This document shows, piece by piece, positions 1 through 64,000 of a stretch of 64,000 bases of DNA. A program made the translations under genes and the position numbers. How positions within the stretch are numbered: position 1 is the stretch's first letter; each line of letters opens with the position of its first letter. The notes beneath the pieces were generated by a model. The model worked only from the letters and a program-made list of their open reading frames with translations, was not told where the DNA came from and did not search any database. This stretch comes from Magnetococcales bacterium (GTDB lineage: Bacteria; Pseudomonadota; Magnetococcia; Magnetococcales; UBA8363), in assembly GCA_015228815.1 (NCBI GenBank), contig JADGCV010000001.1, positions 1 through 64,000 on the forward strand. The letters are read 5' to 3'.

Positions 1-40
1 GGAAATTCGCTTCGGGTGAAATGGCGCGTGGAAAATCAAA

Positions 41-171
41 AGAAAAATCAAAACCCTGGGGGCAATCCCCCAGACCCCTTTTTTCTTTCAATAATTAAAC
101 CTGTAAGGTACCTGGGCAGTTACCTTTTTTTTCAATAATCCTGAACCGGAGAGGATACCCAGGCAGTCACC
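41..171 (-). repeat. Dispersed intergenic repeat, copy A
   Basis: This gene-free stretch holds a hairpin at 56-73 (stem CTGGGGG/CCCCCAG, loop CAAT). An ACCCC and T-rich tail with the text TTTCAATAATT follows, and then an 18-bp core at 107-124 (GGTACCTGGGCAGTTACC). A degenerate second core lies at 153-171. Read on the minus strand the block is clearly homologous to 9605-9720, and its core is identical in reverse complement to 31342-31359. The hairpin plus T-run resembles a Rho-independent terminator reading rightward, but the same unit also occurs upstream of divergent genes. A dispersed repeat family is therefore the safer description. Bases 1-40 and 172-227 show nothing else. Confidence 0.65.
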
Positions 172-227
172 AATGGTTTATTGTCCCAGAAATTCTCACC
201 GGGCTTTAACCATTCTCTTCTCTTTCA

Positions 228-1400
228 TCAGCGCCATGGGCCGCGGTAGCCGCGCCAGTCGAAGAGTTCATCTTCCGGTGCGCGATAAGGGTCATATACC
301 GAAGGATAACGGGAATCACCTCCTCGCCACCCATCCCGGGGGCGAAACCAGTCCGAACCCGAGGACGGCCATCCCGGAACAGGCATTCCCCAGTTCCCGA
401 CACCCGGATTGACCCAATCCGTACCGCCATTCCATGAAAAAGAGCCACCGGACCGGGAAGTATTTCCCGCATCCCGACCCACCCGGTCCGATTCGTCACC
501 ATACCGCGACCACCCGGTCCCCGACCTTCCCCCGATATCGGACCGTTCAGTAGCCATTCGACCCTCGTACCGTTCCGCCCCCTCGCCGCCATTCCAGCCC
601 GTCCCCCAGGATCCGTCATCCCCCTGGACGCCCGAACGGCCCGCGCCATATCCGGGAGAAAACCCGAACGCATCCGGACGTTGCCCACCTCCCCACGATT
701 GCCCAACACCTCCCGGGCCACCACGATCACCAACCCAACCCGACCGACCCCCTTCGTCGTACCCTCGTCTCCCTTCATCGGAGGGAACATTCGCCCCCGA
801 ACCCTGGCGGCGCAGAAAATAGGGATCAATTTCGCGCCGCGGATCCAGAGTCTCGGGGTCGGAGTATCCATCCGTCGCCCCACCCCGTTCAACCCCCCCA
901 TAAGACCCGGAGGAACCGTTGCCGCTGCCCTGGCCCGACCCACGTTCCGGACCGAAACCACGATCCTCGCCCATCCTGGAATCGTAGCCCGACCGGCCCA
1001 CCCCTGGGTCCTGTCCCCTGCTCAAGCCATCATCGGCATTTTGAAACTCCGGAGGGGGATCCCAATAACGGCTCCCACCCGGATAACCCCATCCATCACC
1101 CCGTGCCGCGCCTGCCTTTCCACCCGCTCCTTGCGACGGAACATCGCGCCAGGAAAGCGGAGAAGATCCGTTCCCCGATTTCCCCGAATCGACAGTCGTA
1201 CCCGTGAACGGGGACACCGACCCGACCGCTGGGCCAGAAGTTGAAAAAATACGTGGACCCGACGCGGCATCGGAAGCGTCAACCATCGTTCCCGACCCAT
1301 CCACCTGGATAAACGATGCCCCCGCCACACCAGGCGAAGGATTCAGTACGAACACCACCCAGGCGCCCAAAACTACGTTCCCGAGGGAAAAATGGCGCAT
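228..1400 (-). CDS. Secreted Gly/Ser/Asp/Arg-rich low-complexity protein
   Basis: The 390-residue protein has a clear N-terminal signal peptide: a hydrophobic stretch, then PSPGVAGA with probable cleavage around residues 26-28. The rest is low-complexity sequence rich in Gly, Ser, Asp, Arg and aromatic residues. No enzymatic domain is recognisable and the C-terminus ends in an aromatic/basic run. ATG at 1400 is chosen because AGGAG sits five bases upstream. The codon overlaps the stop of the RND permease (TGATG), so translation is probably coupled; a GTG at 1403 is the alternative. It is the last gene of an RND adaptor-permease operon, so a periplasmic or cell-surface role linked to that pump is possible but unproven. 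The composition suggests a disordered or matrix-like protein. Confidence 0.7.
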   Translation of the reverse strand: MRHFSLGNVVLGAWVVFVLNPSPGVAGASFIQVDGSGTMVDASDAASGPRIFSTSGPAVGSVSPFTGTTVDSGKSGNGSSPLSWRDVPSQGAGGKAGAARGDGWGYPGGSRYWDPPPEFQNADDGLSRGQDPGVGRSGYDSRMGEDRGFGPERGSGQGSGNGSSGSYGGVERGGATDGYSDPETLDPRREIDPYFLRRQGSGANVPSDEGRRGYDEGGRSGWVGDRGGPGGVGQSWGGGQRPDAFGFSPGYGAGRSGVQGDDGSWGTGWNGGEGAERYEGRMATERSDIGGRSGTGWSRYGDESDRVGRDAGNTSRSGGSFSWNGGTDWVNPGVGNWGMPVPGWPSSGSDWFRPRDGWRGGDSRYPSVYDPYRAPEDELFDWRGYRGPWR

Positions 1401-4400
1401 CACGACTCCTCGCCGGTTCCTTCGCCCTGGGCCTTCATCTTCAAACGAATGCCACGGCGTCCGCCCGAACCACCATGAGTTTTCGCACGAACCGACCGGG
1501 AAACCATCACCCCGGAAGACTCGTCGCCCATCTTCTTGACCGTTTGAACCGCCACCTCCCTCCCCGTTTCCACAGGAGCGATCCCGGCAAGAAACGCCGA
1601 TGCCGCGCCTTCATCCTCCGAAACGGTTTCGTGTTCCAAGACGGAAGCATCACTATCCCCCGCCTTGATTTTCAAGACCACTTCCTCTTCAACGGGTGGC
1701 ACCGGACCCACGGCTTCCTCTTCAACGGGTGGCACCGGACCCACGGCTTCTTCAACGGGTGGCACCGGACCCACGGCTTCTTCAACGGGTGGCACCGGAC
1801 CCACGGCTTCCTCTTCAACGGGTGGCACCGGACCCACGGCTTCCTGGGAAATCATCACTTCCGCGGTTCCGATCGCCGGAGACCCCGCCTCTCGATCCGC
1901 ATCTTTACCAACAGATTCCCCCGCACCCCCGGTTTTCGACACATCCGCCGCATCCGAAACTTGGACAAGGTCAGGTCGATCGGGTTCCCCACGGTACGAC
2001 AAAGAGGCCGCATCCCCAAGAACCGGTGAAGATTCCTGGACAGAGGCACCCCCCTGATCAAGGACAGGAGGCCATTGGGATTCGGGCCGCGATGCCGCCA
2101 TGGCCTCTTCCACAACCGTTGTCACGACGGTCCCGGCGGGTGTTTCTCCTCCAGCCGCGGACGCCACGGTGGCGGAAGGACGGGATTTGCGTCCCTGGTT
2201 TCGTCCCCGACCGGAACGTCCCCCCTTTTGTGTATCGTCACGAGCCACATCCTTGCTGGCGACGATCTGGCGAATTTCATTCTTGACCCGGGTATAGGCT
2301 TCCTTGTCCTCGACCGGCGGTGGCAAATCGGGGTCGCACGCCCCCCCGGCCCGGGCCTGGGACATTCCCTCGGCTCCAGGGATGAACCCACGAACCTCTG
2401 GATGAACGAAGGCATTCTGCGCCGTCACGCACCCCAGAGGAATGACCAGCAAAGTCAGAAGTGTCGAGACCAGGGCGCCGAACAGCAGGGAAATCGCCAT
2501 GCCCTGGAAGATGAAGTCGCCAAGGATCACGCTCGAACCCGCGACCAGGGCAAAGGCGGTGATCAAAATCGGTCGCGTCCTCGCCTTGCACGACAGGATG
2601 ACCGCATCCCGAACCGGGACGCCCTTGAGGATCTCCTGTTGGGCAAAATCGACCAGAAGAATCGAGTTGCGCACGATGATCCCCGCCAGGGCGATAAAAC
2701 CGATCATCGAGGTGGCGGTGAATTTGGCGTTCAGGAGCCAATGCCCCGGAATGATCCCAAGCAGCGTCAGGGGAATGGGAGCCATGATGATGGCCGGCAG
2801 GGTGAAGTTGCCGAACTCCCACACCACCAGCATGTAAATCAGAATCAAGGCGGCGCCGAAGGCCATCCCCATGTCGCGGAACGTTTCGTAGGTCACGGTC
2901 CACTCGCCGGTCCATTCAAACCCCGACTGGCTGTAACTTTCCGGTGGACCGAAATATTCCCCCGACATGACCACCCCATCGGGAGTCTTGTAACGTTCAA
3001 GTTTCTCTTCGATCTCCGACATGCCGTAAATCGGGGCATCCAGACGTCCCGTCACTTCGCCCGTCACGAACTCGACCGGACGCAAATCCTTGTGGTAGAT
3101 GATCGGGTCCTGGACATCCTTGACGAATCGTCCCAACTCGCCCAGGGGGACCGCCGTCCCCTCGGGTGTCGCGATGGGCAGATCGCCCATGCTGGACACC
3201 TTGGAACGGATTTCCAGGGGGACCTGAAGAACGATGTAGGTCGGCTCCAGAATGCTGCCCCCCTTGACATCCCCCAGTTGCGCCCCACCCATCGCCATCG
3301 ACAGATTGCGGTTGATGGCGTCCACCGAAATCCCCCGCCGGACCGCCTTTTCGGTATCGACCTCGAATCGCCAGAATTCATAGGATTGCTGAATGTAGTT
3401 ATCCACATCGACGATACTTTCGGCCTCCTCGAAAAACCGGGTCATCTGCTCGGCCACCTGACGCCGGACGGCGGCAGTGGGACCCGTCACCTCGGCGACG
3501 ACCGATTGCAACACCGGCGGTCCGGGAGGCATTTCCACAACCTGAATTTTCGCCCCCATTTTCCGGGCATAGGGCGTCAGGATTTCACGAGTGGCCACCG
3601 CCAGATCATGGCTGGTACGCTGCCGATCCCGCTTGTGCAGCAACTGCACCTGGATGTCCGCCTCCCAGGAATTGCGCCGCATGTAGTAATGACGCACCAT
3701 GCCGTTAAAGTTGAAGGGCGATGCGGTGCCGACGTAGGTCTGAAGGGCGGTGACCTCGGGGATTTTTTCCCGGATCATTTCGGTCATGCGGTTGGCGACA
3801 TTCACCGTCCGCGGCAAGGCGGTCCCCTCGGGCATGTTGATGACGACGTTGAATTCCGGCTTGTTGTCGAGCGGCAGGATCTTCACCGTCACGTCGGTGG
3901 TATAGAACAGCAACATCGAACCGAAAAATCCCGCCACCAGGAGGGCCAGAAAGGCGAACCCCTTGACCGGACTGTCGAGAAGGCTGGGAATGATCCACCG
4001 GTAGAACCGTTCGAGGCGCTCGGTGCTCTGATGTTCTTTTTCCGAATGGATATGCAGCGAACGCATGCTCGGTTTGATCAACTGGGCGAGCCACGGGGTG
4101 AAGATGAAAGCGGCAAACAACGAAAAAAGCATCGCCACCGATCCCAACGCCGGAATCGGTTCCATGTATGGTCCCATCATCCCCCGGACGAACCCCATCG
4201 GCAACAGGGCGGCGATCACGGTAAAGGTGGCCAGGATGGTCGGATTGCCGACCTCGCGCACTGCGTCGATGGAAATCAAATGGCAACACTGGTCTTCCAT
4301 CAGCCAGCGGCGATAGATGTTCTCGACCACGACGATGGCGTCGTCCACCAGGATTCCGATCGAGAAAATCAGCGCGAACAGCGACACCCGATCGATGGTA

Positions 4401-5662
4401 TATCCCAGGATCAAGGCGGCGAAGACCGTCATCAGGATCACCACCGGGATGACCACCAGGGTCACGATGGCCGGTTTGAACCCCAGGGAATACCAGACCA
4501 GGAGCGTCACCGCCATGGTGGCGATGAACAGCTTGAACAGCAGTTCGTTCACCTTTTCGTTGGCGGTTTCGCCATAGTTGCGGGTGACCGACACATGAAC
4601 ATTGTTGGGGATGAGGTGCCCCTTCAATTCCTCGACCTTGTTCAAGACGCCATTGGCTACCGATACACCGTTGGAACCTTTCTTTTTGGCGATGGCCAGG
4701 GTGACCGCCGGTACCCCGTTGGCCGGAGGGGTATCCCCCTTGTAGGCGGGACCGGTGGTATAGGTCACCATCTGCCGGGTCTCCTCGGGTCCCGAGAAGA
4801 CCTGGGCCACGTCACGAACATAGACCGGAGACTCGAACCGCGTCCCCACCATCAACCGCGACACATCCTGGGCACTCTTGAGAAAGGATCCGGTATAGAC
4901 CGTGAATCCCTGGTCGCCGCTCTCCAAATGGCCGATCCCCTGCTCGCTGTTGGCGGTCTTGATGGTCTGGGCGATCTGGTCCAGGCTGATCCCGAACCCC
5001 GACAACCGTTCCGGAAACACCTCCACCCGAATCTGTTCCGCCCGTCCACCGACAATGAATCCCTGACTGGTGTTTTCGACCTGCTTGATCTGTTGCAGGA
5101 CATCCAGGGACAGCGCCCGCAGGGCGCTGTCGTTGACATCCTCCGACCACAGGGTCAACGTCACGATCGGGACATCATCCACCGCCTTGGGCTTGACCAG
5201 AGGCGGCATCACCCCGGGAGGAACCTTGTCCATGTTGGATTCGATCCGATCGTAGAGCTTGACCAGCGATTCCTCCATGTCCTGACCCACATCATATTCG
5301 ACGGTGATCATCGCCTGACCGCGCATCGAGGCGGAATAGACATGTTTGACCCCGGAAATCTCGCTCATGATCCGTTCGAGCGGATCGGTGACCAACGTTG
5401 CCACCTGTTCCGAAGAAGCTCCGGGATACTGGACGAAAATGTCCACCATCGGGACCGAGATCTGCGGATCCTCCTGCCTGGGCGTCAGGAACAATCCCAT
5501 CACCCCCATCGCCAGACACGCAAACAAAAACAACGGCGACAGCGGTGAATGGATGAATGCCTTGGCCATCGTGCCGGCCACGCCAAGATTGTGGTACGGC
5601 CCTTCCATTTTTTCAGGTGGAGGGGGCAACATGTTACCTTTGGAATTGGAGGCTTTGGTCAT
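1400..5662 (-). CDS. RND efflux permease (AcrB/HAE1-type) with long repetitive C-terminal tail
   Basis: This is an inner-membrane proton-driven RND transporter, about 1420 residues from the ATG at 5662. Family members usually have 1020-1100. The first ~1120 residues show the standard layout: an N-terminal transmembrane helix, a porter domain, a TM4 motif with two adjacent aspartates (GILVDDAIVVVEN) used for proton relay, and a second half repeating the plan. The final ~300 residues are an Ala/Glu/Pro/Val-rich cytoplasmic extension containing five tandem copies of a GPVPPVEE(E)AV unit (DNA 1687-1845). The start before TKASNSKGN is chosen over upstream in-frame codons, although the ribosome site is modest. 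The gene follows its adaptor (5832-7061) and overlaps the secreted protein downstream. Substrate cannot be told from sequence, and no outer-membrane factor gene lies nearby. Confidence 0.9.
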   Translation of the reverse strand: MTKASNSKGNMLPPPPEKMEGPYHNLGVAGTMAKAFIHSPLSPLFLFACLAMGVMGLFLTPRQEDPQISVPMVDIFVQYPGASSEQVATLVTDPLERIMSEISGVKHVYSASMRGQAMITVEYDVGQDMEESLVKLYDRIESNMDKVPPGVMPPLVKPKAVDDVPIVTLTLWSEDVNDSALRALSLDVLQQIKQVENTSQGFIVGGRAEQIRVEVFPERLSGFGISLDQIAQTIKTANSEQGIGHLESGDQGFTVYTGSFLKSAQDVSRLMVGTRFESPVYVRDVAQVFSGPEETRQMVTYTTGPAYKGDTPPANGVPAVTLAIAKKKGSNGVSVANGVLNKVEELKGHLIPNNVHVSVTRNYGETANEKVNELLFKLFIATMAVTLLVWYSLGFKPAIVTLVVIPVVILMTVFAALILGYTIDRVSLFALIFSIGILVDDAIVVVENIYRRWLMEDQCCHLISIDAVREVGNPTILATFTVIAALLPMGFVRGMMGPYMEPIPALGSVAMLFSLFAAFIFTPWLAQLIKPSMRSLHIHSEKEHQSTERLERFYRWIIPSLLDSPVKGFAFLALLVAGFFGSMLLFYTTDVTVKILPLDNKPEFNVVINMPEGTALPRTVNVANRMTEMIREKIPEVTALQTYVGTASPFNFNGMVRHYYMRRNSWEADIQVQLLHKRDRQRTSHDLAVATREILTPYARKMGAKIQVVEMPPGPPVLQSVVAEVTGPTAAVRRQVAEQMTRFFEEAESIVDVDNYIQQSYEFWRFEVDTEKAVRRGISVDAINRNLSMAMGGAQLGDVKGGSILEPTYIVLQVPLEIRSKVSSMGDLPIATPEGTAVPLGELGRFVKDVQDPIIYHKDLRPVEFVTGEVTGRLDAPIYGMSEIEEKLERYKTPDGVVMSGEYFGPPESYSQSGFEWTGEWTVTYETFRDMGMAFGAALILIYMLVVWEFGNFTLPAIIMAPIPLTLLGIIPGHWLLNAKFTATSMIGFIALAGIIVRNSILLVDFAQQEILKGVPVRDAVILSCKARTRPILITAFALVAGSSVILGDFIFQGMAISLLFGALVSTLLTLLVIPLGCVTAQNAFVHPEVRGFIPGAEGMSQARAGGACDPDLPPPVEDKEAYTRVKNEIRQIVASKDVARDDTQKGGRSGRGRNQGRKSRPSATVASAAGGETPAGTVVTTVVEEAMAASRPESQWPPVLDQGGASVQESSPVLGDAASLSYRGEPDRPDLVQVSDAADVSKTGGAGESVGKDADREAGSPAIGTAEVMISQEAVGPVPPVEEEAVGPVPPVEEAVGPVPPVEEAVGPVPPVEEEAVGPVPPVEEEVVLKIKAGDSDASVLEHETVSEDEGAASAFLAGIAPVETGREVAVQTVKKMGDESSGVMVSRSVRAKTHGGSGGRRGIRLKMKAQGEGTGEES
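1687..1845 (-). repeat. Tandem repeat inside the RND permease gene (5 units of 30-33 bp)
   Basis: Five near-identical units of 30 or 33 bp encode repeated GPVPPVEE(E)AV segments in the C-terminal tail of the RND permease. Units differ mainly by one extra glutamate codon, and the reading frame is preserved throughout. The DNA identity implies recent expansion, so copy number probably varies between strains. Confidence 0.9.
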
Positions 5663-5831
5663 GGTCCCTGGTTGCACGAAAATTGAAGGTGTATGAACGT
5701 CAAAATAAAAACCTCTGGGAATCGAATTTCCAACCCCCACGAAAGAATCGGGGGCCATCAACATCCTGGCGATAGGACCCCGAATTCATCCTTTCTTTTT
5801 TCAAATGATCGTCCAGCATCGATCCGCAGGA

Positions 5832-7061
5832 TCAAGGCTGTTTCATTCCTTCCCTGTCCGGAAGCTCCTTGCCCTGAGGATCCCATCCGCCGATCATGCC
5901 GGCGGGCGGTTCGGCAAAGATCCGTTCCCCGGCCTGAAGTCCCGACAACACACTCACCGAATTCATTTCGACCAGTCCACCCAGACGGATCATGCGCAAT
6001 TCCGGTTCCTTTCCCTGGATGGCGACCAGAACCGCCGGCAGGGACCCCCGCCAGATCACCGCGGTTTTGGGAATTGTCGGATGGTTGCGCACCGGGGTGG
6101 TGATGTCGGGAATCATCACCTCGGCATACATTCCCGGGCCTGCGGGTGAACCTTCGGCCAGATCGAGTTTCACCGTCACCGTGTGCCGTTGCGGATCGGC
6201 CATCGGGAACACCTGGGCGACCCGTGTTTCCGCCTCGACCCCACCGACATCGAGCCGGGCGGGAATCGACATTCCCTTCTTGATTCCGGGCATGAGCCGG
6301 GCAGGGATGTCCACCTTGATCTGAAGATGGCGCGTATCGGCGAAACCGAGCAGTGGCATCCCCGGCTGAACCGTGTCGCCGACTTCGATGTGCTTGGCGA
6401 CGATCACTCCGGCGAAGGGGGCGATGGAACGGGTATCGCGCAATTTGGCTTCCAGTTCTTCCAGTGCCGCCTGCGCCTGGGTCAGGGCATAGCGGGCCTG
6501 ATCGATCTGGGTCCCCTGGGCATAGATCTGGGCGCGGCGGGTCAGTTCGGGATTGTCCACCCCGACCATATCGGACAGGGGACGGGTCACCACCCGGTCG
6601 AACATGCGCGGCATGTCCATCCCCATGTTGTCCGAGGCCATGCTCGAACCGGAATAGACCTGGCGGGTATACTGCACCCGGGCGTTGCGCCAGTTGGCGG
6701 AGGCGGTCGCCAACGCCGCCTGGGCCGACCGATGCTTGGCCAGGAGGTCATCGTCGTCCAGTGCGACCAGGATCAATCCCTTCTTGAACCAATCGCCTTC
6801 CTTGCCGGCGACATACTCGACCCGTCCGGGCATCTGCGCGGCGAAGGAGACCTCACGATAGGGGACCACCGTCCCCCCCAGGGTGGTGGTGGCGCCGATC
6901 GTCGCCTCCTCCACGACGATGATCCGCGGTTCCACGGAGGCAGGCCCGACCGCGTCACCGTTCGCGCTTCCCCCCTCGGCGGCGGCCCACGGCACGACAG
7001 GCCGGATCACCCAGGCCGCGAGGGCCAGCGACAACGCCATCAATGTGATCAATTTCCTCAT
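5832..7061 (-). CDS. RND efflux periplasmic adaptor (membrane fusion protein)
   Basis: The 409-residue protein starts at MRKLITL, with GAGGTGG eight bases upstream, and carries a signal peptide ending near WAAAEG. It has the order expected of HlyD/AcrA-type adaptors. A first half-lipoyl segment (SFAAQMPGRV..KEGDWFKKG) is followed by a coiled-coil hairpin with Ala/Gln-rich heptads. The second lipoyl half (SIAPFAGVIVAKHIEVGDTV) and beta-barrel/membrane-proximal regions come next. It would bridge the inner-membrane pump encoded downstream (1400-5662) to an outer-membrane channel in the periplasm. The pair is separated by about 170 bases. The substrate is unknown. Confidence 0.9.
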   Translation of the reverse strand: MRKLITLMALSLALAAWVIRPVVPWAAAEGGSANGDAVGPASVEPRIIVVEEATIGATTTLGGTVVPYREVSFAAQMPGRVEYVAGKEGDWFKKGLILVALDDDDLLAKHRSAQAALATASANWRNARVQYTRQVYSGSSMASDNMGMDMPRMFDRVVTRPLSDMVGVDNPELTRRAQIYAQGTQIDQARYALTQAQAALEELEAKLRDTRSIAPFAGVIVAKHIEVGDTVQPGMPLLGFADTRHLQIKVDIPARLMPGIKKGMSIPARLDVGGVEAETRVAQVFPMADPQRHTVTVKLDLAEGSPAGPGMYAEVMIPDITTPVRNHPTIPKTAVIWRGSLPAVLVAIQGKEPELRMIRLGGLVEMNSVSVLSGLQAGERIFAEPPAGMIGGWDPQGKELPDREGMKQP

Positions 7062-7169
7062 GGAACAAACCACCTCGCACACAACGATGACGGACAACAG
7101 CCGTGGCGGATCACGGAATGGCCCCGACACATTCACCATGGAACGTGTCGGGGTCCGATCGATTCCCCG

Positions 7170-7565
7170 TCACACCCGCCCCATCACCGAGAAGGATTTG
7201 ATGAACGGCGCCGCCATGCGCGGATCCTTGATCATGGCGCCGTAATCGCCCACGTTGAACTTGAGCTTGCGCGAGGTATAGGCCATTCCCAGACCCATCA
7301 TGCCGATTCCCTTGGAAATCCACTTTTCCCAGTTGGCCTTGCTGGCCCGCAGATCCCAGTTGACGGTTTCCCCGTTGTAGGCGCCGCTCTGGACGACCTT
7401 CCCCTTCTGCACCACGATCACCCCGATGGGCTTGTCATCCCCCTCGAACCCATAGGCGATGGTCGAGTTGAAGTCGATCTCTGCCAGGGCATCGGAAAGT
7501 TCCTTTTCCTTGTTCCATTCTTCCTGAAAACGAACCATCCATCCCGCGGAAAACAATTCGGCCAT
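7170..7565 (-). CDS. SCP2-like sterol/lipid-binding domain protein
   Basis: This small soluble protein of 131 residues has no signal peptide or membrane segment. The start at MAELFSAG is supported by AGGAG six bases upstream. Features that resemble the SCP2 (sterol carrier protein 2) fold are an N-terminal helix (RFQEEWNKEKEL), a beta-rich middle (TIAYGFEGDDKPIGVIVVQ, then GKVVQSGAY) and a C-terminal hydrophobic helical part with KFNVGDYGAMIK. Such proteins bind acyl chains or other hydrophobic ligands. It precedes the RND adaptor on the same strand by 108 bases, so it may be co-transcribed. The family assignment rests on overall pattern rather than a signature motif. Confidence 0.6.
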   Translation of the reverse strand: MAELFSAGWMVRFQEEWNKEKELSDALAEIDFNSTIAYGFEGDDKPIGVIVVQKGKVVQSGAYNGETVNWDLRASKANWEKWISKGIGMMGLGMAYTSRKLKFNVGDYGAMIKDPRMAAPFIKSFSVMGRV

Positions 7566-7787
7566 TTCTGCTCCTTTTCCTGTCGTCAGATAAGTTACAC
7601 ACGCACCTTGCAAATGGATCCTTCCGACGCGCCGTGCGACCTGCCGCGCCCCTTTGTTTTATTAATTATTTCAAACATTCCCTCACCGACCCGAAAGCGA
7701 TTCACCATACCTCATCACAGGCGGTTTGACAATCCCGAACTTCCCCGCCGCGGTCAAAAAGTACCTCATTCGGATGGCGCCCGGAAT

Positions 7788-8585
7788 TCAAACGATGATA
7801 CGCCGCCGCACCAGGAAAACGGCCAGGATGAAGGAAACGAGGGCATAGGCCCCGATCACCGCCAGATGTATCGCCGCGGCCTCGGGGAGGGTACCGGTCG
7901 CCAGGGGGCGCAGCAATGCCACGACATGAGTCAACGGCAACAGCGTCACCAGGGATTGAACGAACGAAGGGAGCGCGGTCACGGGATAGAAGACGCCGCA
8001 GAAAAGAAACATCGGCGTCGTGACCAGCGTAAAATAGTAGAGGAAAAAATCGTACCCCGGTGAAATCGCCGTCACCACCATGGCCATGGCGCCGAAGGCG
8101 ATCCCCGAAAGGAGCACCACCGACAACGCCGCCAGCGCCCCGCTCGGGGAAAAGGCGCCGAGTCCGACCCCGACGGCGAGAATGGCCACCCCCGAAAACA
8201 GGGAGCGCGTTGCCGACCAGGCCACTTCGCCCGCGACCACGTCGGCGACCCTCAAGGGGGTCGCCAGCATGGCGTGAAAGGTGTTCTGCCGCGTCATGCG
8301 GGTGAACCCGCCGTAGACCGCCTCGAAGGTAGCGGAATTCATGCTGTTGCCGGCGAGGATTCCCGAGGCCAGGTAGACCAGATAATCCATCTCGCCGATC
8401 GAACCGACGAAACGTCCCAACCCGTATCCCAGTCCCAGAAGGTACAGAAACGGCTCCCCGAGGCTCCCCGCGAGCGATGCCGCCGCCGTTTTCCGCCAGA
8501 CCATGAAATGACGCAGCCAGACCTGGACAAAACCCGCCGATGGGACGATCCCATGGATGCCGATGGCCTGGATTTCCCGATTCAT
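7788..8585 (-). CDS. ABC-2 type exporter permease (NodJ-like)
   Basis: This 265-residue integral membrane protein has about six hydrophobic helices and the layout of the NodJ/DrrB branch of ABC-2 permeases. An amphipathic N-terminus is followed by FLYLLGLGYGLG, a cytoplasmic segment ending in ATPLRVADVV, and late helices around GVFYPVTALP. The start at MNREIQ overlaps the stop of the ATPase gene by ATGA, so the two are translationally coupled. With the ATPase it should form an exporter for a lipid, polysaccharide or lipo-oligosaccharide. NodIJ relatives exist in many non-nodulating proteobacteria, so a nodulation role is not implied. Confidence 0.88.
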   Translation of the reverse strand: MNREIQAIGIHGIVPSAGFVQVWLRHFMVWRKTAAASLAGSLGEPFLYLLGLGYGLGRFVGSIGEMDYLVYLASGILAGNSMNSATFEAVYGGFTRMTRQNTFHAMLATPLRVADVVAGEVAWSATRSLFSGVAILAVGVGLGAFSPSGALAALSVVLLSGIAFGAMAMVVTAISPGYDFFLYYFTLVTTPMFLFCGVFYPVTALPSFVQSLVTLLPLTHVVALLRPLATGTLPEAAAIHLAVIGAYALVSFILAVFLVRRRIIV

Positions 8586-9502
8586 GAACCTTCTCCAAGA
8601 TCGTGACCGGTCAAACGCAGGAACACATCCTCCAGGTTGGCGGGACGAAGAATGCAGGAGACCCCTTCGTGCCGGGCCACGCGGGAACGAAACGATTCCA
8701 GATCCGATCCATGGGCATGCCAGGTATCCCCGACCTGCTCCAACCGCCCTGGAATCGGGGCAAACCCCGCCGGGTCGGGAAGGCCGCTTCGGGACCAGAT
8801 TTCCAGGACCTCCGGTTCGACATGACGGGCGATGAGGGTTTCGGGGCTGCCCTGGTCGAGGATGCGCCCCTGATCGAGAATCAAAAGGCGGTCGCACAGA
8901 CGGGCCGCCTCTTCCATGTAGTGGGTGGTCAGCAGGAGGGTGACCCCCTGCTCCCTGAGACGGGCAAGCCTTTGCCAGATCAGATGCCGTGCCTGTGGAT
9001 CCAGACCGGTGGTCGGTTCGTCAAGAATGACGATGCTGGGCTGGGCCACCAGGGCCCGGGCGATCACGAGGCGGCGCATCATCCCTCCCGAAAGAATCCG
9101 TACCGGGGTATCGCGACGATCGCTCAACTGGGCAAATTCCAGCAACCGGTCCATCCGTTCCCGGCGTTCCGCCCTGGACAGTCCGAAATAGCGTCCGTAG
9201 ACCTCCAGATTTTCCGCCACGTCAAGATCGGTATCAAGGTTGTTGTCCTGGGGTACAATCCCCATCCGCGCCGCGATCCAGGGATCCTCGGGTCGCACGT
9301 CCCGCCCCAGAACTTCGAGGATTCCATCATCACGGGGTGTCAGACCGATGATCATCCGCATCGTCGTGCTCTTGCCCGCGCCGTTGGGACCCAAAAACCC
9401 GAAACATTCCCCCTGGCGGACCGAAAAATCGATCCCATCCACCACCAACCGTTCGCCGTAGCGCTTGGTCAGTCCGGAGGCACGGATGATCGTCGAGGTC
9501 AT
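8582..9502 (-). CDS. ABC transporter ATP-binding protein (NodI-like)
   Basis: The 306-residue ATPase energises the permease encoded by the next gene. It shows Walker A (GPNGAGKSTT), a Q-loop, the ABC signature (LSGGMMRRL), Walker B (SIVILDEPTTGLDP) and the H-loop histidine (LLLTTHYMEEA). The C-terminal ~80 residues form the extra domain seen in NodI/DrrA-type ATPases. Start MTSTIIRASG is chosen over a codon 24 residues upstream because the conserved domain begins right there and GGGAAG precedes it. The gene diverges from nnr across a repeat-containing intergenic region. Confidence 0.92.
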   Translation of the reverse strand: MTSTIIRASGLTKRYGERLVVDGIDFSVRQGECFGFLGPNGAGKSTTMRMIIGLTPRDDGILEVLGRDVRPEDPWIAARMGIVPQDNNLDTDLDVAENLEVYGRYFGLSRAERRERMDRLLEFAQLSDRRDTPVRILSGGMMRRLVIARALVAQPSIVILDEPTTGLDPQARHLIWQRLARLREQGVTLLLTTHYMEEAARLCDRLLILDQGRILDQGSPETLIARHVEPEVLEIWSRSGLPDPAGFAPIPGRLEQVGDTWHAHGSDLESFRSRVARHEGVSCILRPANLEDVFLRLTGHDLGEGS

Positions 9503-9604
9503 GAACACACTTCCCTTGGCGGTTGCGATGATGGAAAATGGCCGTATCTTGACGGGATGGCCCTTTGGACGCAACCCCCTTGCATCTGAAAATGAATAAC
9601 GGCC

Positions 9605-9720
9605 AATTCATTGAATTATTGAAATTTTAGTAACTGCCCAGGTATCTTCCGGGTTCAATTATTGAAAGAAAAAAGGGGGCTTAAAGGATTGCCCCCAGGG
9701 TTTTGATTTTGTTTTTGAAT
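9605..9720 (+). repeat. Dispersed intergenic repeat, copy B
   Basis: This copy reads, left to right, an AATTATTGAAA stretch, a core TAACTGCCCAGGTA near 9630-9644, the text TTCAATTATTGAAAGAAAAAAGG, and a GGGGGC/GCCCCC hairpin before CAGGGTTTTGATTTT. It is homologous to 41-171 in reverse complement. It lies in the 338-base region between the divergent ABC ATPase and nnr genes, where no transcription end is expected. It is therefore not simply a terminator. Confidence 0.65.
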
Positions 9721-9769
9721 TTAAAAAAAAGATTCGTTCTCCGCTTTTGACTTTGTTTTTAACCTTGTT

Positions 9770-9828
9770 TAAAATCAAAACCCTGGGGGAAATCCCCAGA
9801 CCCCTTTTTTCTTTCAATAATTTATTTC
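9770..9828 (+). repeat. Dispersed intergenic repeat, partial copy C (inverted to copy B)
   Basis: AAAATCAAAACCCTGGGG is followed by a hairpin (CTGGGG 9783-9788 pairing with CCCCAG 9794-9799) and CCCCTTTTTTCTTTCAATAAT. This matches the left part of copy A nearly base for base and is inverted relative to copy B, so B and C form a large inverted repeat just upstream of nnr. The intervening 9721-9769 is A/T-rich with no gene. Confidence 0.65.
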
Positions 9829-9840
9829 AAGGCCGGGATC

Positions 9841-11397
9841 ATGATGAAACTACTCACCAGTGATCAGATGCGGGAAGCGGACCGGCGTACCATCGAGGAA
9901 CTGGGCCTGCCGGGCATGGTCCTGATGGAAAACGCCGGGCAGGGGGTCGTCCAGATTCTGAAAAACGAACTCGACGACTGGCGCCGCCGCCGCATCCTGG
10001 TCGTAGCGGGAACGGGCAACAATGGCGGCGACGGCTTTGTCGTGGCCCGGCGTCTGCTCCAGGATGGCGCCGACACCACGGTCCTTCTTCTGGGACAGGC
10101 TGGATCCCTGAAAGGCGATGCCGCCACCAACCATGACATATACCATCGTTTGGGTGGAAAAGTCCGCGAGATCGTCACGCCGGACCATCTTTCCGGCCTG
10201 AAATCACGCCTGAATCATGCCGGAGTGATCATCGACGCCATTTTCGGTACCGGCCTTGTCCGTCCCATCACCGGCGTGATCGCCACAGTGATCGACAGCA
10301 TCAACCAATCGGGAAAACCGGTCCTCGCGGTCGATATTCCCTCGGGAATCGATGCCGACACCGGCCAGATCCTGGGAACCGCCATCCGCGCCGACTGGAC
10401 AGTCACCTTCGCCGCCGAAAAGATCGGTCACCACCTTTATCCCGGCGCTGCGTTCCGAGGCCGGCTGTTCCGGGTCGAGATCGGCATCCCCGCAACCTTT
10501 CTTGAGATTCCCGCCCATCGTGTCGCCCGCAACCTGACCGCCGACCTGGACATACCCGCCCCACGACCAGACAGCCACAAGGGTCATTTTGGTCATTTAT
10601 TCATTGTCGCCGGGTCGCTTGGCAAGGAAGGCGCGGCAGCGCTGACCGCCCTTGGGGCGCAAAGCGCCGGTTGCGGACTCGTGACCGTGGCCACCCCCGG
10701 CATTGCCCAACCGAATGTCGCCGCGAAACTTTTGGAAGCGATGAGCCTTCCCCTCCCCGACGACGGCATTCGCGGCCTCGAACCCGAGGCACTGACCACC
10801 CTTCTCAACCATCCCGTCCGCCCGTCGGTCGTGGCCATCGGTCCGGGGTTGGGAACGGGAGACGGCGCCGTCGCCGTCGTCACGGGCCTGCTCCATCATT
10901 GGCCCGACACCCCCATGGTCATCGACGCCGATGGTCTCAACGCCCTGGCCCGCAACCAGGAACACCCCCTGCCCCTGCACCGTTCGGCCCCGACCGTTCT
11001 CACCCCTCATCCCGGAGAAATGTCGCGGCTGTTGTGCCGGACGGTCGCCTCGATTCAGGAGGACCGCCTGAAGTCGGCTCGAACATTGGCGGAAAACCTT
11101 CAGGCATGGGTTGTCCTCAAGGGGGCCGACAGTGTCATTTCCGCACCCGATGGTCGTCTCTGGATCAACGACAGCGGCAATTCGGGCCTTTCCGCCGGAG
11201 GCAGCGGCGATGTCCTGACCGGAGTCATCGCCGGCTTGCTTGCCCGGGGTTGGCCGGTCGAAAGCGCCGTGCGTGCCGGGGTGCGGGTCCATGGCGAGGC
11301 CGCGGAAGCGGCGGCGGCGGAATTCGGAGGCGTCATCGGTCTGAAGGCAGGCGATCTTTTCCCCTTCATCTGCCGCCTGCTCAACCGGTTGGGCTGA
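9841..11397 (+). CDS. nnr: Bifunctional NAD(P)H-hydrate epimerase / ADP-dependent NAD(P)H-hydrate dehydratase
   Basis: This is a cytosolic metabolite-repair enzyme of 518 residues, the usual size for the fused form. The N-terminal YjeF_N epimerase domain (about 1-215) shows GTGNNGGDGFV, FGTGL and VDIPSGIDADTG. The C-terminal ribokinase-like dehydratase domain (about 230-510) shows KGHFGHLFIVAGS, GPGLGTGDG, VIDADGLNAL, TPHPGEM and the active-site GGSGDVLTG. Together they re-epimerise and dehydrate damaged NADHX/NADPHX. Two adjacent ATGs (9841, 9844) are possible starts. The aldo/keto reductase begins three bases after the stop. Confidence 0.96.
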   Translation: MMKLLTSDQMREADRRTIEELGLPGMVLMENAGQGVVQILKNELDDWRRRRILVVAGTGNNGGDGFVVARRLLQDGADTTVLLLGQAGSLKGDAATNHDIYHRLGGKVREIVTPDHLSGLKSRLNHAGVIIDAIFGTGLVRPITGVIATVIDSINQSGKPVLAVDIPSGIDADTGQILGTAIRADWTVTFAAEKIGHHLYPGAAFRGRLFRVEIGIPATFLEIPAHRVARNLTADLDIPAPRPDSHKGHFGHLFIVAGSLGKEGAAALTALGAQSAGCGLVTVATPGIAQPNVAAKLLEAMSLPLPDDGIRGLEPEALTTLLNHPVRPSVVAIGPGLGTGDGAVAVVTGLLHHWPDTPMVIDADGLNALARNQEHPLPLHRSAPTVLTPHPGEMSRLLCRTVASIQEDRLKSARTLAENLQAWVVLKGADSVISAPDGRLWINDSGNSGLSAGGSGDVLTGVIAGLLARGWPVESAVRAGVRVHGEAAEAAAAEFGGVIGLKAGDLFPFICRLLNRLG

Positions 11398-11399
11398 TC

Positions 11400-12536
11400 A
11401 TGGAACGACGGTCCTTCGGCGCCACCGGTGTCCGACCCACGGTATTCACGCTGGGAACGATGCGTTTTCTCCATGGATGGGACGATCCCGACGACCACCT
11501 CCCCGAGGATTCCCTGGCCAACGCCCACGACATCATCCACGCTGCCCTGGGCATGGGGATCAATCATATCGAGACCGCCCGGAGCTACGGCAAGAGCGAA
11601 CGCCTCATCGGCAAGGTTCTTTCGCTCATGAAACCGCCCCGATCACCGCTGATCCTCACCTCCAAAGGGCAACCGACCGAAACGGCGGGCGAGATGCGCC
11701 GGCAACTGGAAAATTCCCTCGAACGGCTTGGGGTGGATCGTCTGGATCTGTACGCCCTGCACGGACTCAACAACCGAATGCGCGCCGACCTGGCCTTGCG
11801 GCCTGGTGGTTGCCTGGCCGCCCTGCAACGGGCACGGGATGAAGGGTTGATCGGGGCCATCGGCTTTTCCAGCCATGCACCGCTTCCCCTCCTGCTGGAA
11901 CTCATCGCCACGGGGGAATTCGCCTTCGTCAATCTGCACTACAATTTTTTCCGTCAGGAAAACCGTGCCGCGGTCGCCCTGGCGGCGTCCCGGGAAATGG
12001 GGGTGTTCATCATTTCACCCAATGAAAAGGGGGGATGGCTTTATCAACCTTCGCCGCAACTCGAAAAGGAATGTCATCCGCTGCATCCGGTCCATTTCAA
12101 CGAACGCTGGCTCCTGTCACAGCCCGAGGTGCATACCTTGAGCATCGGTCCAAGCCTGGCGCAACACCTGGATCGCCACCGCCCAAGCCTTGAAAAGCGC
12201 CCTTATTGGGGAAATGCGGAACGTCGGATCCAGACGCGCCTGAACCTTGCCCTGTCCGGCTCGCCGCTGGACCGCTGCGGTCCCTGCAACCGCTGCCTCC
12301 CCTGTCCGGTCCGGATCGATATTCCAAACGTGTTGCGACTCGAACACCTGGCACAAACCCTGAGGATGGAAGAATTCGGTCGGTTTCGCTATGGCATGAT
12401 GTCCCCCGACGACCATTGGATTCCGGGGGCCCGGGGCAATCTTTGCGACCATTGCGGCGATTGTCTTCCCCGCTGCCCCCAGGAACTGCCCATCCCCGAA
12501 CTGGTGCATCGCGCCCACGACCGGTTCCAACGGTAA
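11400..12536 (+). CDS. Aldo/keto reductase with C-terminal [4Fe-4S] ferredoxin-like region
   Basis: The 378-residue cytosolic oxidoreductase starts at MERRSFGATG, two bases after the nnr stop. The TIM-barrel aldo/keto reductase domain covers about 1-270. It includes the catalytic tyrosine/lysine region (HIETARSYGKSE, LTSKGQ), YALHGLNN and an Arg-rich NADP-site region. The last ~110 residues carry two cysteine clusters, CGPCNRCLPC and CDHCGDCLPRC, typical of the AKR subgroup with an Fe-S domain. The natural substrate is unknown. Tight spacing suggests co-transcription with nnr. Confidence 0.9.
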   Translation: MERRSFGATGVRPTVFTLGTMRFLHGWDDPDDHLPEDSLANAHDIIHAALGMGINHIETARSYGKSERLIGKVLSLMKPPRSPLILTSKGQPTETAGEMRRQLENSLERLGVDRLDLYALHGLNNRMRADLALRPGGCLAALQRARDEGLIGAIGFSSHAPLPLLLELIATGEFAFVNLHYNFFRQENRAAVALAASREMGVFIISPNEKGGWLYQPSPQLEKECHPLHPVHFNERWLLSQPEVHTLSIGPSLAQHLDRHRPSLEKRPYWGNAERRIQTRLNLALSGSPLDRCGPCNRCLPCPVRIDIPNVLRLEHLAQTLRMEEFGRFRYGMMSPDDHWIPGARGNLCDHCGDCLPRCPQELPIPELVHRAHDRFQR

Positions 12537-12581
12537 ACCCACCCGTTCCAGGAACAGATCATACGATAACAGGATTTTAAA

Positions 12582-13328
12582 ATGAGTAAAAATTTTCAGG
12601 AGTGTCCAACGGAAGTGATCACTGCGTCCAATCCGAACCACCCGATGATCCACAACCGTTTCAAGGTACACGGACGAAAGAAAGGAATCCTCAAACGTAG
12701 CGAGACGGACTGGCTGCCGCAACGACTTCAAGAATCACGCCCCCCCTGGGGCGCCACCCGCGACGAAACCCTGACCCGTTGGCACGCCGACCCGAGAAAC
12801 GCCCTTCTTTGGCTGGAAATCGGGTTTGGCAACGGCGAGACCCTGACCCACCTGGCCAGTCACCGTCCCCAGGACCGTCTGGTCGGCATCGATGTATTCA
12901 TGGAAGGATTTTCGGCGCTGCTGCGACGCATGGAGCGTCTCCACATCGACACCATCGCCGTCGAGGCGGGCAATGCGGCGGAAATTCTGGAAACCCGACG
13001 ATTGAACAGCATGTTCGACCGGGTCATGATCAATTTTCCCGACCCCTGGCCCAAGAAACGTCATCACAAACGGCGCCTGATCCAGAAGGAATTTCTCGAC
13101 ACCCTGGCCCGCGCCCTGGTCCCCGGCGGGCTTGTGACCCTGGCCACCGACTGGTCCGAGTACGGCATCTGGATGCAGGACCACCTTGAAGCCCACCCCG
13201 CCTTCATCAACCCCCACGGTCTCCGCGTCCCCGCCCCCGAACCCGACCTGTGGCTTCCCACCCGCTTCCAACGCAAGGGAGAAGCGGCAGGGCGATCCAT
13301 CTTACACTTGAGTTACCAACGTTCATGA
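12582..13328 (+). CDS. trmB: tRNA (guanine(46)-N7)-methyltransferase
   Basis: TrmB methylates G46 in the variable loop of tRNAs using S-adenosylmethionine. The 248-residue protein carries the SAM-binding motif (LEIGFGNGE), the acidic residue after strand 2 (GIDVF) and the family signature NFPDPWPKKRHHKRR. It also has LATDWSEY near the C-terminus. AGGA lies seven bases before the ATG. The N-terminus is ~40 residues longer than the catalytic core, which is common. The gene is convergent with the unknown cassette that ends at 13337, leaving only eight bases between them. Confidence 0.95.
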   Translation: MSKNFQECPTEVITASNPNHPMIHNRFKVHGRKKGILKRSETDWLPQRLQESRPPWGATRDETLTRWHADPRNALLWLEIGFGNGETLTHLASHRPQDRLVGIDVFMEGFSALLRRMERLHIDTIAVEAGNAAEILETRRLNSMFDRVMINFPDPWPKKRHHKRRLIQKEFLDTLARALVPGGLVTLATDWSEYGIWMQDHLEAHPAFINPHGLRVPAPEPDLWLPTRFQRKGEAAGRSILHLSYQRS

Positions 13329-13336
13329 ACACTTTT

Positions 13337-14185
13337 CTACCTTCCTTTCTTCCTTACAGAAGCCCTTGGGTAGAGGCGAGATGTTCCTGCCACATGTCTT
13401 TTCCTCGACTTAAGCAATCCGGAAACTCTGGAAGTATCTTCAGCTTTCATTAATAATTCTAAATCATTTCTCTCTATATTTTTTCTCAACGGCCTAGACG
13501 ATCCAGCGACAAAAGAAATACCTTTGACACTCGTTGATATAACGCTACCCCGACTACTGTACTGATAACAGTTATTTGAACAAGAGCCCCGAACTTCCTT
13601 GTCCCTCCTTCTTTTCTTTATCCTATTGTCAAACTCCCGAATCATTTTACCAAACCTAAAAGTATCATCATTTTTCATGACTGCAACAGATGGATCGCCA
13701 CGCAATCCTTCCAAGTGCTTCCGAACATCCTGAGCCCAATCTTCAGCAGTTTCCTCGGAATATCTTTCTCTCAAGAACGCCATTCCCTCATTCATCAATC
13801 GTGACAACTCTGCCTCATTATTCGGATTAACGAGGGCCTGGACATCGAACGCTAGAAGAGGCACCGACTTAAGTAGCGGCAATGTTTCCTCAAGAACTGG
13901 CTTCATTTCCACCGGTGGTCCGCAGCCCACCGAACCATCGGGAAAACGAAAAGAAATTGGCGCTTCCCCACCGATCTCCAGAGATTTTGACAAGCTCATG
14001 GGCTTATGGACAGGAAAACCGGATTGAAGTAACGGCTCTGGGTCTATTTGAACAAATCCAGTAACCACGCCAAGATCATTGGCTTGGTGCATGAACAACA
14101 AGGAATCGCCACCATCCCGACGCCAGAGGGGATGTAGAACGGTAGGACCTTCCTTGACCGGGGAGAAAAACTTATACAATTTCAT
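13337..14185 (-). CDS. Hypothetical protein, second gene of a two-gene accessory cassette
   Basis: I do not recognise this 282-residue soluble protein. It has no signal peptide or transmembrane segment. The N-terminal half is mixed alpha/beta with a short Gly-rich stretch (FPDGSVGCGPP). The middle is helical (EAELSRLMNEGMAFLRERY, EDWAQDVRKHLEGL), and the last ~90 residues are strongly basic (IKKRRRDKEVR, SRKRHVAG, SVRKKGR). ATG 14185 is chosen; an in-frame TTG at 14212 is an alternative. It lies 44 bases after 14230-15102 on the same strand. The DNA is visibly more AT-rich than the neighbouring housekeeping genes, which suggests horizontal acquisition. The basic tail could bind nucleic acid, but that is speculation. 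Confidence 0.6.
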   Translation of the reverse strand: MKLYKFFSPVKEGPTVLHPLWRRDGGDSLLFMHQANDLGVVTGFVQIDPEPLLQSGFPVHKPMSLSKSLEIGGEAPISFRFPDGSVGCGPPVEMKPVLEETLPLLKSVPLLAFDVQALVNPNNEAELSRLMNEGMAFLRERYSEETAEDWAQDVRKHLEGLRGDPSVAVMKNDDTFRFGKMIREFDNRIKKRRRDKEVRGSCSNNCYQYSSRGSVISTSVKGISFVAGSSRPLRKNIERNDLELLMKAEDTSRVSGLLKSRKRHVAGTSRLYPRASVRKKGR

Positions 14186-14229
14186 CAGACGACCAATCCC
14201 TTTCCTCGTCAACGAGCCCGGAAAGAGGC

Positions 14230-15102
14230 TTACGTTGACAACAACTTCATCCCCTCCATGATTCCGGCCACTTTCTGTCTTAAAGCACCAAAGTGTTCCA
14301 GAGGGTCGGCAAAGCCGTCGCGATAACTTGTTACCACATCAGACAGTTCAAGACCCTTGAATAAATCGGAAAAATATTTTCGTTCTTCATTCATCCAGGC
14401 CCTGGGAATCACAATTTTCAACACTGTATTCTTGTTCAGCGGAATTTTATTTCCAAATCGCACCTCGAACGTCATCGCTCTGTCGTCAAAACGGGTAGAT
14501 CTACGGGTCTTCAACAACTCGTGATAGTTGCTCACTGTCCCACTGGGGCTGGCGGGCGACAATGAATCCAAAGGAGAAATATCGTAATATCGGTCGTTCG
14601 TCCCGAAAAAAGCCCGGACGCACCTCCGTAAACAATCTGGAGAAACATCCAAAGCGAACAGATCCAACAATTCCAGATCTACTTTTTTACCGAACGGTGA
14701 CAGATGTTCCTTGAACCGTCCAGTCAGAAAAGCACCGGTATCAAAAGGGCTTTGACCGACACGATCAGGCAGTTGCTCGCCATTCAGCAATATACATGCC
14801 GGATAAGCCACAGACTGCGCCGTCGCCCCTTCGTTCTTCTCCCGGCCCTCAAGCCTGTAGGAGGCGCGACCGTAAAAGCAGTATATTAACATCTTGTTAA
14901 AAAAGCCACAATTTCGTGGACTCAAATGTCCCTGCCCCAATATCTCCTCAAACGCCGTACAATTTGTGACATGGGTCAGGGGAAGCGGCGGGGGCAATTC
15001 AACAGGAGGCGTTGAAAAATGCTTGATATAACGTTTGAATTCGGTCACTGAAATCCCACTAATTCTTGGAAGGAAGATGTCAGTTGAAGTGTATGAGAAC
15101 AA
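14230..15102 (-). CDS. Hypothetical protein, first gene of the accessory cassette (possible ADP-ribosyltransferase-like fold)
   Basis: This soluble protein of about 290 residues has no recognised family. The segment LTHVTNCTAFEEILGQGHLSP near residue 41 resembles the H-x-T...ILxxGxL opening pattern of DarT/ART-type ADP-ribosyltransferase folds, and a second core stretch (LIYCFYGRASYRLE) follows. This is a motif-level resemblance only. No ATG exists at the 5' end. The open frame begins with TTG at 15102, seven bases after the ampG-like stop, and GTG at 15048 is the main alternative. It probably forms a pair with the gene at 13337-14185. Confidence in the gene is fair, in the function low. Confidence 0.55.
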   Translation of the reverse strand: MFSYTSTDIFLPRISGISVTEFKRYIKHFSTPPVELPPPLPLTHVTNCTAFEEILGQGHLSPRNCGFFNKMLIYCFYGRASYRLEGREKNEGATAQSVAYPACILLNGEQLPDRVGQSPFDTGAFLTGRFKEHLSPFGKKVDLELLDLFALDVSPDCLRRCVRAFFGTNDRYYDISPLDSLSPASPSGTVSNYHELLKTRRSTRFDDRAMTFEVRFGNKIPLNKNTVLKIVIPRAWMNEERKYFSDLFKGLELSDVVTSYRDGFADPLEHFGALRQKVAGIMEGMKLLST

Positions 15103-15108
15103 CCATCA

Positions 15109-16482
15109 TCAGTCAACCCCATCAAGGGTTGAATGGGTCGCATCGGGGGGAAATTTCTTGATCATCCAGGCGAGCAACAGAAGGCCGGGGATGGCGGCGG
15201 CGGTGGTCAGGAGGAAAAAAAGGACCCACGACATCTGATCGGCCAGCCAGCCGCCGCCGGAGGAAAGAATGGTGCGGCCAAAGGCCATGAACGAGGAGAG
15301 CAGGGCGTATTGGGTCGCGGTGTAGGCGATGTTGCACAGAGAAGAAAGGTAGGCCACAAACGCCGCAGTCCCCATGCCGCCGCTCAGGTTTTCGATCAGG
15401 ATCGTCAAGGTGAATACAAGCATGTCGTGCCCCGACCGCGCCAGAACCACAAACATCAGGTTCGAGGCCAGCTGCAACAGACCGCACCAGAGCAGGGAAC
15501 GCATGATTCCCAGTCGTTTCACCATCCAGCCGCCGAGAAACGCGCCGACAATGGTGGCGGTCAATCCCACCACCTTGCTGATTTCAGCAATTTCGATCCG
15601 GGTGAATCCAAGCTCGCTGTAGAACGGATTGCCCATGACCCCCGCCAGGGCATCCCCGAGTTTGTACAAAAGGATGAACAACAAGACCTGCATCCACCCC
15701 CGACGGGTCAAGAACTCGGCGAAGGGACCGATCACCGCCCCCGAAAACCACAGCGCAAACCGCCGTCCCACCCCCCCCAACCGATCGAAGGTGGCGATGC
15801 GGGCGCGCATCCGTTTTTCCAGACGGAGCGAGGCGCCGCTCACCGGCACCACCGGTTCCGGGGCAAACAGCACCGTCACCATCCCCACGCTCATGAGGCC
15901 TGCCATCATCAGATAGGTCGTCGTCCAGCCAAACCAGGTCGCCAGATACAGGGCCAAGGCCCCCGAGGCCAGCATCCCCAGCCGATACCCCAGAACCACC
16001 ACCGCCGCCCCAGCCCCATACAATTCGGCATCGAGGATCTCGACCCGATAGGCATCGATCACGATGTCCTGCGTCGCCGACCAGAACGCCGTACACAAGG
16101 CAAACAGCGCCGTCCACCAGGGGAGGCGCTCGGGATGAGACAGGCCCATGGCGGCAATCGAAAGAATGAGAAAAAACTGCGTCGCCAACGCCCAGCTTCT
16201 CCTTCGGCCAAACGCCGCCGTCAGCCACGGAATCGGCAATCGATCCACCAGCGGCGCCCAGAGAAACTTGAACGTATAAGGGATTCCCGTCAGCGCAAAA
16301 AGGCCAATGGAGGTTTTGCTCACCCCCGATTCCGACAGCCACAACGACAGCGTACCAAAAGTCAACGCCAACGGCAGGCCGCTGGAAAACCCCAGAAACA
16401 ACACCACCACGACCCGCGGATGTCCGTAGACATGGAAAAATTCGGACACGCCCGCCCATGGGTTGGATGAACCCCGATGCAT
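15109..16482 (-). CDS. MFS transporter, AmpG-like (muropeptide permease family)
   Basis: This inner-membrane protein of about 457 residues has 12-14 hydrophobic helices. The start of TM1-2 (FLGFSSGLPLALTFGTLSLWLSE), the loop GVSKTSIGLF, APLVDRLPIP and GRRRSWAL are typical of the AmpG branch of the major facilitator superfamily. That branch imports 1,6-anhydro-muropeptides for cell-wall recycling. ATG 16482 is chosen (GGGAG nearby); 16494, directly after an AAAGGAGGT, is an alternative. The conserved domain begins well inside either choice. Substrate by family only. The accessory cassette follows immediately on the same strand. Confidence 0.82.
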   Translation of the reverse strand: MHRGSSNPWAGVSEFFHVYGHPRVVVVLFLGFSSGLPLALTFGTLSLWLSESGVSKTSIGLFALTGIPYTFKFLWAPLVDRLPIPWLTAAFGRRRSWALATQFFLILSIAAMGLSHPERLPWWTALFALCTAFWSATQDIVIDAYRVEILDAELYGAGAAVVVLGYRLGMLASGALALYLATWFGWTTTYLMMAGLMSVGMVTVLFAPEPVVPVSGASLRLEKRMRARIATFDRLGGVGRRFALWFSGAVIGPFAEFLTRRGWMQVLLFILLYKLGDALAGVMGNPFYSELGFTRIEIAEISKVVGLTATIVGAFLGGWMVKRLGIMRSLLWCGLLQLASNLMFVVLARSGHDMLVFTLTILIENLSGGMGTAAFVAYLSSLCNIAYTATQYALLSSFMAFGRTILSSGGGWLADQMSWVLFFLLTTAAAIPGLLLLAWMIKKFPPDATHSTLDGVD

Positions 16483-16987
16483 GCTCGCTCCCATACCTCC
16501 TTTGCCAACAACCTTTCCTTCGATTCCGTCACCGGCCATCATTGCGGGAAAATGGACCCACCGCAATTGATATTCTTCGTCCACCACGCAAACCATTCCT
16601 CTGCTTCATCCCTCATCCAAGGCCACATGGTCCGAGGTTCGCCGTTTCTACCACGAACATCACAATCGCCGCATCCCCATTTTCACCGGGACCGGGACCC
16701 GGACCATCTCCCATCCATCCTGGCGCAAGAAACACCCCGACCGCGAAAATTTACCTTTCCTTTATTCGGAAACAGGCGCAACCGGTCGATCTTAAGGGAC
16801 AGCCACCACCGGGCCAACCATGGCTTTTCCAATGTATTTTACACAAGGATCACCCTTCCCATCCCCTTTTCCTGGAACATTGACCGACAATTTGTTATAA
16901 ACACGCTGTAAGGATTACACGGAACCTTGTCGCCCAACCATGGCCAAAACAAGTCATTTTAACCTTTCGACATCATAAAGGACACGT
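16483..16987. other. Intergenic region without a supported gene
   Basis: About 500 bases separate the divergent ampG-like and ion-transporter genes. Several overlapping open frames cross it, but none shows a domain, a ribosome site or plausible composition, and they are rich in His/Pro/Arg as expected of GC-rich noncoding frames. The last ~100 bases before 16988 are AT-richer and presumably hold the promoter of the transporter. Confidence 0.6.
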
Positions 16988-18343
16988 ATGCAGCGATTCA
17001 TTCTCACGTTTTTTACTGTATTTCTGGCCCCACTCTCCGCATGGGCCAGCGCCGCCACACCCATGGTCGAGGGTCCGGCCCTTTTCGGGATCCCCCTGGA
17101 CTTCATGCTGTTCGCCCTGGTGCTCCTGGGCGTGGCTCTTTTTCACAACAATACCCTCCAGGTCGCCCTGACCGGCGTCACTACCATCATCATCTATAAA
17201 TTAATCTTCACCGGCTTCAAACATGGAGACGGTCTGACCGGTCTGGCCCTTCACTTCCAACACGAATGGGTCATTCTGACCAACCTGCTGTGCCTGCTCA
17301 TGGGATTCGCCCTGCTCTCCAATCATTTCGAGCACAGCAAGGTTCCCGACATTCTCCCCCGCTTTCTCCCCGGCGGCTGGGTCGGCAATTTTGTCCTGCT
17401 CGTCCTGATTTTCATCCTCTCAAGCTTCCTTGACAACATTGCCGCCGCCCTCATCGGCGGGACCATCGCCAAGGCGGTCTTTCGCAACAAGGTGCATATC
17501 GGCTACCTGGCCGCCATCGTCGCCGCCTCCAACGCTGGCGGTTCCGGCAGCGTCGTCGGCGATACCACCACCACCATGATGTGGATCGCCGGCATCAGCC
17601 CCCTGGCCGTCATTCACGCCTACGCCGGCGCCTTCGTCGCCCTGGTGATCTTCGGCATCCCCGCCTCGCTGCAACAGGACAAACATTCCGCGCTTGATTC
17701 CAATATTTCCGCGTCGATCAAGATCGATGGCCTGCGCGTCGCCCTTGTCGCCTTCATCCTTGTCATGGCCATCTCCGTCAACACGGTCATCAATGTCAAA
17801 TTCAACGAAATTTCCGACACCTTCCCCTTCATCGGCGTCGCCGTCTGGGTCGCCATCCTCGTCAGCGCCCCCATCCGCGCTCCCGAATGGAAGCTGCTCC
17901 CCGAAACCTTCAAGGGAAGCATCTTTCTCCTGTCGCTCGTCGTCTGCGCCTCGCTGATGCCGGTGGAAAAACTTCCCCCCGCCTCCTGGGAAACCGCGCT
18001 TGGCCTGGGCTATGTCTCCGCCGTTTTCGACAACATTCCACTCACCGCCCTTGCCATCAAACAGGGGGGATATGATTGGGGCATCCTGGCCTATACCGTC
18101 GGCTTTGGTGGTTCCATGATCTGGTTCGGCTCTTCCGCCGGCGTTGCCCTGTCCAACATTTTTCATGAGGCCAAGTCGGTCGGCCAATGGCTCAAGCACG
18201 GCTGGCATGTCGCCGTCGCCTACACCATCGGCTTCTTCGTCATGCTCGCCCTGGTCGGCTGGCATCCGACCGCGGACCGTTACCACAGCCAGAACAACGG
18301 TCACCCCGCCCAGGTCGAAATGAACGCCCCCGCCAACCACTGA
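16988..18343 (+). CDS. Ion-transporter superfamily permease (NhaD/ArsB/citrate-transporter type)
   Basis: This 451-residue membrane protein has 10-12 helices and an N-terminal hydrophobic leader ending near SAWASA. Two pseudo-symmetric motifs, FLDNIAAALIGGTIAK and VFDNIPLTALAIK, are the re-entrant Asp-Asn signatures of NhaD-type Na+/H+ antiporters and related IT-superfamily carriers. GFGGSMIWFGSSAGVA near the C-terminus is also family-typical. It probably exchanges Na+ or another ion for protons. MamN of magnetotactic bacteria belongs to the same superfamily, but nothing here links this gene to magnetosomes. AAGGA lies five bases upstream of the ATG. Confidence 0.85.
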   Translation: MQRFILTFFTVFLAPLSAWASAATPMVEGPALFGIPLDFMLFALVLLGVALFHNNTLQVALTGVTTIIIYKLIFTGFKHGDGLTGLALHFQHEWVILTNLLCLLMGFALLSNHFEHSKVPDILPRFLPGGWVGNFVLLVLIFILSSFLDNIAAALIGGTIAKAVFRNKVHIGYLAAIVAASNAGGSGSVVGDTTTTMMWIAGISPLAVIHAYAGAFVALVIFGIPASLQQDKHSALDSNISASIKIDGLRVALVAFILVMAISVNTVINVKFNEISDTFPFIGVAVWVAILVSAPIRAPEWKLLPETFKGSIFLLSLVVCASLMPVEKLPPASWETALGLGYVSAVFDNIPLTALAIKQGGYDWGILAYTVGFGGSMIWFGSSAGVALSNIFHEAKSVGQWLKHGWHVAVAYTIGFFVMLALVGWHPTADRYHSQNNGHPAQVEMNAPANH

Positions 18344-18381
18344 TTGTTCACCAAGAACAAGATCACGTCCAAAAAACAAAA

Positions 18382-18407
18382 CCGGGAAGGGGATCCCCCC
18401 TTCCCGG
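18382..18407 (-). terminator. Rho-independent terminator of the trypco2-protease-MoxR operon
   Basis: An 11-bp perfect GC-rich stem (CCGGGAAGGGG/CCCCTTCCCGG) with a four-base loop lies 57 bases beyond the stop of the 867-residue gene. On the minus strand the stem is followed by TTTTGTTTTTT, a good U-tract. It may also act on the convergent transporter transcript, though without a U-tract on that side. Confidence 0.8.
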
Positions 18408-18463
18408 CAGCGGGGCGACGCCGGACAGGGACCGCTCCGCTCCTGCCTGCTTGCCTGCCTGGC

Positions 18464-21067
18464 TCACGAATGAACTCGGGCACCGCGAAAGCCCAGAGTG
18501 TCGATGCGGTTGTCGAAGAGGTTCCTGCCGCGGCACGCCGAGCGCACGATGCGCGCGAGGACGCCCCAGGACCCGCCGCGAATGACACGGACGCCGCCGG
18601 CCCTTTCATCCCGCCAGGGAGAACCATCGGTGGGCGCTCCCTGATAGCTGTCGTGCCAAGAATCAGCGCACCATTCCCATACATTGCCCAGCATGTCGTA
18701 CAACCCCCATGAATTGGGAGCCTTGCGCCCCACGGGGTGGGTCCCGGTCTTCTTGTGCGGATACTGTTTCTCCGGCCAGCCTGAGCTGTCATGACCATGA
18801 TCCAACTCGAAACCAACTCCACTGTTACCCCCATACCAGGCGATGGGATCAAGGGCCGGAGCATTATGTTGACCGAGAATTTCAATACCACCGGTATAAA
18901 GGGCGGTAGTGGTATCGGCACGACAGGCATACTCCCATTGCGCCTCCGACGGCAAAACCAGGTCAAGTCCGGGCAGGCGATCGTTGATGCGATGCAAAAA
19001 CGTCTGAACATCATCCCAGCCTACCTGTTCCACCGGTCGGTCAGGGCTTTGAAACCGGCTCGGGTTGTTGCCGCCGTTCATCACCGCCTGCCAAAGTGCT
19101 TGCGTGCAGGGGGTGTCGAACAACCAGAAGCCTTCCTTGATCGTTACCTCATGCCGTGGACCTTCGTCGTCAATGCGTCCCGGCTCATCCTTGGGCGAAC
19201 CCATCAAAAACCGCCCTGGAGGAATCCAGCGCATCTTTTGCCGGGTCTGCCCCACCACGAATTCCGCCCACAGGCCAAAGTGATCGCGCCCCATGGCCCT
19301 GGCCCAGGAAGGACGATCACGGTGGCGAAAGCTCAGGCGTTCGCAGTCGCTCCGGATGCTGAATGCGGAAACGCTGGGAAGTTCACATGAATTATTCCGG
19401 AAATCATCAAAAAGACTCATCGGTGAATGATGCTGATTCTCGATGGTGACCAGGCCATTGATCGTATGCAGCGTTCCCAGCCAACTGCCGGTTGGAGGAA
19501 CGTCCTGCTCCAGTACCAGGCGGCATTCCGACTGATACACATGGAGACGACGCACCACTTGTTGCAGGGGATCTTCGATCAGTGCCGGTCGAAATCCGGG
19601 TGGTGGAACATAATTCGGATCGGAACCATGGAGGTGATGGTCCAGGCGGATCATCCGTTCGCCAAAGACCGGGTCTTTCCAGAAATGGGCACTGGCACGT
19701 TTTTTCACTTTCCGGAACCAGGCATGCCGCTCCGAGCTTCCCGCGTTCTGTCCACGGTTCCTGGACGGATCGCCAAACCAATTCCAGAAGTCGCGGGCAA
19801 AGGTCAAATCCTCGGGAGAAACCTGGTGTGAACCAAGGTTGGCGATCTCATCCGCCACCACCTCGTCGGCCAGATTCCAACGCCACCGACGCCAATGGCG
19901 CAGTACCATGGCTCGGTCTTCTTCGCGATTGCCGTTGAATTCTTCCCGCAGTTTCAAATTCGCCTCGGGCAACAATGAAGCGGCGACGCTGTGGGTACTG
20001 CTCACGGCGGGATGGCTCCAGACATCGGCCTCGGTGCCGGCATCCGCCCGTTCCGGACCCAACGAAAACCGGACATCGCGCAGCAATCCCGGCTCGATGC
20101 GCGCCAACACCCCAAGGAGGGCCAACAGTCGTTCCGCCCGCTCACTCAACGCCTCCGGGGCGTTCGTGGCGCCACTCCGGATCGGTTCCCACGGCACGAA
20201 CCGCCACAAACGTTGCAATTCTGACGGACACCGCTCAAGCGGCGCGGGAAACAGGACCACCCCGCGGCACGATTGGGCCTGCAAGCGACGCCCCAGGTCA
20301 AGCCATGGCCCCCAGGGATGACCTCCACCCCGCTGCAAAGCGCCAAGGTCTCCCAAAACAAGAACGGTTGCCCCCGGCGGCGGCAAGCGGTATTCCCCAT
20401 CCGAGTGGCCCAAAGGCCGCGGTTCATCGAGTCCCTCGTAATACAGGGCCGATTCAAGATCATTCTCGCCCAGTACGGACGCCAGATCGGCAACAACCCG
20501 TTCCTGATCCTTCCAGAACGGCACCAGGTGCTCGCTGCGGTCCAGGACGACCTGCACCGAACGCCCCCACTGGCGTCGGCGGCGCCGCGGAATACGAAGG
20601 AGGGGCCGACCCCGCTCCATGATGTGAAGAATGCGGGCAACATCCGGCTCTTGACCTTCCTGCCATTGCGCCAGAACCGGGCGCAGCCGTGGTTGCAACT
20701 CCGCCCAGGTGGTCAAAGGCTGAAACCGTGGCGGATCCTTGGGACGACCAGGCCAGACAGGGGGCACGGAAACGAACGTCACCGTTGAAGGCGGTGGTGC
20801 GGTGGATTCTTTTTCGTAGCCGACCTGTTGCCAAAAAAAGACCGGGTCAAGCGGTTTCCTCTGCAAGTCTTCCTTGACCTGGAAAGTCGAACCAGGGTCG
20901 GCCCCTGAAAAAGCAAACCGCGCTTCCGCACCCGTCCCTGAATCCTTTGTTTCCTCTGGAAGCGGATGGTATCCCAAAAGGGAGGACATCACCCTGATGA
21001 CCCCGTCATTCGCCAGGGAACAAACCCGAACCAGATCAGCCCGACCTCGGATTCCTGTATTGATCAC
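18464..21067 (-). CDS. vWA-like / formylglycine-synthase-fold fusion protein of a predicted conflict system
   Basis: The 867-residue protein is the last gene of a four-gene operon. It starts at a GTG that overlaps the MoxR stop (GTGA). An N-terminal unassigned region (1-165) is followed by an Arg-rich linker and a Rossmann/vWA-like segment (about 170-300). There, VQVVLDRSEH replaces the metal-site DxSxS, and VLVLGDLGAL follows, so the MIDAS is degenerate. A middle region (300-620) is unassigned. The C-terminal ~240 residues are a SUMF1/FGE fold (IPPGRFLMGSP, WEYACRADT, LYDMLGNVWEWCAD, GGSWG, LGFRGARV). The usual cysteine near the end reads RSACRGRN, so the catalytic pair of true formylglycine-generating enzymes appears absent. 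A binding or recognition role is likelier than sulfatase activation. MoxR and vWA partners normally work together. Confidence 0.85.
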   Translation of the reverse strand: MINTGIRGRADLVRVCSLANDGVIRVMSSLLGYHPLPEETKDSGTGAEARFAFSGADPGSTFQVKEDLQRKPLDPVFFWQQVGYEKESTAPPPSTVTFVSVPPVWPGRPKDPPRFQPLTTWAELQPRLRPVLAQWQEGQEPDVARILHIMERGRPLLRIPRRRRRQWGRSVQVVLDRSEHLVPFWKDQERVVADLASVLGENDLESALYYEGLDEPRPLGHSDGEYRLPPPGATVLVLGDLGALQRGGGHPWGPWLDLGRRLQAQSCRGVVLFPAPLERCPSELQRLWRFVPWEPIRSGATNAPEALSERAERLLALLGVLARIEPGLLRDVRFSLGPERADAGTEADVWSHPAVSSTHSVAASLLPEANLKLREEFNGNREEDRAMVLRHWRRWRWNLADEVVADEIANLGSHQVSPEDLTFARDFWNWFGDPSRNRGQNAGSSERHAWFRKVKKRASAHFWKDPVFGERMIRLDHHLHGSDPNYVPPPGFRPALIEDPLQQVVRRLHVYQSECRLVLEQDVPPTGSWLGTLHTINGLVTIENQHHSPMSLFDDFRNNSCELPSVSAFSIRSDCERLSFRHRDRPSWARAMGRDHFGLWAEFVVGQTRQKMRWIPPGRFLMGSPKDEPGRIDDEGPRHEVTIKEGFWLFDTPCTQALWQAVMNGGNNPSRFQSPDRPVEQVGWDDVQTFLHRINDRLPGLDLVLPSEAQWEYACRADTTTALYTGGIEILGQHNAPALDPIAWYGGNSGVGFELDHGHDSSGWPEKQYPHKKTGTHPVGRKAPNSWGLYDMLGNVWEWCADSWHDSYQGAPTDGSPWRDERAGGVRVIRGGSWGVLARIVRSACRGRNLFDNRIDTLGFRGARVHS

Positions 21068-22071
21068 TTGTTTTGCCCGGCGGATCCTGATGGTTGATTG
21101 CGTTTCGCATCCGGATGTTTGCTCACCGTAAACCGCGCCACGCGCTCCAGCAACGCCTTCTGTTCCGTCGGCTTCCCGGGCGCCATCTCCCGCACCGCAC
21201 GCAGCAGATCAAGAAATTCCGCCTGACCCGGCAATGGCCGCCAACGCGCCTCTTCCGCTTCACGGCGATCCTGGATCAGCAAATCGGCGGCGCTGTCCAA
21301 AATCTTTTGATCAATCGTATTAAAATGGGCGCGGGCCCGGTCGATCAAATGTTGTTTCAGGTGGTTTTCCTCTGTGGGCAGACGCATATGCAACACCAGG
21401 CAACGCCGCACAAACGCCGGCGGCAAGACACGTTCCTCATTGGTGGTGATGATCACCAGTGGCGGATTTCCCGTGCGCCTGACCGGCTCCTCCCATCCGG
21501 GAGGGAGAAAACTCCCCATTCCCAACGCCTCAAGCAGGCCATTGGGAACATCGGATTCCGCCTTGTCGATTTCATCGATCAGCACCACGCATCCATTGTT
21601 CGGGTCGCACCCATCGGCTTGACGCGGTGGCGTGCGTTGGTGCGTTGCCGCCTGTTCTTTCGCCGAATTCCAGTTCAACGCCCACCACAACGGGCGGGGA
21701 TGGACAAAGTTGCGCATCGCCAGATCGCGATGCACCTCTTCCCGTGAGATTCCCTTCCCAAGGGCGCCCTTCAACTGCGCCTCGGCCAGCCGGGACACGG
21801 CATCGTAATGCCAAAGCAGGTCGGAAGATTCGGTACGGGAATCGACGACAAACTGGACATAGGCCCGACCCAACACCACGGCAGCCGCCCTTGCCAGTTG
21901 ACTCTTTCCGATTCCAGGTTCTCCCTGCACCAGCAACGGGCGTTGGGCTGCCAGTGCCGCTTCCACGGCATGAATGTCCAGCTCGCTGAAAAAATGATAC
22001 AGCTCCGGAAAACCGTCCGTGGCAGGGCGATTGATTTTTTCTCCAGGTTTGATGTTCATTTGAAGCGTCAT
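21064..22071 (-). CDS. MoxR-type AAA+ ATPase of a predicted conflict system
   Basis: This 335-residue cytosolic ATPase carries Walker A GEPGIGKSQ (about 50-58), Walker B VVLIDEIDK, sensor-1 ITTNEER and an arginine finger at FVRRCL. The lid shows the pre-sensor layout of the MoxR clade. Within the AAA module an insert of ~50 residues (HPRPLWWALNWN...PRQADGCDP) separates strand 2 from Walker B. That insert is typical of MoxR proteins in multi-gene defence-type operons rather than of metal-insertion MoxR. It overlaps both neighbours by four bases (ATGA upstream, GTGA downstream), which implies stoichiometric translation. The inferred role is to remodel or license the partner vWA and protease components on an invasion cue. 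Confidence 0.9.
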   Translation of the reverse strand: MTLQMNIKPGEKINRPATDGFPELYHFFSELDIHAVEAALAAQRPLLVQGEPGIGKSQLARAAAVVLGRAYVQFVVDSRTESSDLLWHYDAVSRLAEAQLKGALGKGISREEVHRDLAMRNFVHPRPLWWALNWNSAKEQAATHQRTPPRQADGCDPNNGCVVLIDEIDKAESDVPNGLLEALGMGSFLPPGWEEPVRRTGNPPLVIITTNEERVLPPAFVRRCLVLHMRLPTEENHLKQHLIDRARAHFNTIDQKILDSAADLLIQDRREAEEARWRPLPGQAEFLDLLRAVREMAPGKPTEQKALLERVARFTVSKHPDAKRNQPSGSAGQNK

Positions 22072-23588
22072 GAGTTGTTATTTCTCTTCTTCCTCTTTGG
22101 CTTTGGGGAGACCATGAATGGTAACGGGCCTAATAGTTCTTTTTCACTGAGTTCCAAATCAACATTATCCTTCATGGCAAGACAGGCGATGTGATAATCA
22201 GTGGCAATACTTTCCATAAATTCTCGTATTTTAGAGCATGCCCGTGGATCATCTGGCATAAAAAATATAAGATAGAATGTAGGTGTACGTTTACGCCTAT
22301 TTTTTATATTCGTAGCAGCTAATTTCTTCTTTTCATCTAAGGTTCGTTCTCTCGCTCCTCTTGGCTGTTTATAGAACCTCTTGATCAGATAATTATTCAC
22401 TGCATTTTGAAAATCTGGAGAAAATTTCGCATCCAGGTGTTTTCGAAGGTTCTCGGCTTCCGATTTTACATCAATACCTGAATCCGGAACGTCGGGCAAG
22501 CTGAATGCCCCCTTCGGCAGTTCATCCTCACTCCCTCCATCTCGGAACTGCGCTGACCGGACATCCACGCCTGCCATAATAATTTCCGCCACAGTTTCAT
22601 GAAAGGCCGGTAATTCAACAAATAGGGGATTGGCTAAGTCTTTATCGATCTTGATGTCCTCAACAATTCTGTTATCATACAAGGCTGGAAGGAGCAGTCT
22701 AACGACATCGTATAACACATTCTGTTTGGACACATCATCAGCTTCTTTCCAGGATGTGTAGAGGCTCTCTAACATGTCAGGCAAGGAGATCCTTAACATG
22801 CATTCAGCCAATAGTCTCCCTTTTTCCTCCTTCGATGAAGCTCTTCCCCACTCAGCGCCTTTTCCAAATTCCTGTGCCACAGGAGCAAAATAATCGACAT
22901 TTTTCTGGATCTCTTTCTCTAGAAGTGCGCGATATTCATCGAGCCTATTCTGCTTGTCGTCGTATCTAATCGCCTTACGAAAATCGGGGTCCTCCAGCAT
23001 CTTCCAGGAAGGAACCGCATGCAGTCTTTTGCCATCGAAACCTGAAGGAATGGATTGTACAATTCCGATGAGTTTATCCTGGACAACGACAGCCATGCCG
23101 GAAACCCCTTTCCAGCCTTCTTCCCGAACTGGATTCGCGTCTTCGGATATTTCAAAGTACGGTTTGGAATCCATCATGGAATAAACCTTGCCATGAAAAC
23201 TGGCGGATTTTGGGCAATCTTCCCGCCGAGCCACATGGGGAAAACCCTCGCTTGCCCACTCTGTACCCTCTCTTGGGCGTTCCGAGGAAAGAAACAGATA
23301 TTCCTTTGGTGTCCACGACCTTTCAGGAAGACGCAGCAGGGCGGCATCCAGATCATCCTTGCCACACCAAACAATCTCCGCCTCCAGCCAACCCTGATCG
23401 TCCTTTTCCTCGGGTTTGTAGCCCCACCATTTCGCTTTGACGGACTTATCCCGGTCCCGGTCCTCGGGTTCAAGAACATGCCGGGCCGTAAGAATCAAGT
23501 TCGGCGCTACAGGATAACCCGTGGCCAACTCAGCAAGATCATCCGTGGTCGGCACACTGATGATCACCACAAAATCTCTAAAATTCAC
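22068..23588 (-). CDS. Trypsin-like serine protease with C-terminal domain, predicted effector
   Basis: The 506-residue protein has no signal peptide, so it would act in the cytoplasm. Residues ~1-190 form a trypsin-fold peptidase with an apparently intact triad: His37 in TARHVL, Asp81 in DLDAALLRL and Ser163 in GVSGMAV. The remaining ~310 residues are helical and unassigned. They may correspond to the VMAP-type region that accompanies MoxR/vWA partners. The extreme C-terminus is Lys/Arg-rich. The DNA of the C-terminal half is clearly AT-richer than the flanking genes. It follows the trypco2 gene after 14 bases and overlaps moxR by ATGA. The inferred role is an effector protease activated by the ATPase complex. 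Confidence 0.88.
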   Translation of the reverse strand: MNFRDFVVIISVPTTDDLAELATGYPVAPNLILTARHVLEPEDRDRDKSVKAKWWGYKPEEKDDQGWLEAEIVWCGKDDLDAALLRLPERSWTPKEYLFLSSERPREGTEWASEGFPHVARREDCPKSASFHGKVYSMMDSKPYFEISEDANPVREEGWKGVSGMAVVVQDKLIGIVQSIPSGFDGKRLHAVPSWKMLEDPDFRKAIRYDDKQNRLDEYRALLEKEIQKNVDYFAPVAQEFGKGAEWGRASSKEEKGRLLAECMLRISLPDMLESLYTSWKEADDVSKQNVLYDVVRLLLPALYDNRIVEDIKIDKDLANPLFVELPAFHETVAEIIMAGVDVRSAQFRDGGSEDELPKGAFSLPDVPDSGIDVKSEAENLRKHLDAKFSPDFQNAVNNYLIKRFYKQPRGARERTLDEKKKLAATNIKNRRKRTPTFYLIFFMPDDPRACSKIREFMESIATDYHIACLAMKDNVDLELSEKELLGPLPFMVSPKPKRKKRNNNS

Positions 23589-23602
23589 GGAAGGTTACCC
23601 CA

Positions 23603-23929
23603 TCATGCCGAAGGGTCGCGTACCCGGTTTGAAACCAGCACATCCGAATTCTCCTTCCCCAAAGGATTCGTCGGTTTAAGCTTCAATCGAACCTTCATGA
23701 TGGACTCGGATTTCACGCCCGCCTCGGTTTTGGCATCGATCACCCAAAATTTCACCCCGATGCCGCCACCCTCGGAGTTCGTGGCCGCAACACTTAGATC
23801 CAGGTCGATTTCCTCAACCTTGAACCTGATTTCTTTTCCATCTCCCTCTTTTTGTGCCTTCATCAATTCATCGCGCAAATGGGCGATGGCCTTGGAAAGC
23901 TCGATCAAACCTTCCTCCTGACCGGCCAT
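23603..23929 (-). CDS. Trypsin-co-occurring (trypco2) domain protein
   Basis: This is a small cytosolic protein of 108 residues. The pattern matches the trypco2 family found next to trypsin-like effectors in conflict islands: GLIELSKAIAHLRDELMKAQ, then RFKVEEIDLDLSVAAT, EGGGIGVKFWVIDA and KVRLKLKPTNP. The start before AGQEEG is supported by AAAGGAG six bases upstream; a longer frame to 23980 has no ribosome site. As the first gene of the operon it may be a chaperone, inhibitor or adaptor for the adjacent protease. No biochemical function is established for the family that I can name. Confidence 0.85.
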   Translation of the reverse strand: MAGQEEGLIELSKAIAHLRDELMKAQKEGDGKEIRFKVEEIDLDLSVAATNSEGGGIGVKFWVIDAKTEAGVKSESIMKVRLKLKPTNPLGKENSDVLVSNRVRDPSA

Positions 23930-24002
23930 TGAAGACTCCTTTCCGATAATGATTAAAAAACGATGATCGGAATATCTCATTGTCCGGTAAAAAAATCAAA
24001 AC

Positions 24003-24033
24003 AAAAACCCCCGGGATTTACCCAAGGGTTTTT
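24003..24033 (-). terminator. Probable Rho-independent terminator after the two-component operon
   Basis: An 8-bp stem (AAAAACCC/GGGTTTTT) encloses an inner GGG-ATTTA-CCC option and is followed on the minus strand by TTTTGATTTTTTT. It lies 60 bases beyond the stop of the sensor kinase and separates that operon from the conflict operon, whose first start codon is 74 bases further on. Confidence 0.65.
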
Positions 24034-24091
24034 ATTGTTTGTTCCTCCGACCGGGTTTCGGGCGTGCAATCCCCTAAATTTCGCCAGGGTT

Positions 24092-25441
24092 TCAGGGGGG
24101 AACCGCATCCAGGTCTTTCAATACTTCCGGATGGATCGCGGGGATGGGCAGGCGTATGGTAACGACCAGACCTCCTCCCAGACGGTTGGCGGCGGTGATG
24201 GTCCCCTCATGTTGGCGCACCGCCTGGGAGGCAATCGCCAACCCCAGGCCAAAACCGCCCTGCTCCGGATCGCGGGCATCGCCAACGCGGTAGAAGGGTT
24301 GAAAAATCAATGCCAGTTGATCCTCCGGCACCCCCTCCCCCTCGTCATGGACCGAAATGACCGCCTGACCCCGGTCGTTGACGAAGGTGATGTGAACCTT
24401 TCCCTGTTCCGGCGTATGACGCAGGGCATTGCGGATGACGTTTTCCAGCGCCGAACGCAATTGCACCCCATCGGCCTTGATGATGACCTCTTCGCCCAGA
24501 TCCATTTCCACCACCCGTTCCATCTGTCGGGCCTCGAAACGGACATCCGCCACCACGGTTTCGATCAGACCGGTGATCTCGATCCAGTCCTCCTTCGGCG
24601 CAGCGACGAGTGTCTCATGACGCGATAGAGTCAAAATCTGCCCGATCAACGCATCGAGCCGTTCCATTTCCACACCCAGATGCCCCAGATTTTCCCTTGA
24701 GGCATCATCCCCCGGTTCCACCAGTTCGAAGGCAAAACGCATCCGAGCCAGAGGCGAACGCAATTCGTGAGAAATGTCGCGGATCAGACGCTTGTGGGCA
24801 TGAAACAGTTGATCCAACCGTCCAGCCATGAAGTTGAACGCATCGCCCAATGCGCTCAATTCATCCGGAATCCGCAAGGGAACGCCTGTATAGCGTACAC
24901 GCAAATCCCCTTCGGCAAGCCTGAGGGAGGTTTCACGCAAACGCTTGATGGGCCGGGTAAAATGCAGCGCCAACAAAAACACCGCGGCGCCACTCGCCAG
25001 AATCAAGAGCAACGGCATCCAGGGATGCTCGATCATGACGCGCCCCAGGGAAGGACGTGGCGGTCGCGTGAAGATGCGATAGCCCGCTCCGTCGGGACCC
25101 GTGACGACCAGAGGGTCGAAGGCATGACGTTGTTTCAATTTTTCCATGACCCGATCGTGCTCTGGGGAAAAAGGACGTCCCAGAATATCGCGTTGATCCG
25201 GTCCGATGACCAGAAATTCATCCCTGTCGTCTTTAGACGAAAGGACCTCGCGCAACCGCGCCACCCCCTCCAGGGAGAGGATGTCCGCCAGGACCATGCG
25301 TTCCTTCATCTGCCGCGCCAGGGAATCGGGCATCCGCTGCTCGAAATCGCCACGCATCCGATCCGCCGTCCAGGCGATCATGCTTCCGAGAAATATCACG
25401 GTGATCCAGAAGGAAAAAAACAGTTTGACGAAAAAACGCAC
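24092..25441 (-). CDS. Two-component sensor histidine kinase (CpxA/EnvZ class)
   Basis: This inner-membrane kinase of 449 residues has TM1 at about 5-24 and a periplasmic sensor loop of ~115 residues. TM2 lies at about 142-162, followed by a HAMP linker (RPIKRLRETSLRLAEGDL). The H-box RDISHELRSPL carries His225 as phospho-acceptor. The N-box (ENVIRNALRHT) and G-boxes (HDEGEGVP, GGFGLGLAI) complete an intact HATPase. It follows its response regulator with a two-base gap on the same strand. CpxA-like architecture suggests envelope-stress sensing, but the stimulus cannot be read from sequence. Confidence 0.92.
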   Translation of the reverse strand: MRFFVKLFFSFWITVIFLGSMIAWTADRMRGDFEQRMPDSLARQMKERMVLADILSLEGVARLREVLSSKDDRDEFLVIGPDQRDILGRPFSPEHDRVMEKLKQRHAFDPLVVTGPDGAGYRIFTRPPRPSLGRVMIEHPWMPLLLILASGAAVFLLALHFTRPIKRLRETSLRLAEGDLRVRYTGVPLRIPDELSALGDAFNFMAGRLDQLFHAHKRLIRDISHELRSPLARMRFAFELVEPGDDASRENLGHLGVEMERLDALIGQILTLSRHETLVAAPKEDWIEITGLIETVVADVRFEARQMERVVEMDLGEEVIIKADGVQLRSALENVIRNALRHTPEQGKVHITFVNDRGQAVISVHDEGEGVPEDQLALIFQPFYRVGDARDPEQGGFGLGLAIASQAVRQHEGTITAANRLGGGLVVTIRLPIPAIHPEVLKDLDAVPP

Positions 25442-25443
25442 GG

Positions 25444-26145
25444 TCAGGCCTCGGTCGGCAGGCTGAACAGATAACCCTCGCCGCGTATGGTGATGATCCT
25501 CGGGGAAACCTCGGGACCGGATCCAAGTTTGCGCCGCAGACTGCCGATGTGAAAATCGATGCTGCGGTCGTAGGGGATCAACTTTCTTCCCAGCCCCTTG
25601 AGGGAAAGGGTCTCCTTGGCGACCACCTTGCCGGCGGAACGGACCAGCAATTCCAGAATCTTGAATTCGGCGCTGGTCAATTCCAATGGCCGTTCGCCGA
25701 CGCGAATCAGGCGTGCTCCAGGCAGGATCGTCATGTCACCCACACGGACCACCTCCATGTTTTCCGACAGGGCAGGCGCTCCCGTCTCGGTGCGACGCAG
25801 CACCGCCCGCAATCGTGCCGCCAGGACCTTGGGATTGCAGGGTTTGGCCAGATAATCGTCGGCGCCGATTTCAAGACCGACAATGGAATCATCCTCATCG
25901 CCACGAGCCGTCAGCATCAGGACCGGGGTCTCCTTGACCTTGCGCAGGCGACGAACCACTTCAAATCCATTCATCTTCGGCATCATGACATCAAGCACCA
26001 GGGCGTCGTAATCGGTTTGCGTCGCCCGCTGCAATCCCGCAGCGCCATCATGCGCCACATCGCAGGCAAACCCCTCCCCTTCCAGAAACCTGGAAAGCAT
26101 GGCGCAAAATTTACGGTCATCATCGACAAGCAGAAGGCGGTGCAT
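25444..26145 (-). CDS. Response regulator, OmpR/CpxR family
   Basis: The 233-residue transcription factor has a receiver domain (1-120) with the acidic pocket LLLVDDD, phospho-acceptor aspartate in ALVLDVMMPKMNG and lysine in YLAKPCNP. The C-terminal winged helix (about 130-230) has LELTSAEFKILELLV and the recognition segment DRSIDFHIGSLRRKLG, ending at GEGYLF. ATG 26145 is chosen because TGGAG precedes it and the receiver starts immediately; the frame extends 11 codons further upstream. Partner of the adjacent histidine kinase. Confidence 0.93.
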   Translation of the reverse strand: MHRLLLVDDDRKFCAMLSRFLEGEGFACDVAHDGAAGLQRATQTDYDALVLDVMMPKMNGFEVVRRLRKVKETPVLMLTARGDEDDSIVGLEIGADDYLAKPCNPKVLAARLRAVLRRTETGAPALSENMEVVRVGDMTILPGARLIRVGERPLELTSAEFKILELLVRSAGKVVAKETLSLKGLGRKLIPYDRSIDFHIGSLRRKLGSGPEVSPRIITIRGEGYLFSLPTEA

Positions 26146-26567
26146 GTTTCTCCAATCGATCCTCGAATCCATCCCCACGGCGATGGATCATTGTACCGAT
26201 TGAAACACCTTTGAAAAACCATTGAAAAACGTCCCTTGCAAATACTTGCAAAACACCGACACACCCAATCGTGAATTCCGCCGAAAAAGACCACAGCTTG
26301 CAAGGTCCCACACTGTCCGCCGACGGCATCCCCCTGAAGATGCCCCAGGATGGACGGATTGAAAGGTTTCCGGGGATACACCACAAGGATGGGACGCCAT
26401 CCCGAGGAAAGAAAGACACCATCAAGAGGCAATTTTTTCCCGACGCACGGCCAACCGACGGAACAAAGTGCCTGATGTCTTCCAGAAACCTTTCGCGACT
26501 GTTGCGGATCTTTCCGCACCGATCCCAGAACCCGGTCTTCGGGTTCGACAAGAGCAAGGGAGTTTGA
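26146..26567. other. Intergenic region between divergent genes, no supported gene
   Basis: About 420 bases lie between the response regulator and the EF-hand gene, which diverge. Open frames crossing it lack domains and ribosome sites. It should contain both promoters, but I see no element I can assign with confidence. Confidence 0.6.
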
Positions 26568-27251
26568 ATGATGAATATCTCGATGAACAGCGCCATGATG
26601 GGAACGAACTCGATGCAGCGGATGGGTGGTCGCCCCCCCATGGGCAGCCCCCCTTCCGCCGACAAAATGATTGCCAAACTCGACAAAAACGGCGATGGCA
26701 CGCTGGGCTCGGATGAAGTCAAAGGTAAACTGGCCGACGACTTCGGCACCGTCGATAGCGACAGCGACGGACAACTGACCGCCGACGAACTGGACGCAGC
26801 CCTCGAAAGCATTCGTGCCAAAATGGGCAACATGCCTGGTCCCATGGGGGCAAAAGGAGGTCAGGGCGGACCACAGGGGGCGGGCGGGCCGGGAGGCGCC
26901 GGTGGTCCCCCATCGGCGGCAGACCTGCTGTCGATGATGGACGATGACGAGGATGGAGCGATCGGATCGGATGAGGTCAAAGGTCCCCTGGCCGACAAAT
27001 TCGATGCCGTCGATACCGATGACGACGGGGTCATCTCACAGGAAGAACTGGAGGTGGACCTTGAGGCGATGCAGAAAGAGCATGCCAGCCAGATGGAATC
27101 GCTGGTCGCGAGCGTCCAGGAAAACACCTCCTCGGTACCGACCACCTCGGGACAATCGACCAATCCCTATGAACGGTTGCAAAGCCTGCTGCAAAACCTG
27201 GGTCTCTCGGGCAACACTTCCTCACTTTTGACCACCAATCTGTTTGCTTGA
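26568..27251 (+). CDS. EF-hand calcium-binding protein, four EF-hands
   Basis: The 227-residue protein has two EF-hand pairs separated by a Gly/Pro-rich linker (about 88-122). The loops DKNGDGTLGSDE, DSDSDGQLTADE, DDDEDGAIGSDE and DTDDDGVISQEE all keep Asp1, Asp/Asn3, Asp/Ser5 and Glu12, so all four should bind Ca2+. There is no signal peptide; the N-terminus is Met-rich. The C-terminal ~60 residues are Ser/Thr/Asn/Gln-rich and end in hydrophobic residues. It could be a cytosolic Ca2+ sensor or buffer, or a protein exported by a non-Sec route. Two ATGs are adjacent at the start (26568, 26571). Confidence 0.9.
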   Translation: MMNISMNSAMMGTNSMQRMGGRPPMGSPPSADKMIAKLDKNGDGTLGSDEVKGKLADDFGTVDSDSDGQLTADELDAALESIRAKMGNMPGPMGAKGGQGGPQGAGGPGGAGGPPSAADLLSMMDDDEDGAIGSDEVKGPLADKFDAVDTDDDGVISQEELEVDLEAMQKEHASQMESLVASVQENTSSVPTTSGQSTNPYERLQSLLQNLGLSGNTSSLLTTNLFA

Positions 27252-27301
27252 GAATAAAAAATCTTTCAAGAAAACAGGGTGAATCGTCCACACAGGCTAC
27301 A

Positions 27302-27324
27302 GCCGGCCTCCTCGCGAGGCCGGC
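27302..27324. terminator. Hairpin between convergent EF-hand and gspK genes
   Basis: A perfect 9-bp stem (GCCGGCCTC/GAGGCCGGC) with a five-base loop sits between two convergent genes, 50 bases past one stop and 135 past the other. No clear U-tract follows on either strand, so terminator function is probable from position rather than from a complete signature. Confidence 0.5.
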
Positions 27325-27458
27325 GTAACCAGCAGTCGCCCTCTCCCGCAGGATGTGGACCGGGGTAAAGGCAAACAAACACTCCATGATTCAAAGGTCT
27401 GTCGCGATCCTTGTGGAGCCGTTTTCGCATATTATAATAATTAAGAATGCCGATCGCC

Positions 27459-28412
27459 CTATGGCATTCCCAAGGTGCGGCGCAGCACGACCACCGCGCT
27501 CGGGGTACGCCTGAGAAGACTTTGCAAAATCATTTTCCCCTGCCCCACCTCCGCCTGGGCATTGACCAGAAAGAACGCGCTTCGAACATCGATGTGGAGA
27601 TCGGACAAACCCTGCAACTCCCCCTTGGCCTGGACCAGATTGGGATGGTTGCGGAACGCATCGATGGTGCGAAACGGTTCCATGAAACGCGATTTGACCA
27701 CCTGTTCCGCATCCGACAGTCCAATGTTTCCCGCCAGGGCGCTCAACACCACCGCCGGGGCCGTGTTGACATTGATCGCCGTCCTTCCCGGCAACGCGAC
27801 CACAAAAGGTTTCAATTTTTCCCAGATCTTGTCGTCGAAGCCCTGCACCAGCATCAATTCCGTCGCCGACTGCATCGACTGGTTGGCCGCGCCATAAGAA
27901 GCCGGAAGACGGCTGTAGGAATCGTTTTCCGCCCCCATCGCCCCGCCCCGCTCGCTGTCGGCATCGATCCAATCCGCCACCGCCGTCGCCAGCAACGGGT
28001 CCAGATCCAGCCGGTCCAACAAGCGTTCGAAAATGGCCATCGCCGTCGCATCCTGGCGACCATTGACGATCAGGCCATTCAGGTTGAAGCGCGATTGCAC
28101 ATCCTCGCTCCATCCCCACACCGTCGCCCCATCGACATCCATCGGGGCCATCCGCGCCGCCCACGGTTCATCCAGGGAATCCCAGGCATTGTCGCCCGCG
28201 GTCCGCAACAATACCGCCCGCGCCCAGGCCTCGCCCCCCATCACCAGGTTCCATCCCTGATCCCGTCCCATCAGGGAACCGGTCAAACGGGTCTGCATCT
28301 TCTGCCGGGTCGCCATGGCCACCATCGTGATGGTCGCCAGCGAAACGATCAAAAGCGCCGTGATCAACGCCACACCAAACTCTCCCCGACGGGCCGCGCC
28401 ATCCACGCTCAT
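27459..28412 (-). CDS. gspK: Type II secretion minor pseudopilin GspK
   Basis: GspK caps the tip of the type II secretion pseudopilus. The 317-residue protein has a short leader cleaved after RRGEFG, then the hydrophobic helix VALITALLIVSLATI. It lacks Glu5, as GspK proteins do. The large globular part contains SRFNLNGLIV and VADWIDADSE near the expected metal-binding domain, and TAINVNTAPAVVLSAL near the end. ATG 28412 is chosen because it overlaps the gspJ stop by ATGA; GTG 28418 is an alternative. Last gene of the partial gsp operon. Confidence 0.92.
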   Translation of the reverse strand: MSVDGAARRGEFGVALITALLIVSLATITMVAMATRQKMQTRLTGSLMGRDQGWNLVMGGEAWARAVLLRTAGDNAWDSLDEPWAARMAPMDVDGATVWGWSEDVQSRFNLNGLIVNGRQDATAMAIFERLLDRLDLDPLLATAVADWIDADSERGGAMGAENDSYSRLPASYGAANQSMQSATELMLVQGFDDKIWEKLKPFVVALPGRTAINVNTAPAVVLSALAGNIGLSDAEQVVKSRFMEPFRTIDAFRNHPNLVQAKGELQGLSDLHIDVRSAFFLVNAQAEVGQGKMILQSLLRRTPSAVVVLRRTLGMP

Positions 28413-29065
28413 GACCACCCCGGGGCCGGAGAAAGCTCAAAGATGCGGCGAATCCGACCGACCCCTTTTTTTTCCAAGGTCAGTTCGACCGCCCGCGGCA
28501 GCGTGACGGAAATGGCCACGGGGTCCTCCTCGCGCGGCCAGATCACCCCCTTCTCCCCCTTGTCGTCGATGAACGCCAACTCCAAAGTCAATACGCCCCG
28601 CACCAAAGGTTCATCATGATGGGGATTTTCTCCCAGGGTGTCCAGATGACGCCAGGAACGTCGGATCAGCACCCCCTCCTCGAACAACCAGGCCACCCGC
28701 TGAAATTCGCTCCGCGCCTCCAGTCGCGGATTGGACCGGCCCGCACGGGTCAACAGCAACCAGACGCTCCCCTGCTCCCCACCCCGGAACGCAGTTTCCG
28801 GTCGTCCCGTCGCCCCCATGACCGACCGGGAAACCGCCTGCGCCAGATCATTGCCCAACACCAGGTAGAACAGGTGCAATTCCTCCAGATTCCGGGTCCG
28901 CTCCTCGATGATGTCACGGGTCAACAACATGTTGGCAACACTTTGATAGGCCATGACCGACAACACCACAAATACCGAAAGGGCCACCAGCAGTTCCAGC
29001 AGGGTAAACCCCCGCGACCCGCCCCCGGTAACGACAGGTCCCTCACGGTTTGCCAAGATAGCCAT
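28409..29065 (-). CDS. gspJ: Type II secretion minor pseudopilin GspJ
   Basis: The 218-residue pseudopilin has a 19-residue leader ending SRG, then FTLLELLVALSVFVVLS with the conserved Glu5 for pilin assembly. The globular domain (EELHLFYLVLGNDLAQ, ARSEFQRVAWLFEEGVL, LVRGVLTLELAFID) is typical of GspJ. GspJ joins GspI and GspK in the pseudopilus tip complex. The start lies inside the end of gspI (23-base overlap), consistent with coupled translation. Confidence 0.93.
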   Translation of the reverse strand: MAILANREGPVVTGGGSRGFTLLELLVALSVFVVLSVMAYQSVANMLLTRDIIEERTRNLEELHLFYLVLGNDLAQAVSRSVMGATGRPETAFRGGEQGSVWLLLTRAGRSNPRLEARSEFQRVAWLFEEGVLIRRSWRHLDTLGENPHHDEPLVRGVLTLELAFIDDKGEKGVIWPREEDPVAISVTLPRAVELTLEKKGVGRIRRIFELSPAPGWS

Positions 29066-29450
29066 TCAATACCGCCACCGGAGTCTGGGAACGGGCCGAA
29101 TCCTGAAATACCGCCACCTCGATGCGACGGATATCGGGTTCCGGGGTATCGGAGATGGTCGCCCGCCAATACCATTGCCGCCATCCCAGTTGCTCTTCGC
29201 CAAACTGGGTCCCGGGATTGGGGAAAAAATTGAGCAATCGCCGTTCGACGATGCAATTCATCGCCACCCAATGGGCCATGGTCCGATCTTCCAAATCGGC
29301 GGCATTGCGCGCCTGCGCCCCGGTCGCCTTGACCACGCCGCCCAATACCAGGGACAATACCACCAGAGCCACCAGAACCTCGATCAGAGAAAAACCTCGG
29401 CGTCCCCGAAAAGGCGCCCACGCCGCAACAGGTGGAAATGGTATCTCCAT
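29043..29450 (-). CDS. gspI: Type II secretion minor pseudopilin GspI
   Basis: The processed pseudopilin begins at FSLIEVLVALVVLSLVLGG after a leader ending RGRRG, with Glu5 present. The C-terminal domain includes VAMNCIVERRLL and WYWRATISDTPEPDIRRIEV, as in GspI. Two starts are possible. ATG 29450 gives a normal 19-residue leader and 135 residues. ATG 29546 overlaps the gspH stop by ATGA but adds 32 residues that read through a REP-like palindrome (VPAFAGMTG). The short start is preferred because the leader length is normal. The junction is discussed as a finding. Confidence 0.88.
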   Translation of the reverse strand: MEIPFPPVAAWAPFRGRRGFSLIEVLVALVVLSLVLGGVVKATGAQARNAADLEDRTMAHWVAMNCIVERRLLNFFPNPGTQFGEEQLGWRQWYWRATISDTPEPDIRRIEVAVFQDSARSQTPVAVLNGYLGKP

Positions 29451-29472
29451 CCCCACCCTGGGGGCATCCCCC

Positions 29473-29496
29473 GTCATTCCCGCGAAGGCGGGAACC
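29473..29496. repeat. REP-like palindrome at the gspH-gspI junction
   Basis: GTCATTCCCGCGAAGGCGGGAA contains a 7-bp stem (TTCCCGC/GCGGGAA) with a GAAG loop. It belongs to the widespread family of short GTCATTCCCGC...GCGGGAA palindromes. It lies within the 5' extension of gspI and is related in sequence to the arms of the inverted repeat at 59738-59810. Confidence 0.75.
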
Positions 29497-29542
29497 TTTT
29501 TTTTCTTCAACGGATTGTTCTTTAAAAATATCCGCGTCCCAC

Positions 29543-30106
29543 TCATGATGATTTGTCTTCCACCTTGACCGCCCCCACCAATCCACCCGTCACCTCGCGC
29601 CACCTTCCGGAGTGCGATTGAATCCGAACCTTGAAGGGGGTCCGCTCGCCGCCACTGAAAAAAAACAGATGCGGTTTCGGCGGTTCGTTCTTCGCTTCGA
29701 CGGTGTCGTCCTTCGTCTCATCCGCCAAACCAAGGGCCAGATCATCGACCCAGACCGAAAAAAAATACCCCTCCGGCAGGAATCTTTCCCGCAACAGATC
29801 ATCCCCCTTCATCGGCAACCAGCGGCCTTCCTCGTCGCGACGCCAAAAGGAAAAACCGTTCGTCGTAAACCGCACCCCGGTATCGCGAAAGGAAAGGAGC
29901 GATTCCCGCGAGGCAAACGAAAGGAGTTCCCGCAAACGACGCGCCTCTTCGGTCACCACCGAGTCGGGATCGTTGGTCCGGATCGAAACCACCGCCAACC
30001 CCGACAACAGGGCGATGATGAAAAAAACGACCAGCAGTTCCAGAAGGGTAAACCCTTGTTGAGAGGAAACGGCGACGATCGTCGGGTTGCCCGGTTCCGG
30101 ACTCAT
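29543..30106 (-). CDS. gspH: Type II secretion pseudopilin GspH
   Basis: The 187-residue protein has a leader ending SSQQG and the helix FTLLELLVVFFIIALLSGLAVVSI with Glu5. The globular part shows the GspH/FimT pattern: EARRLRELLSFASRESLLS, GVRFTTNGFSFW and a C-terminal beta-rich region ending GLVGAVKVE. The start at MSPEPGN is chosen because the prepilin leader then has a normal 18 residues. It lies eight bases after gspF, at the position normally occupied by the major pseudopilin gene gspG. Confidence 0.92.
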   Translation of the reverse strand: MSPEPGNPTIVAVSSQQGFTLLELLVVFFIIALLSGLAVVSIRTNDPDSVVTEEARRLRELLSFASRESLLSFRDTGVRFTTNGFSFWRRDEEGRWLPMKGDDLLRERFLPEGYFFSVWVDDLALGLADETKDDTVEAKNEPPKPHLFFFSGGERTPFKVRIQSHSGRWREVTGGLVGAVKVEDKSS

Positions 30107-30114
30107 GACCCGTC

Positions 30115-31329
30115 TCACCGGATCAGGGTATTGAGTTCGAAGACCGGAAGCAGGATGGCGACCACGATGGTCACCACCACCCCTCCCATCATCAGGATCA
30201 ACAGCGGCTCCATGAGTCCGGTCAAGGTTGCGACAAAGGTTTCGACCTCCTGTTCCTGGGCTTCGGCGGCCCGTTCCAGCATCCCCGAAAGGTTGCCGCT
30301 CGCCTCGCCGCTCGCCACCAGATGGATGAGCATTGGTGGAAAAATGTTGGTTTCGTTCAACGCCGCATGGATGGCCCCCCCCTCCCGGACCTTGAGCGCC
30401 GCCCGTTCCACCGCCTTTTTCATCGGCAGGTTGACCAGTACCCGCGCCGAAATTTCCATCCCCTCCAGGGCAGGGACGCCGCTCGAGGTCAAAATGCCGA
30501 AGGTACGGGCAAAACGGGCCGCGTCCATCCCCCGTACCAGCGTGCGCACCAGAGGAAGCAGCAGCAACAATCGATGAAATTGATACCGCGCCGCCCTGTT
30601 TTTGAGCATCATGCCAAACCCTACCCACCCCAAAACCAGTCCCACCGCCAACAGCCATCCCCAGGAACGCAAAAAATCACTCAAAGCGATCAGGGCCCGG
30701 GTCAAGGCGGGCAGGTCCTGGTTGAAATCGGCAAAGACCTTGGAAACCTCGGGAACGACATACGTCAGAAGAGCCACCGTCACCCCCAGGGCGAACACCA
30801 ACACCACCATGGGATAGATCATCGACAAACCAACCTTCTGCTTCAGTTTACGGCTGTTTTCCAGATAATCGGCCAACCGTTCGAGGACATTTTCCAGTTT
30901 TCCCGTCTGTTCGCCCGAGGCCACCGTCTCGCGGTAGAGATCGGAAAACAGGTGGGGATAGGCCCCCAGGGCTCGCGAAAAGGACTGCCCCTCCAACACC
31001 TGGGTCCGCACGGCAAGCATCAGCAGACGCATCCGTTTGTGGACGCTCTGTCGCGAAACCGCTTCCAGCGCCTCGGCCAGGGGAAGACCCGCCCGCACCA
31101 GTGTCGCCAGCTGCCGCGTCGCCAGAGTCAGATCCGAAAGACCAACCCGTCCCCCGCGAAACACCCCGCCCCGTCGCGACTGGTTTTTCTCCCGGACCTC
31201 CTGGATCGAAAGAAGCGACAGGCCCTGGTGTTTGAGCGTGACCCGAACCTCCCGTGCCGATTCCCCCATGGCCACCCCCTTTCGAGTATGGCCTTTCCGA
31301 TCCAGCGCGGTATATTCGAATGCTCCCAT
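30115..31329 (-). CDS. gspF: Type II secretion inner-membrane platform protein GspF
   Basis: The 404-residue polytopic protein is of standard length. Two repeated T2SSF domains carry the motif LATLVRAGLPLAEALEAVS and its counterpart FGILTSSGVPALEGMEIS. Three transmembrane helices lie at about 170-195, 220-240 and 375-400. GEASGNLSGMLERAA is a hallmark near the C-terminus. It forms the platform interacting with the GspE ATPase and GspL, neither of which is encoded in this window. First gene of the partial operon gspF-H-I-J-K; AAAGG lies seven bases before the ATG. Confidence 0.94.
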   Translation of the reverse strand: MGAFEYTALDRKGHTRKGVAMGESAREVRVTLKHQGLSLLSIQEVREKNQSRRGGVFRGGRVGLSDLTLATRQLATLVRAGLPLAEALEAVSRQSVHKRMRLLMLAVRTQVLEGQSFSRALGAYPHLFSDLYRETVASGEQTGKLENVLERLADYLENSRKLKQKVGLSMIYPMVVLVFALGVTVALLTYVVPEVSKVFADFNQDLPALTRALIALSDFLRSWGWLLAVGLVLGWVGFGMMLKNRAARYQFHRLLLLLPLVRTLVRGMDAARFARTFGILTSSGVPALEGMEISARVLVNLPMKKAVERAALKVREGGAIHAALNETNIFPPMLIHLVASGEASGNLSGMLERAAEAQEQEVETFVATLTGLMEPLLILMMGGVVVTIVVAILLPVFELNTLIR

Positions 31330-31341
31330 TTCTCAACCTTT

Positions 31342-31359
31342 GGTAACTGCCCAGGTACC
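31342..31359. repeat. 18-bp core of the dispersed intergenic repeat
   Basis: GGTAACTGCCCAGGTACC here is an exact reverse complement of 107-124 and near-identical to 9629-9644. It sits in the 80-base gap between the chemoreceptor stop and the gspF start, so only the core of the repeat element is present. Confidence 0.7.
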
Positions 31360-31409
31360 CCCAGGACTCAGGATTGGAGAGCCCCGAATCATTACCCTAT
31401 TCCAAGGAT

Positions 31410-33641
31410 TCAGAACCGCTCGAACTCATCCTCCCGATCGACCCCGGCCCCCATCTCCAATGCCACCCCTCCTTCATTCCCCCCACGCTTCAAATCCGCC
31501 CTTGCGGAAACCTGGGCCAGCTTTGGAGCGCCCGGAGCCGGTTTTGGCGTACTCCGCGCACCCTTCAACCCCGGCAACGTGGCACCCCCCGGACTCTTGG
31601 CCTTGCGTGACAAGGATCGCACCACCTCGCCTCCGGTCGCCATTCCCCCCTCAATCTTGAAAAAGCCAACCGCGCTCTTCAATTCCGCCGCCTGGGCTGA
31701 CAATTCCTCCGCAGTCGCCGCCATCTCCTCGGAGGCACCGGCATTTTGTTGGATCACATGGTCAAGCTGTTGAATGGCCTGATTGATCTGAACCGCTCCG
31801 GAATTCTGTTCCCGGCTGGAAACGGCAATCTCCTGCACCAGGAGCGCGGTCTGGCGAATATCAGGGACAAGGATCGCCAGCATTTTTCCCGCCTTTTCCG
31901 CCACCGCAACGCTGGAAGCGGACAGCGAATTGATTTCACCCGCCGCATGTTGACTGCGTTCGGCCAGTTTACGAACCTCGGCGGCAACGACCGCAAAACC
32001 TTTGCCATGTTCGCCGGCCCGGGCCGCCTCGATGGCGGCGTTCAAGGCCAGAAGATTGGTTTGACGCGAAATTTCCTCGATGACCGAAATCCGATCGGCG
32101 ATTTTTTTCATCGCCTCGACCGCACTGGCCACCGCCAGTCCGCTCTCCTGGGCATCGTTGGCCGCCTTTTTGGAAATTTCCTCGGTCCGTGTGGCGTTGT
32201 CGGTGTTGTTTTGAATGTTTCCCGCCATCTCCTCCATGGCCGATGAGGTTTCCTCAATGGAGGCCGCCTGTTCGACCGCCCCCTGGGACAACCCCTGGGA
32301 GGAGTCGGACAACTCCCTGGACCCCGCCGCCACCGAATTGGACGCCTGCGTGATCCTCTGGACCACCCCCCCGATTTGCGTCATCATCCGGGTCAGGTCG
32401 CCAAGCATCCGCCCCATTTCATCCTTGCGGTCCACCACCACCTTCTGGGTGAGGTCGCCTCCCGAAAGCCCTTCGAGAATATGACAACATTCGTTGATCG
32501 GACGGGTAATGCTCCGGGTGATGAACAACCCCAACACCAGGGACAAAAGGGTCCCCAAGACCATGCCGATCATCGATTGCCGCCTGGATCCATCCGCCAC
32601 TCCAAAGGAGGCATCGAAGGCCTGCTTCATCAAGAGTTCCGCTTTTTCCTCAACCCCGGTGATCAGCGCGATCATCTTCTCACCGCTTTCGTCCGCCGCG
32701 TGATCGGTCTCCGAACGACGGGCCAATACTTCCGACCGGCTTTTCAAGGTTTTTCCAAGTCCCGCGACGCTCTTTTGGAACTCCTTGTCATGAATGGCAT
32801 CAATCTGTTCGACCACGGTCAGAAGTCCGAGATCGTTGACAGCGGCGATTTGCCCCTCCGGAGTCTGGGCCCCTTTCCTCAAGGCCTCGATCCATTGATC
32901 GAATTCCTTCAAGGTTTCCAGGTAGTCCTGATACCCCTCTCCTTCGGCCTGTCGTTCCCGGGCCATCCTTTCGACGGCGATCCGACTGTTGGCCAGGGTG
33001 GTTTTGATTTCCATCGCCATGTCGGCCCAGGTGTTTTCGGTCCCGAGAATCTCCCTGGCGGCAACACCCGCCGCAATCCGTTCCTGAATCCGATCCTTGA
33101 CCCGTTCTTCAAAGCTCGCCGCCAGTTGCGCAACCTGGTCGTAACTGGCCGCCATCTTCTTCAGGTTGGCCTCCAGTTCCCCTTCGAGGCGGAAGACCTC
33201 AAGGGTCATGTCGCGAATCGAGGCCAGCGCCGGAGCGAATCGATCGCCATGAAACCCCCTGGATTCCTCCACGATCCGCCGCATATCTTCGTCACGGGTG
33301 GCGTAATAGGTATCGTTGTCCAGGACCGCTCCCTCCAGGATCGCCTTGGAATAAGCCTGGAAGAGAGAGGAAACAACTTCGTGTTCCTTCCACCGTTCAT
33401 CGAGTTCCTCTTCATTTTCCGCGGCGAGGAATTCCATGATCATCTGCATGTCCCTGGCCACCGCCAGCTTCATCTCCATGGCGGCATCCATGAGGGGAGC
33501 GGTGGCGCCGATCTCCTCCTCCCGATGCAACATGTTCCCGATGTTCATAAAATTGAGCCCGCCGATCACCAGCAATACCGCCGTAATCAGGACAAAGGCC
33601 CCCATCAATCGGGTGCCAATTCTTAAATCGTCGATACGCAT
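31410..33641 (-). CDS. Methyl-accepting chemotaxis protein
   Basis: This 743-residue inner-membrane chemoreceptor has TM1 at about 13-32. A large, mainly helical periplasmic sensor domain of ~340 residues follows, then TM2 around 373-393 and a HAMP domain ([18 protein letters not shown]). The cytoplasmic signalling domain carries the hairpin tip [21 protein letters not shown] and flanking methylation helices with [11 protein letters not shown]. The final ~60 residues are a Gly/Pro/Ala-rich tail ending in EDEFERF, which might serve as a CheR-type tether. The ligand is unknown. GGGGGAG lies before the ATG. Neighbouring PilZ, receiver and CheX genes suggest a taxis or second-messenger signalling neighbourhood. 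Confidence 0.94.
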
Positions 33642-33781
33642 CTTGTCACTCCCCCACCATTATCGTTATCAATCCAATCTTTCCATGATTGGTGCGTCCG
33701 GTAAACTCCTGAATTGTCCGATCCGCGATACAGCGGCCAGATACCGGAAAACTTAAAGACAGGCAACGCTCGCGTCAATTC

Positions 33782-34633
33782 TTAAGAACGCCCCCGGGGA
33801 TCCCTAAACCCAAGAAAAGTCTGGAGTTGCCGCTGGATCGCGTCACGATCCCGAATCCGGGACTGTCCTTCGTCCCCTTCGGAAAAAAGAGCGGCAGTCG
33901 TCGCATGTTGCCTGAGAATGGCATCAAGGCGCCGCCGATGGAGATGGGCAATCATGGATTGAATCAGCTTTCGATCGGCCTCGCTCATGATCGAAAAAAG
34001 AGCGGAAACATGGTTGTGCGCCTCCAGGGAAGAATCATGGGCACCACCCTTGCGTTCCACCTTGCGCACCACCGCCTCTCCCCGTATCCAGTCCCCTTGA
34101 AAAGAAATTTCAAGATGAAGAGACGACCCGACCTCGGGAGGGTCCGATTCGGGCGGCATGGCGCATTCGAATTGACCCGAATTGATGTTCTCAAGGCGGA
34201 CGGAAACCGGAGCGTGTCCTTCCCACACCAGTCGGGCAGAGACATTTTCCCGTGGCATCACATCGGCCCCGAGCCGCTCCTGTCCATCGGCGGCCAACAG
34301 TATGCCGAAAGCCTCGCCGAGTTCCTGGGGAGCGATCCGAAAAATGAGGCCGACCCCCTTGAAATTGACGTAACGGATTTGGACGGGAAAGGATTTCCTG
34401 TTGCCGAGGGCACCCAGTTCCAACACACCCTCGCATCCCATCAGGGAAGTGGAAACGGTCTGGAAGGTATTGAGAAAAACCCCGTTAAGGCTGAGATCCC
34501 GGGTCACCCCGACAAGCATCGCCGGTTTCACGTCCATGCCGGTCAGGACAAGCCGCCCCTGGAGGCGTCCCCAGATCCTTGGAAAGCGCCGCCGCCGTGG
34601 CGGGGCATCGTCGGAGTGTTTCGAGTCATGCAT
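33782..34633 (-). CDS. PilZ-domain protein (c-di-GMP binding)
   Basis: The 283-residue cytosolic protein starts at MHDSKHSDD. The N-terminal PilZ domain shows the Arg-rich start (RRRRFPRIWGRLQGRL) and the second c-di-GMP motif GVTRDLSLNGVFL, so ligand binding is plausible. A second beta-rich segment (ARLVWEGHAPVSVRLENINSGQFEC) resembles another, degenerate PilZ-like unit. The C-terminus is helical (SEADRKLIQSMIAHLHRRRLDAIL). The ATG at 34633 has only a weak ribosome site. It probably modulates motility or another output in response to c-di-GMP. Confidence 0.8.
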   Translation of the reverse strand: MHDSKHSDDAPPRRRRFPRIWGRLQGRLVLTGMDVKPAMLVGVTRDLSLNGVFLNTFQTVSTSLMGCEGVLELGALGNRKSFPVQIRYVNFKGVGLIFRIAPQELGEAFGILLAADGQERLGADVMPRENVSARLVWEGHAPVSVRLENINSGQFECAMPPESDPPEVGSSLHLEISFQGDWIRGEAVVRKVERKGGAHDSSLEAHNHVSALFSIMSEADRKLIQSMIAHLHRRRLDAILRQHATTAALFSEGDEGQSRIRDRDAIQRQLQTFLGFRDPRGRS

Positions 34634-34776
34634 CCCGGCACCATGCGTTGCGGAAATCGTCCCGCCATACCCGCCCCCGGGACAGCGACGCGACGGTGTT
34701 CGCACTGCCGGGATGAACCATCCAATCGCATGTGTCTTTGAGACAGGGGAGGCAGAACGGAATCGATCTTGGCGGT

Positions 34777-35244
34777 TCAGGTTGCATACGGAGCGTCCGT
34801 CTCTTCCTCGGCCAGATATTCTTCCCAGAGCAGTTCACCCCACCGATCGCAACGCTCCTTGGCCTCCGTGGCGATTTTTCCCATGAGATCCATGGAAAGA
34901 GGCTTTTTCACGTAGTCAGCCGCCCCCAGGGCGAGCGCATCCATGGCGCGGTCGAGATCGCTGGCCCCGGTGATCACGATGAATTGAATCATCGGGTATT
35001 TTTTCTTGGCCTGACGAATGAACTGCAATCCATTGCCATCGGGAAGATTGATGTCTTGAAAGATGATCGCTGGATTTTCATTTTCCAGTTTGACCAGAGC
35101 CTCCTCGAAGGAGTTGGCGCCGATGAACACGACCTCGGAAAACTGGGGTTGGAATCTGAGATAACGTTCGATACTACGAATGATCTCGGGTTCGTCATCG
35201 ACCGTCATGATCTTGAGCCTGCGCACCTCCCGCACCTCATCCAT
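34777..35244 (-). CDS. Single-domain response regulator
   Basis: The 155-residue protein consists of a CheY-like receiver plus ~30 C-terminal residues, with no output domain. It has the acidic pair (MTVDDEP), phospho-acceptor aspartate in IIFQDINLPDGNG, the Thr/Ser switch (VITGAS) and the lysine in YVKKPL. The start MDEVREV is supported by a GGAGGGGG site. It may act through protein-protein contacts with the adjacent PilZ or CheX-type proteins; no cognate kinase lies next to it. Confidence 0.9.
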   Translation of the reverse strand: MDEVREVRRLKIMTVDDEPEIIRSIERYLRFQPQFSEVVFIGANSFEEALVKLENENPAIIFQDINLPDGNGLQFIRQAKKKYPMIQFIVITGASDLDRAMDALALGAADYVKKPLSMDLMGKIATEAKERCDRWGELLWEEYLAEEETDAPYAT

Positions 35245-35505
35245 CGCTCCCCCTCCAAAACGAAAACCCCACGCCGCCCATTCCGGACTAAAGTCCCGCG
35301 ACAGCGCCATCCGATCCGATTGTTATAAAAAATACAATGTATTCCCATCCGTTCCTTTCATTGACTTTAGCACAAACACAATCAAGGCGACAAGAGAAAG
35401 GTGACAGAGCCTGTGGGTGTTCCGCTTGTTGGACCGTTCCGCATTGTGCTACGATGGCGTCTCGTGAATATCCAATGAACCAATTCAGGATGAAAGCAAT
35501 TTCTC

Positions 35506-36390
35506 ATGCTTCTTCGACAACATGAACGCATCGCGTTCGATACCGAGGCAGTACTTTATTTTCAGGACAAGAAGGAATTCATCTGCCGCACACAGGACAT
35601 CAGCGTCGGCGGCCTCAAGGTCGCCAACCCGGAAATGAAAAACCTGTACGGCTATATCGGCACCCGATGCGTCGTCGAATTCGCCGTTGGCGTCCCCACG
35701 GGAATCGAAATAAAGAACTTTTTCCTGCAAACCAAGGCGTTGGTCGTCAACGGCGATCTCAAGGGGATCGGACTGAAGTTCGAGGGGGTCGCGCAGGAAT
35801 CCATGACCCTGCTTGAGAAACTGGTGAGCCGTCAACTCCATGAAACGGACCTGGACCGCCTGAAGAAGGATGAAGGGATCGCGATCAAGTCAGGACATGG
35901 TCGGGCCCTGGTCTCGCAGTTGGATGGTCTGATCGTCGAGTCGGTCAAGGAGGTGTTCATCGCCTTCCTCAACATCGACGTCACACCCGGTCCCTACCTG
36001 GAACGGCCTGCCTTCGAGGAGTACAAACCTCCAGAAACCGAAGTGACGGGCATCGTCCTGTTCAATGGCGCCCTCGAAGGGGGAATCCACCTGTCATCAC
36101 CGCTCCATTTTGCCATCAAGGCGGCCGGGGCCATGCTCGGAGAGGCGGGACTTGAACTTCAATCCCAACAGGAAGACATGGTCTGGGACGCTTTGGGTGA
36201 AATCACCAACCAGGTCGCCGGAGGGGTCCAAACCCGCATCGCCAACGATTTCGATACCATCAACCTGACCGCGCCCAATATCGTCATCGGTCCCAAATTC
36301 CGCATCAACTACAGCAAAAACCTGACCAGCGTCCGCAAATTCTTCCGCACCCCGTTCGGTCCTTTTTTCATCGAATGTTTCTTTTCTTGA
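35506..36390 (+). CDS. PilZ-CheX fusion protein
   Basis: This 294-residue cytosolic protein has two domains. Residues ~1-110 form a PilZ domain (LRQHERIAF, then TQDISVGGLKV), so it should bind c-di-GMP. Residues ~145-294 resemble CheX, the CheY-P phosphatase: VESVKEVFIAFLNIDV, GIVLFNGALEGGIHLSS and the catalytic E-x2-N motif in DALGEITNQVAGGVQ. The fusion would couple c-di-GMP level to dephosphorylation of a receiver, possibly the single-domain regulator at 34777-35244, which diverges from it. ATG 35506 has a poor ribosome site. Confidence 0.85.
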   Translation: MLLRQHERIAFDTEAVLYFQDKKEFICRTQDISVGGLKVANPEMKNLYGYIGTRCVVEFAVGVPTGIEIKNFFLQTKALVVNGDLKGIGLKFEGVAQESMTLLEKLVSRQLHETDLDRLKKDEGIAIKSGHGRALVSQLDGLIVESVKEVFIAFLNIDVTPGPYLERPAFEEYKPPETEVTGIVLFNGALEGGIHLSSPLHFAIKAAGAMLGEAGLELQSQQEDMVWDALGEITNQVAGGVQTRIANDFDTINLTAPNIVIGPKFRINYSKNLTSVRKFFRTPFGPFFIECFFS

Positions 36391-36445
36391 AAAAGCCTCG
36401 TTATGCCGGCCCCTTCGGCAAGAAGATCCAAGGAGGATCAAGCAC

Positions 36446-37345
36446 ATGAAAAAAATAATATACCTGCTGACCCTGCTCTCATCGTTTCTCTGGTTCCCGA
36501 CGAGCCAGGCCGACTGGGTACCATTGGGAGACAAGGTGCATGCCTACGTCGGGAGCAAGGATGCTTCGCCAGCACACAGTTTTGCCGCCAACGCGGGCAT
36601 CGTGATCGGTCGGGACGGCGTGCTGGTCGTGGATACCCTGATTTCCGCCCGCGAGGGGGAACGGTTTGTCGCCGACATCCGCAAGGTCACCGACAAACCG
36701 ATCCTGTTCGTCGTCAATACCCACACCCATCTGGACCATGCCTTCGGCAACATTGTTTTCGCCCGCATGGGGGCAACCCTGATCTCTCATGAGGCCGAAC
36801 AGGCAACGCTCGCCACCAAGGGCAGCGAAATGCTCAAAAACACGGGCGTCTACGGGCTCAAACCGGAAGATATGGCGGGAACGGAGATCGTGGTCCCCAG
36901 GCTTTCCTTCAATGGCCAGATGTCCGTCGATCTTGGCGGCGTGACCGTGCGGCTGATCCATTTGGGACCTTCCCATACATCGGGAAGCAGTGTCGTTTAT
37001 ATTCCCGAATCCAAAATCCTTTTCGCGGGCGACATCCTGTTTACCGATTTCCATCCCTATCTGGCCGATGCCGACTTCGACGGGTGGTCCAAAACACTCG
37101 ACCAATTGATGGCCATGGAGGTCGAACGGATCATTCCCGGTCATGGTCCCCTCTCGACGAAAAAAGACCTTCAGGCCATGAAGGAATACCTTGCCCTGTT
37201 CGACACGAAGGCCAGAGAACTTGCCGCGACCACCCAAGATCCGGCAGTGATCGCACAACGACTGCTCGCCCTTCTGCCCAAACGGTCCCTGGCGGAATGG
37301 ATGGTCGCCACCAACGTCAAGGGACGCTATCTCGGCAAGAAGTAG
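36446..37345 (+). CDS. Secreted metallo-beta-lactamase-fold hydrolase
   Basis: The 299-residue protein has a signal peptide (MKKIIYLLTLLSSFLWFP, cleaved near SQA). The zinc-binding motif THTHLDHAFGN (HxHxDH) is followed by the later ligands in LGPSHTSGS, FAGDILF and IPGHGPLS. This is the class-B beta-lactamase-like fold, closest in style to periplasmic quinoprotein-associated or SoxH-like hydrolases. The substrate is unknown and beta-lactam hydrolysis is not implied. AAGGAGGATC gives a strong ribosome site. Confidence 0.9.
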   Translation: MKKIIYLLTLLSSFLWFPTSQADWVPLGDKVHAYVGSKDASPAHSFAANAGIVIGRDGVLVVDTLISAREGERFVADIRKVTDKPILFVVNTHTHLDHAFGNIVFARMGATLISHEAEQATLATKGSEMLKNTGVYGLKPEDMAGTEIVVPRLSFNGQMSVDLGGVTVRLIHLGPSHTSGSSVVYIPESKILFAGDILFTDFHPYLADADFDGWSKTLDQLMAMEVERIIPGHGPLSTKKDLQAMKEYLALFDTKARELAATTQDPAVIAQRLLALLPKRSLAEWMVATNVKGRYLGKK

Positions 37346-37500
37346 TCCCCCCAAATACCCCGAGGCACGATGCCCTTCGAATAAGGACACCGAAAAAACC
37401 CTTTCCCGAAGGTCATGAAGTTCCTGTCAAAACCCCGGCGCCGATCACCCTCCGAGCGAACATCCCGAATGTTCCGGGATTCGCTCGAAGGGTCCTCGGA

Positions 37501-37806
37501 TCATCCCGCCAGTGGCGCCTCTTCCTCGTGAAGACGATCGTGGATCAGGATTTGAAGACGGCGCATGGCACGACTGAGCCCCGCCGATTCCTGGGCCAGG
37601 AGAAAATTATCCAGGCCACCTGCGGCGTCGAGCGTTCGGATCATGCTGGCGGGCATGGCCAGACGGATGCTTCTTCCCAGCGCCATGCTGTAGACCGCCT
37701 TGCGCTGCATGTTGGGCAGCCATTTTCTCCGCGATTTTCTGTTGGAGTGGGAGACCTTGTTGCCGGTTTGCGGGGCTTTGCCTCCGAGGACATGTTTTCT
37801 GGCCAC
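37501..37806 (-). CDS. rpmB: 50S ribosomal protein L28
   Basis: The protein has 101 residues and starts with GTG (GTG GCC AGA AAA), preceded by AAGAGGA five bases away. Typical L28 features are ARKHVLGGKAPQTGNKVSHSNRKSRRKWLPNMQ and a C-terminal region with SIRLAMPASMIRTLD, RALDN-like GGLDNFLL. The ~100-residue length is that of the longer alphaproteobacterial-type L28 rather than the 78-residue E. coli form. rpmG (L33) is not next to it. Confidence 0.93.
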   Translation of the reverse strand: MARKHVLGGKAPQTGNKVSHSNRKSRRKWLPNMQRKAVYSMALGRSIRLAMPASMIRTLDAAGGLDNFLLAQESAGLSRAMRRLQILIHDRLHEEEAPLAG

Positions 37807-38030
37807 GGTTTTCCTCTTGCTGTTAATGTAAATATGCCTGGAAGAAATAAGGAAAAGAGAGTACCATACCAGCTTCATTGGAATCGTGCAAGTCCAGTTT
37901 CTAAGGAAAGCGCGATCCAAACCGGCCAGTCCGCCGGAAAACGACTGCCCGGCGCAACCGGAGCCAAGCCAACGCCGGGACGAAGGGTTGGGTGGTCGCA
38001 TCGTTTGACTTCGAGGATTGGAATGAGGGC

Positions 38031-38258
38031 ATGTCGAAACTCGATCCGAACAAAAACATGGCGCAGTTGATCCGGGAAAATCCGCAACTTGCGGCAATTC
38101 TCCACAATCGGGGTATCGATTGTGGTTCCTGTCTGGCATCGCAGGTAGACACGCTCCTGGATGTCGTCAGGACCTACGATCTGGATCTGCGACAATTGCT
38201 CCTGGAGTTGGAACGGTCGCTCGATGAAGGCAACAGGGGATCGACCGCGGATTCATGA
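38031..38258 (+). CDS. DUF1858-type small protein
   Basis: A 75-residue cytosolic protein with the DUF1858 pattern: an N-terminal MAQLIRENPQLAAILHNRGIDCGSCLAS, whose conserved CGSC sits after GID, then a helical tail (LLDVVRTYDLDLRQLLLELERSL). Such domains occur in hybrid-cluster or ScdA-like redox contexts and may bind metal or a small ligand. ATG 38031 follows GAGGG; an in-frame start at 37992 is possible. It diverges from rpmB. Confidence 0.8.
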   Translation: MSKLDPNKNMAQLIRENPQLAAILHNRGIDCGSCLASQVDTLLDVVRTYDLDLRQLLLELERSLDEGNRGSTADS

Positions 38259-38409
38259 CCAGAATCGCTTCGATACATGGTGCGACATTTCGGGCAGACA
38301 GGCGTCCTTGGTCCCACTTAAAAAAGACGAAATGATGCCCCCGGAAACAACGTTGACAGACATGGCGGGTTTTCAAATCATGGCAGCACGACAATTGGAT
38401 GAAGTTCGC

Positions 38410-40356
38410 ATGATGGTTTCACACCCCAGGCCCTTGCGCCAACATGGATCACGTTTCATGGGCATCGCGACCACGTTTCTTTTGTTCCTTGGAGCGTGTG
38501 TCTGGACCCCGCCGGCAGCCGATTCGGTGGCAGCCGGCGAACCCGAAGGAATCATTCCCGTCGAACAACGCCAGGGCGATGGATCCCAGGGAGAGGCGAC
38601 GGAATACGATGGACCCGAGGCCGAGGATGGGCTCCCTGCCGATGCCACCGATGAACTGCCTTCGGTCGATCCGATCGGCGTGATGGAGGACGACGGTTCC
38701 GATGAGGAGGGCATGGCGATTGACAACAGCGGCGCCGAAACTTTCGATCCGTTCACCAATCTTGATGAAAATACCGACACCACCTATTTTTATCTGTTGG
38801 GTCAGCTCTTTCTGCGCGAAAGCAAGTGGCAGATGGCGGAGAAAGCCTTTTCCCGGGTCGCCGAAAGCGATCCCGAATCGATCGAGGCCAACCTGATCGT
38901 CGCCCACCTGGCCACCCAGCGTGGCGATCTGGAACAGGCGGTCCGATACACCACCGAGGTGGTCAAACGGGCCCCCGATCATCGGAAGGCGCGGTTTCTG
39001 TTGGCCGGATTGCTGACGGCCCGCAAGGAATATGACAAGGCGGTGGAACACTATGAAATTCTGCTGGCCGGGGAACCGAACCATCAGGCGGCGCGGCTGC
39101 TGCTGGCGCAACTGTATGGTCGTCTCAAAAAGATCGACAAGGCGCAGGCGGTCTTGGCCCCCCTGTTCAACGACAGGAAGATGGGGTGGAAGGCCCACCT
39201 GGCCCTGGGACGGGCCTATGTGAGTCTGCCCGACATGGGATTGGCGCTCAAATCCTTTCAGTCGGCACGCGCCTCCGATCCCGATGAGATCGAACCGGTC
39301 CTGGCGGTCGGCGCCGCCCTTCAGGAAATGAAACGGCCCGAGGAGGCGGAAAAATTGTATCGGGAATTCCTGGAAACCCATCCCGACAACAAGGCGATCC
39401 ATGGCCGTCTGGGTCGGTTGCTGCTCAAACGCAACGACCGGATGGGAGCATTGGAGGAATTCCGGGCGATCACCCGCCTGGCCCCCGACAGCCTCCAGGC
39501 CCGCTTGACGACCGGTTTGCTGCTGGTCAGCGAAAAAAAATACGAAGAAGCCATCGTCGAACTTCGCCTTGTGGAGGCACTGCAACCGGAAAACAGCACG
39601 GTGCTGTACTACCTGGGACAGGCATTGGAAGCCACGAACCGGGATGACGAGGCCCAGGGAGCGTATGAAAAGATTCACAAGGGAGATCCATTCTTCGCCG
39701 AAGCGCATCTGCGTCTGGCCTTCCTCAACGTTTCCAAGGGAAAGCTGGAGGAAGGGATCGAAAAAATTCGCCAGTTGTTGAACGAGGATAAAAACAACAC
39801 CGACCTTTATGGGGCCTTGAGCATCCTTCAGCTTCAGGCCAATCAGTTCGAGGCGGTGATCGCCACCTGCACCGAAGGTCTGGCCCTCGACGCAGGGCAC
39901 GACCGTCTTCTCTTCAATCGGGCCATGGCGTTGGACAAGTTGAAACGGTGGACGGAAGCGGAACGGGATTTGAAGGTCTATGTCGAACGCAATCCCGATG
40001 ACGCCCACGGTTTGAACTATCTGGGCTATAGTTGGGCCGATCGCGGCGAACACCTGGAGGAAGCCTTGAAGCTGATTCAACGGGCGGCGCAACTGGCCCC
40101 GGGGGATGGTTTCATTTCCGACAGCCTGGGATGGGTCTTATATCGCATGAACCGTCTGGAAGAGGCGTTGGTGCGCATGCGGGAGGCGGTGCGCATGGAA
40201 GCGGACGACCCCATCATTCGCGAGCATCTGGGAGATGTCCTTTTCGCCATGGGCAAGAAGGATGAGGCCTTGCAGGTCTGGAAAAAGGCGCTGTCGCTGG
40301 ATACCAGCAATCAGGAATTGCAAAAGAAAATCAGCCATCACGAATCCAAGAAATGA
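38410..40356 (+). CDS. TPR-repeat lipoprotein
   Basis: A protein of about 648 residues with a lipoprotein signal (FMGIATTFLLFLGAC; Cys after LGA). An acidic Ser/Glu/Asp linker of ~100 residues leads into roughly 14 tetratricopeptide repeats covering the rest of the chain (for instance YFYLLGQLFLRESKWQMAEKAF and LNYLGYSWADRGEHLEEALKLI). It is probably anchored in the outer membrane and serves as an assembly scaffold. The gene overlaps lolB by four bases (ATGA). Start choice is uncertain: ATGs at 38410, 38413 and 38458 all keep the signal peptide. Confidence 0.85.
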   Translation: MMVSHPRPLRQHGSRFMGIATTFLLFLGACVWTPPAADSVAAGEPEGIIPVEQRQGDGSQGEATEYDGPEAEDGLPADATDELPSVDPIGVMEDDGSDEEGMAIDNSGAETFDPFTNLDENTDTTYFYLLGQLFLRESKWQMAEKAFSRVAESDPESIEANLIVAHLATQRGDLEQAVRYTTEVVKRAPDHRKARFLLAGLLTARKEYDKAVEHYEILLAGEPNHQAARLLLAQLYGRLKKIDKAQAVLAPLFNDRKMGWKAHLALGRAYVSLPDMGLALKSFQSARASDPDEIEPVLAVGAALQEMKRPEEAEKLYREFLETHPDNKAIHGRLGRLLLKRNDRMGALEEFRAITRLAPDSLQARLTTGLLLVSEKKYEEAIVELRLVEALQPENSTVLYYLGQALEATNRDDEAQGAYEKIHKGDPFFAEAHLRLAFLNVSKGKLEEGIEKIRQLLNEDKNNTDLYGALSILQLQANQFEAVIATCTEGLALDAGHDRLLFNRAMALDKLKRWTEAERDLKVYVERNPDDAHGLNYLGYSWADRGEHLEEALKLIQRAAQLAPGDGFISDSLGWVLYRMNRLEEALVRMREAVRMEADDPIIREHLGDVLFAMGKKDEALQVWKKALSLDTSNQELQKKISHHESKK

Positions 40357-41222
40357 AACTTTATCGCGGGAACATCCATGTTCCCTCCAAAATGAGCGTC
40401 AATCCTTTCCCTGGGCTGGTCCTGGCGGCAGTACTCATCCTTGGCATCGCCGGTTGCGCCGGAGGGCCGGATCCGGAAAAACGCGAACCCGTTGGTCATA
40501 CCCGGATCGACCCCATCGACCATCCGGGCATGAAACGGTTTCGATCGGACCAGAAACAACGGCAACGGCTTACCGGTTCGTGGCAGGTCGATGGCAGCAT
40601 GGAAATTCAATTGAAGGACGACGTGCGGCGCCATCGGATGGAATTGGAAGGACGTGGCGGACAACAGATCAGGCTGCGTATTTTCGGCCCCTTCCGCAAT
40701 GTCGCCATGGAATTGACCATGATTCCCGAATGGTTGCGTCTTGTACATCCGGGAGACCGGGTGCGGCTCGAAGTGGCGGCGGAACGTTCGGGGATGGCAG
40801 CGTTGACGGGATTGGCCTTCAATCCTTCGTGGCTCTACCCGGCACTCATGGGCTGCGCCGCCGAACCCGCGGGATCGATGATTCGGGAAAAGGAAACTCT
40901 TGTGGGAGACAGCCGGTCTGGTGAAAAATTGTGGATCGATTCGCGCACCGGCGCGTTGAAAAAACGCACCCGCGTCGGTAATGGCGGCAGGCCGTTCACG
41001 GTCGAATACGAATGGCCGGAACAATCCCCGGATGCGATGAAAAATCACCTGCAGATGCCGTTGCGGGTGGACATTCGCCTGGAGGATGACGATTCGCGCC
41101 TCACCCTTTCCCTGAACGAATGGAAATTTTTCGATGGGGGCGGTGACTTGTTCGCCGCAGCGGATCGGCTTCCCCCGTTTCGGGTGCTTTATCCTGAAAT
41201 CGGCGATGGCGGATCGCCATGA
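40353..41222 (+). CDS. lolB: Outer-membrane lipoprotein receptor LolB-like
   Basis: This 289-residue lipoprotein has a signal peptide ending LGIAGC. The mature part shows a short helix-rich N-terminus, then the LolB/LppX-like beta sheet pattern (QQRQRLTGSWQVDGSMEI, GGQQIRLRIFGPFRNVAMEL, RLVHPGDRVRLEV). LolB inserts lipoproteins into the outer membrane after handover from LolA. Sequence similarity is modest and it is longer than E. coli LolB. The lolB-ispE-tRNA-Gln order is the classical one and supports the call. Overlaps of four bases link it to both neighbours. Confidence 0.72.
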   Translation: MKLYRGNIHVPSKMSVNPFPGLVLAAVLILGIAGCAGGPDPEKREPVGHTRIDPIDHPGMKRFRSDQKQRQRLTGSWQVDGSMEIQLKDDVRRHRMELEGRGGQQIRLRIFGPFRNVAMELTMIPEWLRLVHPGDRVRLEVAAERSGMAALTGLAFNPSWLYPALMGCAAEPAGSMIREKETLVGDSRSGEKLWIDSRTGALKKRTRVGNGGRPFTVEYEWPEQSPDAMKNHLQMPLRVDIRLEDDDSRLTLSLNEWKFFDGGGDLFAAADRLPPFRVLYPEIGDGGSP

Positions 41223-42100
41223 CACGCCGTTTTCGCGCCCCGGCCAAGGTCAATCTGTCGCTTGAAATCCTTGGCCGCAGGGAGGATGGATACCATATCC
41301 TGGACAGTATCATGGCTTTTTTTCCATGGTACGACCATCTGGAGGTCACATGCGGCGGAAGCGCGGTCACCCTGGAATGCCATCCCACGGTAACGGTGGC
41401 GGCGGAAGAAAATCTGGTCCATCGTGCCGCGGTCGGACTCAAGAAAAAGGCTGGGATCACGACCGGCGTCCACCTGGCTCTGTTCAAGGAAATTCCCCAC
41501 GGGGCCGGTTTGGGTGGTGGTTCCTCGGATGCGGCGTTGACGCTCCTGGCGTTGAACCGGATGTGGCAATTGAACTGGTCCGTGGACGAACTGAGCCTTC
41601 TCGGAGTGGAACTGGGCGCGGACGTGCCATTCTTTCTTGGCGGACATGCGGCCCGGGTCGGTGGCATCGGTGAACGAATCACCCCTCTGCCCGGGATGCG
41701 GGAATGGGAACTGGTTGTCGTTCATCCCGGAATCATGCTCGCCACGGCAGCCGTCTACAGGGGAATCACCCCCCGCATGTTGGCACAATGGGCGCAAGAA
41801 TCCACCCTCCAGGAAGAAGGCCCGGAGTCTCCGAGATGGCGGTTTGAAAACCACCTGGAACAGATTGCCCGGACGCTGACGCCCCTCATCGAGGTGGTCG
41901 CGCAACAGTTGCACGCCGTTGGCGCCCGATCGACGCTGATGTCGGGCAGCGGTTCGGCGGTTTTCGGTGTCTTTGATCATGGCGACCAGGCACGTGAAGC
42001 GGCCACACAAATCTCCCGTTCCCATCCCGAATGGCGGGTCAGGCAAGGACGAACGTTCACTATTCATCCATTTGACCGGGAATGGCAATCCGGTATATAA
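41219..42100 (+). CDS. ispE: 4-(cytidine 5'-diphospho)-2-C-methyl-D-erythritol kinase
   Basis: IspE phosphorylates CDP-methylerythritol in the MEP isoprenoid pathway. The 293-residue GHMP kinase begins RFRAPAKVNLSLEILGRREDGYH, has the ATP-binding loop PHGAGLGGGSSDAAL, GADVPFFL and a C-terminal MSGSGSAVFGVF. Length and motifs are normal. The start overlaps the lolB stop by ATGA. Confidence 0.97.
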   Translation: MTRRFRAPAKVNLSLEILGRREDGYHILDSIMAFFPWYDHLEVTCGGSAVTLECHPTVTVAAEENLVHRAAVGLKKKAGITTGVHLALFKEIPHGAGLGGGSSDAALTLLALNRMWQLNWSVDELSLLGVELGADVPFFLGGHAARVGGIGERITPLPGMREWELVVVHPGIMLATAAVYRGITPRMLAQWAQESTLQEEGPESPRWRFENHLEQIARTLTPLIEVVAQQLHAVGARSTLMSGSGSAVFGVFDHGDQAREAATQISRSHPEWRVRQGRTFTIHPFDREWQSGI

Positions 42101-42119
42101 AGGGAGCCATCTCCTTCCT

Positions 42120-42194
42120 TGGGCCGTCGCCAAGCGGTAAGGCACCGGATTTTGATTCCGGCATTCCTAGGTTCAAATCCTAGCGGCCCAGCCA
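42120..42194 (+). tRNA. tRNA-Gln (anticodon UUG)
   Basis: This is a full cloverleaf of 75 bases including an encoded CCA. Acceptor TGGGCCG pairs with CGGCCCA. The anticodon stem CCGGA/TCCGG holds loop TTTTGAT, giving anticodon TTG. The T-arm CCTAG-GTTCAAA-TCCTAG is canonical. It lies 19 bases after ispE. Confidence 0.96.
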
Positions 42195-42315
42195 CACCAT
42201 CATGATCACCCCGTTTCACTTTCTTTAGAACCGTTCCTGCCCTGTCGCCCAAAAATCAAGTGACATGATCACACCTCCGTCCTTGTTTTGACTTCAGAAC
42301 CACTGGAGAAAGAAA

Positions 42316-43047
42316 ATGTCTCGAACCGTTACCCTGGAAGATGTCTGGAAGGCGTTCCTGGAAACAGACCGTAAAATGCAGGAAACAGACCGTAAAATGC
42401 AGGAAACAGACCGTAAAATGCAGGAAACAGATCTCAGGTTGCGAACAACCAACGAGGAAACGGACCGAATGATTCGGGAAATGTCCGTCGAGACTGCCCG
42501 TCGGCAACAGGAGACAGATCGCCTGATACAGGAGACCGCCCGTCGGCAACAAGAGACAGATCGCCTGATACAAAAGACGAGTCAAGAAATCGAGAAGGTC
42601 AACAAACAGCTCAACCAACAGATTGGCAAGCTGGGGGGACGCATGGGAGAATTCGTGGAGGGATTGGTCGCTCCCGCATGCAAAACCCTGTTTGTGCAAA
42701 GAGGCATCCCGGCGCACAAGGTCAGCCGACGAATGGAAGCGGAGTTGCCGGGCGACCGACGCATGGAAATCGATCTTTTCGTGGTCAACACCAATGCCAC
42801 GATTCTGGTGGAGGTCAAAAGCAAATTGACGGTGGAAGATGTACGCGACCACCTGTCACGCCTGGAAGCGTTCAAGGAGTTCTTCCCGGAGTATGCCGAC
42901 AAGCGGACGATGGGAGCGGTCGCCGCCATGGTCATTGAAGAGAAGGTCGTGAATTTCGCCATCAAGAAAGGATTGTTCGTCCTCATGCAGACGGGTGAAA
43001 CAATTCACCTTGCCAACGATGCGGATTTCACTCCACGGGAATGGTAA
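42316..43047 (+). CDS. Coiled-coil DUF3782-type (PD-(D/E)XK nuclease-like) protein
   Basis: The 243-residue cytosolic protein begins with an N-terminal coiled coil (about 15-105) made of repeats (ETDRKMQ three times, ARRQQETDRLIQ twice). A C-terminal domain resembles DUF3782 and carries a PD-(D/E)XK-like core: MEIDLFVVNTNATILVEVKSKL with the Asp and Glu-x-Lys arrangement, then LEAFKEFFPEYAD and GAVAAMVIEE. Such a core is nuclease-like, but activity is not demonstrated for this family as far as I know. GGAG lies eight bases upstream. The repetitive DNA hints at variable coiled-coil length. Confidence 0.82.
   Translation: MSRTVTLEDVWKAFLETDRKMQETDRKMQETDRKMQETDLRLRTTNEETDRMIREMSVETARRQQETDRLIQETARRQQETDRLIQKTSQEIEKVNKQLNQQIGKLGGRMGEFVEGLVAPACKTLFVQRGIPAHKVSRRMEAELPGDRRMEIDLFVVNTNATILVEVKSKLTVEDVRDHLSRLEAFKEFFPEYADKRTMGAVAAMVIEEKVVNFAIKKGLFVLMQTGETIHLANDADFTPREW
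42361..42423 (+). repeat. Three tandem 21-bp repeats in the DUF3782-type gene
   Basis: Three exact copies of GAAACAGACCGTAAAATGCAG encode ETDRKMQ heptads of the coiled coil. A fourth partial copy (GAAACAGAT) follows. Complete identity at DNA level indicates recent slippage-type expansion. Confidence 0.95.
42496..42579 (+). repeat. Two tandem 42-bp repeats in the DUF3782-type gene
   Basis: Two 42-bp units (42496-42537 and 42538-42579) encode ARRQQETDRLIQ(E/K)T. They differ at a few positions, so they are older than the 21-bp repeats just upstream. Confidence 0.9.
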
Positions 43048-43058
43048 GCGGATTGGTC

Positions 43059-44558
43059 TCAATGGACCTCCAGGACCCGGGTTGCCGCAGGTCTGAAACC
43101 CAACAGGTGATAGGACCGTTTCGGATCCATGTCATAACGCAAGGTTGCCCGGACCGAATCACCACGACTCAACCATCCACCACCACGATAGACACGGGTC
43201 TTGCCCATCACGGGTCCATCGGGGTTGTCTCGCGACGCATAGCGATAAGCATCCGCGTCATACCAATCCGCAACCCATTCCCATAGATTGCCGCTCATGT
43301 CGTGCAGTCCAAAACGGTTGGGGGCGCGTTCTCCGGGGGCATGCGGTCGGTTGTCGGAATTCTCCTCGACCCAGGCCAGGTCGGTGATTGCGCCACTGCC
43401 ACAATGACGTTGGTCCACACCACCACCGGTACAGGCAAATTCCCATTGCGCCTCGGTAGGCAGACGCATCGAAACCCCGGATCGTTTGTTCAGCTCCTGA
43501 AAAAATTGTTCGACATCCTGCCATGAGACATTGCCCACGGGGAGCCGATCGTCCTGAATCGATTGTTCCGGCATCCAGTTCATGACCAGACGCCACTGTT
43601 TCTGCGTGATTTCATGGGCTCCAATCCAAAAGGAATCGAGGCAGACTTCATGTGGAGGCTTTTCATTTTCGTCCCATGTGTCGCTTCCCATGAGAAAGCA
43701 TCCGCGTGGCACCTGAACCAGGGTGATCCCCGTTTCCGGATCGGTCCATTGGGGAAGTTTTTCCGTGCCACTCCCTTTGCCAACCGAGGAACCTTCCTGT
43801 CCCCGAGGAACAGTGGCGGAACCGGTCGTCTGGTTGGAACGGAGCGTTTCTTTTCGGTCAAGCTCCGGGTTGGGGACCGGAGACGTGGAAAAGGAAGGGG
43901 AAAGAGTTGGGGTCGGAATGGAGGTCGCGACCGCTTGTCCGATTTCGGCGCGATCTTCCTTGCGAATCGATTCCATGGGACTGGTGAAGGTCCGTTGATC
44001 CATGTTCCAGACCTGCCGCTCTCTTTTGATCATTCCCTGGGCATCGGGCGGATGGGAAAGAATGCCCGTGCCATGGCGTTGTCCGTCGAGGTAAGTCCCT
44101 TCGTAGCGGGCGCCGTTGGGCCAGGAGTAGACGCCCTGGCCATGGCGTTTGCCATCGACGAATTCTCCTTCGTAACGCGCCTGGGTCGGCCAAGTGAAGA
44201 GACCCCGGCCATGGCGCTTGTCATTGCTGAACGTCCCCTCGTAACGGGCGCCGTCGGGCCAGGTTTGAATCCCCTTGCCATGACGCTGTCCATCCTTGAA
44301 TTCCCCTTCATAACGGACACCATCGGGATAATCCCTGGTGCCCTGGGATTTTTGGGCAGTGGCCAGGATCGCCGGCTCGCCGAGCCAGGAGCCCAGGGTC
44401 GAGAGGGATTGACCGGCGATATCCTGGCTGGGATCGGGAACCACGCATCCCCCAAGCAGCAGCGTCATCGACAGAAGCGCTCGCAGGTCAATTTTCCGGG
44501 ACTGCGGCAAGGAAAAAAGGGCAAACAGCGCGCAGGAAATGATCGAGGGTTGTCGCAT
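43059..44558 (-). CDS. Lipoprotein with four MORN repeats and a formylglycine-synthase-fold domain
   Basis: The 499-residue protein has a lipoprotein signal with Cys38 in LLLGGC. Four MORN repeats (about 65-155) follow, each around W/YPxGxRYEGxFxxxxRHGxG. A Ser/Thr/Pro-rich linker leads to a C-terminal SUMF1/FGE fold (VPRGCFLMGSD, LPTEAQWEFACTGG, FGLHDMSGNLWEWVADW, RGGGW, LLGFRPA). The region where true FGE enzymes carry their cysteine pair (SVRATLRYDMD) has none, so catalysis is unlikely. ATG 44558 shares one base with the RND permease stop (TGATG). An envelope protein whose binding partner is unknown. Confidence 0.88.
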   Translation of the reverse strand: MRQPSIISCALFALFSLPQSRKIDLRALLSMTLLLGGCVVPDPSQDIAGQSLSTLGSWLGEPAILATAQKSQGTRDYPDGVRYEGEFKDGQRHGKGIQTWPDGARYEGTFSNDKRHGRGLFTWPTQARYEGEFVDGKRHGQGVYSWPNGARYEGTYLDGQRHGTGILSHPPDAQGMIKRERQVWNMDQRTFTSPMESIRKEDRAEIGQAVATSIPTPTLSPSFSTSPVPNPELDRKETLRSNQTTGSATVPRGQEGSSVGKGSGTEKLPQWTDPETGITLVQVPRGCFLMGSDTWDENEKPPHEVCLDSFWIGAHEITQKQWRLVMNWMPEQSIQDDRLPVGNVSWQDVEQFFQELNKRSGVSMRLPTEAQWEFACTGGGVDQRHCGSGAITDLAWVEENSDNRPHAPGERAPNRFGLHDMSGNLWEWVADWYDADAYRYASRDNPDGPVMGKTRVYRGGGWLSRGDSVRATLRYDMDPKRSYHLLGFRPAATRVLEVH

Positions 44559-47500
44559 CAACGGGATTCCATCAATTGAAGTGTGGTGGTGGTGGAACGC
44601 GACCGTCGTTTCCTGCCCCAGAAGGTCAGATAGATCAACGGCATGAGAAAAAGAGAAAGCAGGGTCGAAAACGAAAGGCCCCAGACGATCGCGGTGGCGA
44701 CGGGACCCCACAGGAGCGATTGTCCTCCCATGCCCGTTGCCAGGGAAAACAGACCGGCAATGGTGGTGACGGTGGTGATGAGTATCGGGACAAGACGCCT
44801 TCTGGAGGCATAAATGATGGCATGCACCGGCGCCATTCCCGCCCTGCGGCGATCATTGGTGGCGGAAATCAGGACGATGGCGGCATTGACCGCGATTCCC
44901 GACAGGGCGACAACGCCATAGAGGGTATAAAGGCTCAAAGGGTGTCCCGAAAGAAGAAGCCCGAAGACCACCCCCGTGAAGGCCATCGGAACGGTCAGGA
45001 GGATCATGAACGGTTGCGAATAATTGCCGAACTGGGTCCCCAGGATCATGTACATCAGCCCGATACCGAACAGAAAAAGGACGACGATCGCGTCGATGGC
45101 CTCGTTAAGGTCGTCCAGGATGCCCGAAAAATCAAGATCGATTCCAGGATAATCATGCCCGATCCTCTGCCACTCCTTCTTCAGTAGAGCATTGGCCTCC
45201 AGTGTGTCCATGATTTTCTTGTCCAGGTCCGCCTCGACCGTGATCGAGCGGCGAAAATTGTAATGCCGGATCGATTCGGGTCCCCTCTGGGTCCGGTGAT
45301 GCACCAGGTTGCGCAATCGGATGGCCTCGCCGCTTTCGGTGGCCAGAAGGGTGTCAAGAATCTGGTCGATGGCGGCCCCCTCGGGCTGGTCGGCCATGAC
45401 CCGGACTTCCATTTCTTCTCCCTGGTGCTGGAAACGCGCCGAGACCAGGCCATTGCCGAGCAGATGGATCAACCGTGGCAGGTGGGACGGGTGAAATTGC
45501 GCCCGTTGCAAAGCGGAACTGTCGCCCGAGACGACCAGTTCGACATTTCCTTCGGAATAATCGTCGGTGACATCGCTGATCCCCGGAACGGATCGAAGGT
45601 AGGATTTCAGGGCATTGGCCGCCTGTTCGAGCTGCGTGAGATCATCGCCGCGAACCTTGACGCTGATGGGACGGGTGACCGGGGGACCCCCGGTCATCGA
45701 GAAAAAGGTGATGCTTTCGGGACCCGCCACCCGGGTGGCGATGGGACGCATGGCGTCGATGATGGCGCTGACCTCGCGCCGTCGATCGCGGTCGGGGGAC
45801 AGACTCACCAGAATCTGGCCATAGCGATCGCCGAAAAACGGTTTGGTATCGGTCATCATCTGGCCGGCGTAGGCGACCATCGTTTGCAGTTCTTCCGGTT
45901 TGACCTCCTTGATCGCCTCGATTTCGACCGCCCGGGTCACGGCCATGGTCCGTTCCAGGGGGGTGCCCGCGGGCATCTTGATGTTGATATAGAAGAGGGG
46001 CATCGGATCGGCGGCGAAAAAGTCGGTCTTGACCATCCCCGAGGCAACCACCCAGATCGCCACGGCAAACGGAGTCATCGCCAACAGGAACGAAATCCGG
46101 GCATGGCGAAATACCTTGACAAGAGCCAGGGAATAAATGTGCCGCAACCGGGCAAGCGTTCGTTGGCGATGTTTTCTAAGCCATCCTGTTTTGCGATGCG
46201 TGATATTCATGACGACCATATGGGCCGGCAGCATCCACAACGCTTCCACCAGGCTGATCAAGAGCGCCATGGTGACGACGAAGGGGATGACACGCATGAA
46301 CTTGCCCAGAATTCCCGGCAGCAGCATGAGCGGAAGAAAGGCAGCGATGGTGGTCAATACCGAGGTGATGACGGGAAGCGCCACCTCCCTCAAGCCGGAA
46401 AGGGCGGCCTCCATGGCCGGAATCCCTTTTTCGATTCGGGCATGAATCGCCTCGACGATGACGACGGCGTCGTCCACCAGCATGCCCAGAGCGATGACCA
46501 CGCCGAGCAGGACCATGACGTTGAGCGAATGATCCAGGCTGTAGAGCAGACCAAACAGACCGGCGAGGGAAAAAGGGACCCCCAGCGAGATCAGGATCGA
46601 AATCCGGCCTCCGAGAAACAGCCATGTGGTGACCAGAACCAGGGACAGACCCAGAAGGGCATTGCCCTCCATGATCCCCAGGGCGTTGCGAACCGTATGA
46701 GTCTGATCATCGGCGAGGATGGGGGTGACTCCGGTTTTTTCGGCGAGTGCGCGTTGTCCTTCCAGGTAATGGCGAATCCTGTCGGTCAATTCCAGGGCGT
46801 TGACTCCGGGACGTTTGGTGATGGTCATGAGAATGGCCGGTTTTCCCTGGTACCGGACCGCCTCCTTGGCCTTCTGCCGGGCGGTCACGACCTCGGCGAC
46901 CCGTCCCAGGGGCAATTCTCCCTGGACGCCGGGGAGAGACATGGCCTTGATCCGCTCGGCATCGATTGTGGCCCCCTCCATGCGAAACAGCCAGTTGCCC
47001 CATCCGTGAACGATCGCCCCCCCCGAAACATCCTCGATACGGGTGGCGATCAGGTCGGACAACTGGGTGGGCAGAATGCCTGAGCGTTGCAGTTTTTCCG
47101 GGTGAAAGCGGATCTGCAACTCCGGATCGCGCAATCCCAGGGCAAAGACATCGTCCACCCCCTTGATCCGTTCCAGATCCTTTTTGATACGCCGGGCGTT
47201 GCGTCGCAGGTTTTCGTCATCCGCCAGGCCCGCGACCGCCACCATGACCGTGGGCCAGCCGTTGGCGCTGGTGATTTCCATGATCACCGGATCGGTGGCA
47301 TCCTCGGGAAGTTCCGCATCCTTGTTGGCGATTTCCCGCCGCAGATCGTTGACTCGTTTGTCGAAGGTGCGATCATCCACATCCTCGAAACGTACCAGAA
47401 TATCGGCGGCCCCCTCCTGACTCGTGGACATGGCAAAGCGGACATCGGGAATTTTCTGGATCGCCTCTTCCAGGGGATCGGTGACCATTTTTTCGACATC

Positions 47501-47665
47501 CGTCGCCGATCCCCCGGGGAACAGGGTGACGATACTGATCCAGTTGAAATTCATGTCCGGATCCTGTTGCCGCGGCAGGAGCCCATAGGCGAGAAATCCG
47601 GTGATCAGGACCAGGGCGAAGGTCAGATTGGCAAAGACATGATTCGACAGCAGGGCGCGCATCAT
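44558..47665 (-). CDS. RND efflux permease (HAE1/AcrB family)
   Basis: An inner-membrane proton-coupled transporter of 1035 residues, normal length. TM1 lies at about 12-30. The TM4 aspartate pair is in GMLVDDAVVIVEAI, a large porter domain lies on each half (e.g. DPDMNFNWISIVTLFPGGSATDVE), and the last TM block is VVALSGIAVNAAIVLI. It overlaps its adaptor gene by ATGA. It probably extrudes a hydrophobic or amphiphilic compound; substrate unknown. Confidence 0.93.
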   Translation of the reverse strand: MMRALLSNHVFANLTFALVLITGFLAYGLLPRQQDPDMNFNWISIVTLFPGGSATDVEKMVTDPLEEAIQKIPDVRFAMSTSQEGAADILVRFEDVDDRTFDKRVNDLRREIANKDAELPEDATDPVIMEITSANGWPTVMVAVAGLADDENLRRNARRIKKDLERIKGVDDVFALGLRDPELQIRFHPEKLQRSGILPTQLSDLIATRIEDVSGGAIVHGWGNWLFRMEGATIDAERIKAMSLPGVQGELPLGRVAEVVTARQKAKEAVRYQGKPAILMTITKRPGVNALELTDRIRHYLEGQRALAEKTGVTPILADDQTHTVRNALGIMEGNALLGLSLVLVTTWLFLGGRISILISLGVPFSLAGLFGLLYSLDHSLNVMVLLGVVIALGMLVDDAVVIVEAIHARIEKGIPAMEAALSGLREVALPVITSVLTTIAAFLPLMLLPGILGKFMRVIPFVVTMALLISLVEALWMLPAHMVVMNITHRKTGWLRKHRQRTLARLRHIYSLALVKVFRHARISFLLAMTPFAVAIWVVASGMVKTDFFAADPMPLFYINIKMPAGTPLERTMAVTRAVEIEAIKEVKPEELQTMVAYAGQMMTDTKPFFGDRYGQILVSLSPDRDRRREVSAIIDAMRPIATRVAGPESITFFSMTGGPPVTRPISVKVRGDDLTQLEQAANALKSYLRSVPGISDVTDDYSEGNVELVVSGDSSALQRAQFHPSHLPRLIHLLGNGLVSARFQHQGEEMEVRVMADQPEGAAIDQILDTLLATESGEAIRLRNLVHHRTQRGPESIRHYNFRRSITVEADLDKKIMDTLEANALLKKEWQRIGHDYPGIDLDFSGILDDLNEAIDAIVVLFLFGIGLMYMILGTQFGNYSQPFMILLTVPMAFTGVVFGLLLSGHPLSLYTLYGVVALSGIAVNAAIVLISATNDRRRAGMAPVHAIIYASRRRLVPILITTVTTIAGLFSLATGMGGQSLLWGPVATAIVWGLSFSTLLSLFLMPLIYLTFWGRKRRSRSTTTTLQLMESR

Positions 47666-48837
47666 GGTTTGACGCCGGTGGTTTCGTCGAGGTGAATCTT
47701 CTGGCCGTCTTCGAGCGCGTCTCGTCCTTCGACGATCACCCTGGCCGACCGGTCGGGGAAGGGCCAGGGGGTTCGTCCCCCTTCGACGGCATTGGCCAAG
47801 GGTTGGAAAACCCCGATTCCGTCACGCGCCACGAACAGTCCCAGGACCCCCTTGCGGCGGACCAGAACCCAGGAAGGAAGATGGGGACGTTGATCCCGCC
47901 ACTGCAAGCGTCCTTCCGCTCCGGGGACGGGGCGTTCCCCATCCAGGGTAAACCGGACCTCGCGGGTCCCCGTGGTGGCGGATTCGAGTGGAATGACCCC
48001 CTTGAGCGCCAGGGCAAAGGTTTGGCCCTGGTGGACAAAACCAAGGTCGCTGCCCTCCTTGAGCCGTTGGAGCGCTTCCGCCGGAACCCTGGCCGAGACT
48101 TCGACATTTTTTGGATTCAGAAGGCGCACGATCGGGCTTCCCGGGGCGATCCATCCCCCGACATGGCCGAATCGTTCGACGACGATGCCCGCGAACGGGG
48201 CAGTCAGTCGGGTTCGGTCGAGACGGGCCCGTGCCTCATCGACCATCCCTTTTTGTTGGGCGATTCGTCCCTTCAGGACTTCGACCTCGGCCTCGGCGGT
48301 ATCCAGCCGTTCACGGCTCGCCTGTTGTCCCGACAGCAGGGTGCGAACCCGTTCCAACTGCACCCGGGCCAGGTGCATCTGGCCGTGCAATACCGCAAGA
48401 CCCGCCTCTTCCTGGGACAGTTTCAGGCGATGGGACCAATCGTCGATTTGTGCCAGAACGTCTCCCTTGACGACGGCATCCCCGACCTCGACCTCCAGCC
48501 GGGCGATGATTCCCGGAACTTCCGTCGAAAGAGCGACATCATCGAGGCCGATCACCCGCGCCTGGGCCTCTTCGACGGGATGGGAAAGAAGCTCGGATAT
48601 GGGGGTGATCGAAACCTTGACGGCCTTGACGGTCTCGTCGGCCAGGGCCAACGAATTGGCGCCCAGAAAAACACAAAAAAGAAGGACGAGACCGGGTTGC
48701 CACCGTTTCGCGGAATACCCGACCGCAGTGGACGACAGGCCGGAATGTTTGTTGCCACGGGTCGCTGGAGAAGCGGGAAAATTAAAAATATCCAAAACTT
48801 GATCCCAGGGCGTTCCTGTTTTTCCCGACGTGTCCAT
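47662..48837 (-). CDS. RND efflux periplasmic adaptor
   Basis: About 391 residues from ATG 48837, chosen because AAGGA lies five bases before it. A long in-frame extension to 49311 is unsupported. An unusually long n-region precedes the hydrophobic leader (PGLVLLFCVFLGANSLALA). Lipoyl halves (LSTEVPGIIARLEVEVGDAV, TAPFAGIVVERFGHVGGWI) flank a coiled-coil hairpin (LHGQMHLARVQLERVRTLLSGQQ). Beta-barrel regions follow. Partner of the RND permease at 44558-47665. No outer-membrane channel gene is adjacent. Confidence 0.87.
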   Translation of the reverse strand: MDTSGKTGTPWDQVLDIFNFPASPATRGNKHSGLSSTAVGYSAKRWQPGLVLLFCVFLGANSLALADETVKAVKVSITPISELLSHPVEEAQARVIGLDDVALSTEVPGIIARLEVEVGDAVVKGDVLAQIDDWSHRLKLSQEEAGLAVLHGQMHLARVQLERVRTLLSGQQASRERLDTAEAEVEVLKGRIAQQKGMVDEARARLDRTRLTAPFAGIVVERFGHVGGWIAPGSPIVRLLNPKNVEVSARVPAEALQRLKEGSDLGFVHQGQTFALALKGVIPLESATTGTREVRFTLDGERPVPGAEGRLQWRDQRPHLPSWVLVRRKGVLGLFVARDGIGVFQPLANAVEGGRTPWPFPDRSARVIVEGRDALEDGQKIHLDETTGVKP

Positions 48838-49346
48838 GGGGTCCTTTTCCATTGCGATCGTGGCGCCGAAGCGGATGTTCCGTGCGGAATGCATTTTTGG
48901 CACGCCCATTGAAATATACCTGGTCATCCGGCAAGCGGAGGATCGGAAGATCGGATATCGGTTCCCTCGGATGGTACACGAGGTGGTCGAACCCCTCCCG
49001 GACGGGATCTGGACCCATGACACAACTGAATCGACAAGTGGAGCGAGGCATGGACAATGTGATGTTTCTGGCGATTGGATTGGTTCTTTATTTTGCAATC
49101 TTGACATGGCTTTTGTTCCGGGCTGCCAGACCAGGGAATTGATCGTGGAAGCAATCAGGGAATCGGTATCCATGAATCCTTGGCTCCAAGAATGGTTATG
49201 GTCCAGGGAGAGTGATTTCCCTGGTGGTAAGGTCCGGGGGAAAAGATCCTGTGAAACATGCACGCGAACCTTGAAATCAAGGCCCTGGGGGCGCCCCACC
49301 CCGAGGGCCATCCTTCAGCTTACTCCTTCTTCATCGTCAGCGCTCA
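48838..49346. other. 509-base stretch with one possible tiny gene
   Basis: Between the adaptor start and the SGNH hydrolase stop I see only the 30-codon frame at 49050-49142. The antisense extension of the adaptor frame has no ribosome site and no conserved features. Nothing else is assignable. Confidence 0.5.
49050..49142 (+). CDS. Possible 30-residue single-helix membrane peptide
   Basis: The frame starts at ATG 49050 with GGAGCGAGG directly upstream and encodes one hydrophobic helix (MFLAIGLVLYFAILTWLLF) followed by a basic end (RAARPGN). This topology is typical of tiny membrane regulatory or subunit peptides. No family is recognised and chance occurrence is possible. Confidence 0.35.
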   Translation: MDNVMFLAIGLVLYFAILTWLLFRAARPGN

Positions 49347-50555
49347 TCAGTGCGATTCAAGAGTGCTGAACGACGATGTTCCGTCCGCGCCATGGTGAAG
49401 GTTTTTGCCAGATTGGAGGATGGGGACCAGCTGTTCTGCAAGCCATTGGGCAAAAATCCGGCTTCCTTCGGGTAAAAAATGGATGTGGTCGTCGAACAGG
49501 GTGTCATTTCCGTGGAATTGTTCTGTCCTCAGAAATACGGCTCCCGTTTTTCGCGCAACTTCCTCCAGGATGGCGTCTGCCTTTTCAAATCCCTGGACCA
49601 TTCCCGAATGTCCAAGCTGGGAAAAATGAAAGCCGATCTTCTTTTTTTGCTCCTCGGTATTGTTCCGGGTCACCAATCTCGCCTGCTGAATAATGATCGG
49701 AACAGCTTGAATGGCCTTGGCCAATTCAGCAAAGAGGGTGTAGGTCAACCGGTATTGCTCCAGAGGCATGGGCATGATGTCGTTTTTTTCACGTTCTTCT
49801 GGTGCGATGACTTTCCCTTCACTCCCTATGCCATACCACCACAGCACAAATCGGTCGCGAAGTTGGAAAAATACCTGGGAATTTTCGCATAATACTTTGT
49901 CCACAAAGTTGAAATACTGATAACGTGGATTTACGTTGGCGACATACGGGTTGGCCTGGTCGGATAGCATTTCGTTGGATGAGAATAGTTTCAAATCATT
50001 CCAGGCATTGACCAGGATGGCGATGTCAGGCTGGAAAAAGTGTCCTTCCGAGTAAAACCTTCCAAAGGAATCAAAAGACGCCGCTCCCGGGATGCCCGCG
50101 TTGATGACCTCGACCGGGAAGTTTCTGTCACGCAGGTACTTCTCGACCAGATGGGGCCAATCTTCTCCCCGAAGAGCGCCACCATCAAACACCTGAGAAC
50201 CACCGTAGATAATGATGCGCTTAATTCCAGGCTTTTTCTCAATGGTGAATTCCGGACCCAAATATCCAAGTGAGTTGATCTGCCAGTGCGTTGATGAATT
50301 CTGGAACTTGGGAGCGCCTTTACGCAATCTAAGTCGTGAAAAAAGCGATGGAATAAACTCCAGTTGGGCAGAACTTTTATTTTCAAGGATTTCTGGAGTA
50401 AGATATTCAACCGTAGATCTGATATAGATTTCGCCAAGGATCCATGATAAAATAAAAGGAATAACAACAAGGGCGAGAATAAATTTAAACTGCACCCTCG
50501 GTTGGTCGCTTTTTCGTGGAAAGTGGGCATCGCGTCTTTGAACTTCGGTGGACAC
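49347..50555 (-). CDS. Membrane-anchored SGNH/GDSL-type hydrolase
   Basis: The 402-residue protein has one N-terminal membrane helix (about 25-45). The rest lies outside the cytoplasm. SGNH blocks are visible: YGGSQVFDGG (nucleophile Ser), GIPGAAS (Gly), LVNAWNDL (Asn) and the C-terminal DDHIHFLPEGS (Asp/His pair). Such proteins often add or remove acyl groups on cell-surface polysaccharides. The gene is AT-richer than its neighbours, which hints at lateral origin. It follows ftsK after 32 bases on the same strand. Confidence 0.85.
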   Translation of the reverse strand: MSTEVQRRDAHFPRKSDQPRVQFKFILALVVIPFILSWILGEIYIRSTVEYLTPEILENKSSAQLEFIPSLFSRLRLRKGAPKFQNSSTHWQINSLGYLGPEFTIEKKPGIKRIIIYGGSQVFDGGALRGEDWPHLVEKYLRDRNFPVEVINAGIPGAASFDSFGRFYSEGHFFQPDIAILVNAWNDLKLFSSNEMLSDQANPYVANVNPRYQYFNFVDKVLCENSQVFFQLRDRFVLWWYGIGSEGKVIAPEEREKNDIMPMPLEQYRLTYTLFAELAKAIQAVPIIIQQARLVTRNNTEEQKKKIGFHFSQLGHSGMVQGFEKADAILEEVARKTGAVFLRTEQFHGNDTLFDDHIHFLPEGSRIFAQWLAEQLVPILQSGKNLHHGADGTSSFSTLESH

Positions 50556-50587
50556 CGGGTTTTCTCCTTGTCACGTCGCAAGCCTGG

Positions 50588-53500
50588 CTATTGGCTGTTG
50601 CCCGGCGGCAGGACCTCCCGTTTTCCGGCGCTGTTGGACGGAGTCACCAAACCATCCGCCTCCATCCGCTCAACGATGCGGGCGGCGCGGTTGTAGCCAA
50701 TCTTGAAATGACGCTGCACCATGCTCGTGGAAACCTTGCGTATCTTGAGTACCAGGGCCACCGCCTGATCGTAGAGGGGATCGTATTCATCCAGGGCGTC
50801 GCCGTCGGAGGAAGAACCTCCAGGGCCGAAATCTCCGCCGTCGTCGTCTTCGTCCACATGTCGCATCACCGCCATGTCGTAGCGTGACGTGCCGTGGTTT
50901 TCCTTGAGAAAACCGACCAACTTGTGAATTTCGTTGTCGGTCACCAGGGGGGCATGGATCCGTTTGAGATGGGCAGTGCCGGGGGGAAGATAGAGTCCAT
51001 CGCCCATCCCCAGGAGACGTTCCGCTCCCATGACATCCAGAATGGTGCGCGAATCAATTTTCGATGACACCTGGAAGGCCAGACGGGTCGGAAAATTGGC
51101 CTTGATCAACCCGGTGATCACATCGACCGAAGGACGCTGGGTCGCGACGATCAGATGCAATCCTGCCGCCCGCGCCATCTGCGCCAGGCGGGCGATGGCG
51201 GGTTCGACCTCCTTGCCTACCTGAATCATCAGGTCCGCCAATTCATCGATGACGATGACGATCAGGGGTTTGGCGACCAGAGGAATCGGTTCGTCCTGTT
51301 CGACCGGCGCCCCCGTCTCGGGGTCGAAACCGATCTTGACCCGCCGTGTCGGTCGCTCTCCGGTTTCGCGGCACTGAATGATCCGCCGGTTGAAATTATC
51401 AAGCCCCCGGACCCCCATCTCCGACATCAGGCGATAACGATCTTCCATCTCCAGGACCGCCCATTTGAGCAGATTCGCCGCCTTGTGGACATCCGTGACC
51501 ACCGGGGCCAACAGATGGGGTATCCCTTCATAGACCGACAGTTCCAGCATCTTCGGATCGACCATGATAAACCGTACCTGGTCGGGCCGGGCGCTGAACA
51601 AAATGGAGCAGATCATCGCGTTCAACGCCACCGATTTGCCCGATCCCGTCGTTCCCGCCACCAGAAGATGCGGCATCCGCGCCAGATTGGCCACCACCGG
51701 GTTGCCGGTGATGTCCGACCCCAGGGCGACCGCCAGTGGATGCCGGGTATTGACGAAGACCTCCGATTCCAGCACCTCCCGCAGATAGACCGTATTGCGC
51801 GACGGATTCGGAACCTCGATGCCGATGACATTCTTTCCCGGAATGTTGCCAACCACCCGTACCGACGGCGAGGAAATCGACCGGGCCAGATCATCCGAAA
51901 CCGTGATGACCTTGGAGGCCCGCAGTCCCGGAGCCGGGTCGAATTCGAACGTCGTCACCACCGGACCCGGAAGGACGTTGGTAATCTGCCCCTTGATCTT
52001 GAAGTCGGCCAGTTTCAATTCCAGGAGACGCGCCTGCTGCGTCAGATATTCCCGATCGACCTCCGCCGCCCCCTTCGTGGGTTTTTCAAGAAGGTCGAGC
52101 GGGGGAAGCGGCGGCGCGTCTTCCATCGGCTCTTCCGCTTTTCCCTCCAGGGAATCGTCACCGGTACATCCAGAAGAATCCTCCTCGTTTCCAGGATCAT
52201 CCGGATCCCCCGCGACCCCCTCCCTTCCCGGAACGAAATATCCTGGATCCTCCTCTTCGTCGAACGGCTCTTCCAGATCCCTGGGGACGAGGTTGCGTTC
52301 GTTTTCCATCCGGCGCGGCGCGGCAAACGGGGTCAGATCGGGTTGTGGACCGCGATCCGTGTCCAGGTCGTCGCGTATGGCTGAAAAAGAGGGTCCTTCT
52401 TCCCGCTCGATCGTGCCATCGGTTTCGTCACGGACCATGGCGACCGGTCGTTGCCGTGCCAACGCCGCGACAATCCATGATTCCTCTTCGTCGGGGGTGG
52501 GTTTCCTTCCATGCGCTTCGGTGATGGGCAAACCCCCGGAACAAAGAGAATCGGCAGCTAAACATTCTTCCCGGACGGTTGTTTCATCCGAAAACGCCTG
52601 GGGGGCCGATTCCTCCCCGATTGTCGCGGGGCCACTCCTGTCCAAGGCAAATACCGATGGCAAAGAGGTTTTTTCCTCATGGGAAACAAGCGCCTCGTGG
52701 AAAGAGAATTCCTGTTCGTTCCGGCGGTCACTCAGACCGCGGATGGAAAAGGCATCCGCTCCATCGTCATCGGGATCGGAATCGCCAAACGGAGGCCGTG
52801 ATGGAAGCGGACGATCCTCGTCGTCATCGAGGGCCGGTTCCTGACGCATCAAAGGGACGGTGCGCGGTGACGGACGTACCGGTTCCTCGAACAGAGGAGG
52901 CCCCGATTCGTCAGGTTCCTGCTTCCGATCCTGTTTTTTCAGAAGCGCCGCAACCTTATCGACCGAATCGAAAACCAGACTCGCAACCGGGGCGAGAAAT
53001 TTTCCCGGTCCGAGACGTGGCGTGGCATACACGGCCTCTCCGTCTCGCGGGTCGTTGCCCGAGGCGGAAGCGAGCGATTGTCGTTGATCCTCGTGTTCGG
53101 AAACCCCTCCTCCGGAGCCATATTCCCCGGTCCGGCCAGGATCGGAAAAAGAAGGGGGGGACGGATCCGGGTCATCGATCGGTTGTCGAACCGGTTCGCT
53201 CCGAAAAGGGGGGAGCAGGGAATCGGGATCCTCCTGCCGTGATCCGCGAACTGTCGGTTCCCGGTCGGGTCGATCCTGGTCGGGCCGATCCTGGTCGATC
53301 CATGCGGATCTGTTCCGGTCCTGGTCGAGCCGATCGATCGATACGACCGATGGGGCGGGGTCGATATCCCAGTCGGTCTGTTCCAGGAGTTTTTCGCCGT
53401 CGCGGACCGCGTCGGCCCGAGGAAAGACATCATGGAGATCCATCATGCCGTGGTCATCGGCCTTGTCGGCAATGAAGTTTGTCGCGTCATCCTTCTCCGG

Positions 53501-54313
53501 AAGGGAATGGATCGGATCGGGGGACTCGAAACGGGAACCATGGCCGTCGCGGAAGGACGACTCGGGCTGATCCTGGAGCCTTCCGTCACGGAAGCGGAAG
53601 GGGGGAATGTCGTTTGCCTTGACTTCGAGTTCATAAGCGCCGGCCCCCTCGCGGACCATGGAACCGGTTGTCGCGGCAAGGGACGCTTCGGAGGTTTCGT
53701 CCGGACGGGACCGGGAAAAAATCGCACGGACGATGCCGGTGACGATACTGCCGATGCCGATCAGAATGGCAAACAGGGAAAACCGGGTCAGGACCATGAA
53801 GGAGAGCAGTCCCAGGGTGAAAAGAAGAAGCAGGGAACCCCAGTGTCCCAGAGTTTCCACGAGGGCCCGGGTCACCATCATGCCCGCCATGCCGCCGGGA
53901 CCGGCGGGGATCGAGGTCACTTCGCCCGGTGGAAAAAGGACCGACAGGATGGTGGTGACGACGGCGAGCATGGGAAGGGTGGCGATCTGTTCCCAGTGCA
54001 GCCCCCACGGCACCCGTCGCAGGCTTTGCACGGCGATCAGGCCAAGAAACAGAGGCAACCAGGCGGCGGAGTAACCAAAGAGCTGAAGGAGAAAATCGGC
54101 AAGGTAGGCCCCGGCGACCCCACCCAGATTGGTAACCTGACCGTTGCCGGTATTGTTGAACGAAGGGTCCTGGACATTATAGGAAAAAAGGGCGATGGCC
54201 AGGTAGGCGGTGACGCCGAGCAACAAGACGCCAAACCCTTCCCGAAGAATGGTCCGGCGCAGTTCTTGAGCTTTTTGTTCCTGTTGGCTGGATTTGTTTT
54301 TTTTTCGCGCCAT
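50588..54313 (-). CDS. ftsK: DNA translocase FtsK
   Basis: FtsK pumps DNA at the division septum and triggers dimer resolution. The 1241-residue protein starts at MARKKNKSSQQ, not at the long upstream in-frame extension, which overlaps rnj. Four to five N-terminal membrane helices end near residue 200. An acidic, Pro-rich linker of ~530 residues follows, with short DQDRPDQDRPD repeats. The motor has Walker A GTTGSGKSVALN, Walker B IVIDELADLM and ATQRPSVDVITG. The C-terminal winged-helix gamma domain (YDQAVALVLKIRKVSTSMVQRHFKIGYNRAARIVERME) recognises KOPS-like sites. Eight bases separate it from rnj. Confidence 0.96.
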   Translation of the reverse strand: MARKKNKSSQQEQKAQELRRTILREGFGVLLLGVTAYLAIALFSYNVQDPSFNNTGNGQVTNLGGVAGAYLADFLLQLFGYSAAWLPLFLGLIAVQSLRRVPWGLHWEQIATLPMLAVVTTILSVLFPPGEVTSIPAGPGGMAGMMVTRALVETLGHWGSLLLLFTLGLLSFMVLTRFSLFAILIGIGSIVTGIVRAIFSRSRPDETSEASLAATTGSMVREGAGAYELEVKANDIPPFRFRDGRLQDQPESSFRDGHGSRFESPDPIHSLPEKDDATNFIADKADDHGMMDLHDVFPRADAVRDGEKLLEQTDWDIDPAPSVVSIDRLDQDRNRSAWIDQDRPDQDRPDREPTVRGSRQEDPDSLLPPFRSEPVRQPIDDPDPSPPSFSDPGRTGEYGSGGGVSEHEDQRQSLASASGNDPRDGEAVYATPRLGPGKFLAPVASLVFDSVDKVAALLKKQDRKQEPDESGPPLFEEPVRPSPRTVPLMRQEPALDDDEDRPLPSRPPFGDSDPDDDGADAFSIRGLSDRRNEQEFSFHEALVSHEEKTSLPSVFALDRSGPATIGEESAPQAFSDETTVREECLAADSLCSGGLPITEAHGRKPTPDEEESWIVAALARQRPVAMVRDETDGTIEREEGPSFSAIRDDLDTDRGPQPDLTPFAAPRRMENERNLVPRDLEEPFDEEEDPGYFVPGREGVAGDPDDPGNEEDSSGCTGDDSLEGKAEEPMEDAPPLPPLDLLEKPTKGAAEVDREYLTQQARLLELKLADFKIKGQITNVLPGPVVTTFEFDPAPGLRASKVITVSDDLARSISSPSVRVVGNIPGKNVIGIEVPNPSRNTVYLREVLESEVFVNTRHPLAVALGSDITGNPVVANLARMPHLLVAGTTGSGKSVALNAMICSILFSARPDQVRFIMVDPKMLELSVYEGIPHLLAPVVTDVHKAANLLKWAVLEMEDRYRLMSEMGVRGLDNFNRRIIQCRETGERPTRRVKIGFDPETGAPVEQDEPIPLVAKPLIVIVIDELADLMIQVGKEVEPAIARLAQMARAAGLHLIVATQRPSVDVITGLIKANFPTRLAFQVSSKIDSRTILDVMGAERLLGMGDGLYLPPGTAHLKRIHAPLVTDNEIHKLVGFLKENHGTSRYDMAVMRHVDEDDDGGDFGPGGSSSDGDALDEYDPLYDQAVALVLKIRKVSTSMVQRHFKIGYNRAARIVERMEADGLVTPSNSAGKREVLPPGNSQ

Positions 54314-54321
54314 GATCGACC

Positions 54322-55998
54322 CTACATTTCCATGACCAGGGGAATGACCGCCGGTCTGCGACCCAGTTTCTTCTTGAAGAAGCGGCGCACGGCCCGTTGC
54401 GCCAGTTCCAAAGGTCCCGCCCCTTCGTCCTCGGCGAAATCCATCCCCTGGGGGCCAAGGCGAAGGGCCTCCTCGACCGCCTCCTTGGCCTGTTCCAGGA
54501 GAAGACGGTTGTCTTCCTCGTAGACGACGCCCCGGGTCAGGAGTTCCGGGCGTTGCAAAATGGCGCCGGTACTTTTTTCGACGACCAGCACCACGACCAC
54601 CAGTCCGTCTTCCGACAGGTGGCGCCGGTCTCTGAGGACGATGTCGCTGATGTCGCCGATTCCCTTGCCATCGACGAAGACACGTCCCGAGGGAACCAAT
54701 CCCTCCTGGCGCATTCCCGCGGCATCGATGACGATCCTGTGGCCGTTTTCGACCACGAGGGCGTGTCCCGGGTCCACGCCCATCTGAATGGCCAGGTTGC
54801 GATGGTTGTGCAGGTGTCGTATTTCGCCGTGGATGGGAATGAAATACCGTGGCCGGGTCAGGGCGAGCATCAGCTTGAGGTCTTCCTGTGGCGCGTGGCC
54901 CGAGACATGGATTTCGGGAAGGTTCGCTTCGTGGATCACCCAGGCCCCCGAACGAAACATGCGATTGACCATGGCCCAGATGGTCTGTTCGTTGCCGGGG
55001 ATGAAACGGGAAGAGAGGACGACGGTATCTCCGGGTCGCAGGTCGATTTCGCGATGTTCGCCGTGGGCGATGCGCGACAGGGAGGAGTTGGGTTCTCCCT
55101 GACTGCCCGAAGAGAGGACCACCATCTCGCACCGTTGGTAATGCGCAAAGGAACGGACATCGAGGATCATGTCGTCCTCGACCTTGAGAAATCCAAGGGA
55201 ACGGGCGACATCGATGTTGGTCTGCATCGAACGTCCGCTGATGACGACCCGGCGTTCGACGGCGCGGGCGGCGTCGAAGACCTGTTGGATGCGCTGAATG
55301 TTGGAGGCGAAGGTGGCGACGACGATCAGCCCTTCCCTCTTGGTGAACACCTTGAGCAGGGCCTCCGCAACCACCTGTTCCGAAACGGTAGCGCCGCGAC
55401 GGTTGATGTTGGTCGAATCGGACAGAAGGGCCAGGACGCCGCTTTCGCCGTAGCGGGCGAAGGAATACAGGTCGGTGGGACGGCGATCGACCGGAGTATG
55501 GTCAATCTTGAAATCACCGGTGTGGATGATCGTCCCCAGGGGTGTTTTGATCGCCAGGGCGGAGGAATCGACAATGGAATGGGAAACCTGAATCATGCAC
55601 AGGTTGAAGGGACCGACCTGGAAGGGTTGACGGTTGCGGACCTCGATCAGGGTGGCCCGGTCCAGGAGGCGGTGTTCGCGAAACTTGACCCGAAGCAGTC
55701 CCAGGGTCATGGCACTGCCGTAGATGGGTCCTTCGATGTCGGGCCAGATGTAGGGCATGGCTCCGGTATGGTCTTCATGTCCGTGGGTCAGAACGAATCC
55801 GACAACCCGGTCACGGTTTTCGACGAGGAAGGAGACATCGGGGATGATGACATCGACGCCCGGCGTATCGCTGCCGGGAAAGGTCAGACCGCAATCGACG
55901 ATGAGCAGTTTGCCATCGCAGCCGTAGACCAGAAGGTTCATCCCGATTTCGCCCAGACCGCCAAGGGGAATGATTTCCAGGGATTGGGGATTTCCCAT
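54322..55998 (-). CDS. rnj: Ribonuclease J
   Basis: A 558-residue metallo-beta-lactamase/beta-CASP nuclease with both endo- and 5'-exonuclease activity in RNA processing. It begins LEIIPLGGLGEIGMN, has zinc motif THGHEDHTGA, IIHTGDFKID, and beta-CASP motifs (SGSQGEPNSSLSRI, VHVSGHAP-type ISVSGHAPQEDL). Length is normal. It sits between tatC (three bases) and ftsK (eight bases), so all are probably one transcript. Confidence 0.95.
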   Translation of the reverse strand: MGNPQSLEIIPLGGLGEIGMNLLVYGCDGKLLIVDCGLTFPGSDTPGVDVIIPDVSFLVENRDRVVGFVLTHGHEDHTGAMPYIWPDIEGPIYGSAMTLGLLRVKFREHRLLDRATLIEVRNRQPFQVGPFNLCMIQVSHSIVDSSALAIKTPLGTIIHTGDFKIDHTPVDRRPTDLYSFARYGESGVLALLSDSTNINRRGATVSEQVVAEALLKVFTKREGLIVVATFASNIQRIQQVFDAARAVERRVVISGRSMQTNIDVARSLGFLKVEDDMILDVRSFAHYQRCEMVVLSSGSQGEPNSSLSRIAHGEHREIDLRPGDTVVLSSRFIPGNEQTIWAMVNRMFRSGAWVIHEANLPEIHVSGHAPQEDLKLMLALTRPRYFIPIHGEIRHLHNHRNLAIQMGVDPGHALVVENGHRIVIDAAGMRQEGLVPSGRVFVDGKGIGDISDIVLRDRRHLSEDGLVVVVLVVEKSTGAILQRPELLTRGVVYEEDNRLLLEQAKEAVEEALRLGPQGMDFAEDEGAGPLELAQRAVRRFFKKKLGRRPAVIPLVMEM

Positions 55999-56001
55999 GG
56001 A

Positions 56002-56757
56002 TCAATCCTCCCCCAACGATTCGGCAACGGCCCGTTTTTTTTCAAGGTGCCGTCCGAGTATGATGGAAATCTCATAAAGAAGAAGAATGGGGATGGCAAG
56101 CATGATTTGGGAAAAGGGATCGGGAGGGGTGAGGATGCCACCGGCGATGAAGGCGAAGACGATGAAATATTTTCGCTTGGCCACCAGGGCTGTCGTGCTG
56201 ACCGTCCCCGCCTTGATCAACAGCAGGATGGCCACCGGCAGTTCGAACACGAGCCCGAACGAAAAAATCATGGTCATGACGAGGCTCAGATATTCCTTGA
56301 GGGAGGGAAGGGCCTCGATTCCGGGAGAAGCGAAACTGAGAAAAAATTTGAACGCCAGTGGAAACACAAAATAATAGGCCAAACCGCCACCTATGAAAAA
56401 CAGGATCGGGGTGATGACGAGAAACGGCATGAAAAATTGTTTTTCGTGTTTGTACAGACCCGGGGCGACAAAGAGCCAGACCTGGGAAAGAATGACCGGG
56501 ATCGCCAGAAACAGTCCGGCGTAGAAGGAAACCTTCATGTAGGTGAAGAAAGCTTCGTGGAGTCCGGTATAGATCATTTTCGCGTCGGGACCGATGATCT
56601 GGCGCAGCGGGGCGACAAGGAACGCGAAAACATCCTCGGCAAAGGAATAACAAAGAATGAACCCCACAAGAATCGCGAGCACCGAGTTGGCAATTCGGCG
56701 CCTGAGTTCGATCAGATGATCAAGAAGGGGGGCCTTGTCATCGAATTCCTGGGTCAT
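56002..56757 (-). CDS. tatC: Sec-independent protein translocase TatC
   Basis: The 251-residue protein with six transmembrane helices is the receptor for twin-arginine signal peptides. It begins PLLDHLIELRRRIANSVLAI and shows YTGLHEAFFTYMKVSFYAGLF, which includes the conserved E-region, and LSLVMTMIFSFGLVFELPVAIL. The start overlaps tatB by ATGA. Confidence 0.97.
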   Translation of the reverse strand: MTQEFDDKAPLLDHLIELRRRIANSVLAILVGFILCYSFAEDVFAFLVAPLRQIIGPDAKMIYTGLHEAFFTYMKVSFYAGLFLAIPVILSQVWLFVAPGLYKHEKQFFMPFLVITPILFFIGGGLAYYFVFPLAFKFFLSFASPGIEALPSLKEYLSLVMTMIFSFGLVFELPVAILLLIKAGTVSTTALVAKRKYFIVFAFIAGGILTPPDPFSQIMLAIPILLLYEISIILGRHLEKKRAVAESLGED

Positions 56758-57077
56758 GGCGTGGTTGCGGTGTCGTTTTTGGTGGACTCGGAACGGGCAT
56801 CGGCAGTGGGGATGGTCCCCCCGGACAGGGGTCTTGCCGAGGTCTCGCCGGTGACCCTGGGCAGGGAAGGTTCATCGGGTGGGACGGAAGGCCTTGGGGG
56901 ATGTCTGCGTTCGAATTCTTCAAGGTTGATGCTGTCCCGCACTTCGGCGACGACGCGCTGCACCTGACGCAGCCCCTTGGCCAGGGATCGGGCGACCTCG
57001 GGAAGGCTCTCGGGTCCGATCACGAGCAGGGCGACGACAACGACGACAAGAATTTCGATCCAACCCATACCCAGCAT
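56754..57077 (-). CDS. tatB: Sec-independent protein translocase TatB
   Basis: The 107-residue protein has one N-terminal helix (GWIEILVVVVVALLVIGPESLP) containing the TatB-typical Glu and Gly-Pro hinge. An amphipathic helix (EVARSLAKGLRQVQRVVAEVRDS) and a Pro/Ser-rich disordered tail follow. It works with TatC in substrate binding. It lies 28 bases after tatA. Confidence 0.94.
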   Translation of the reverse strand: MLGMGWIEILVVVVVALLVIGPESLPEVARSLAKGLRQVQRVVAEVRDSINLEEFERRHPPRPSVPPDEPSLPRVTGETSARPLSGGTIPTADARSESTKNDTATTP

Positions 57078-57105
57078 GGCCCAACTCCGTCAGGTGGCGA
57101 CCGTC

Positions 57106-57327
57106 TCAGGCGTTTTCCTTCTTGGAGACGACTTCCGCCTCGACCAGTTTGCCGGGGGCGTTCGCGGGAGTCCCTTCGACAAGTTCCTCCTTTTCGTTCA
57201 TGGCGTCCTTGAAACTCTTGACCCCTTTGCCCAAATCCTTCATCACCTTGGGAAGCTTGCCGGCGCCGAAAACGACGAGGACGATCACCAGAATGATGAT
57301 CAGTTCCGAAGTACCCAATCCGAACAT
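57106..57327 (-). CDS. tatA: Sec-independent protein translocase TatA
   Basis: The 73-residue pore-forming subunit starts at MFGLGTSELIIIL with AAGGAG upstream. The membrane helix is followed by the FGAGKLP hinge and amphipathic helix KVMKDLGKGVKSFKDAM, standard for TatA. First gene of tatABC-rnj-ftsK. The Tat substrate carbonic anhydrase is encoded close by at 58969. Confidence 0.95.
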   Translation of the reverse strand: MFGLGTSELIIILVIVLVVFGAGKLPKVMKDLGKGVKSFKDAMNEKEELVEGTPANAPGKLVEAEVVSKKENA

Positions 57328-57530
57328 GTCCGTAAACTCCTTGCTCGTTGATCCGTCACTTAGGCGACCGGAACCTGGTGTGATGTGACCGGTCCGAAAC
57401 GCGAAGAGAACAAGATTACAATAATGGCATCCAAGACGCAAACCCGATATGCGATAAAAATGTCGCCCCGAGGGAACGTGATCGATGGAATTGGGATTCT
57501 GGATGCCGTGGAAGGCGGGAGACGCAAAAA

Positions 57531-58358
57531 ATGCCGGAGCTGCCGGAGGTGGAAACCGTTCGCCGGGGATTGTGGCAAGCCCTTGCCGGGGTACGGATCA
57601 TGGATGTCGTGGTCCGGAGGACGGACCTGCGTTGGCCGGTGGCCGGGGCGTTGTTGCACGGGGTTTTGCCGGGGCAACGGATCGAGGGGATGGACCGGAG
57701 GGGAAAGGTGTTGCTGTTGCGAACGGCGGCGGGGACTGTCCTGATCCATTTGGGGATGAGTGGTGTTTTACGGGTGGTGTCGGATGGGGTGGTTCCGGGT
57801 CGGCATGATCATGTCGATTTTGTGTTGGAAGGGAGATTGGTTCTGCGTTTGACCGATTCACGGCGTTTTGGAGCGGTCCTTTGGGGAGGAAGCGATCCTT
57901 TGCGGCATGAGCTTGTTTCCCGTTTGGGACCCGAACCGTTGGCGGAAGAATTTGACGGATCGGCGCTTCATGCCCGGATCCGAATGATGCGGCGGGCGAT
58001 CAAGATGGCCTTGATGGATGGCCGGGTGGTGGCGGGAATCGGCAACATTTATGCGGTCGAATCCCTGTTCCGGGCGGGTATCCATCCAGCGACTCAGGCG
58101 GCCTCGTTGCGTTTGGAGACGTGTAGCATTTTGGTGTCGGCGATCAAGGATCGCTTGACCGCGGCCATTCGGCAGGGGGGGACGACCTTGCGTGATTTTC
58201 GTCGGAGTGATGGCCGACCGGGATATTTTCAACAATCATTGTTGGTGTATGGCCGTGAGGGAGCATGTTGCCGGGAATGTGGCGGTGTCATTTCTTCCTT
58301 GCGTCTGGGGGGTCGTGCCAGCCCTTTTTGTCCGTGCTGTCAGCCCCCCGCGCGATGA
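57531..58358 (+). CDS. mutM: Formamidopyrimidine-DNA glycosylase
   Basis: MutM excises oxidised purines such as 8-oxoguanine. The 275-residue protein keeps the catalytic N-terminal PELPEVETVRRGL (Pro1-Glu2 after Met removal) and the lysine loop GMDRRGKVLLLR. It also has DSRRFGAV, GIGNIYAVESLFRAGIHP and a C-terminal zinc finger with paired cysteines (CCRECG, CPCC). It is divergent from tatA. Confidence 0.96.
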   Translation: MPELPEVETVRRGLWQALAGVRIMDVVVRRTDLRWPVAGALLHGVLPGQRIEGMDRRGKVLLLRTAAGTVLIHLGMSGVLRVVSDGVVPGRHDHVDFVLEGRLVLRLTDSRRFGAVLWGGSDPLRHELVSRLGPEPLAEEFDGSALHARIRMMRRAIKMALMDGRVVAGIGNIYAVESLFRAGIHPATQAASLRLETCSILVSAIKDRLTAAIRQGGTTLRDFRRSDGRPGYFQQSLLVYGREGACCRECGGVISSLRLGGRASPFCPCCQPPAR

Positions 58359-58376
58359 TATTGCGGGTGGCTCGAC

Positions 58377-58673
58377 TCAGGTAATCTTGAAAAGGCGATC
58401 GAAGTTGGCCACCTTCAACAACCGTTCGACCATCGACTTGCAGTTGATGATCCGGACATCGGCCTTGTCGGCCCCGGCGTATTCACGCAGCAACAGAAGC
58501 ATCCCCAGGGCCGAACTGTCGAGGTATTCAACCCTTTTCATATCGATGACGAAGGCGCTGTTGGGCTTGCATTTGGAGTAGGCGTCGCGAAAATCGCGGT
58601 GAATTTCAAAATTGAACCGTTCATCAAGAGACAGGGTGGCGATGCGGCCTTCGATCTGGACACTGATGGACAT
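58377..58673 (-). CDS. STAS-domain anti-anti-sigma-factor-like protein
   Basis: This 98-residue cytosolic protein is a stand-alone STAS domain. MKRVEYLDSSALGMLLLLREY carries the conserved serine that kinases phosphorylate, and RIINCKSMVERLLKVANFDRLF matches the C-terminal helices. It probably acts in a partner-switching pathway with an anti-sigma kinase or phosphatase encoded elsewhere. AGAGGA precedes the ATG. It is convergent with mutM. Confidence 0.9.
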   Translation of the reverse strand: MSISVQIEGRIATLSLDERFNFEIHRDFRDAYSKCKPNSAFVIDMKRVEYLDSSALGMLLLLREYAGADKADVRIINCKSMVERLLKVANFDRLFKIT

Positions 58674-58968
58674 GGATCCTCTTTCGGGTTCATCGTCATG
58701 GCATGGTTACAGTCTCGCGCAGAGGCTAATGCAAAGCGCCATGAAAAGCACTGACAAATGTATCCAGGAAAGGTTCCAGAGGGTTGTTCAAGGAATTCCC
58801 ATGGCCCCTGGTCCGGGATTGCGCCACATCGAGAAATGGAAATCAGGTCCAGGTTCGTTCGGAAGCCGAGGAAGGCTGCTGACCGGCGGCGGAGAAAAAT
58901 GGTAGCATGCACGGAAGAAAATCGATGTGCTGATCCATGGACATTTCACAGATTGAGGAGTGATCGAC

Positions 58969-59673
58969 GTGACTCATATTGAACCAATGCGGCGGCAGAT
59001 GATCAAAGGCTTGGCTCTGGGAATGGGGGTGCTTGCCCTTCCCAGGATTCCCTGGGCAAGCGGTTCGGGACATGCCCAGGCCCCCTCCATGACCCCGGAT
59101 CAGGCATTGCAGTTGCTCAAGGAAGGACACCAGCGATTCCTCGAAGGAAAACCGGAACGCCCGAATCTGTCACCCGAACGCATCGCCGACACCTTCAAGA
59201 ATGGTCAGCATCCATTCGTCACCATCATTTCCTGTTCCGATTCGCGGGTCCCGGTCGAACATATTTTCGATCGCGGCATCGGTGATTTGTTTGTCATCCG
59301 GGTCGCCGGCAACGTCGCCGATACCGATGAGATCGGGACCACCGAATATGGCGCGGGACACCTGATGACCCCGCTCATTCTGGTCCTCGGGCATACCCGT
59401 TGCGGAGCGGTGACCGCCGTCGTCAAAGGGGACAAGGTCGGCGGCAGCATCCCCAAACTGGTGGACAACATCATTCCCGCCGTCCATCGTTCCAGGGACA
59501 AGGGGTTGGCGGGGGATGAACTCATTGTCGATGCCATCCGTGAAAACGTCCATCAAAGCATTTTCGATCTTTCGACCGGCAGCGAGGAACTCAAGCATCT
59601 GACCAAGGAGAACAAGGTCAACATTGTCGGCGCCGTTTATCATGTCGAAGATGGCACGATCGAATGGCTTTGA
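58969..59673 (+). CDS. Tat-exported beta-carbonic anhydrase
   Basis: A 234-residue zinc enzyme interconverting CO2 and bicarbonate. The N-terminus has a twin-arginine signal (MRRQMIKGLALGMGVLALP, cleaved near GHAQA). The zinc ligands are CSDSRVP (Cys, Asp-Arg) and LGHTRCGAV (His, Cys), all intact. GTG 58969 is chosen with GAGGAG eight bases upstream; GTG 58960 overlaps that site and is less likely. Export through the nearby TatABC machinery places it in the periplasm. Confidence 0.92.
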   Translation: MTHIEPMRRQMIKGLALGMGVLALPRIPWASGSGHAQAPSMTPDQALQLLKEGHQRFLEGKPERPNLSPERIADTFKNGQHPFVTIISCSDSRVPVEHIFDRGIGDLFVIRVAGNVADTDEIGTTEYGAGHLMTPLILVLGHTRCGAVTAVVKGDKVGGSIPKLVDNIIPAVHRSRDKGLAGDELIVDAIRENVHQSIFDLSTGSEELKHLTKENKVNIVGAVYHVEDGTIEWL

Positions 59674-59737
59674 TTCCCCGACAGCAATGACATCCGGGGC
59701 GGAGGATCCGCAACCGTTCATACCCCCATTGACAAGC

Positions 59738-59810
59738 GTCATCCCCTGCTACAACGGGGATCCAGGGAGGCTGAAGCACATCCTAGATTCCTGCTGTAGC
59801 AGGGAATGAC
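59738..59810. repeat. REP-like imperfect inverted repeat
   Basis: Left arm GTCATCCCCTGCTACAACGG (from 59738) pairs imperfectly with a right arm ending at 59810 whose reverse complement reads GTCATTCCCTGCTACAGCAGG. Arms are about 28 bases with a ~16-base spacer. The sequence family matches the palindrome at 29473. It lies between the convergent carbonic anhydrase and brnA genes. Nothing else is seen in 59674-59876. Confidence 0.75.
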
Positions 59811-59876
59811 GGGGTCTGAACGGTTACCGTGGATGACAGTGCATGGAATTGGATTTCCTGCCGCAGTGGTTGAAAG

Positions 59877-60158
59877 TTATCGGTGCGACGCCACCCATTC
59901 CCGAAGCGCCTCATCCATGCGGGTTTGCCATCCAGTCCCAGTGGATCGGAAGAATTCAACAACCTCCGGGGAATATCGTACAGATAATAAAACTTTCTTA
60001 TCTGGGTTGACGGGTCTGCCGCGCAACGGGCGCATGGTCATGATTTCTTCAGTGGTTGGTTCATAGGTGTCCGGGTCTGCGGCAATGCCACATGCAATGG
60101 CCTTCTCTTCTTCAGGACTGGGAAGGATAAAGCCCGAGAGTTTCTCTGGTATTGACAT
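59877..60158 (-). CDS. brnA: BrnA-family antitoxin
   Basis: The 93-residue antitoxin ends in the BrnA signature, GRPVNPDKKVLLSVRYSPEVVEFFRSTGTGWQTRMDEALREWV, which forms a ribbon-helix-helix-like DNA- and toxin-binding domain. It neutralises BrnT and autoregulates the operon in the known systems. The start overlaps the 3' end of the brnT remnant by 47 bases, typical of brnTA. Confidence 0.88.
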   Translation of the reverse strand: MSIPEKLSGFILPSPEEEKAIACGIAADPDTYEPTTEEIMTMRPLRGRPVNPDKKVLLSVRYSPEVVEFFRSTGTGWQTRMDEALREWVASHR

Positions 60159-60409
60159 AGTCTTTGATCTCTCGTCTATTCGCTCTTCGCAAACTGATCA
60201 TTCTTCGGGTGTCATCCCGATCCACAAAAACGACACAGAATACCCGATTTCCTATAGGCGCAAAGGCGATTGCGTGTTTCCCCATAGTCGCGTCGGCGAT
60301 CTTCGGAAACGATGGCATGTTCCCAATCGATTCTCTGCGCTGCATTCAGAGATTCACCATGTTTGTCCTGGTTGGCAGAGTCCTTGGCACTGTCAAATTT
60401 AATTTTCAC
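60112..60409 (-). pseudogene. brnT: BrnT-family ribonuclease toxin, frameshifted
   Basis: The N-terminal part (60409 to about 60275) reads MKIKFDSAKDSANQDKHGESLNAAQRIDWE and DRRRDYGETR, the BrnT opening. The C-terminal part (to 60112) continues in another frame as AFAPIGNRVFCVVFVDRDD and MISLRRANRREIKDYV. The frame is lost around 60270-60290. Read in one frame the product stops early at 65 residues, without the C-terminal active-site region. Either the toxin is inactivated (one-base insertion or two-base deletion) or the assembly has an error here. Confidence 0.82.
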
Positions 60410-60539
60410 AATTACCTCTATTAAATTCTTTTATCAGGCTAAATTCAATATATGTTCAATATATAGCATTATTGTAGCTACATAAAATCTGTCTGTCAAT
60501 ACTTTTCCGCGAGCAACGGGGACTGTGGATTTGGTTTCG

Positions 60540-61430
60540 TCAGTCTTTTCGGGCATGAATTTTTCGTTGATAGAGGGCGTGAATCAACCCGTCCGACAAA
60601 CCGATCTGGGGGACAAAAATTTGCTGAATGTTGGCCCAGGTCATGATGGTGGTGAAAATCTGTCCCGCGGGGACGATGACATCGGCCCGGTCCGGTTTGA
60701 GTCCCAGTTTGAGCATCCGTTCCTCGATACTCAATTGCGACAGCTCGTTATGGATCACCTGAATCCGTTTCAGGGTGGCGGGCTTGTCGAATTTGTGACT
60801 GATGAGGGAAAACAGTTTGTTGATATTGCCCCCGGAACCGATGGCGGAAATGGCGGTCAGTGGATGACAGTGCATGTCGATCCATTCTTTCATGTGAAGC
60901 CATCGCTTTTCCGGCACCAACCCTTCCTTGATGCGAATCGTCCCAATCTTGAATGATCGCGAGGCTTTGAGCTGGCCATCCTGATACAGCGACAATTCGG
61001 TACTTCCACCACCGACATCGATGTAGAGAAAATTGCCGATGAGAAAACGGCCATCGAGACGATTGAGGGCGATGAATTCCGCCTCTCTGGAACCATCGAT
61101 GATCTGGATGTCGAGACCGGTCTCGCGGTGGACCTGTTTGACCAGCTCCGGCCCGTTTTCCGCCGTGCGCATGGCCGAGGTGGCACAGGCCAGATAATCA
61201 TCCACATGGCAGGCGGACATCAACGATTTGAAGGCCGCCATGGCATGCAGAAAATCCCGGGCTTTCTCCCTGGAAATCACTCCGCGGATAAAGGCATCCT
61301 CTCCCAGCCGTACCGGAACCCGGTAAAGATCCGCCTTGCGAATGAGCGGCTTCCACGAGCCGACCTCGAACACGTTCGACACCAAAAGGCGAACCGCATT
61401 CGATCCGCAGTCGATGGCAGCGAGTTTCAT
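60540..61430 (-). CDS. Ppx/GppA-family exopolyphosphatase / pppGpp phosphatase
   Basis: The 296-residue actin-like ATPase-fold phosphatase begins KLAAIDCGSNAVRLLV and has LACATSAMRTAENG, IDVGGGSTELSL and IGSGGNINKL. Members hydrolyse polyphosphate or pppGpp. It is the short form without the C-terminal HD domain, so the exact substrate is open. Confidence 0.92.
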   Translation of the reverse strand: MKLAAIDCGSNAVRLLVSNVFEVGSWKPLIRKADLYRVPVRLGEDAFIRGVISREKARDFLHAMAAFKSLMSACHVDDYLACATSAMRTAENGPELVKQVHRETGLDIQIIDGSREAEFIALNRLDGRFLIGNFLYIDVGGGSTELSLYQDGQLKASRSFKIGTIRIKEGLVPEKRWLHMKEWIDMHCHPLTAISAIGSGGNINKLFSLISHKFDKPATLKRIQVIHNELSQLSIEERMLKLGLKPDRADVIVPAGQIFTTIMTWANIQQIFVPQIGLSDGLIHALYQRKIHARKD

Positions 61431-61489
61431 GGATCGTCCACCTGTACGATCAGGTGACAGGCCCGAGGGGGCCTGTCATCAATGAAGAA

Positions 61490-61681
61490 TTATTCCATCC
61501 ATACCGGATTGACCACGGCTTTCAAACGAAAATGATGCTGTTCTTTGACCATGGTCCTCGGGGTGGGAATCCTCTGTTCCTGGACCTGATAATCATCCTT
61601 GCCATCAAAATAGATCAGCCAGCTCTTCAGTGTCCGGGAGGCCATCTCTCTGGCAGTGACAACCGCCTCGTTGTAGGTCAT
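61490..61681 (-). CDS. Small hypothetical protein
   Basis: The frame encodes 63 residues starting at MTYNEAVVTAREMA, with AGGAG eight bases upstream. The sequence is mixed, with a short helical N-terminus and a C-terminal QHHFRLKAVVNPVWME. No family is recognised. The good ribosome site and balanced composition support a real gene. Confidence 0.55.
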   Translation of the reverse strand: MTYNEAVVTAREMASRTLKSWLIYFDGKDDYQVQEQRIPTPRTMVKEQHHFRLKAVVNPVWME

Positions 61682-61946
61682 GAACGCGCTCCTATGACAT
61701 CGACTCGGGACACGAAATCCCGAGGGCAAAACAAACGCTGAAGTTTGCCTCAAAAACGGATTGATGACAAGCCATGAAAAATTTTGTCTATGGAGAAGAT
61801 CGCACGCTCCAGTCTACCCCATCAAATTCGATGATGGAATGGGTATGGGAAGGGTCGATGCTGTTCAAGACCCATCCCATGACACTTATTTTCTGGGGCG
61901 CCCGTCCGTCCGGTCGATCATTGATGGTCGCGACGGATGGTATCGG
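61682..61946. other. Intergenic region, no supported gene
   Basis: A 68-codon plus-strand frame (61774-61980) crosses this stretch but lacks a ribosome site and overlaps the end of the Mor-family gene. No repeats or RNA signatures are seen. Confidence 0.5.
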
Positions 61947-62321
61947 TCAATTGGACGAGGTTCCCGCAAGAATGGAATAGATGCGGCGTTCGGTCAGGGC
62001 ATAGGAACGGGCAAGGTCTGCAACGCGCACCCCGTTATTGTATTTGGCGACAATTTCCCTGTTGCGCAAATTGCGCAGGGCAGGTGCGCCACGGACAACC
62101 GTCAGACTTTCACCACCAAAGCGGCGACTCAGTTGTCGGGCCGCCTTCAATCCAAGCAGATTGGCCAGACGATGCTGGGCGCTGATTCTTTTGGGAACGA
62201 AAATGCGTGTACCTCCGCAATTTGTTACCAATTTCAAGGTATTCTCCAAGCCGATGGCCTCGCGGATTTCCTTGAGCGATTCGGGAAAACGGGCATAAAA
62301 CAGGGGATGTGGCATGTTCAT
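61947..62321 (-). CDS. Mor-family transcriptional activator
   Basis: The 124-residue protein resembles Mu Mor, the phage middle-operon activator, in size (129 in Mu) and pattern. A dimerisation half (YARFPESLKEIREAIGLENTLKLVTNCGGTRIFVPK) precedes a C-terminal helix-turn-helix (REIVAKYNNGVRVADLARSYALTERRIYSIL). ATG 62321 has AAGGA eight bases upstream; 62330, overlapping the previous stop, is also possible. The context suggests a Mu-like prophage remnant or a domesticated regulator. Confidence 0.85.
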   Translation of the reverse strand: MNMPHPLFYARFPESLKEIREAIGLENTLKLVTNCGGTRIFVPKRISAQHRLANLLGLKAARQLSRRFGGESLTVVRGAPALRNLRNREIVAKYNNGVRVADLARSYALTERRIYSILAGTSSN

Positions 62322-62326
62322 GGGAG

Positions 62327-62602
62327 TCATCCTTCTTCGGTTACGGCCTTGTTGTTGTGTTCTACGCTGGATTGCCTTGTTTTTCTCGCCAGGGCCTCGA
62401 CAAGAAGGCGAAGGCGTTGGCGGCGGGGTTCGGAAAAGGCGAAGGCTGCCTGGCGAATGTTCCGAATGCTGTGTTCCATATCGTTCTCGATGGCGTGAAG
62501 GCTGTTGCAAAGGGCGAAGATTTCTCCCAGAAGCGTCTGGACTTCCGGTCCGAAATGACCAAAAGGTTCGCATCGGTCGGGATGAAGAGTGCGGTATACC
62601 AT
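62327..62602 (-). CDS. Hypothetical protein upstream of the Mor-family gene
   Basis: The 91-residue helical protein starts at MVYRTLHPDRCEPFG with CAGGAG six bases upstream. Leu/Arg-rich helices (EVQTLLGEIFALCNSLHAIENDMEHSIRN, EPRRQRLRLLVEALARK) suggest a small DNA- or protein-binding factor, but no family is recognised. It is the first gene of a two-gene unit with Mor and begins 34 bases after an operator-like inverted repeat. Confidence 0.65.
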   Translation of the reverse strand: MVYRTLHPDRCEPFGHFGPEVQTLLGEIFALCNSLHAIENDMEHSIRNIRQAAFAFSEPRRQRLRLLVEALARKTRQSSVEHNNKAVTEEG

Positions 62603-62635
62603 GGCGGTCTCCTGGGGATGGGATTGTTTGAAAAA

Positions 62636-62652
62636 ACGAACGATGAGTTCGT
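62636..62652. promoter_or_regulatory. Operator-like inverted repeat 1
   Basis: ACGAAC-GATGA-GTTCGT is a perfect 6-bp inverted repeat with a five-base spacer, 34 bases upstream of the start at 62602. An identical half-site pair occurs at 62707-62723. Both lie between genes divergent from an S24-type repressor, so they are probable repressor binding sites. Confidence 0.72.
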
Positions 62653-62706
62653 AAAAAAATGCCAGAAGACGATTTTCTCGCAAAGAAGGGCATCAGTCAA
62701 CAAAAA

Positions 62707-62723
62707 ACGAACTAAAAGTTCGT
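62707..62723. promoter_or_regulatory. Operator-like inverted repeat 2
   Basis: ACGAAC-TAAAA-GTTCGT has the same half-sites and spacer length as the repeat at 62636-62652. The centre-to-centre distance is 71 bp, close to seven helical turns, so a repressor could occupy both sites on the same DNA face. The rest of 62603-62976 is AT-rich, with no other gene. Confidence 0.72.
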
Positions 62724-62976
62724 AAAAATAAATTTGAGTTTCGGTAATAGGGAATGTTAGACTGAAATAGTTCATCATTTATCGACAACGGTTCGGAAAT
62801 AATTCATGTCGGTCCGTTTCACCGTTGTTTCACTCGCGAGGCGTTGCCAATGACGAACCCATTCCAGATCGAAAGGCCCGGTCGTGCCGCCAACGACTCA
62901 TCGACCGGAGCGGATCAACCGGGATGGGACGCCACCGCTTCGATGTCTTGGAATGCCACAATTTCTGGAGCGTGAA

Positions 62977-63699
62977 ATGTCTGAAACCTCTTCCCTCGAA
63001 AGGCTCAAGGAACGTCTGGAGTTCGTGATCGGCAGGGAGGCGCCGTATGCCTGGGCCACCCGAATCGGATTGGGAAAATCGACCCTTGCGGGAATTCTCA
63101 ACAATGGCGCCTGTCCCCGCACCAGTACCCTGATCAAGATTGCCATGAACACCAATATTTCGCTCAACTGGCTGCTGACGGGACGGGGGTCGCCGTGGAT
63201 GGAACATTCATCGACGCTCCCTCCCGAAGATCCGATGACCATGGCACGCGAACCGGAAACCCATTATCGGGTCTCGCCGCAATCCTATGTAGTGGTTCCG
63301 CGGTTCAGCATTGTAGCGGACGGATTGGAAAACGAACCGTTCCATAGTGGACAGATTGTCGATCACATCGCCTTCAAATCGGATTGGATCCTTGGAGTCA
63401 TGGGGTTGGATCCGAAGAAGGTTGTTTTGGTGAGCATCATTGGCGATTCCATGGAACCGACCTTGAAGGATGGTGACTTGGTCCTTCTGGATCAAAGGGA
63501 TCAGAGCATGCGCAATGATGCCATTTATGTATTGCGCCGCGGCGAGGATCTGGTTGCCAAACGATTGCAGCGGGGGTTCGATGGTTCGATCGCCATCAAA
63601 AGTGACAATGAGGCGTATGAAGATATACGAGTGACTGCCGAACAGGTGCGGCAGATTTCGATCATTGGCAGAGTGGTTTGGACGGGACGGAGAATCTGA
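62977..63699 (+). CDS. Phage-type repressor with HTH and S24 peptidase domains
   Basis: The 240-residue protein starts at MSETSSLERL with CTGGAG upstream. The N-terminal CI-type helix-turn-helix (WATRIGLGKSTLAGILNNG, ending INTNISLNWLLTGRGSP-like NWLLTGRG) matches phage repressors. The C-terminal LexA/S24 fold has Ser158 in GDSMEPTLKDGDLVLLD and the general-base Lys195 in LVAKRLQR. A classical Ala-Gly cleavage site is not obvious in the linker, so autocleavage is uncertain. It diverges from the Mor-containing unit and probably represses it. Confidence 0.88.
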   Translation: MSETSSLERLKERLEFVIGREAPYAWATRIGLGKSTLAGILNNGACPRTSTLIKIAMNTNISLNWLLTGRGSPWMEHSSTLPPEDPMTMAREPETHYRVSPQSYVVVPRFSIVADGLENEPFHSGQIVDHIAFKSDWILGVMGLDPKKVVLVSIIGDSMEPTLKDGDLVLLDQRDQSMRNDAIYVLRRGEDLVAKRLQRGFDGSIAIKSDNEAYEDIRVTAEQVRQISIIGRVVWTGRRI

Positions 63700-63787
63700 A
63701 AAACCAGTCGATGATACGGCAGATTTGTCGGGAAGCCATATGTCACTGCCAATCATCTTGCTTCAGGCAATGGGACGTCTTCCACGG

Positions 63788-64000
63788 TCAGGCTTCGCCA
63801 TGTCCGAAATCCGTCGCATTGGCCGCATGGATAGCCAGCAACAGCTCTGTATGATCAAGCAGACGATATTCAGGCAACCGTCCAGAAATCCTGAAACTTT
63901 CATCCATGATGATCGGTACGCCCTCGCCACGTTTTTCCATGAAATACTGGCGCATCAGTTTCTCCGCGCCTTCTTCGACCGGACATCGTCCCAACAACGT
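63788..64000 (-). CDS. Hypothetical protein, 5' end beyond the window
   Basis: An open frame ends at 63788 and stays open to the window edge, giving at least 70 residues. The visible part (EKLMRQYFMEKRGEGVPIIMDE, GRLPEYRLLDHTELLLAIHAANA) is soluble with helical character and not assignable. In the prophage-like context it may be a phage gene, but no family is recognised. Confidence 0.5.
   Translation of the reverse strand, partial: TLLGRCPVEEGAEKLMRQYFMEKRGEGVPIIMDESFRISGRLPEYRLLDHTELLLAIHAANATDFGHGEA

Follow-up and report, generated by a model that had tools for sequence, protein, structure and literature searches.

The locus studied here raises the question of what a predicted lipoprotein with four MORN repeats and a domain of the formylglycine-generating enzyme (FGE) fold does immediately downstream of an RND efflux permease. 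The preliminary description of the locus proposed that it may be an accessory subunit of the pump. The gene lies within a 64,000-nucleotide stretch of DNA from a member of the Magnetococcales (contig JADGCV010000001.1, positions 1 to 64,000), which is called the window below. The gene and the parts of its product are as follows.

43059..44558, minus strand: gene of the MORN-FGE lipoprotein, encoding 499 aa, stop codon included in the coordinates (open reading frame, Pfam and repeat pattern)
44445..44558, minus strand: putative signal peptide with lipobox LLLGG-C38, Val at position +2 (recognized by eye; C38 is the lipid-accepting Cys)
44037..44312, minus strand: four tandem 23-aa MORN repeats, residues 83-174 (Pfam, pattern and model)
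43749..43988, minus strand: disordered variable linker, residues about 191-270 (sequence identity and pLDDT)
43086..43724, minus strand: FGE/sulfatase-modifying-enzyme-fold domain without the catalytic Cys pair (Pfam, alignments and structure match)

The combination of four MORN repeats and an FGE domain on one lipoprotein, as first described, was confirmed by Pfam and pattern searches, with the lipobox read by eye. The MORN family (PF02493) was matched with 111.9 bits against a cut-off of 22.5 (E 3.5e-33), three stretches passing the cut-off alone, and the repeat pattern places the starts of the four units at residues 83, 106, 129 and 152. The FGE-sulfatase family (PF03781) was matched over residues 279-491 with 143.2 bits against a gathering cut-off of 23.3 (E 1.5e-41). 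The lipobox cysteine C38 is invariant in a 10-row alignment of orthologues (A1). Lipoproteins without Asp at position +2 are generally sorted to the outer membrane, and the lipobox with its Val at +2 suggests that the MORN-FGE product is probably anchored there. Among eight genomes of the same genus, the mean pairwise identity is 0.73 for the MORN part, 0.72 for the FGE domain and 0.25 for the linker. Because the two folded parts are equally conserved while the linker is not, both are probably under selection.

An AlphaFold model of the protein (m90d3528533f2), for which the sequence was aligned with 49 FGE relatives, has a mean pLDDT of 80.4, with values of about 90 in the MORN part, which forms a regular beta sheet, and mostly above 95 in the FGE domain, whereas pLDDT is below 50 over model residues 151-225, corresponding to protein residues 188-262. 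The modelled MORN part rests on one sequence, since the other alignment rows cover the FGE domain. In structure comparisons the rod matches the MORN proteins 6t68, 9ijj and 6jle. The best solved match of the head is TvpA (2y3c; Z 33.2, 224 aligned residues, 1.9 A, 31% identity), and further matches include PvdO (Z 31.2), PorK (9mzu, Z 28.1), FGE itself (about 28) and EgtB (about 23).

The FGE domain had initially been called cysteine-less. This is incorrect, as it contains four cysteines, C287, C306, C376 and C386, all invariant in the 10-row orthologue alignment, and only the catalytic pair, which we take to be of the C336/C341 type, is missing. A pattern search, whose pattern matches the control segment of human FGE, found this pair in none of the 10 orthologues, and alignment to human FGE likewise shows it to be missing. 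The pattern was likewise absent from all 14 FGE domains of the source genome with a readable site; two more of the 16 FGE matches in this genome do not cover the site, one because its frame changes before it (L003) and the other being partial (L016). In the FGE alignment A2, the pair is present in one of 50 rows. Judged from sequence, the lack of the pair is therefore not special to the window protein and is shared by all 14 readable FGE domains of its genome. A genuine formylglycine-generating enzyme was rejected as a candidate function given the absence of the pair from both the orthologues and the FGE domains of the same genome. The presence of two FGE domains in the window was confirmed, at C1:18476-19240 and C1:43086-43724. 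A row of genes for an FGE protein, a MoxR-like AAA protein and a trypsin-like protein (the trypsin match being under the Pfam cut-off) occupies window positions 18464-23588 on the minus strand and resembles FGE conflict systems as they appear in the available text of PMC10907252.

Because the catalytic, copper-binding cysteines are lost while the fold is kept, the head would serve in binding or as a scaffold rather than as a formylglycine-generating enzyme. A different chemistry is an alternative, since proteins of the PvdO and EgtB families share the fold but lack the Cys pair of FGE, and the window protein resembles both in structure and in weak NCBIfam matches. These matches, however, remain far under the cut-offs (48.7 of 500 bits for the PvdO equivalog model NF051459; 68.1 of 360 for EgtB), and we regard an enzymatic role of this kind as improbable.

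The source genome suggested another explanation, namely that the MORN-FGE gene is the target of a diversity-generating retroelement (DGR) and its FGE head a hypervariable receptor. A DGR with a reverse transcriptase, a template near 4798-4912 and FGE targets is present on contig C9 (101000-113000, locus L087), and the best fold match of the head, TvpA, is a variable protein. The variable repeats of this element differ from the template at 18 sites (VR1, all A in the template), 16 sites (VR2, 15 of them A) and 28 sites (VR3, 14 of them A). By contrast, the search gave no match between the 3' end of the MORN-FGE gene and the C9 template, and their alignment spans only 49 bases with 23 mismatches, four of them at A. 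The gene was thus rejected as a target for the C9 template, and we consider a DGR-based explanation extremely unlikely. Two further observations concern retroelements in this genome: one FGE target (L087:6163-7530, minus strand) changes reading frame inside its variable end, so that the usual C-terminal motif is lost, and a second reverse transcriptase is located on contig C10 (107884-108567; L085, L088).

The MORN-FGE gene was found in at least 15 of the 48 genomes of the order, a lower bound because only the best loci were counted. Thirteen genomes have both parts in one frame (G000-G008, G014, G019, G022 and G026, where G000 is the source genome), including G001 with a single open frame of 543 aa. 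In G025 (contig C20), the MORN part is followed by the FGE part in a different frame, which may reflect a frameshift or an assembly error, and in G020 the MORN lipoprotein is cut by the contig end. A search of 398 genomes drawn from the phylum gave a match at E 1e-50 in 39 genomes, every one of them within the order. For MORN repeats next to FGE domains in other bacteria, a MORN profile (E 1e-3, frames of at least 60 aa) that matched the window gene as a positive control had no match in the best 80 loci; these loci matched the FGE part with at most some linker, the search patterns lying in the FGE domain, and the result applies to them rather than to bacteria at large. A simple MORN pattern applied to 52 of these 80 FGE loci also gave none. 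The MORN-FGE fusion is unusual, and a literature search returned no paper on it. The pairs G000/G002, G004/G005 and G001/G006 are recovered in the RNase J tree as well as in the MORN-FGE tree, with weak deeper forks, and because of this agreement the gene was probably inherited vertically within the genus. Of two named Magnetococcales relatives, L104 and L119, the first belongs to a genome whose RNase J is 67% identical, and no RNase J was found in the genome of the second.

The genes upstream of the MORN-FGE gene in the window are as follows.

44558..47665, minus strand: RND permease of the AcrB/AcrD/AcrF family (ACR_tran, E 6.1e-167), its stop overlapping the MORN-FGE start
47665..48681, minus strand: matched part of the RND periplasmic adaptor (passes the TIGR01730 RND_mfp cut-off)
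50588..55132, minus strand: ftsK, the listed open reading frame being over-long at its 5' end and overlapping the RNase J gene; an upstream anchor common to the same-genus genomes

The TGATG junction between the permease and MORN-FGE genes can be read directly in the sequence, and the permease and adaptor families were both confirmed. The overlap was seen only in the source genome; in the two other genomes of the genus that share this gene order, the genes are separated by roughly 110-125 and 190 bases. Over the window region 42000-50600, Rfam models gave nothing over cut-off except a tRNA, and promoter-like and terminator-like sites are about as frequent as expected from shuffled sequences. 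As listed, the adaptor reading frame is too long: it extends to 49311 and thereby covers, on the opposite strand, a conserved 30-aa open reading frame (49050-49142, plus strand). The latter lies between ftsK and the next gene, has a GGAG ribosome site and one membrane stretch recognized by eye, and was found in seven of the 48 genomes of the order, all of the same genus. On the other side, a gene at 42316-43047 (plus strand), convergent with the MORN-FGE gene, encodes a protein with ETDRKMQ heptad repeats, for which there was neither a Pfam match nor a relative in the compared loci.

If the protein were an accessory subunit of the RND pump, it would be a lipoprotein under the outer membrane, with its rod and head touching either the adaptor or the exit duct. 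The operon-like run with its TGATG overlap in the source genome is consistent with such a role, as is the adjacency of RND and MORN(-FGE) genes in two families. The comparison across the order points the other way. The MORN-FGE gene adjoins the RND gene in four of the 15 genomes (G000, G002, G007 and G020); in G020, which belongs to another family, about 400 bases with a further open frame lie between the RND stop and the opening of the MORN frame. The two are apart in eight genomes (G001, G004, G005, G008, G014, G022, G025 and G026), and in the remaining three (G003, G006 and G019) the contig ends and the neighbour is unreadable, several of the genomes being drafts in which a contig stops at the MORN-FGE gene. 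Conversely, among 30 RND loci taken with flanks of up to 1.5 kb, some of them cut by contig ends, three contain a MORN-FGE gene (G020 is outside these 30). A separate FGE match without MORN repeats lies about 3 kb past the RND gene on the other strand in G026 (contig C67, L328:13785-14231, minus strand) and is not the MORN-FGE gene of this genome.

Neither do the two genes track each other in occurrence. RND orthologues, with 53% identity or more, are present in 33 of the 48 genomes of the order, in 12 of the 15 with a MORN-FGE gene and 21 of the 33 without (p 0.33, uncorrected for relatedness). No orthologue was found at E 1e-100 in the assemblies of G001, G003 and G006 (75, 74 and 97% complete), although another RND pump could serve in such genomes. 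Between G001 and G006, both without an RND orthologue, the MORN-FGE gene has a dN/dS of 0.121, indicative of purifying selection. In G001, the MORN-FGE gene comes straight after ftsK and no RND gene separates them, and both contig ends in G006 resemble by eye parts of this G001 interval, suggesting the same order in G006.

The preliminary description gave orthologues without the RND genes in most genomes as the finding that would refute its proposal, and for an obligate pump subunit this is the outcome. RND/MORN(-FGE) adjacency recurs in two families, but eight of the 12 genomes with a resolved position have the gene elsewhere. An obligate pump subunit is contradicted by these eight genomes together with the three without an RND orthologue and the lack of co-occurrence, and we consider an accessory subunit of this pump quite unlikely. 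The supporting argument that MORN repeats often bind lipids is weak as well: the available text of a study of MORN1 (PMC7725318) describes the repeats as protein-protein interaction modules, yet one of its three proteins co-purified with phospholipid, while vesicle binding was not observed. An operon neighbour in one genome is not enough to call a protein a pump subunit. A purely accidental adjacency to the RND gene, entertained when three of the first 12 intact genes showed it, was dropped given G020 and the mtxA neighbourhood described below.

A larger neighbourhood emerges around the magnetotaxis gene mtxA. The MtxA family was found in 41 of the 48 genomes of the order, and the gene was found near the MORN-FGE gene in G004; we annotated the mtxA stretches of G002, G004 and G005 together with 40 more. 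In G002, a single run reads FtsK-MFP-RND-MORNFGE-SG-HD-(TPR-)CHAT-MtxA. G004 and G005 keep MORNFGE-SG-HD-CHAT-MtxA and have FtsK-MFP-RND elsewhere, whereas in G000 and G007 the segment from FtsK through MORN-FGE is kept and MtxA-CHAT-HD-SG lies on a different contig, the latter stretch as read showing no MORN or FGE match. In another family, an FGE lipoprotein that lacks MORN repeats precedes SG, on the other strand, and then mtxA in seven of the 10 g7 genomes carrying mtxA; the remaining three (G023, G039 and G046) have SG and mtxA with no FGE gene there. In a further family, three of the four f9 genomes with mtxA contain MFP-RND-SG-MtxA, and the fourth has both genes at contig ends. RND and FGE genes therefore take the same position ahead of SG-mtxA in f9 and f7, respectively, which also speaks for a pump subunit. 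In many of the other mtxA stretches, TPR-CHAT is present with no RND gene and no FGE gene like that of the window protein.

The recurrent member of these stretches is SG, a protein of about 100 aa without a Pfam match over cut-off, examples of which are listed here.

L089:10072-10488, L281:9345-9677, L283:8045-8350 and others: SG genes

The SG proteins of f7 and f9 are homologous (best E 8e-11 to 3e-15 for three f9 proteins), and the SG profile also finds those of g1 (E 5e-16 to 5.4e-15, five genomes). In all cases found, no more than about 7 kb separates SG from mtxA; the stretches examined had been selected for the presence of mtxA, RND or MORN-FGE genes. In the FGE tree, the seven mtxA-linked g7 proteins form one clade (100/99), whose position next to the MORN-FGE clade of g1 is weakly supported (87/54), and the MORN-FGE proteins of other families are placed away from those of g1. 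The simplest account, and the one that best fits the gene orders, is a putative ancestral run MFP-RND-(MORN)FGE-SG-mtxA, broken at different joints, and the FGE tree is compatible with it. The g7 FGE proteins, which have no MORN repeats and whose sister placement is weak, are a counterpoint to shared ancestry.

The same rearrangements allow for a neutral explanation, in which rearrangement is frequent near mtxA and ftsK and gene order carries no information on function. At least three different break-ups of the run have occurred in one genus (G000 and G007; G004 and G005; G001) and contigs often end at the MORN-FGE gene. The neighbourhood may be a hot spot of rearrangement and not a functional unit. 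Against this stand the recurrence of the same few genes together in several families and the proximity of SG to mtxA. Neutral juxtaposition is in our view unlikely, though it deserves serious weight.

We give about an even chance to the interpretation that the MORN-FGE protein is a non-catalytic binding or scaffold lipoprotein belonging to an old RND-FGE-SG-mtxA neighbourhood, and not an obligate pump subunit. The product would be exported and lipid-anchored, probably at the outer membrane. As modelled, its four MORN repeats would form a short rigid beta-rod, and a disordered tether some 75 residues long would bear the folded head of the FGE/SME type. By analogy with published MORN1 dimers, the rods may bring the heads together in pairs or strings. 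Gene order points to an old arrangement of adaptor, RND permease, (MORN)FGE lipoprotein, SG and mtxA that has since been broken up in various ways, and the MORN-FGE protein most likely acts in the same envelope process as these neighbours. The available text of a study in Magnetospirillum (PMC4439547) reports that MtxA has a signal peptide, with possible periplasmic or extracellular interactions, and that cells deleted for mtxA showed no visible phenotype in standard conditions. The conserved neighbours of mtxA are testable partners for MtxA. Among the papers listed by a literature search, the one that mentions mtxA does not mention RND.

A bolder extension of the non-catalytic scaffold would combine the RND proteins, the FGE lipoprotein, SG and MtxA into a single envelope machine found only in this magnetotactic order. 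In it, MORN rods would array the non-catalytic FGE heads on the periplasmic or outer face, docking the pump and the exported magnetotaxis protein MtxA much as rings of PorK build the type 9 system. We give this a low probability.

Several known systems share features with the MORN-FGE lipoprotein. MORN1 and axonemal MORN proteins have the same 23-aa repeats and beta-rod, whereas the window protein has only four repeats, is a predicted exported lipoprotein and is fused to an FGE domain. Both domains are bacterial add-ons in metacaspases with a fused MORN or FGE domain, as described in the available text of PMC4933709; there each is joined to the protease, while in the MORN-FGE protein they are joined to each other. 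SUMF1, the formylglycine-generating enzyme, has the fold and the Pfam family in common with the head, the window protein differing in its lack of the catalytic Cys pair. The closest fold to the head, TvpA (Treponema denticola variable protein 1), differs in that the window gene is unmatched by the DGR template of contig C9 and in the added MORN rod. PorK/GldK of the type 9 secretion system is likewise a lipoprotein with an SME/FGE-fold core, which in PorK is structural and contains the canonical disulfide and calcium, according to the available text of PMC12635249. The window protein, in contrast, has a MORN rod and misses the GldK/PorK equivalog cut-off (TIGR03525) with 78.9 of 350 bits. PorK, to our knowledge, has no such rod. 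A MORN-tethered FGE lipoprotein would extend the structural use of the FGE fold beyond bacteria with type 9 secretion.
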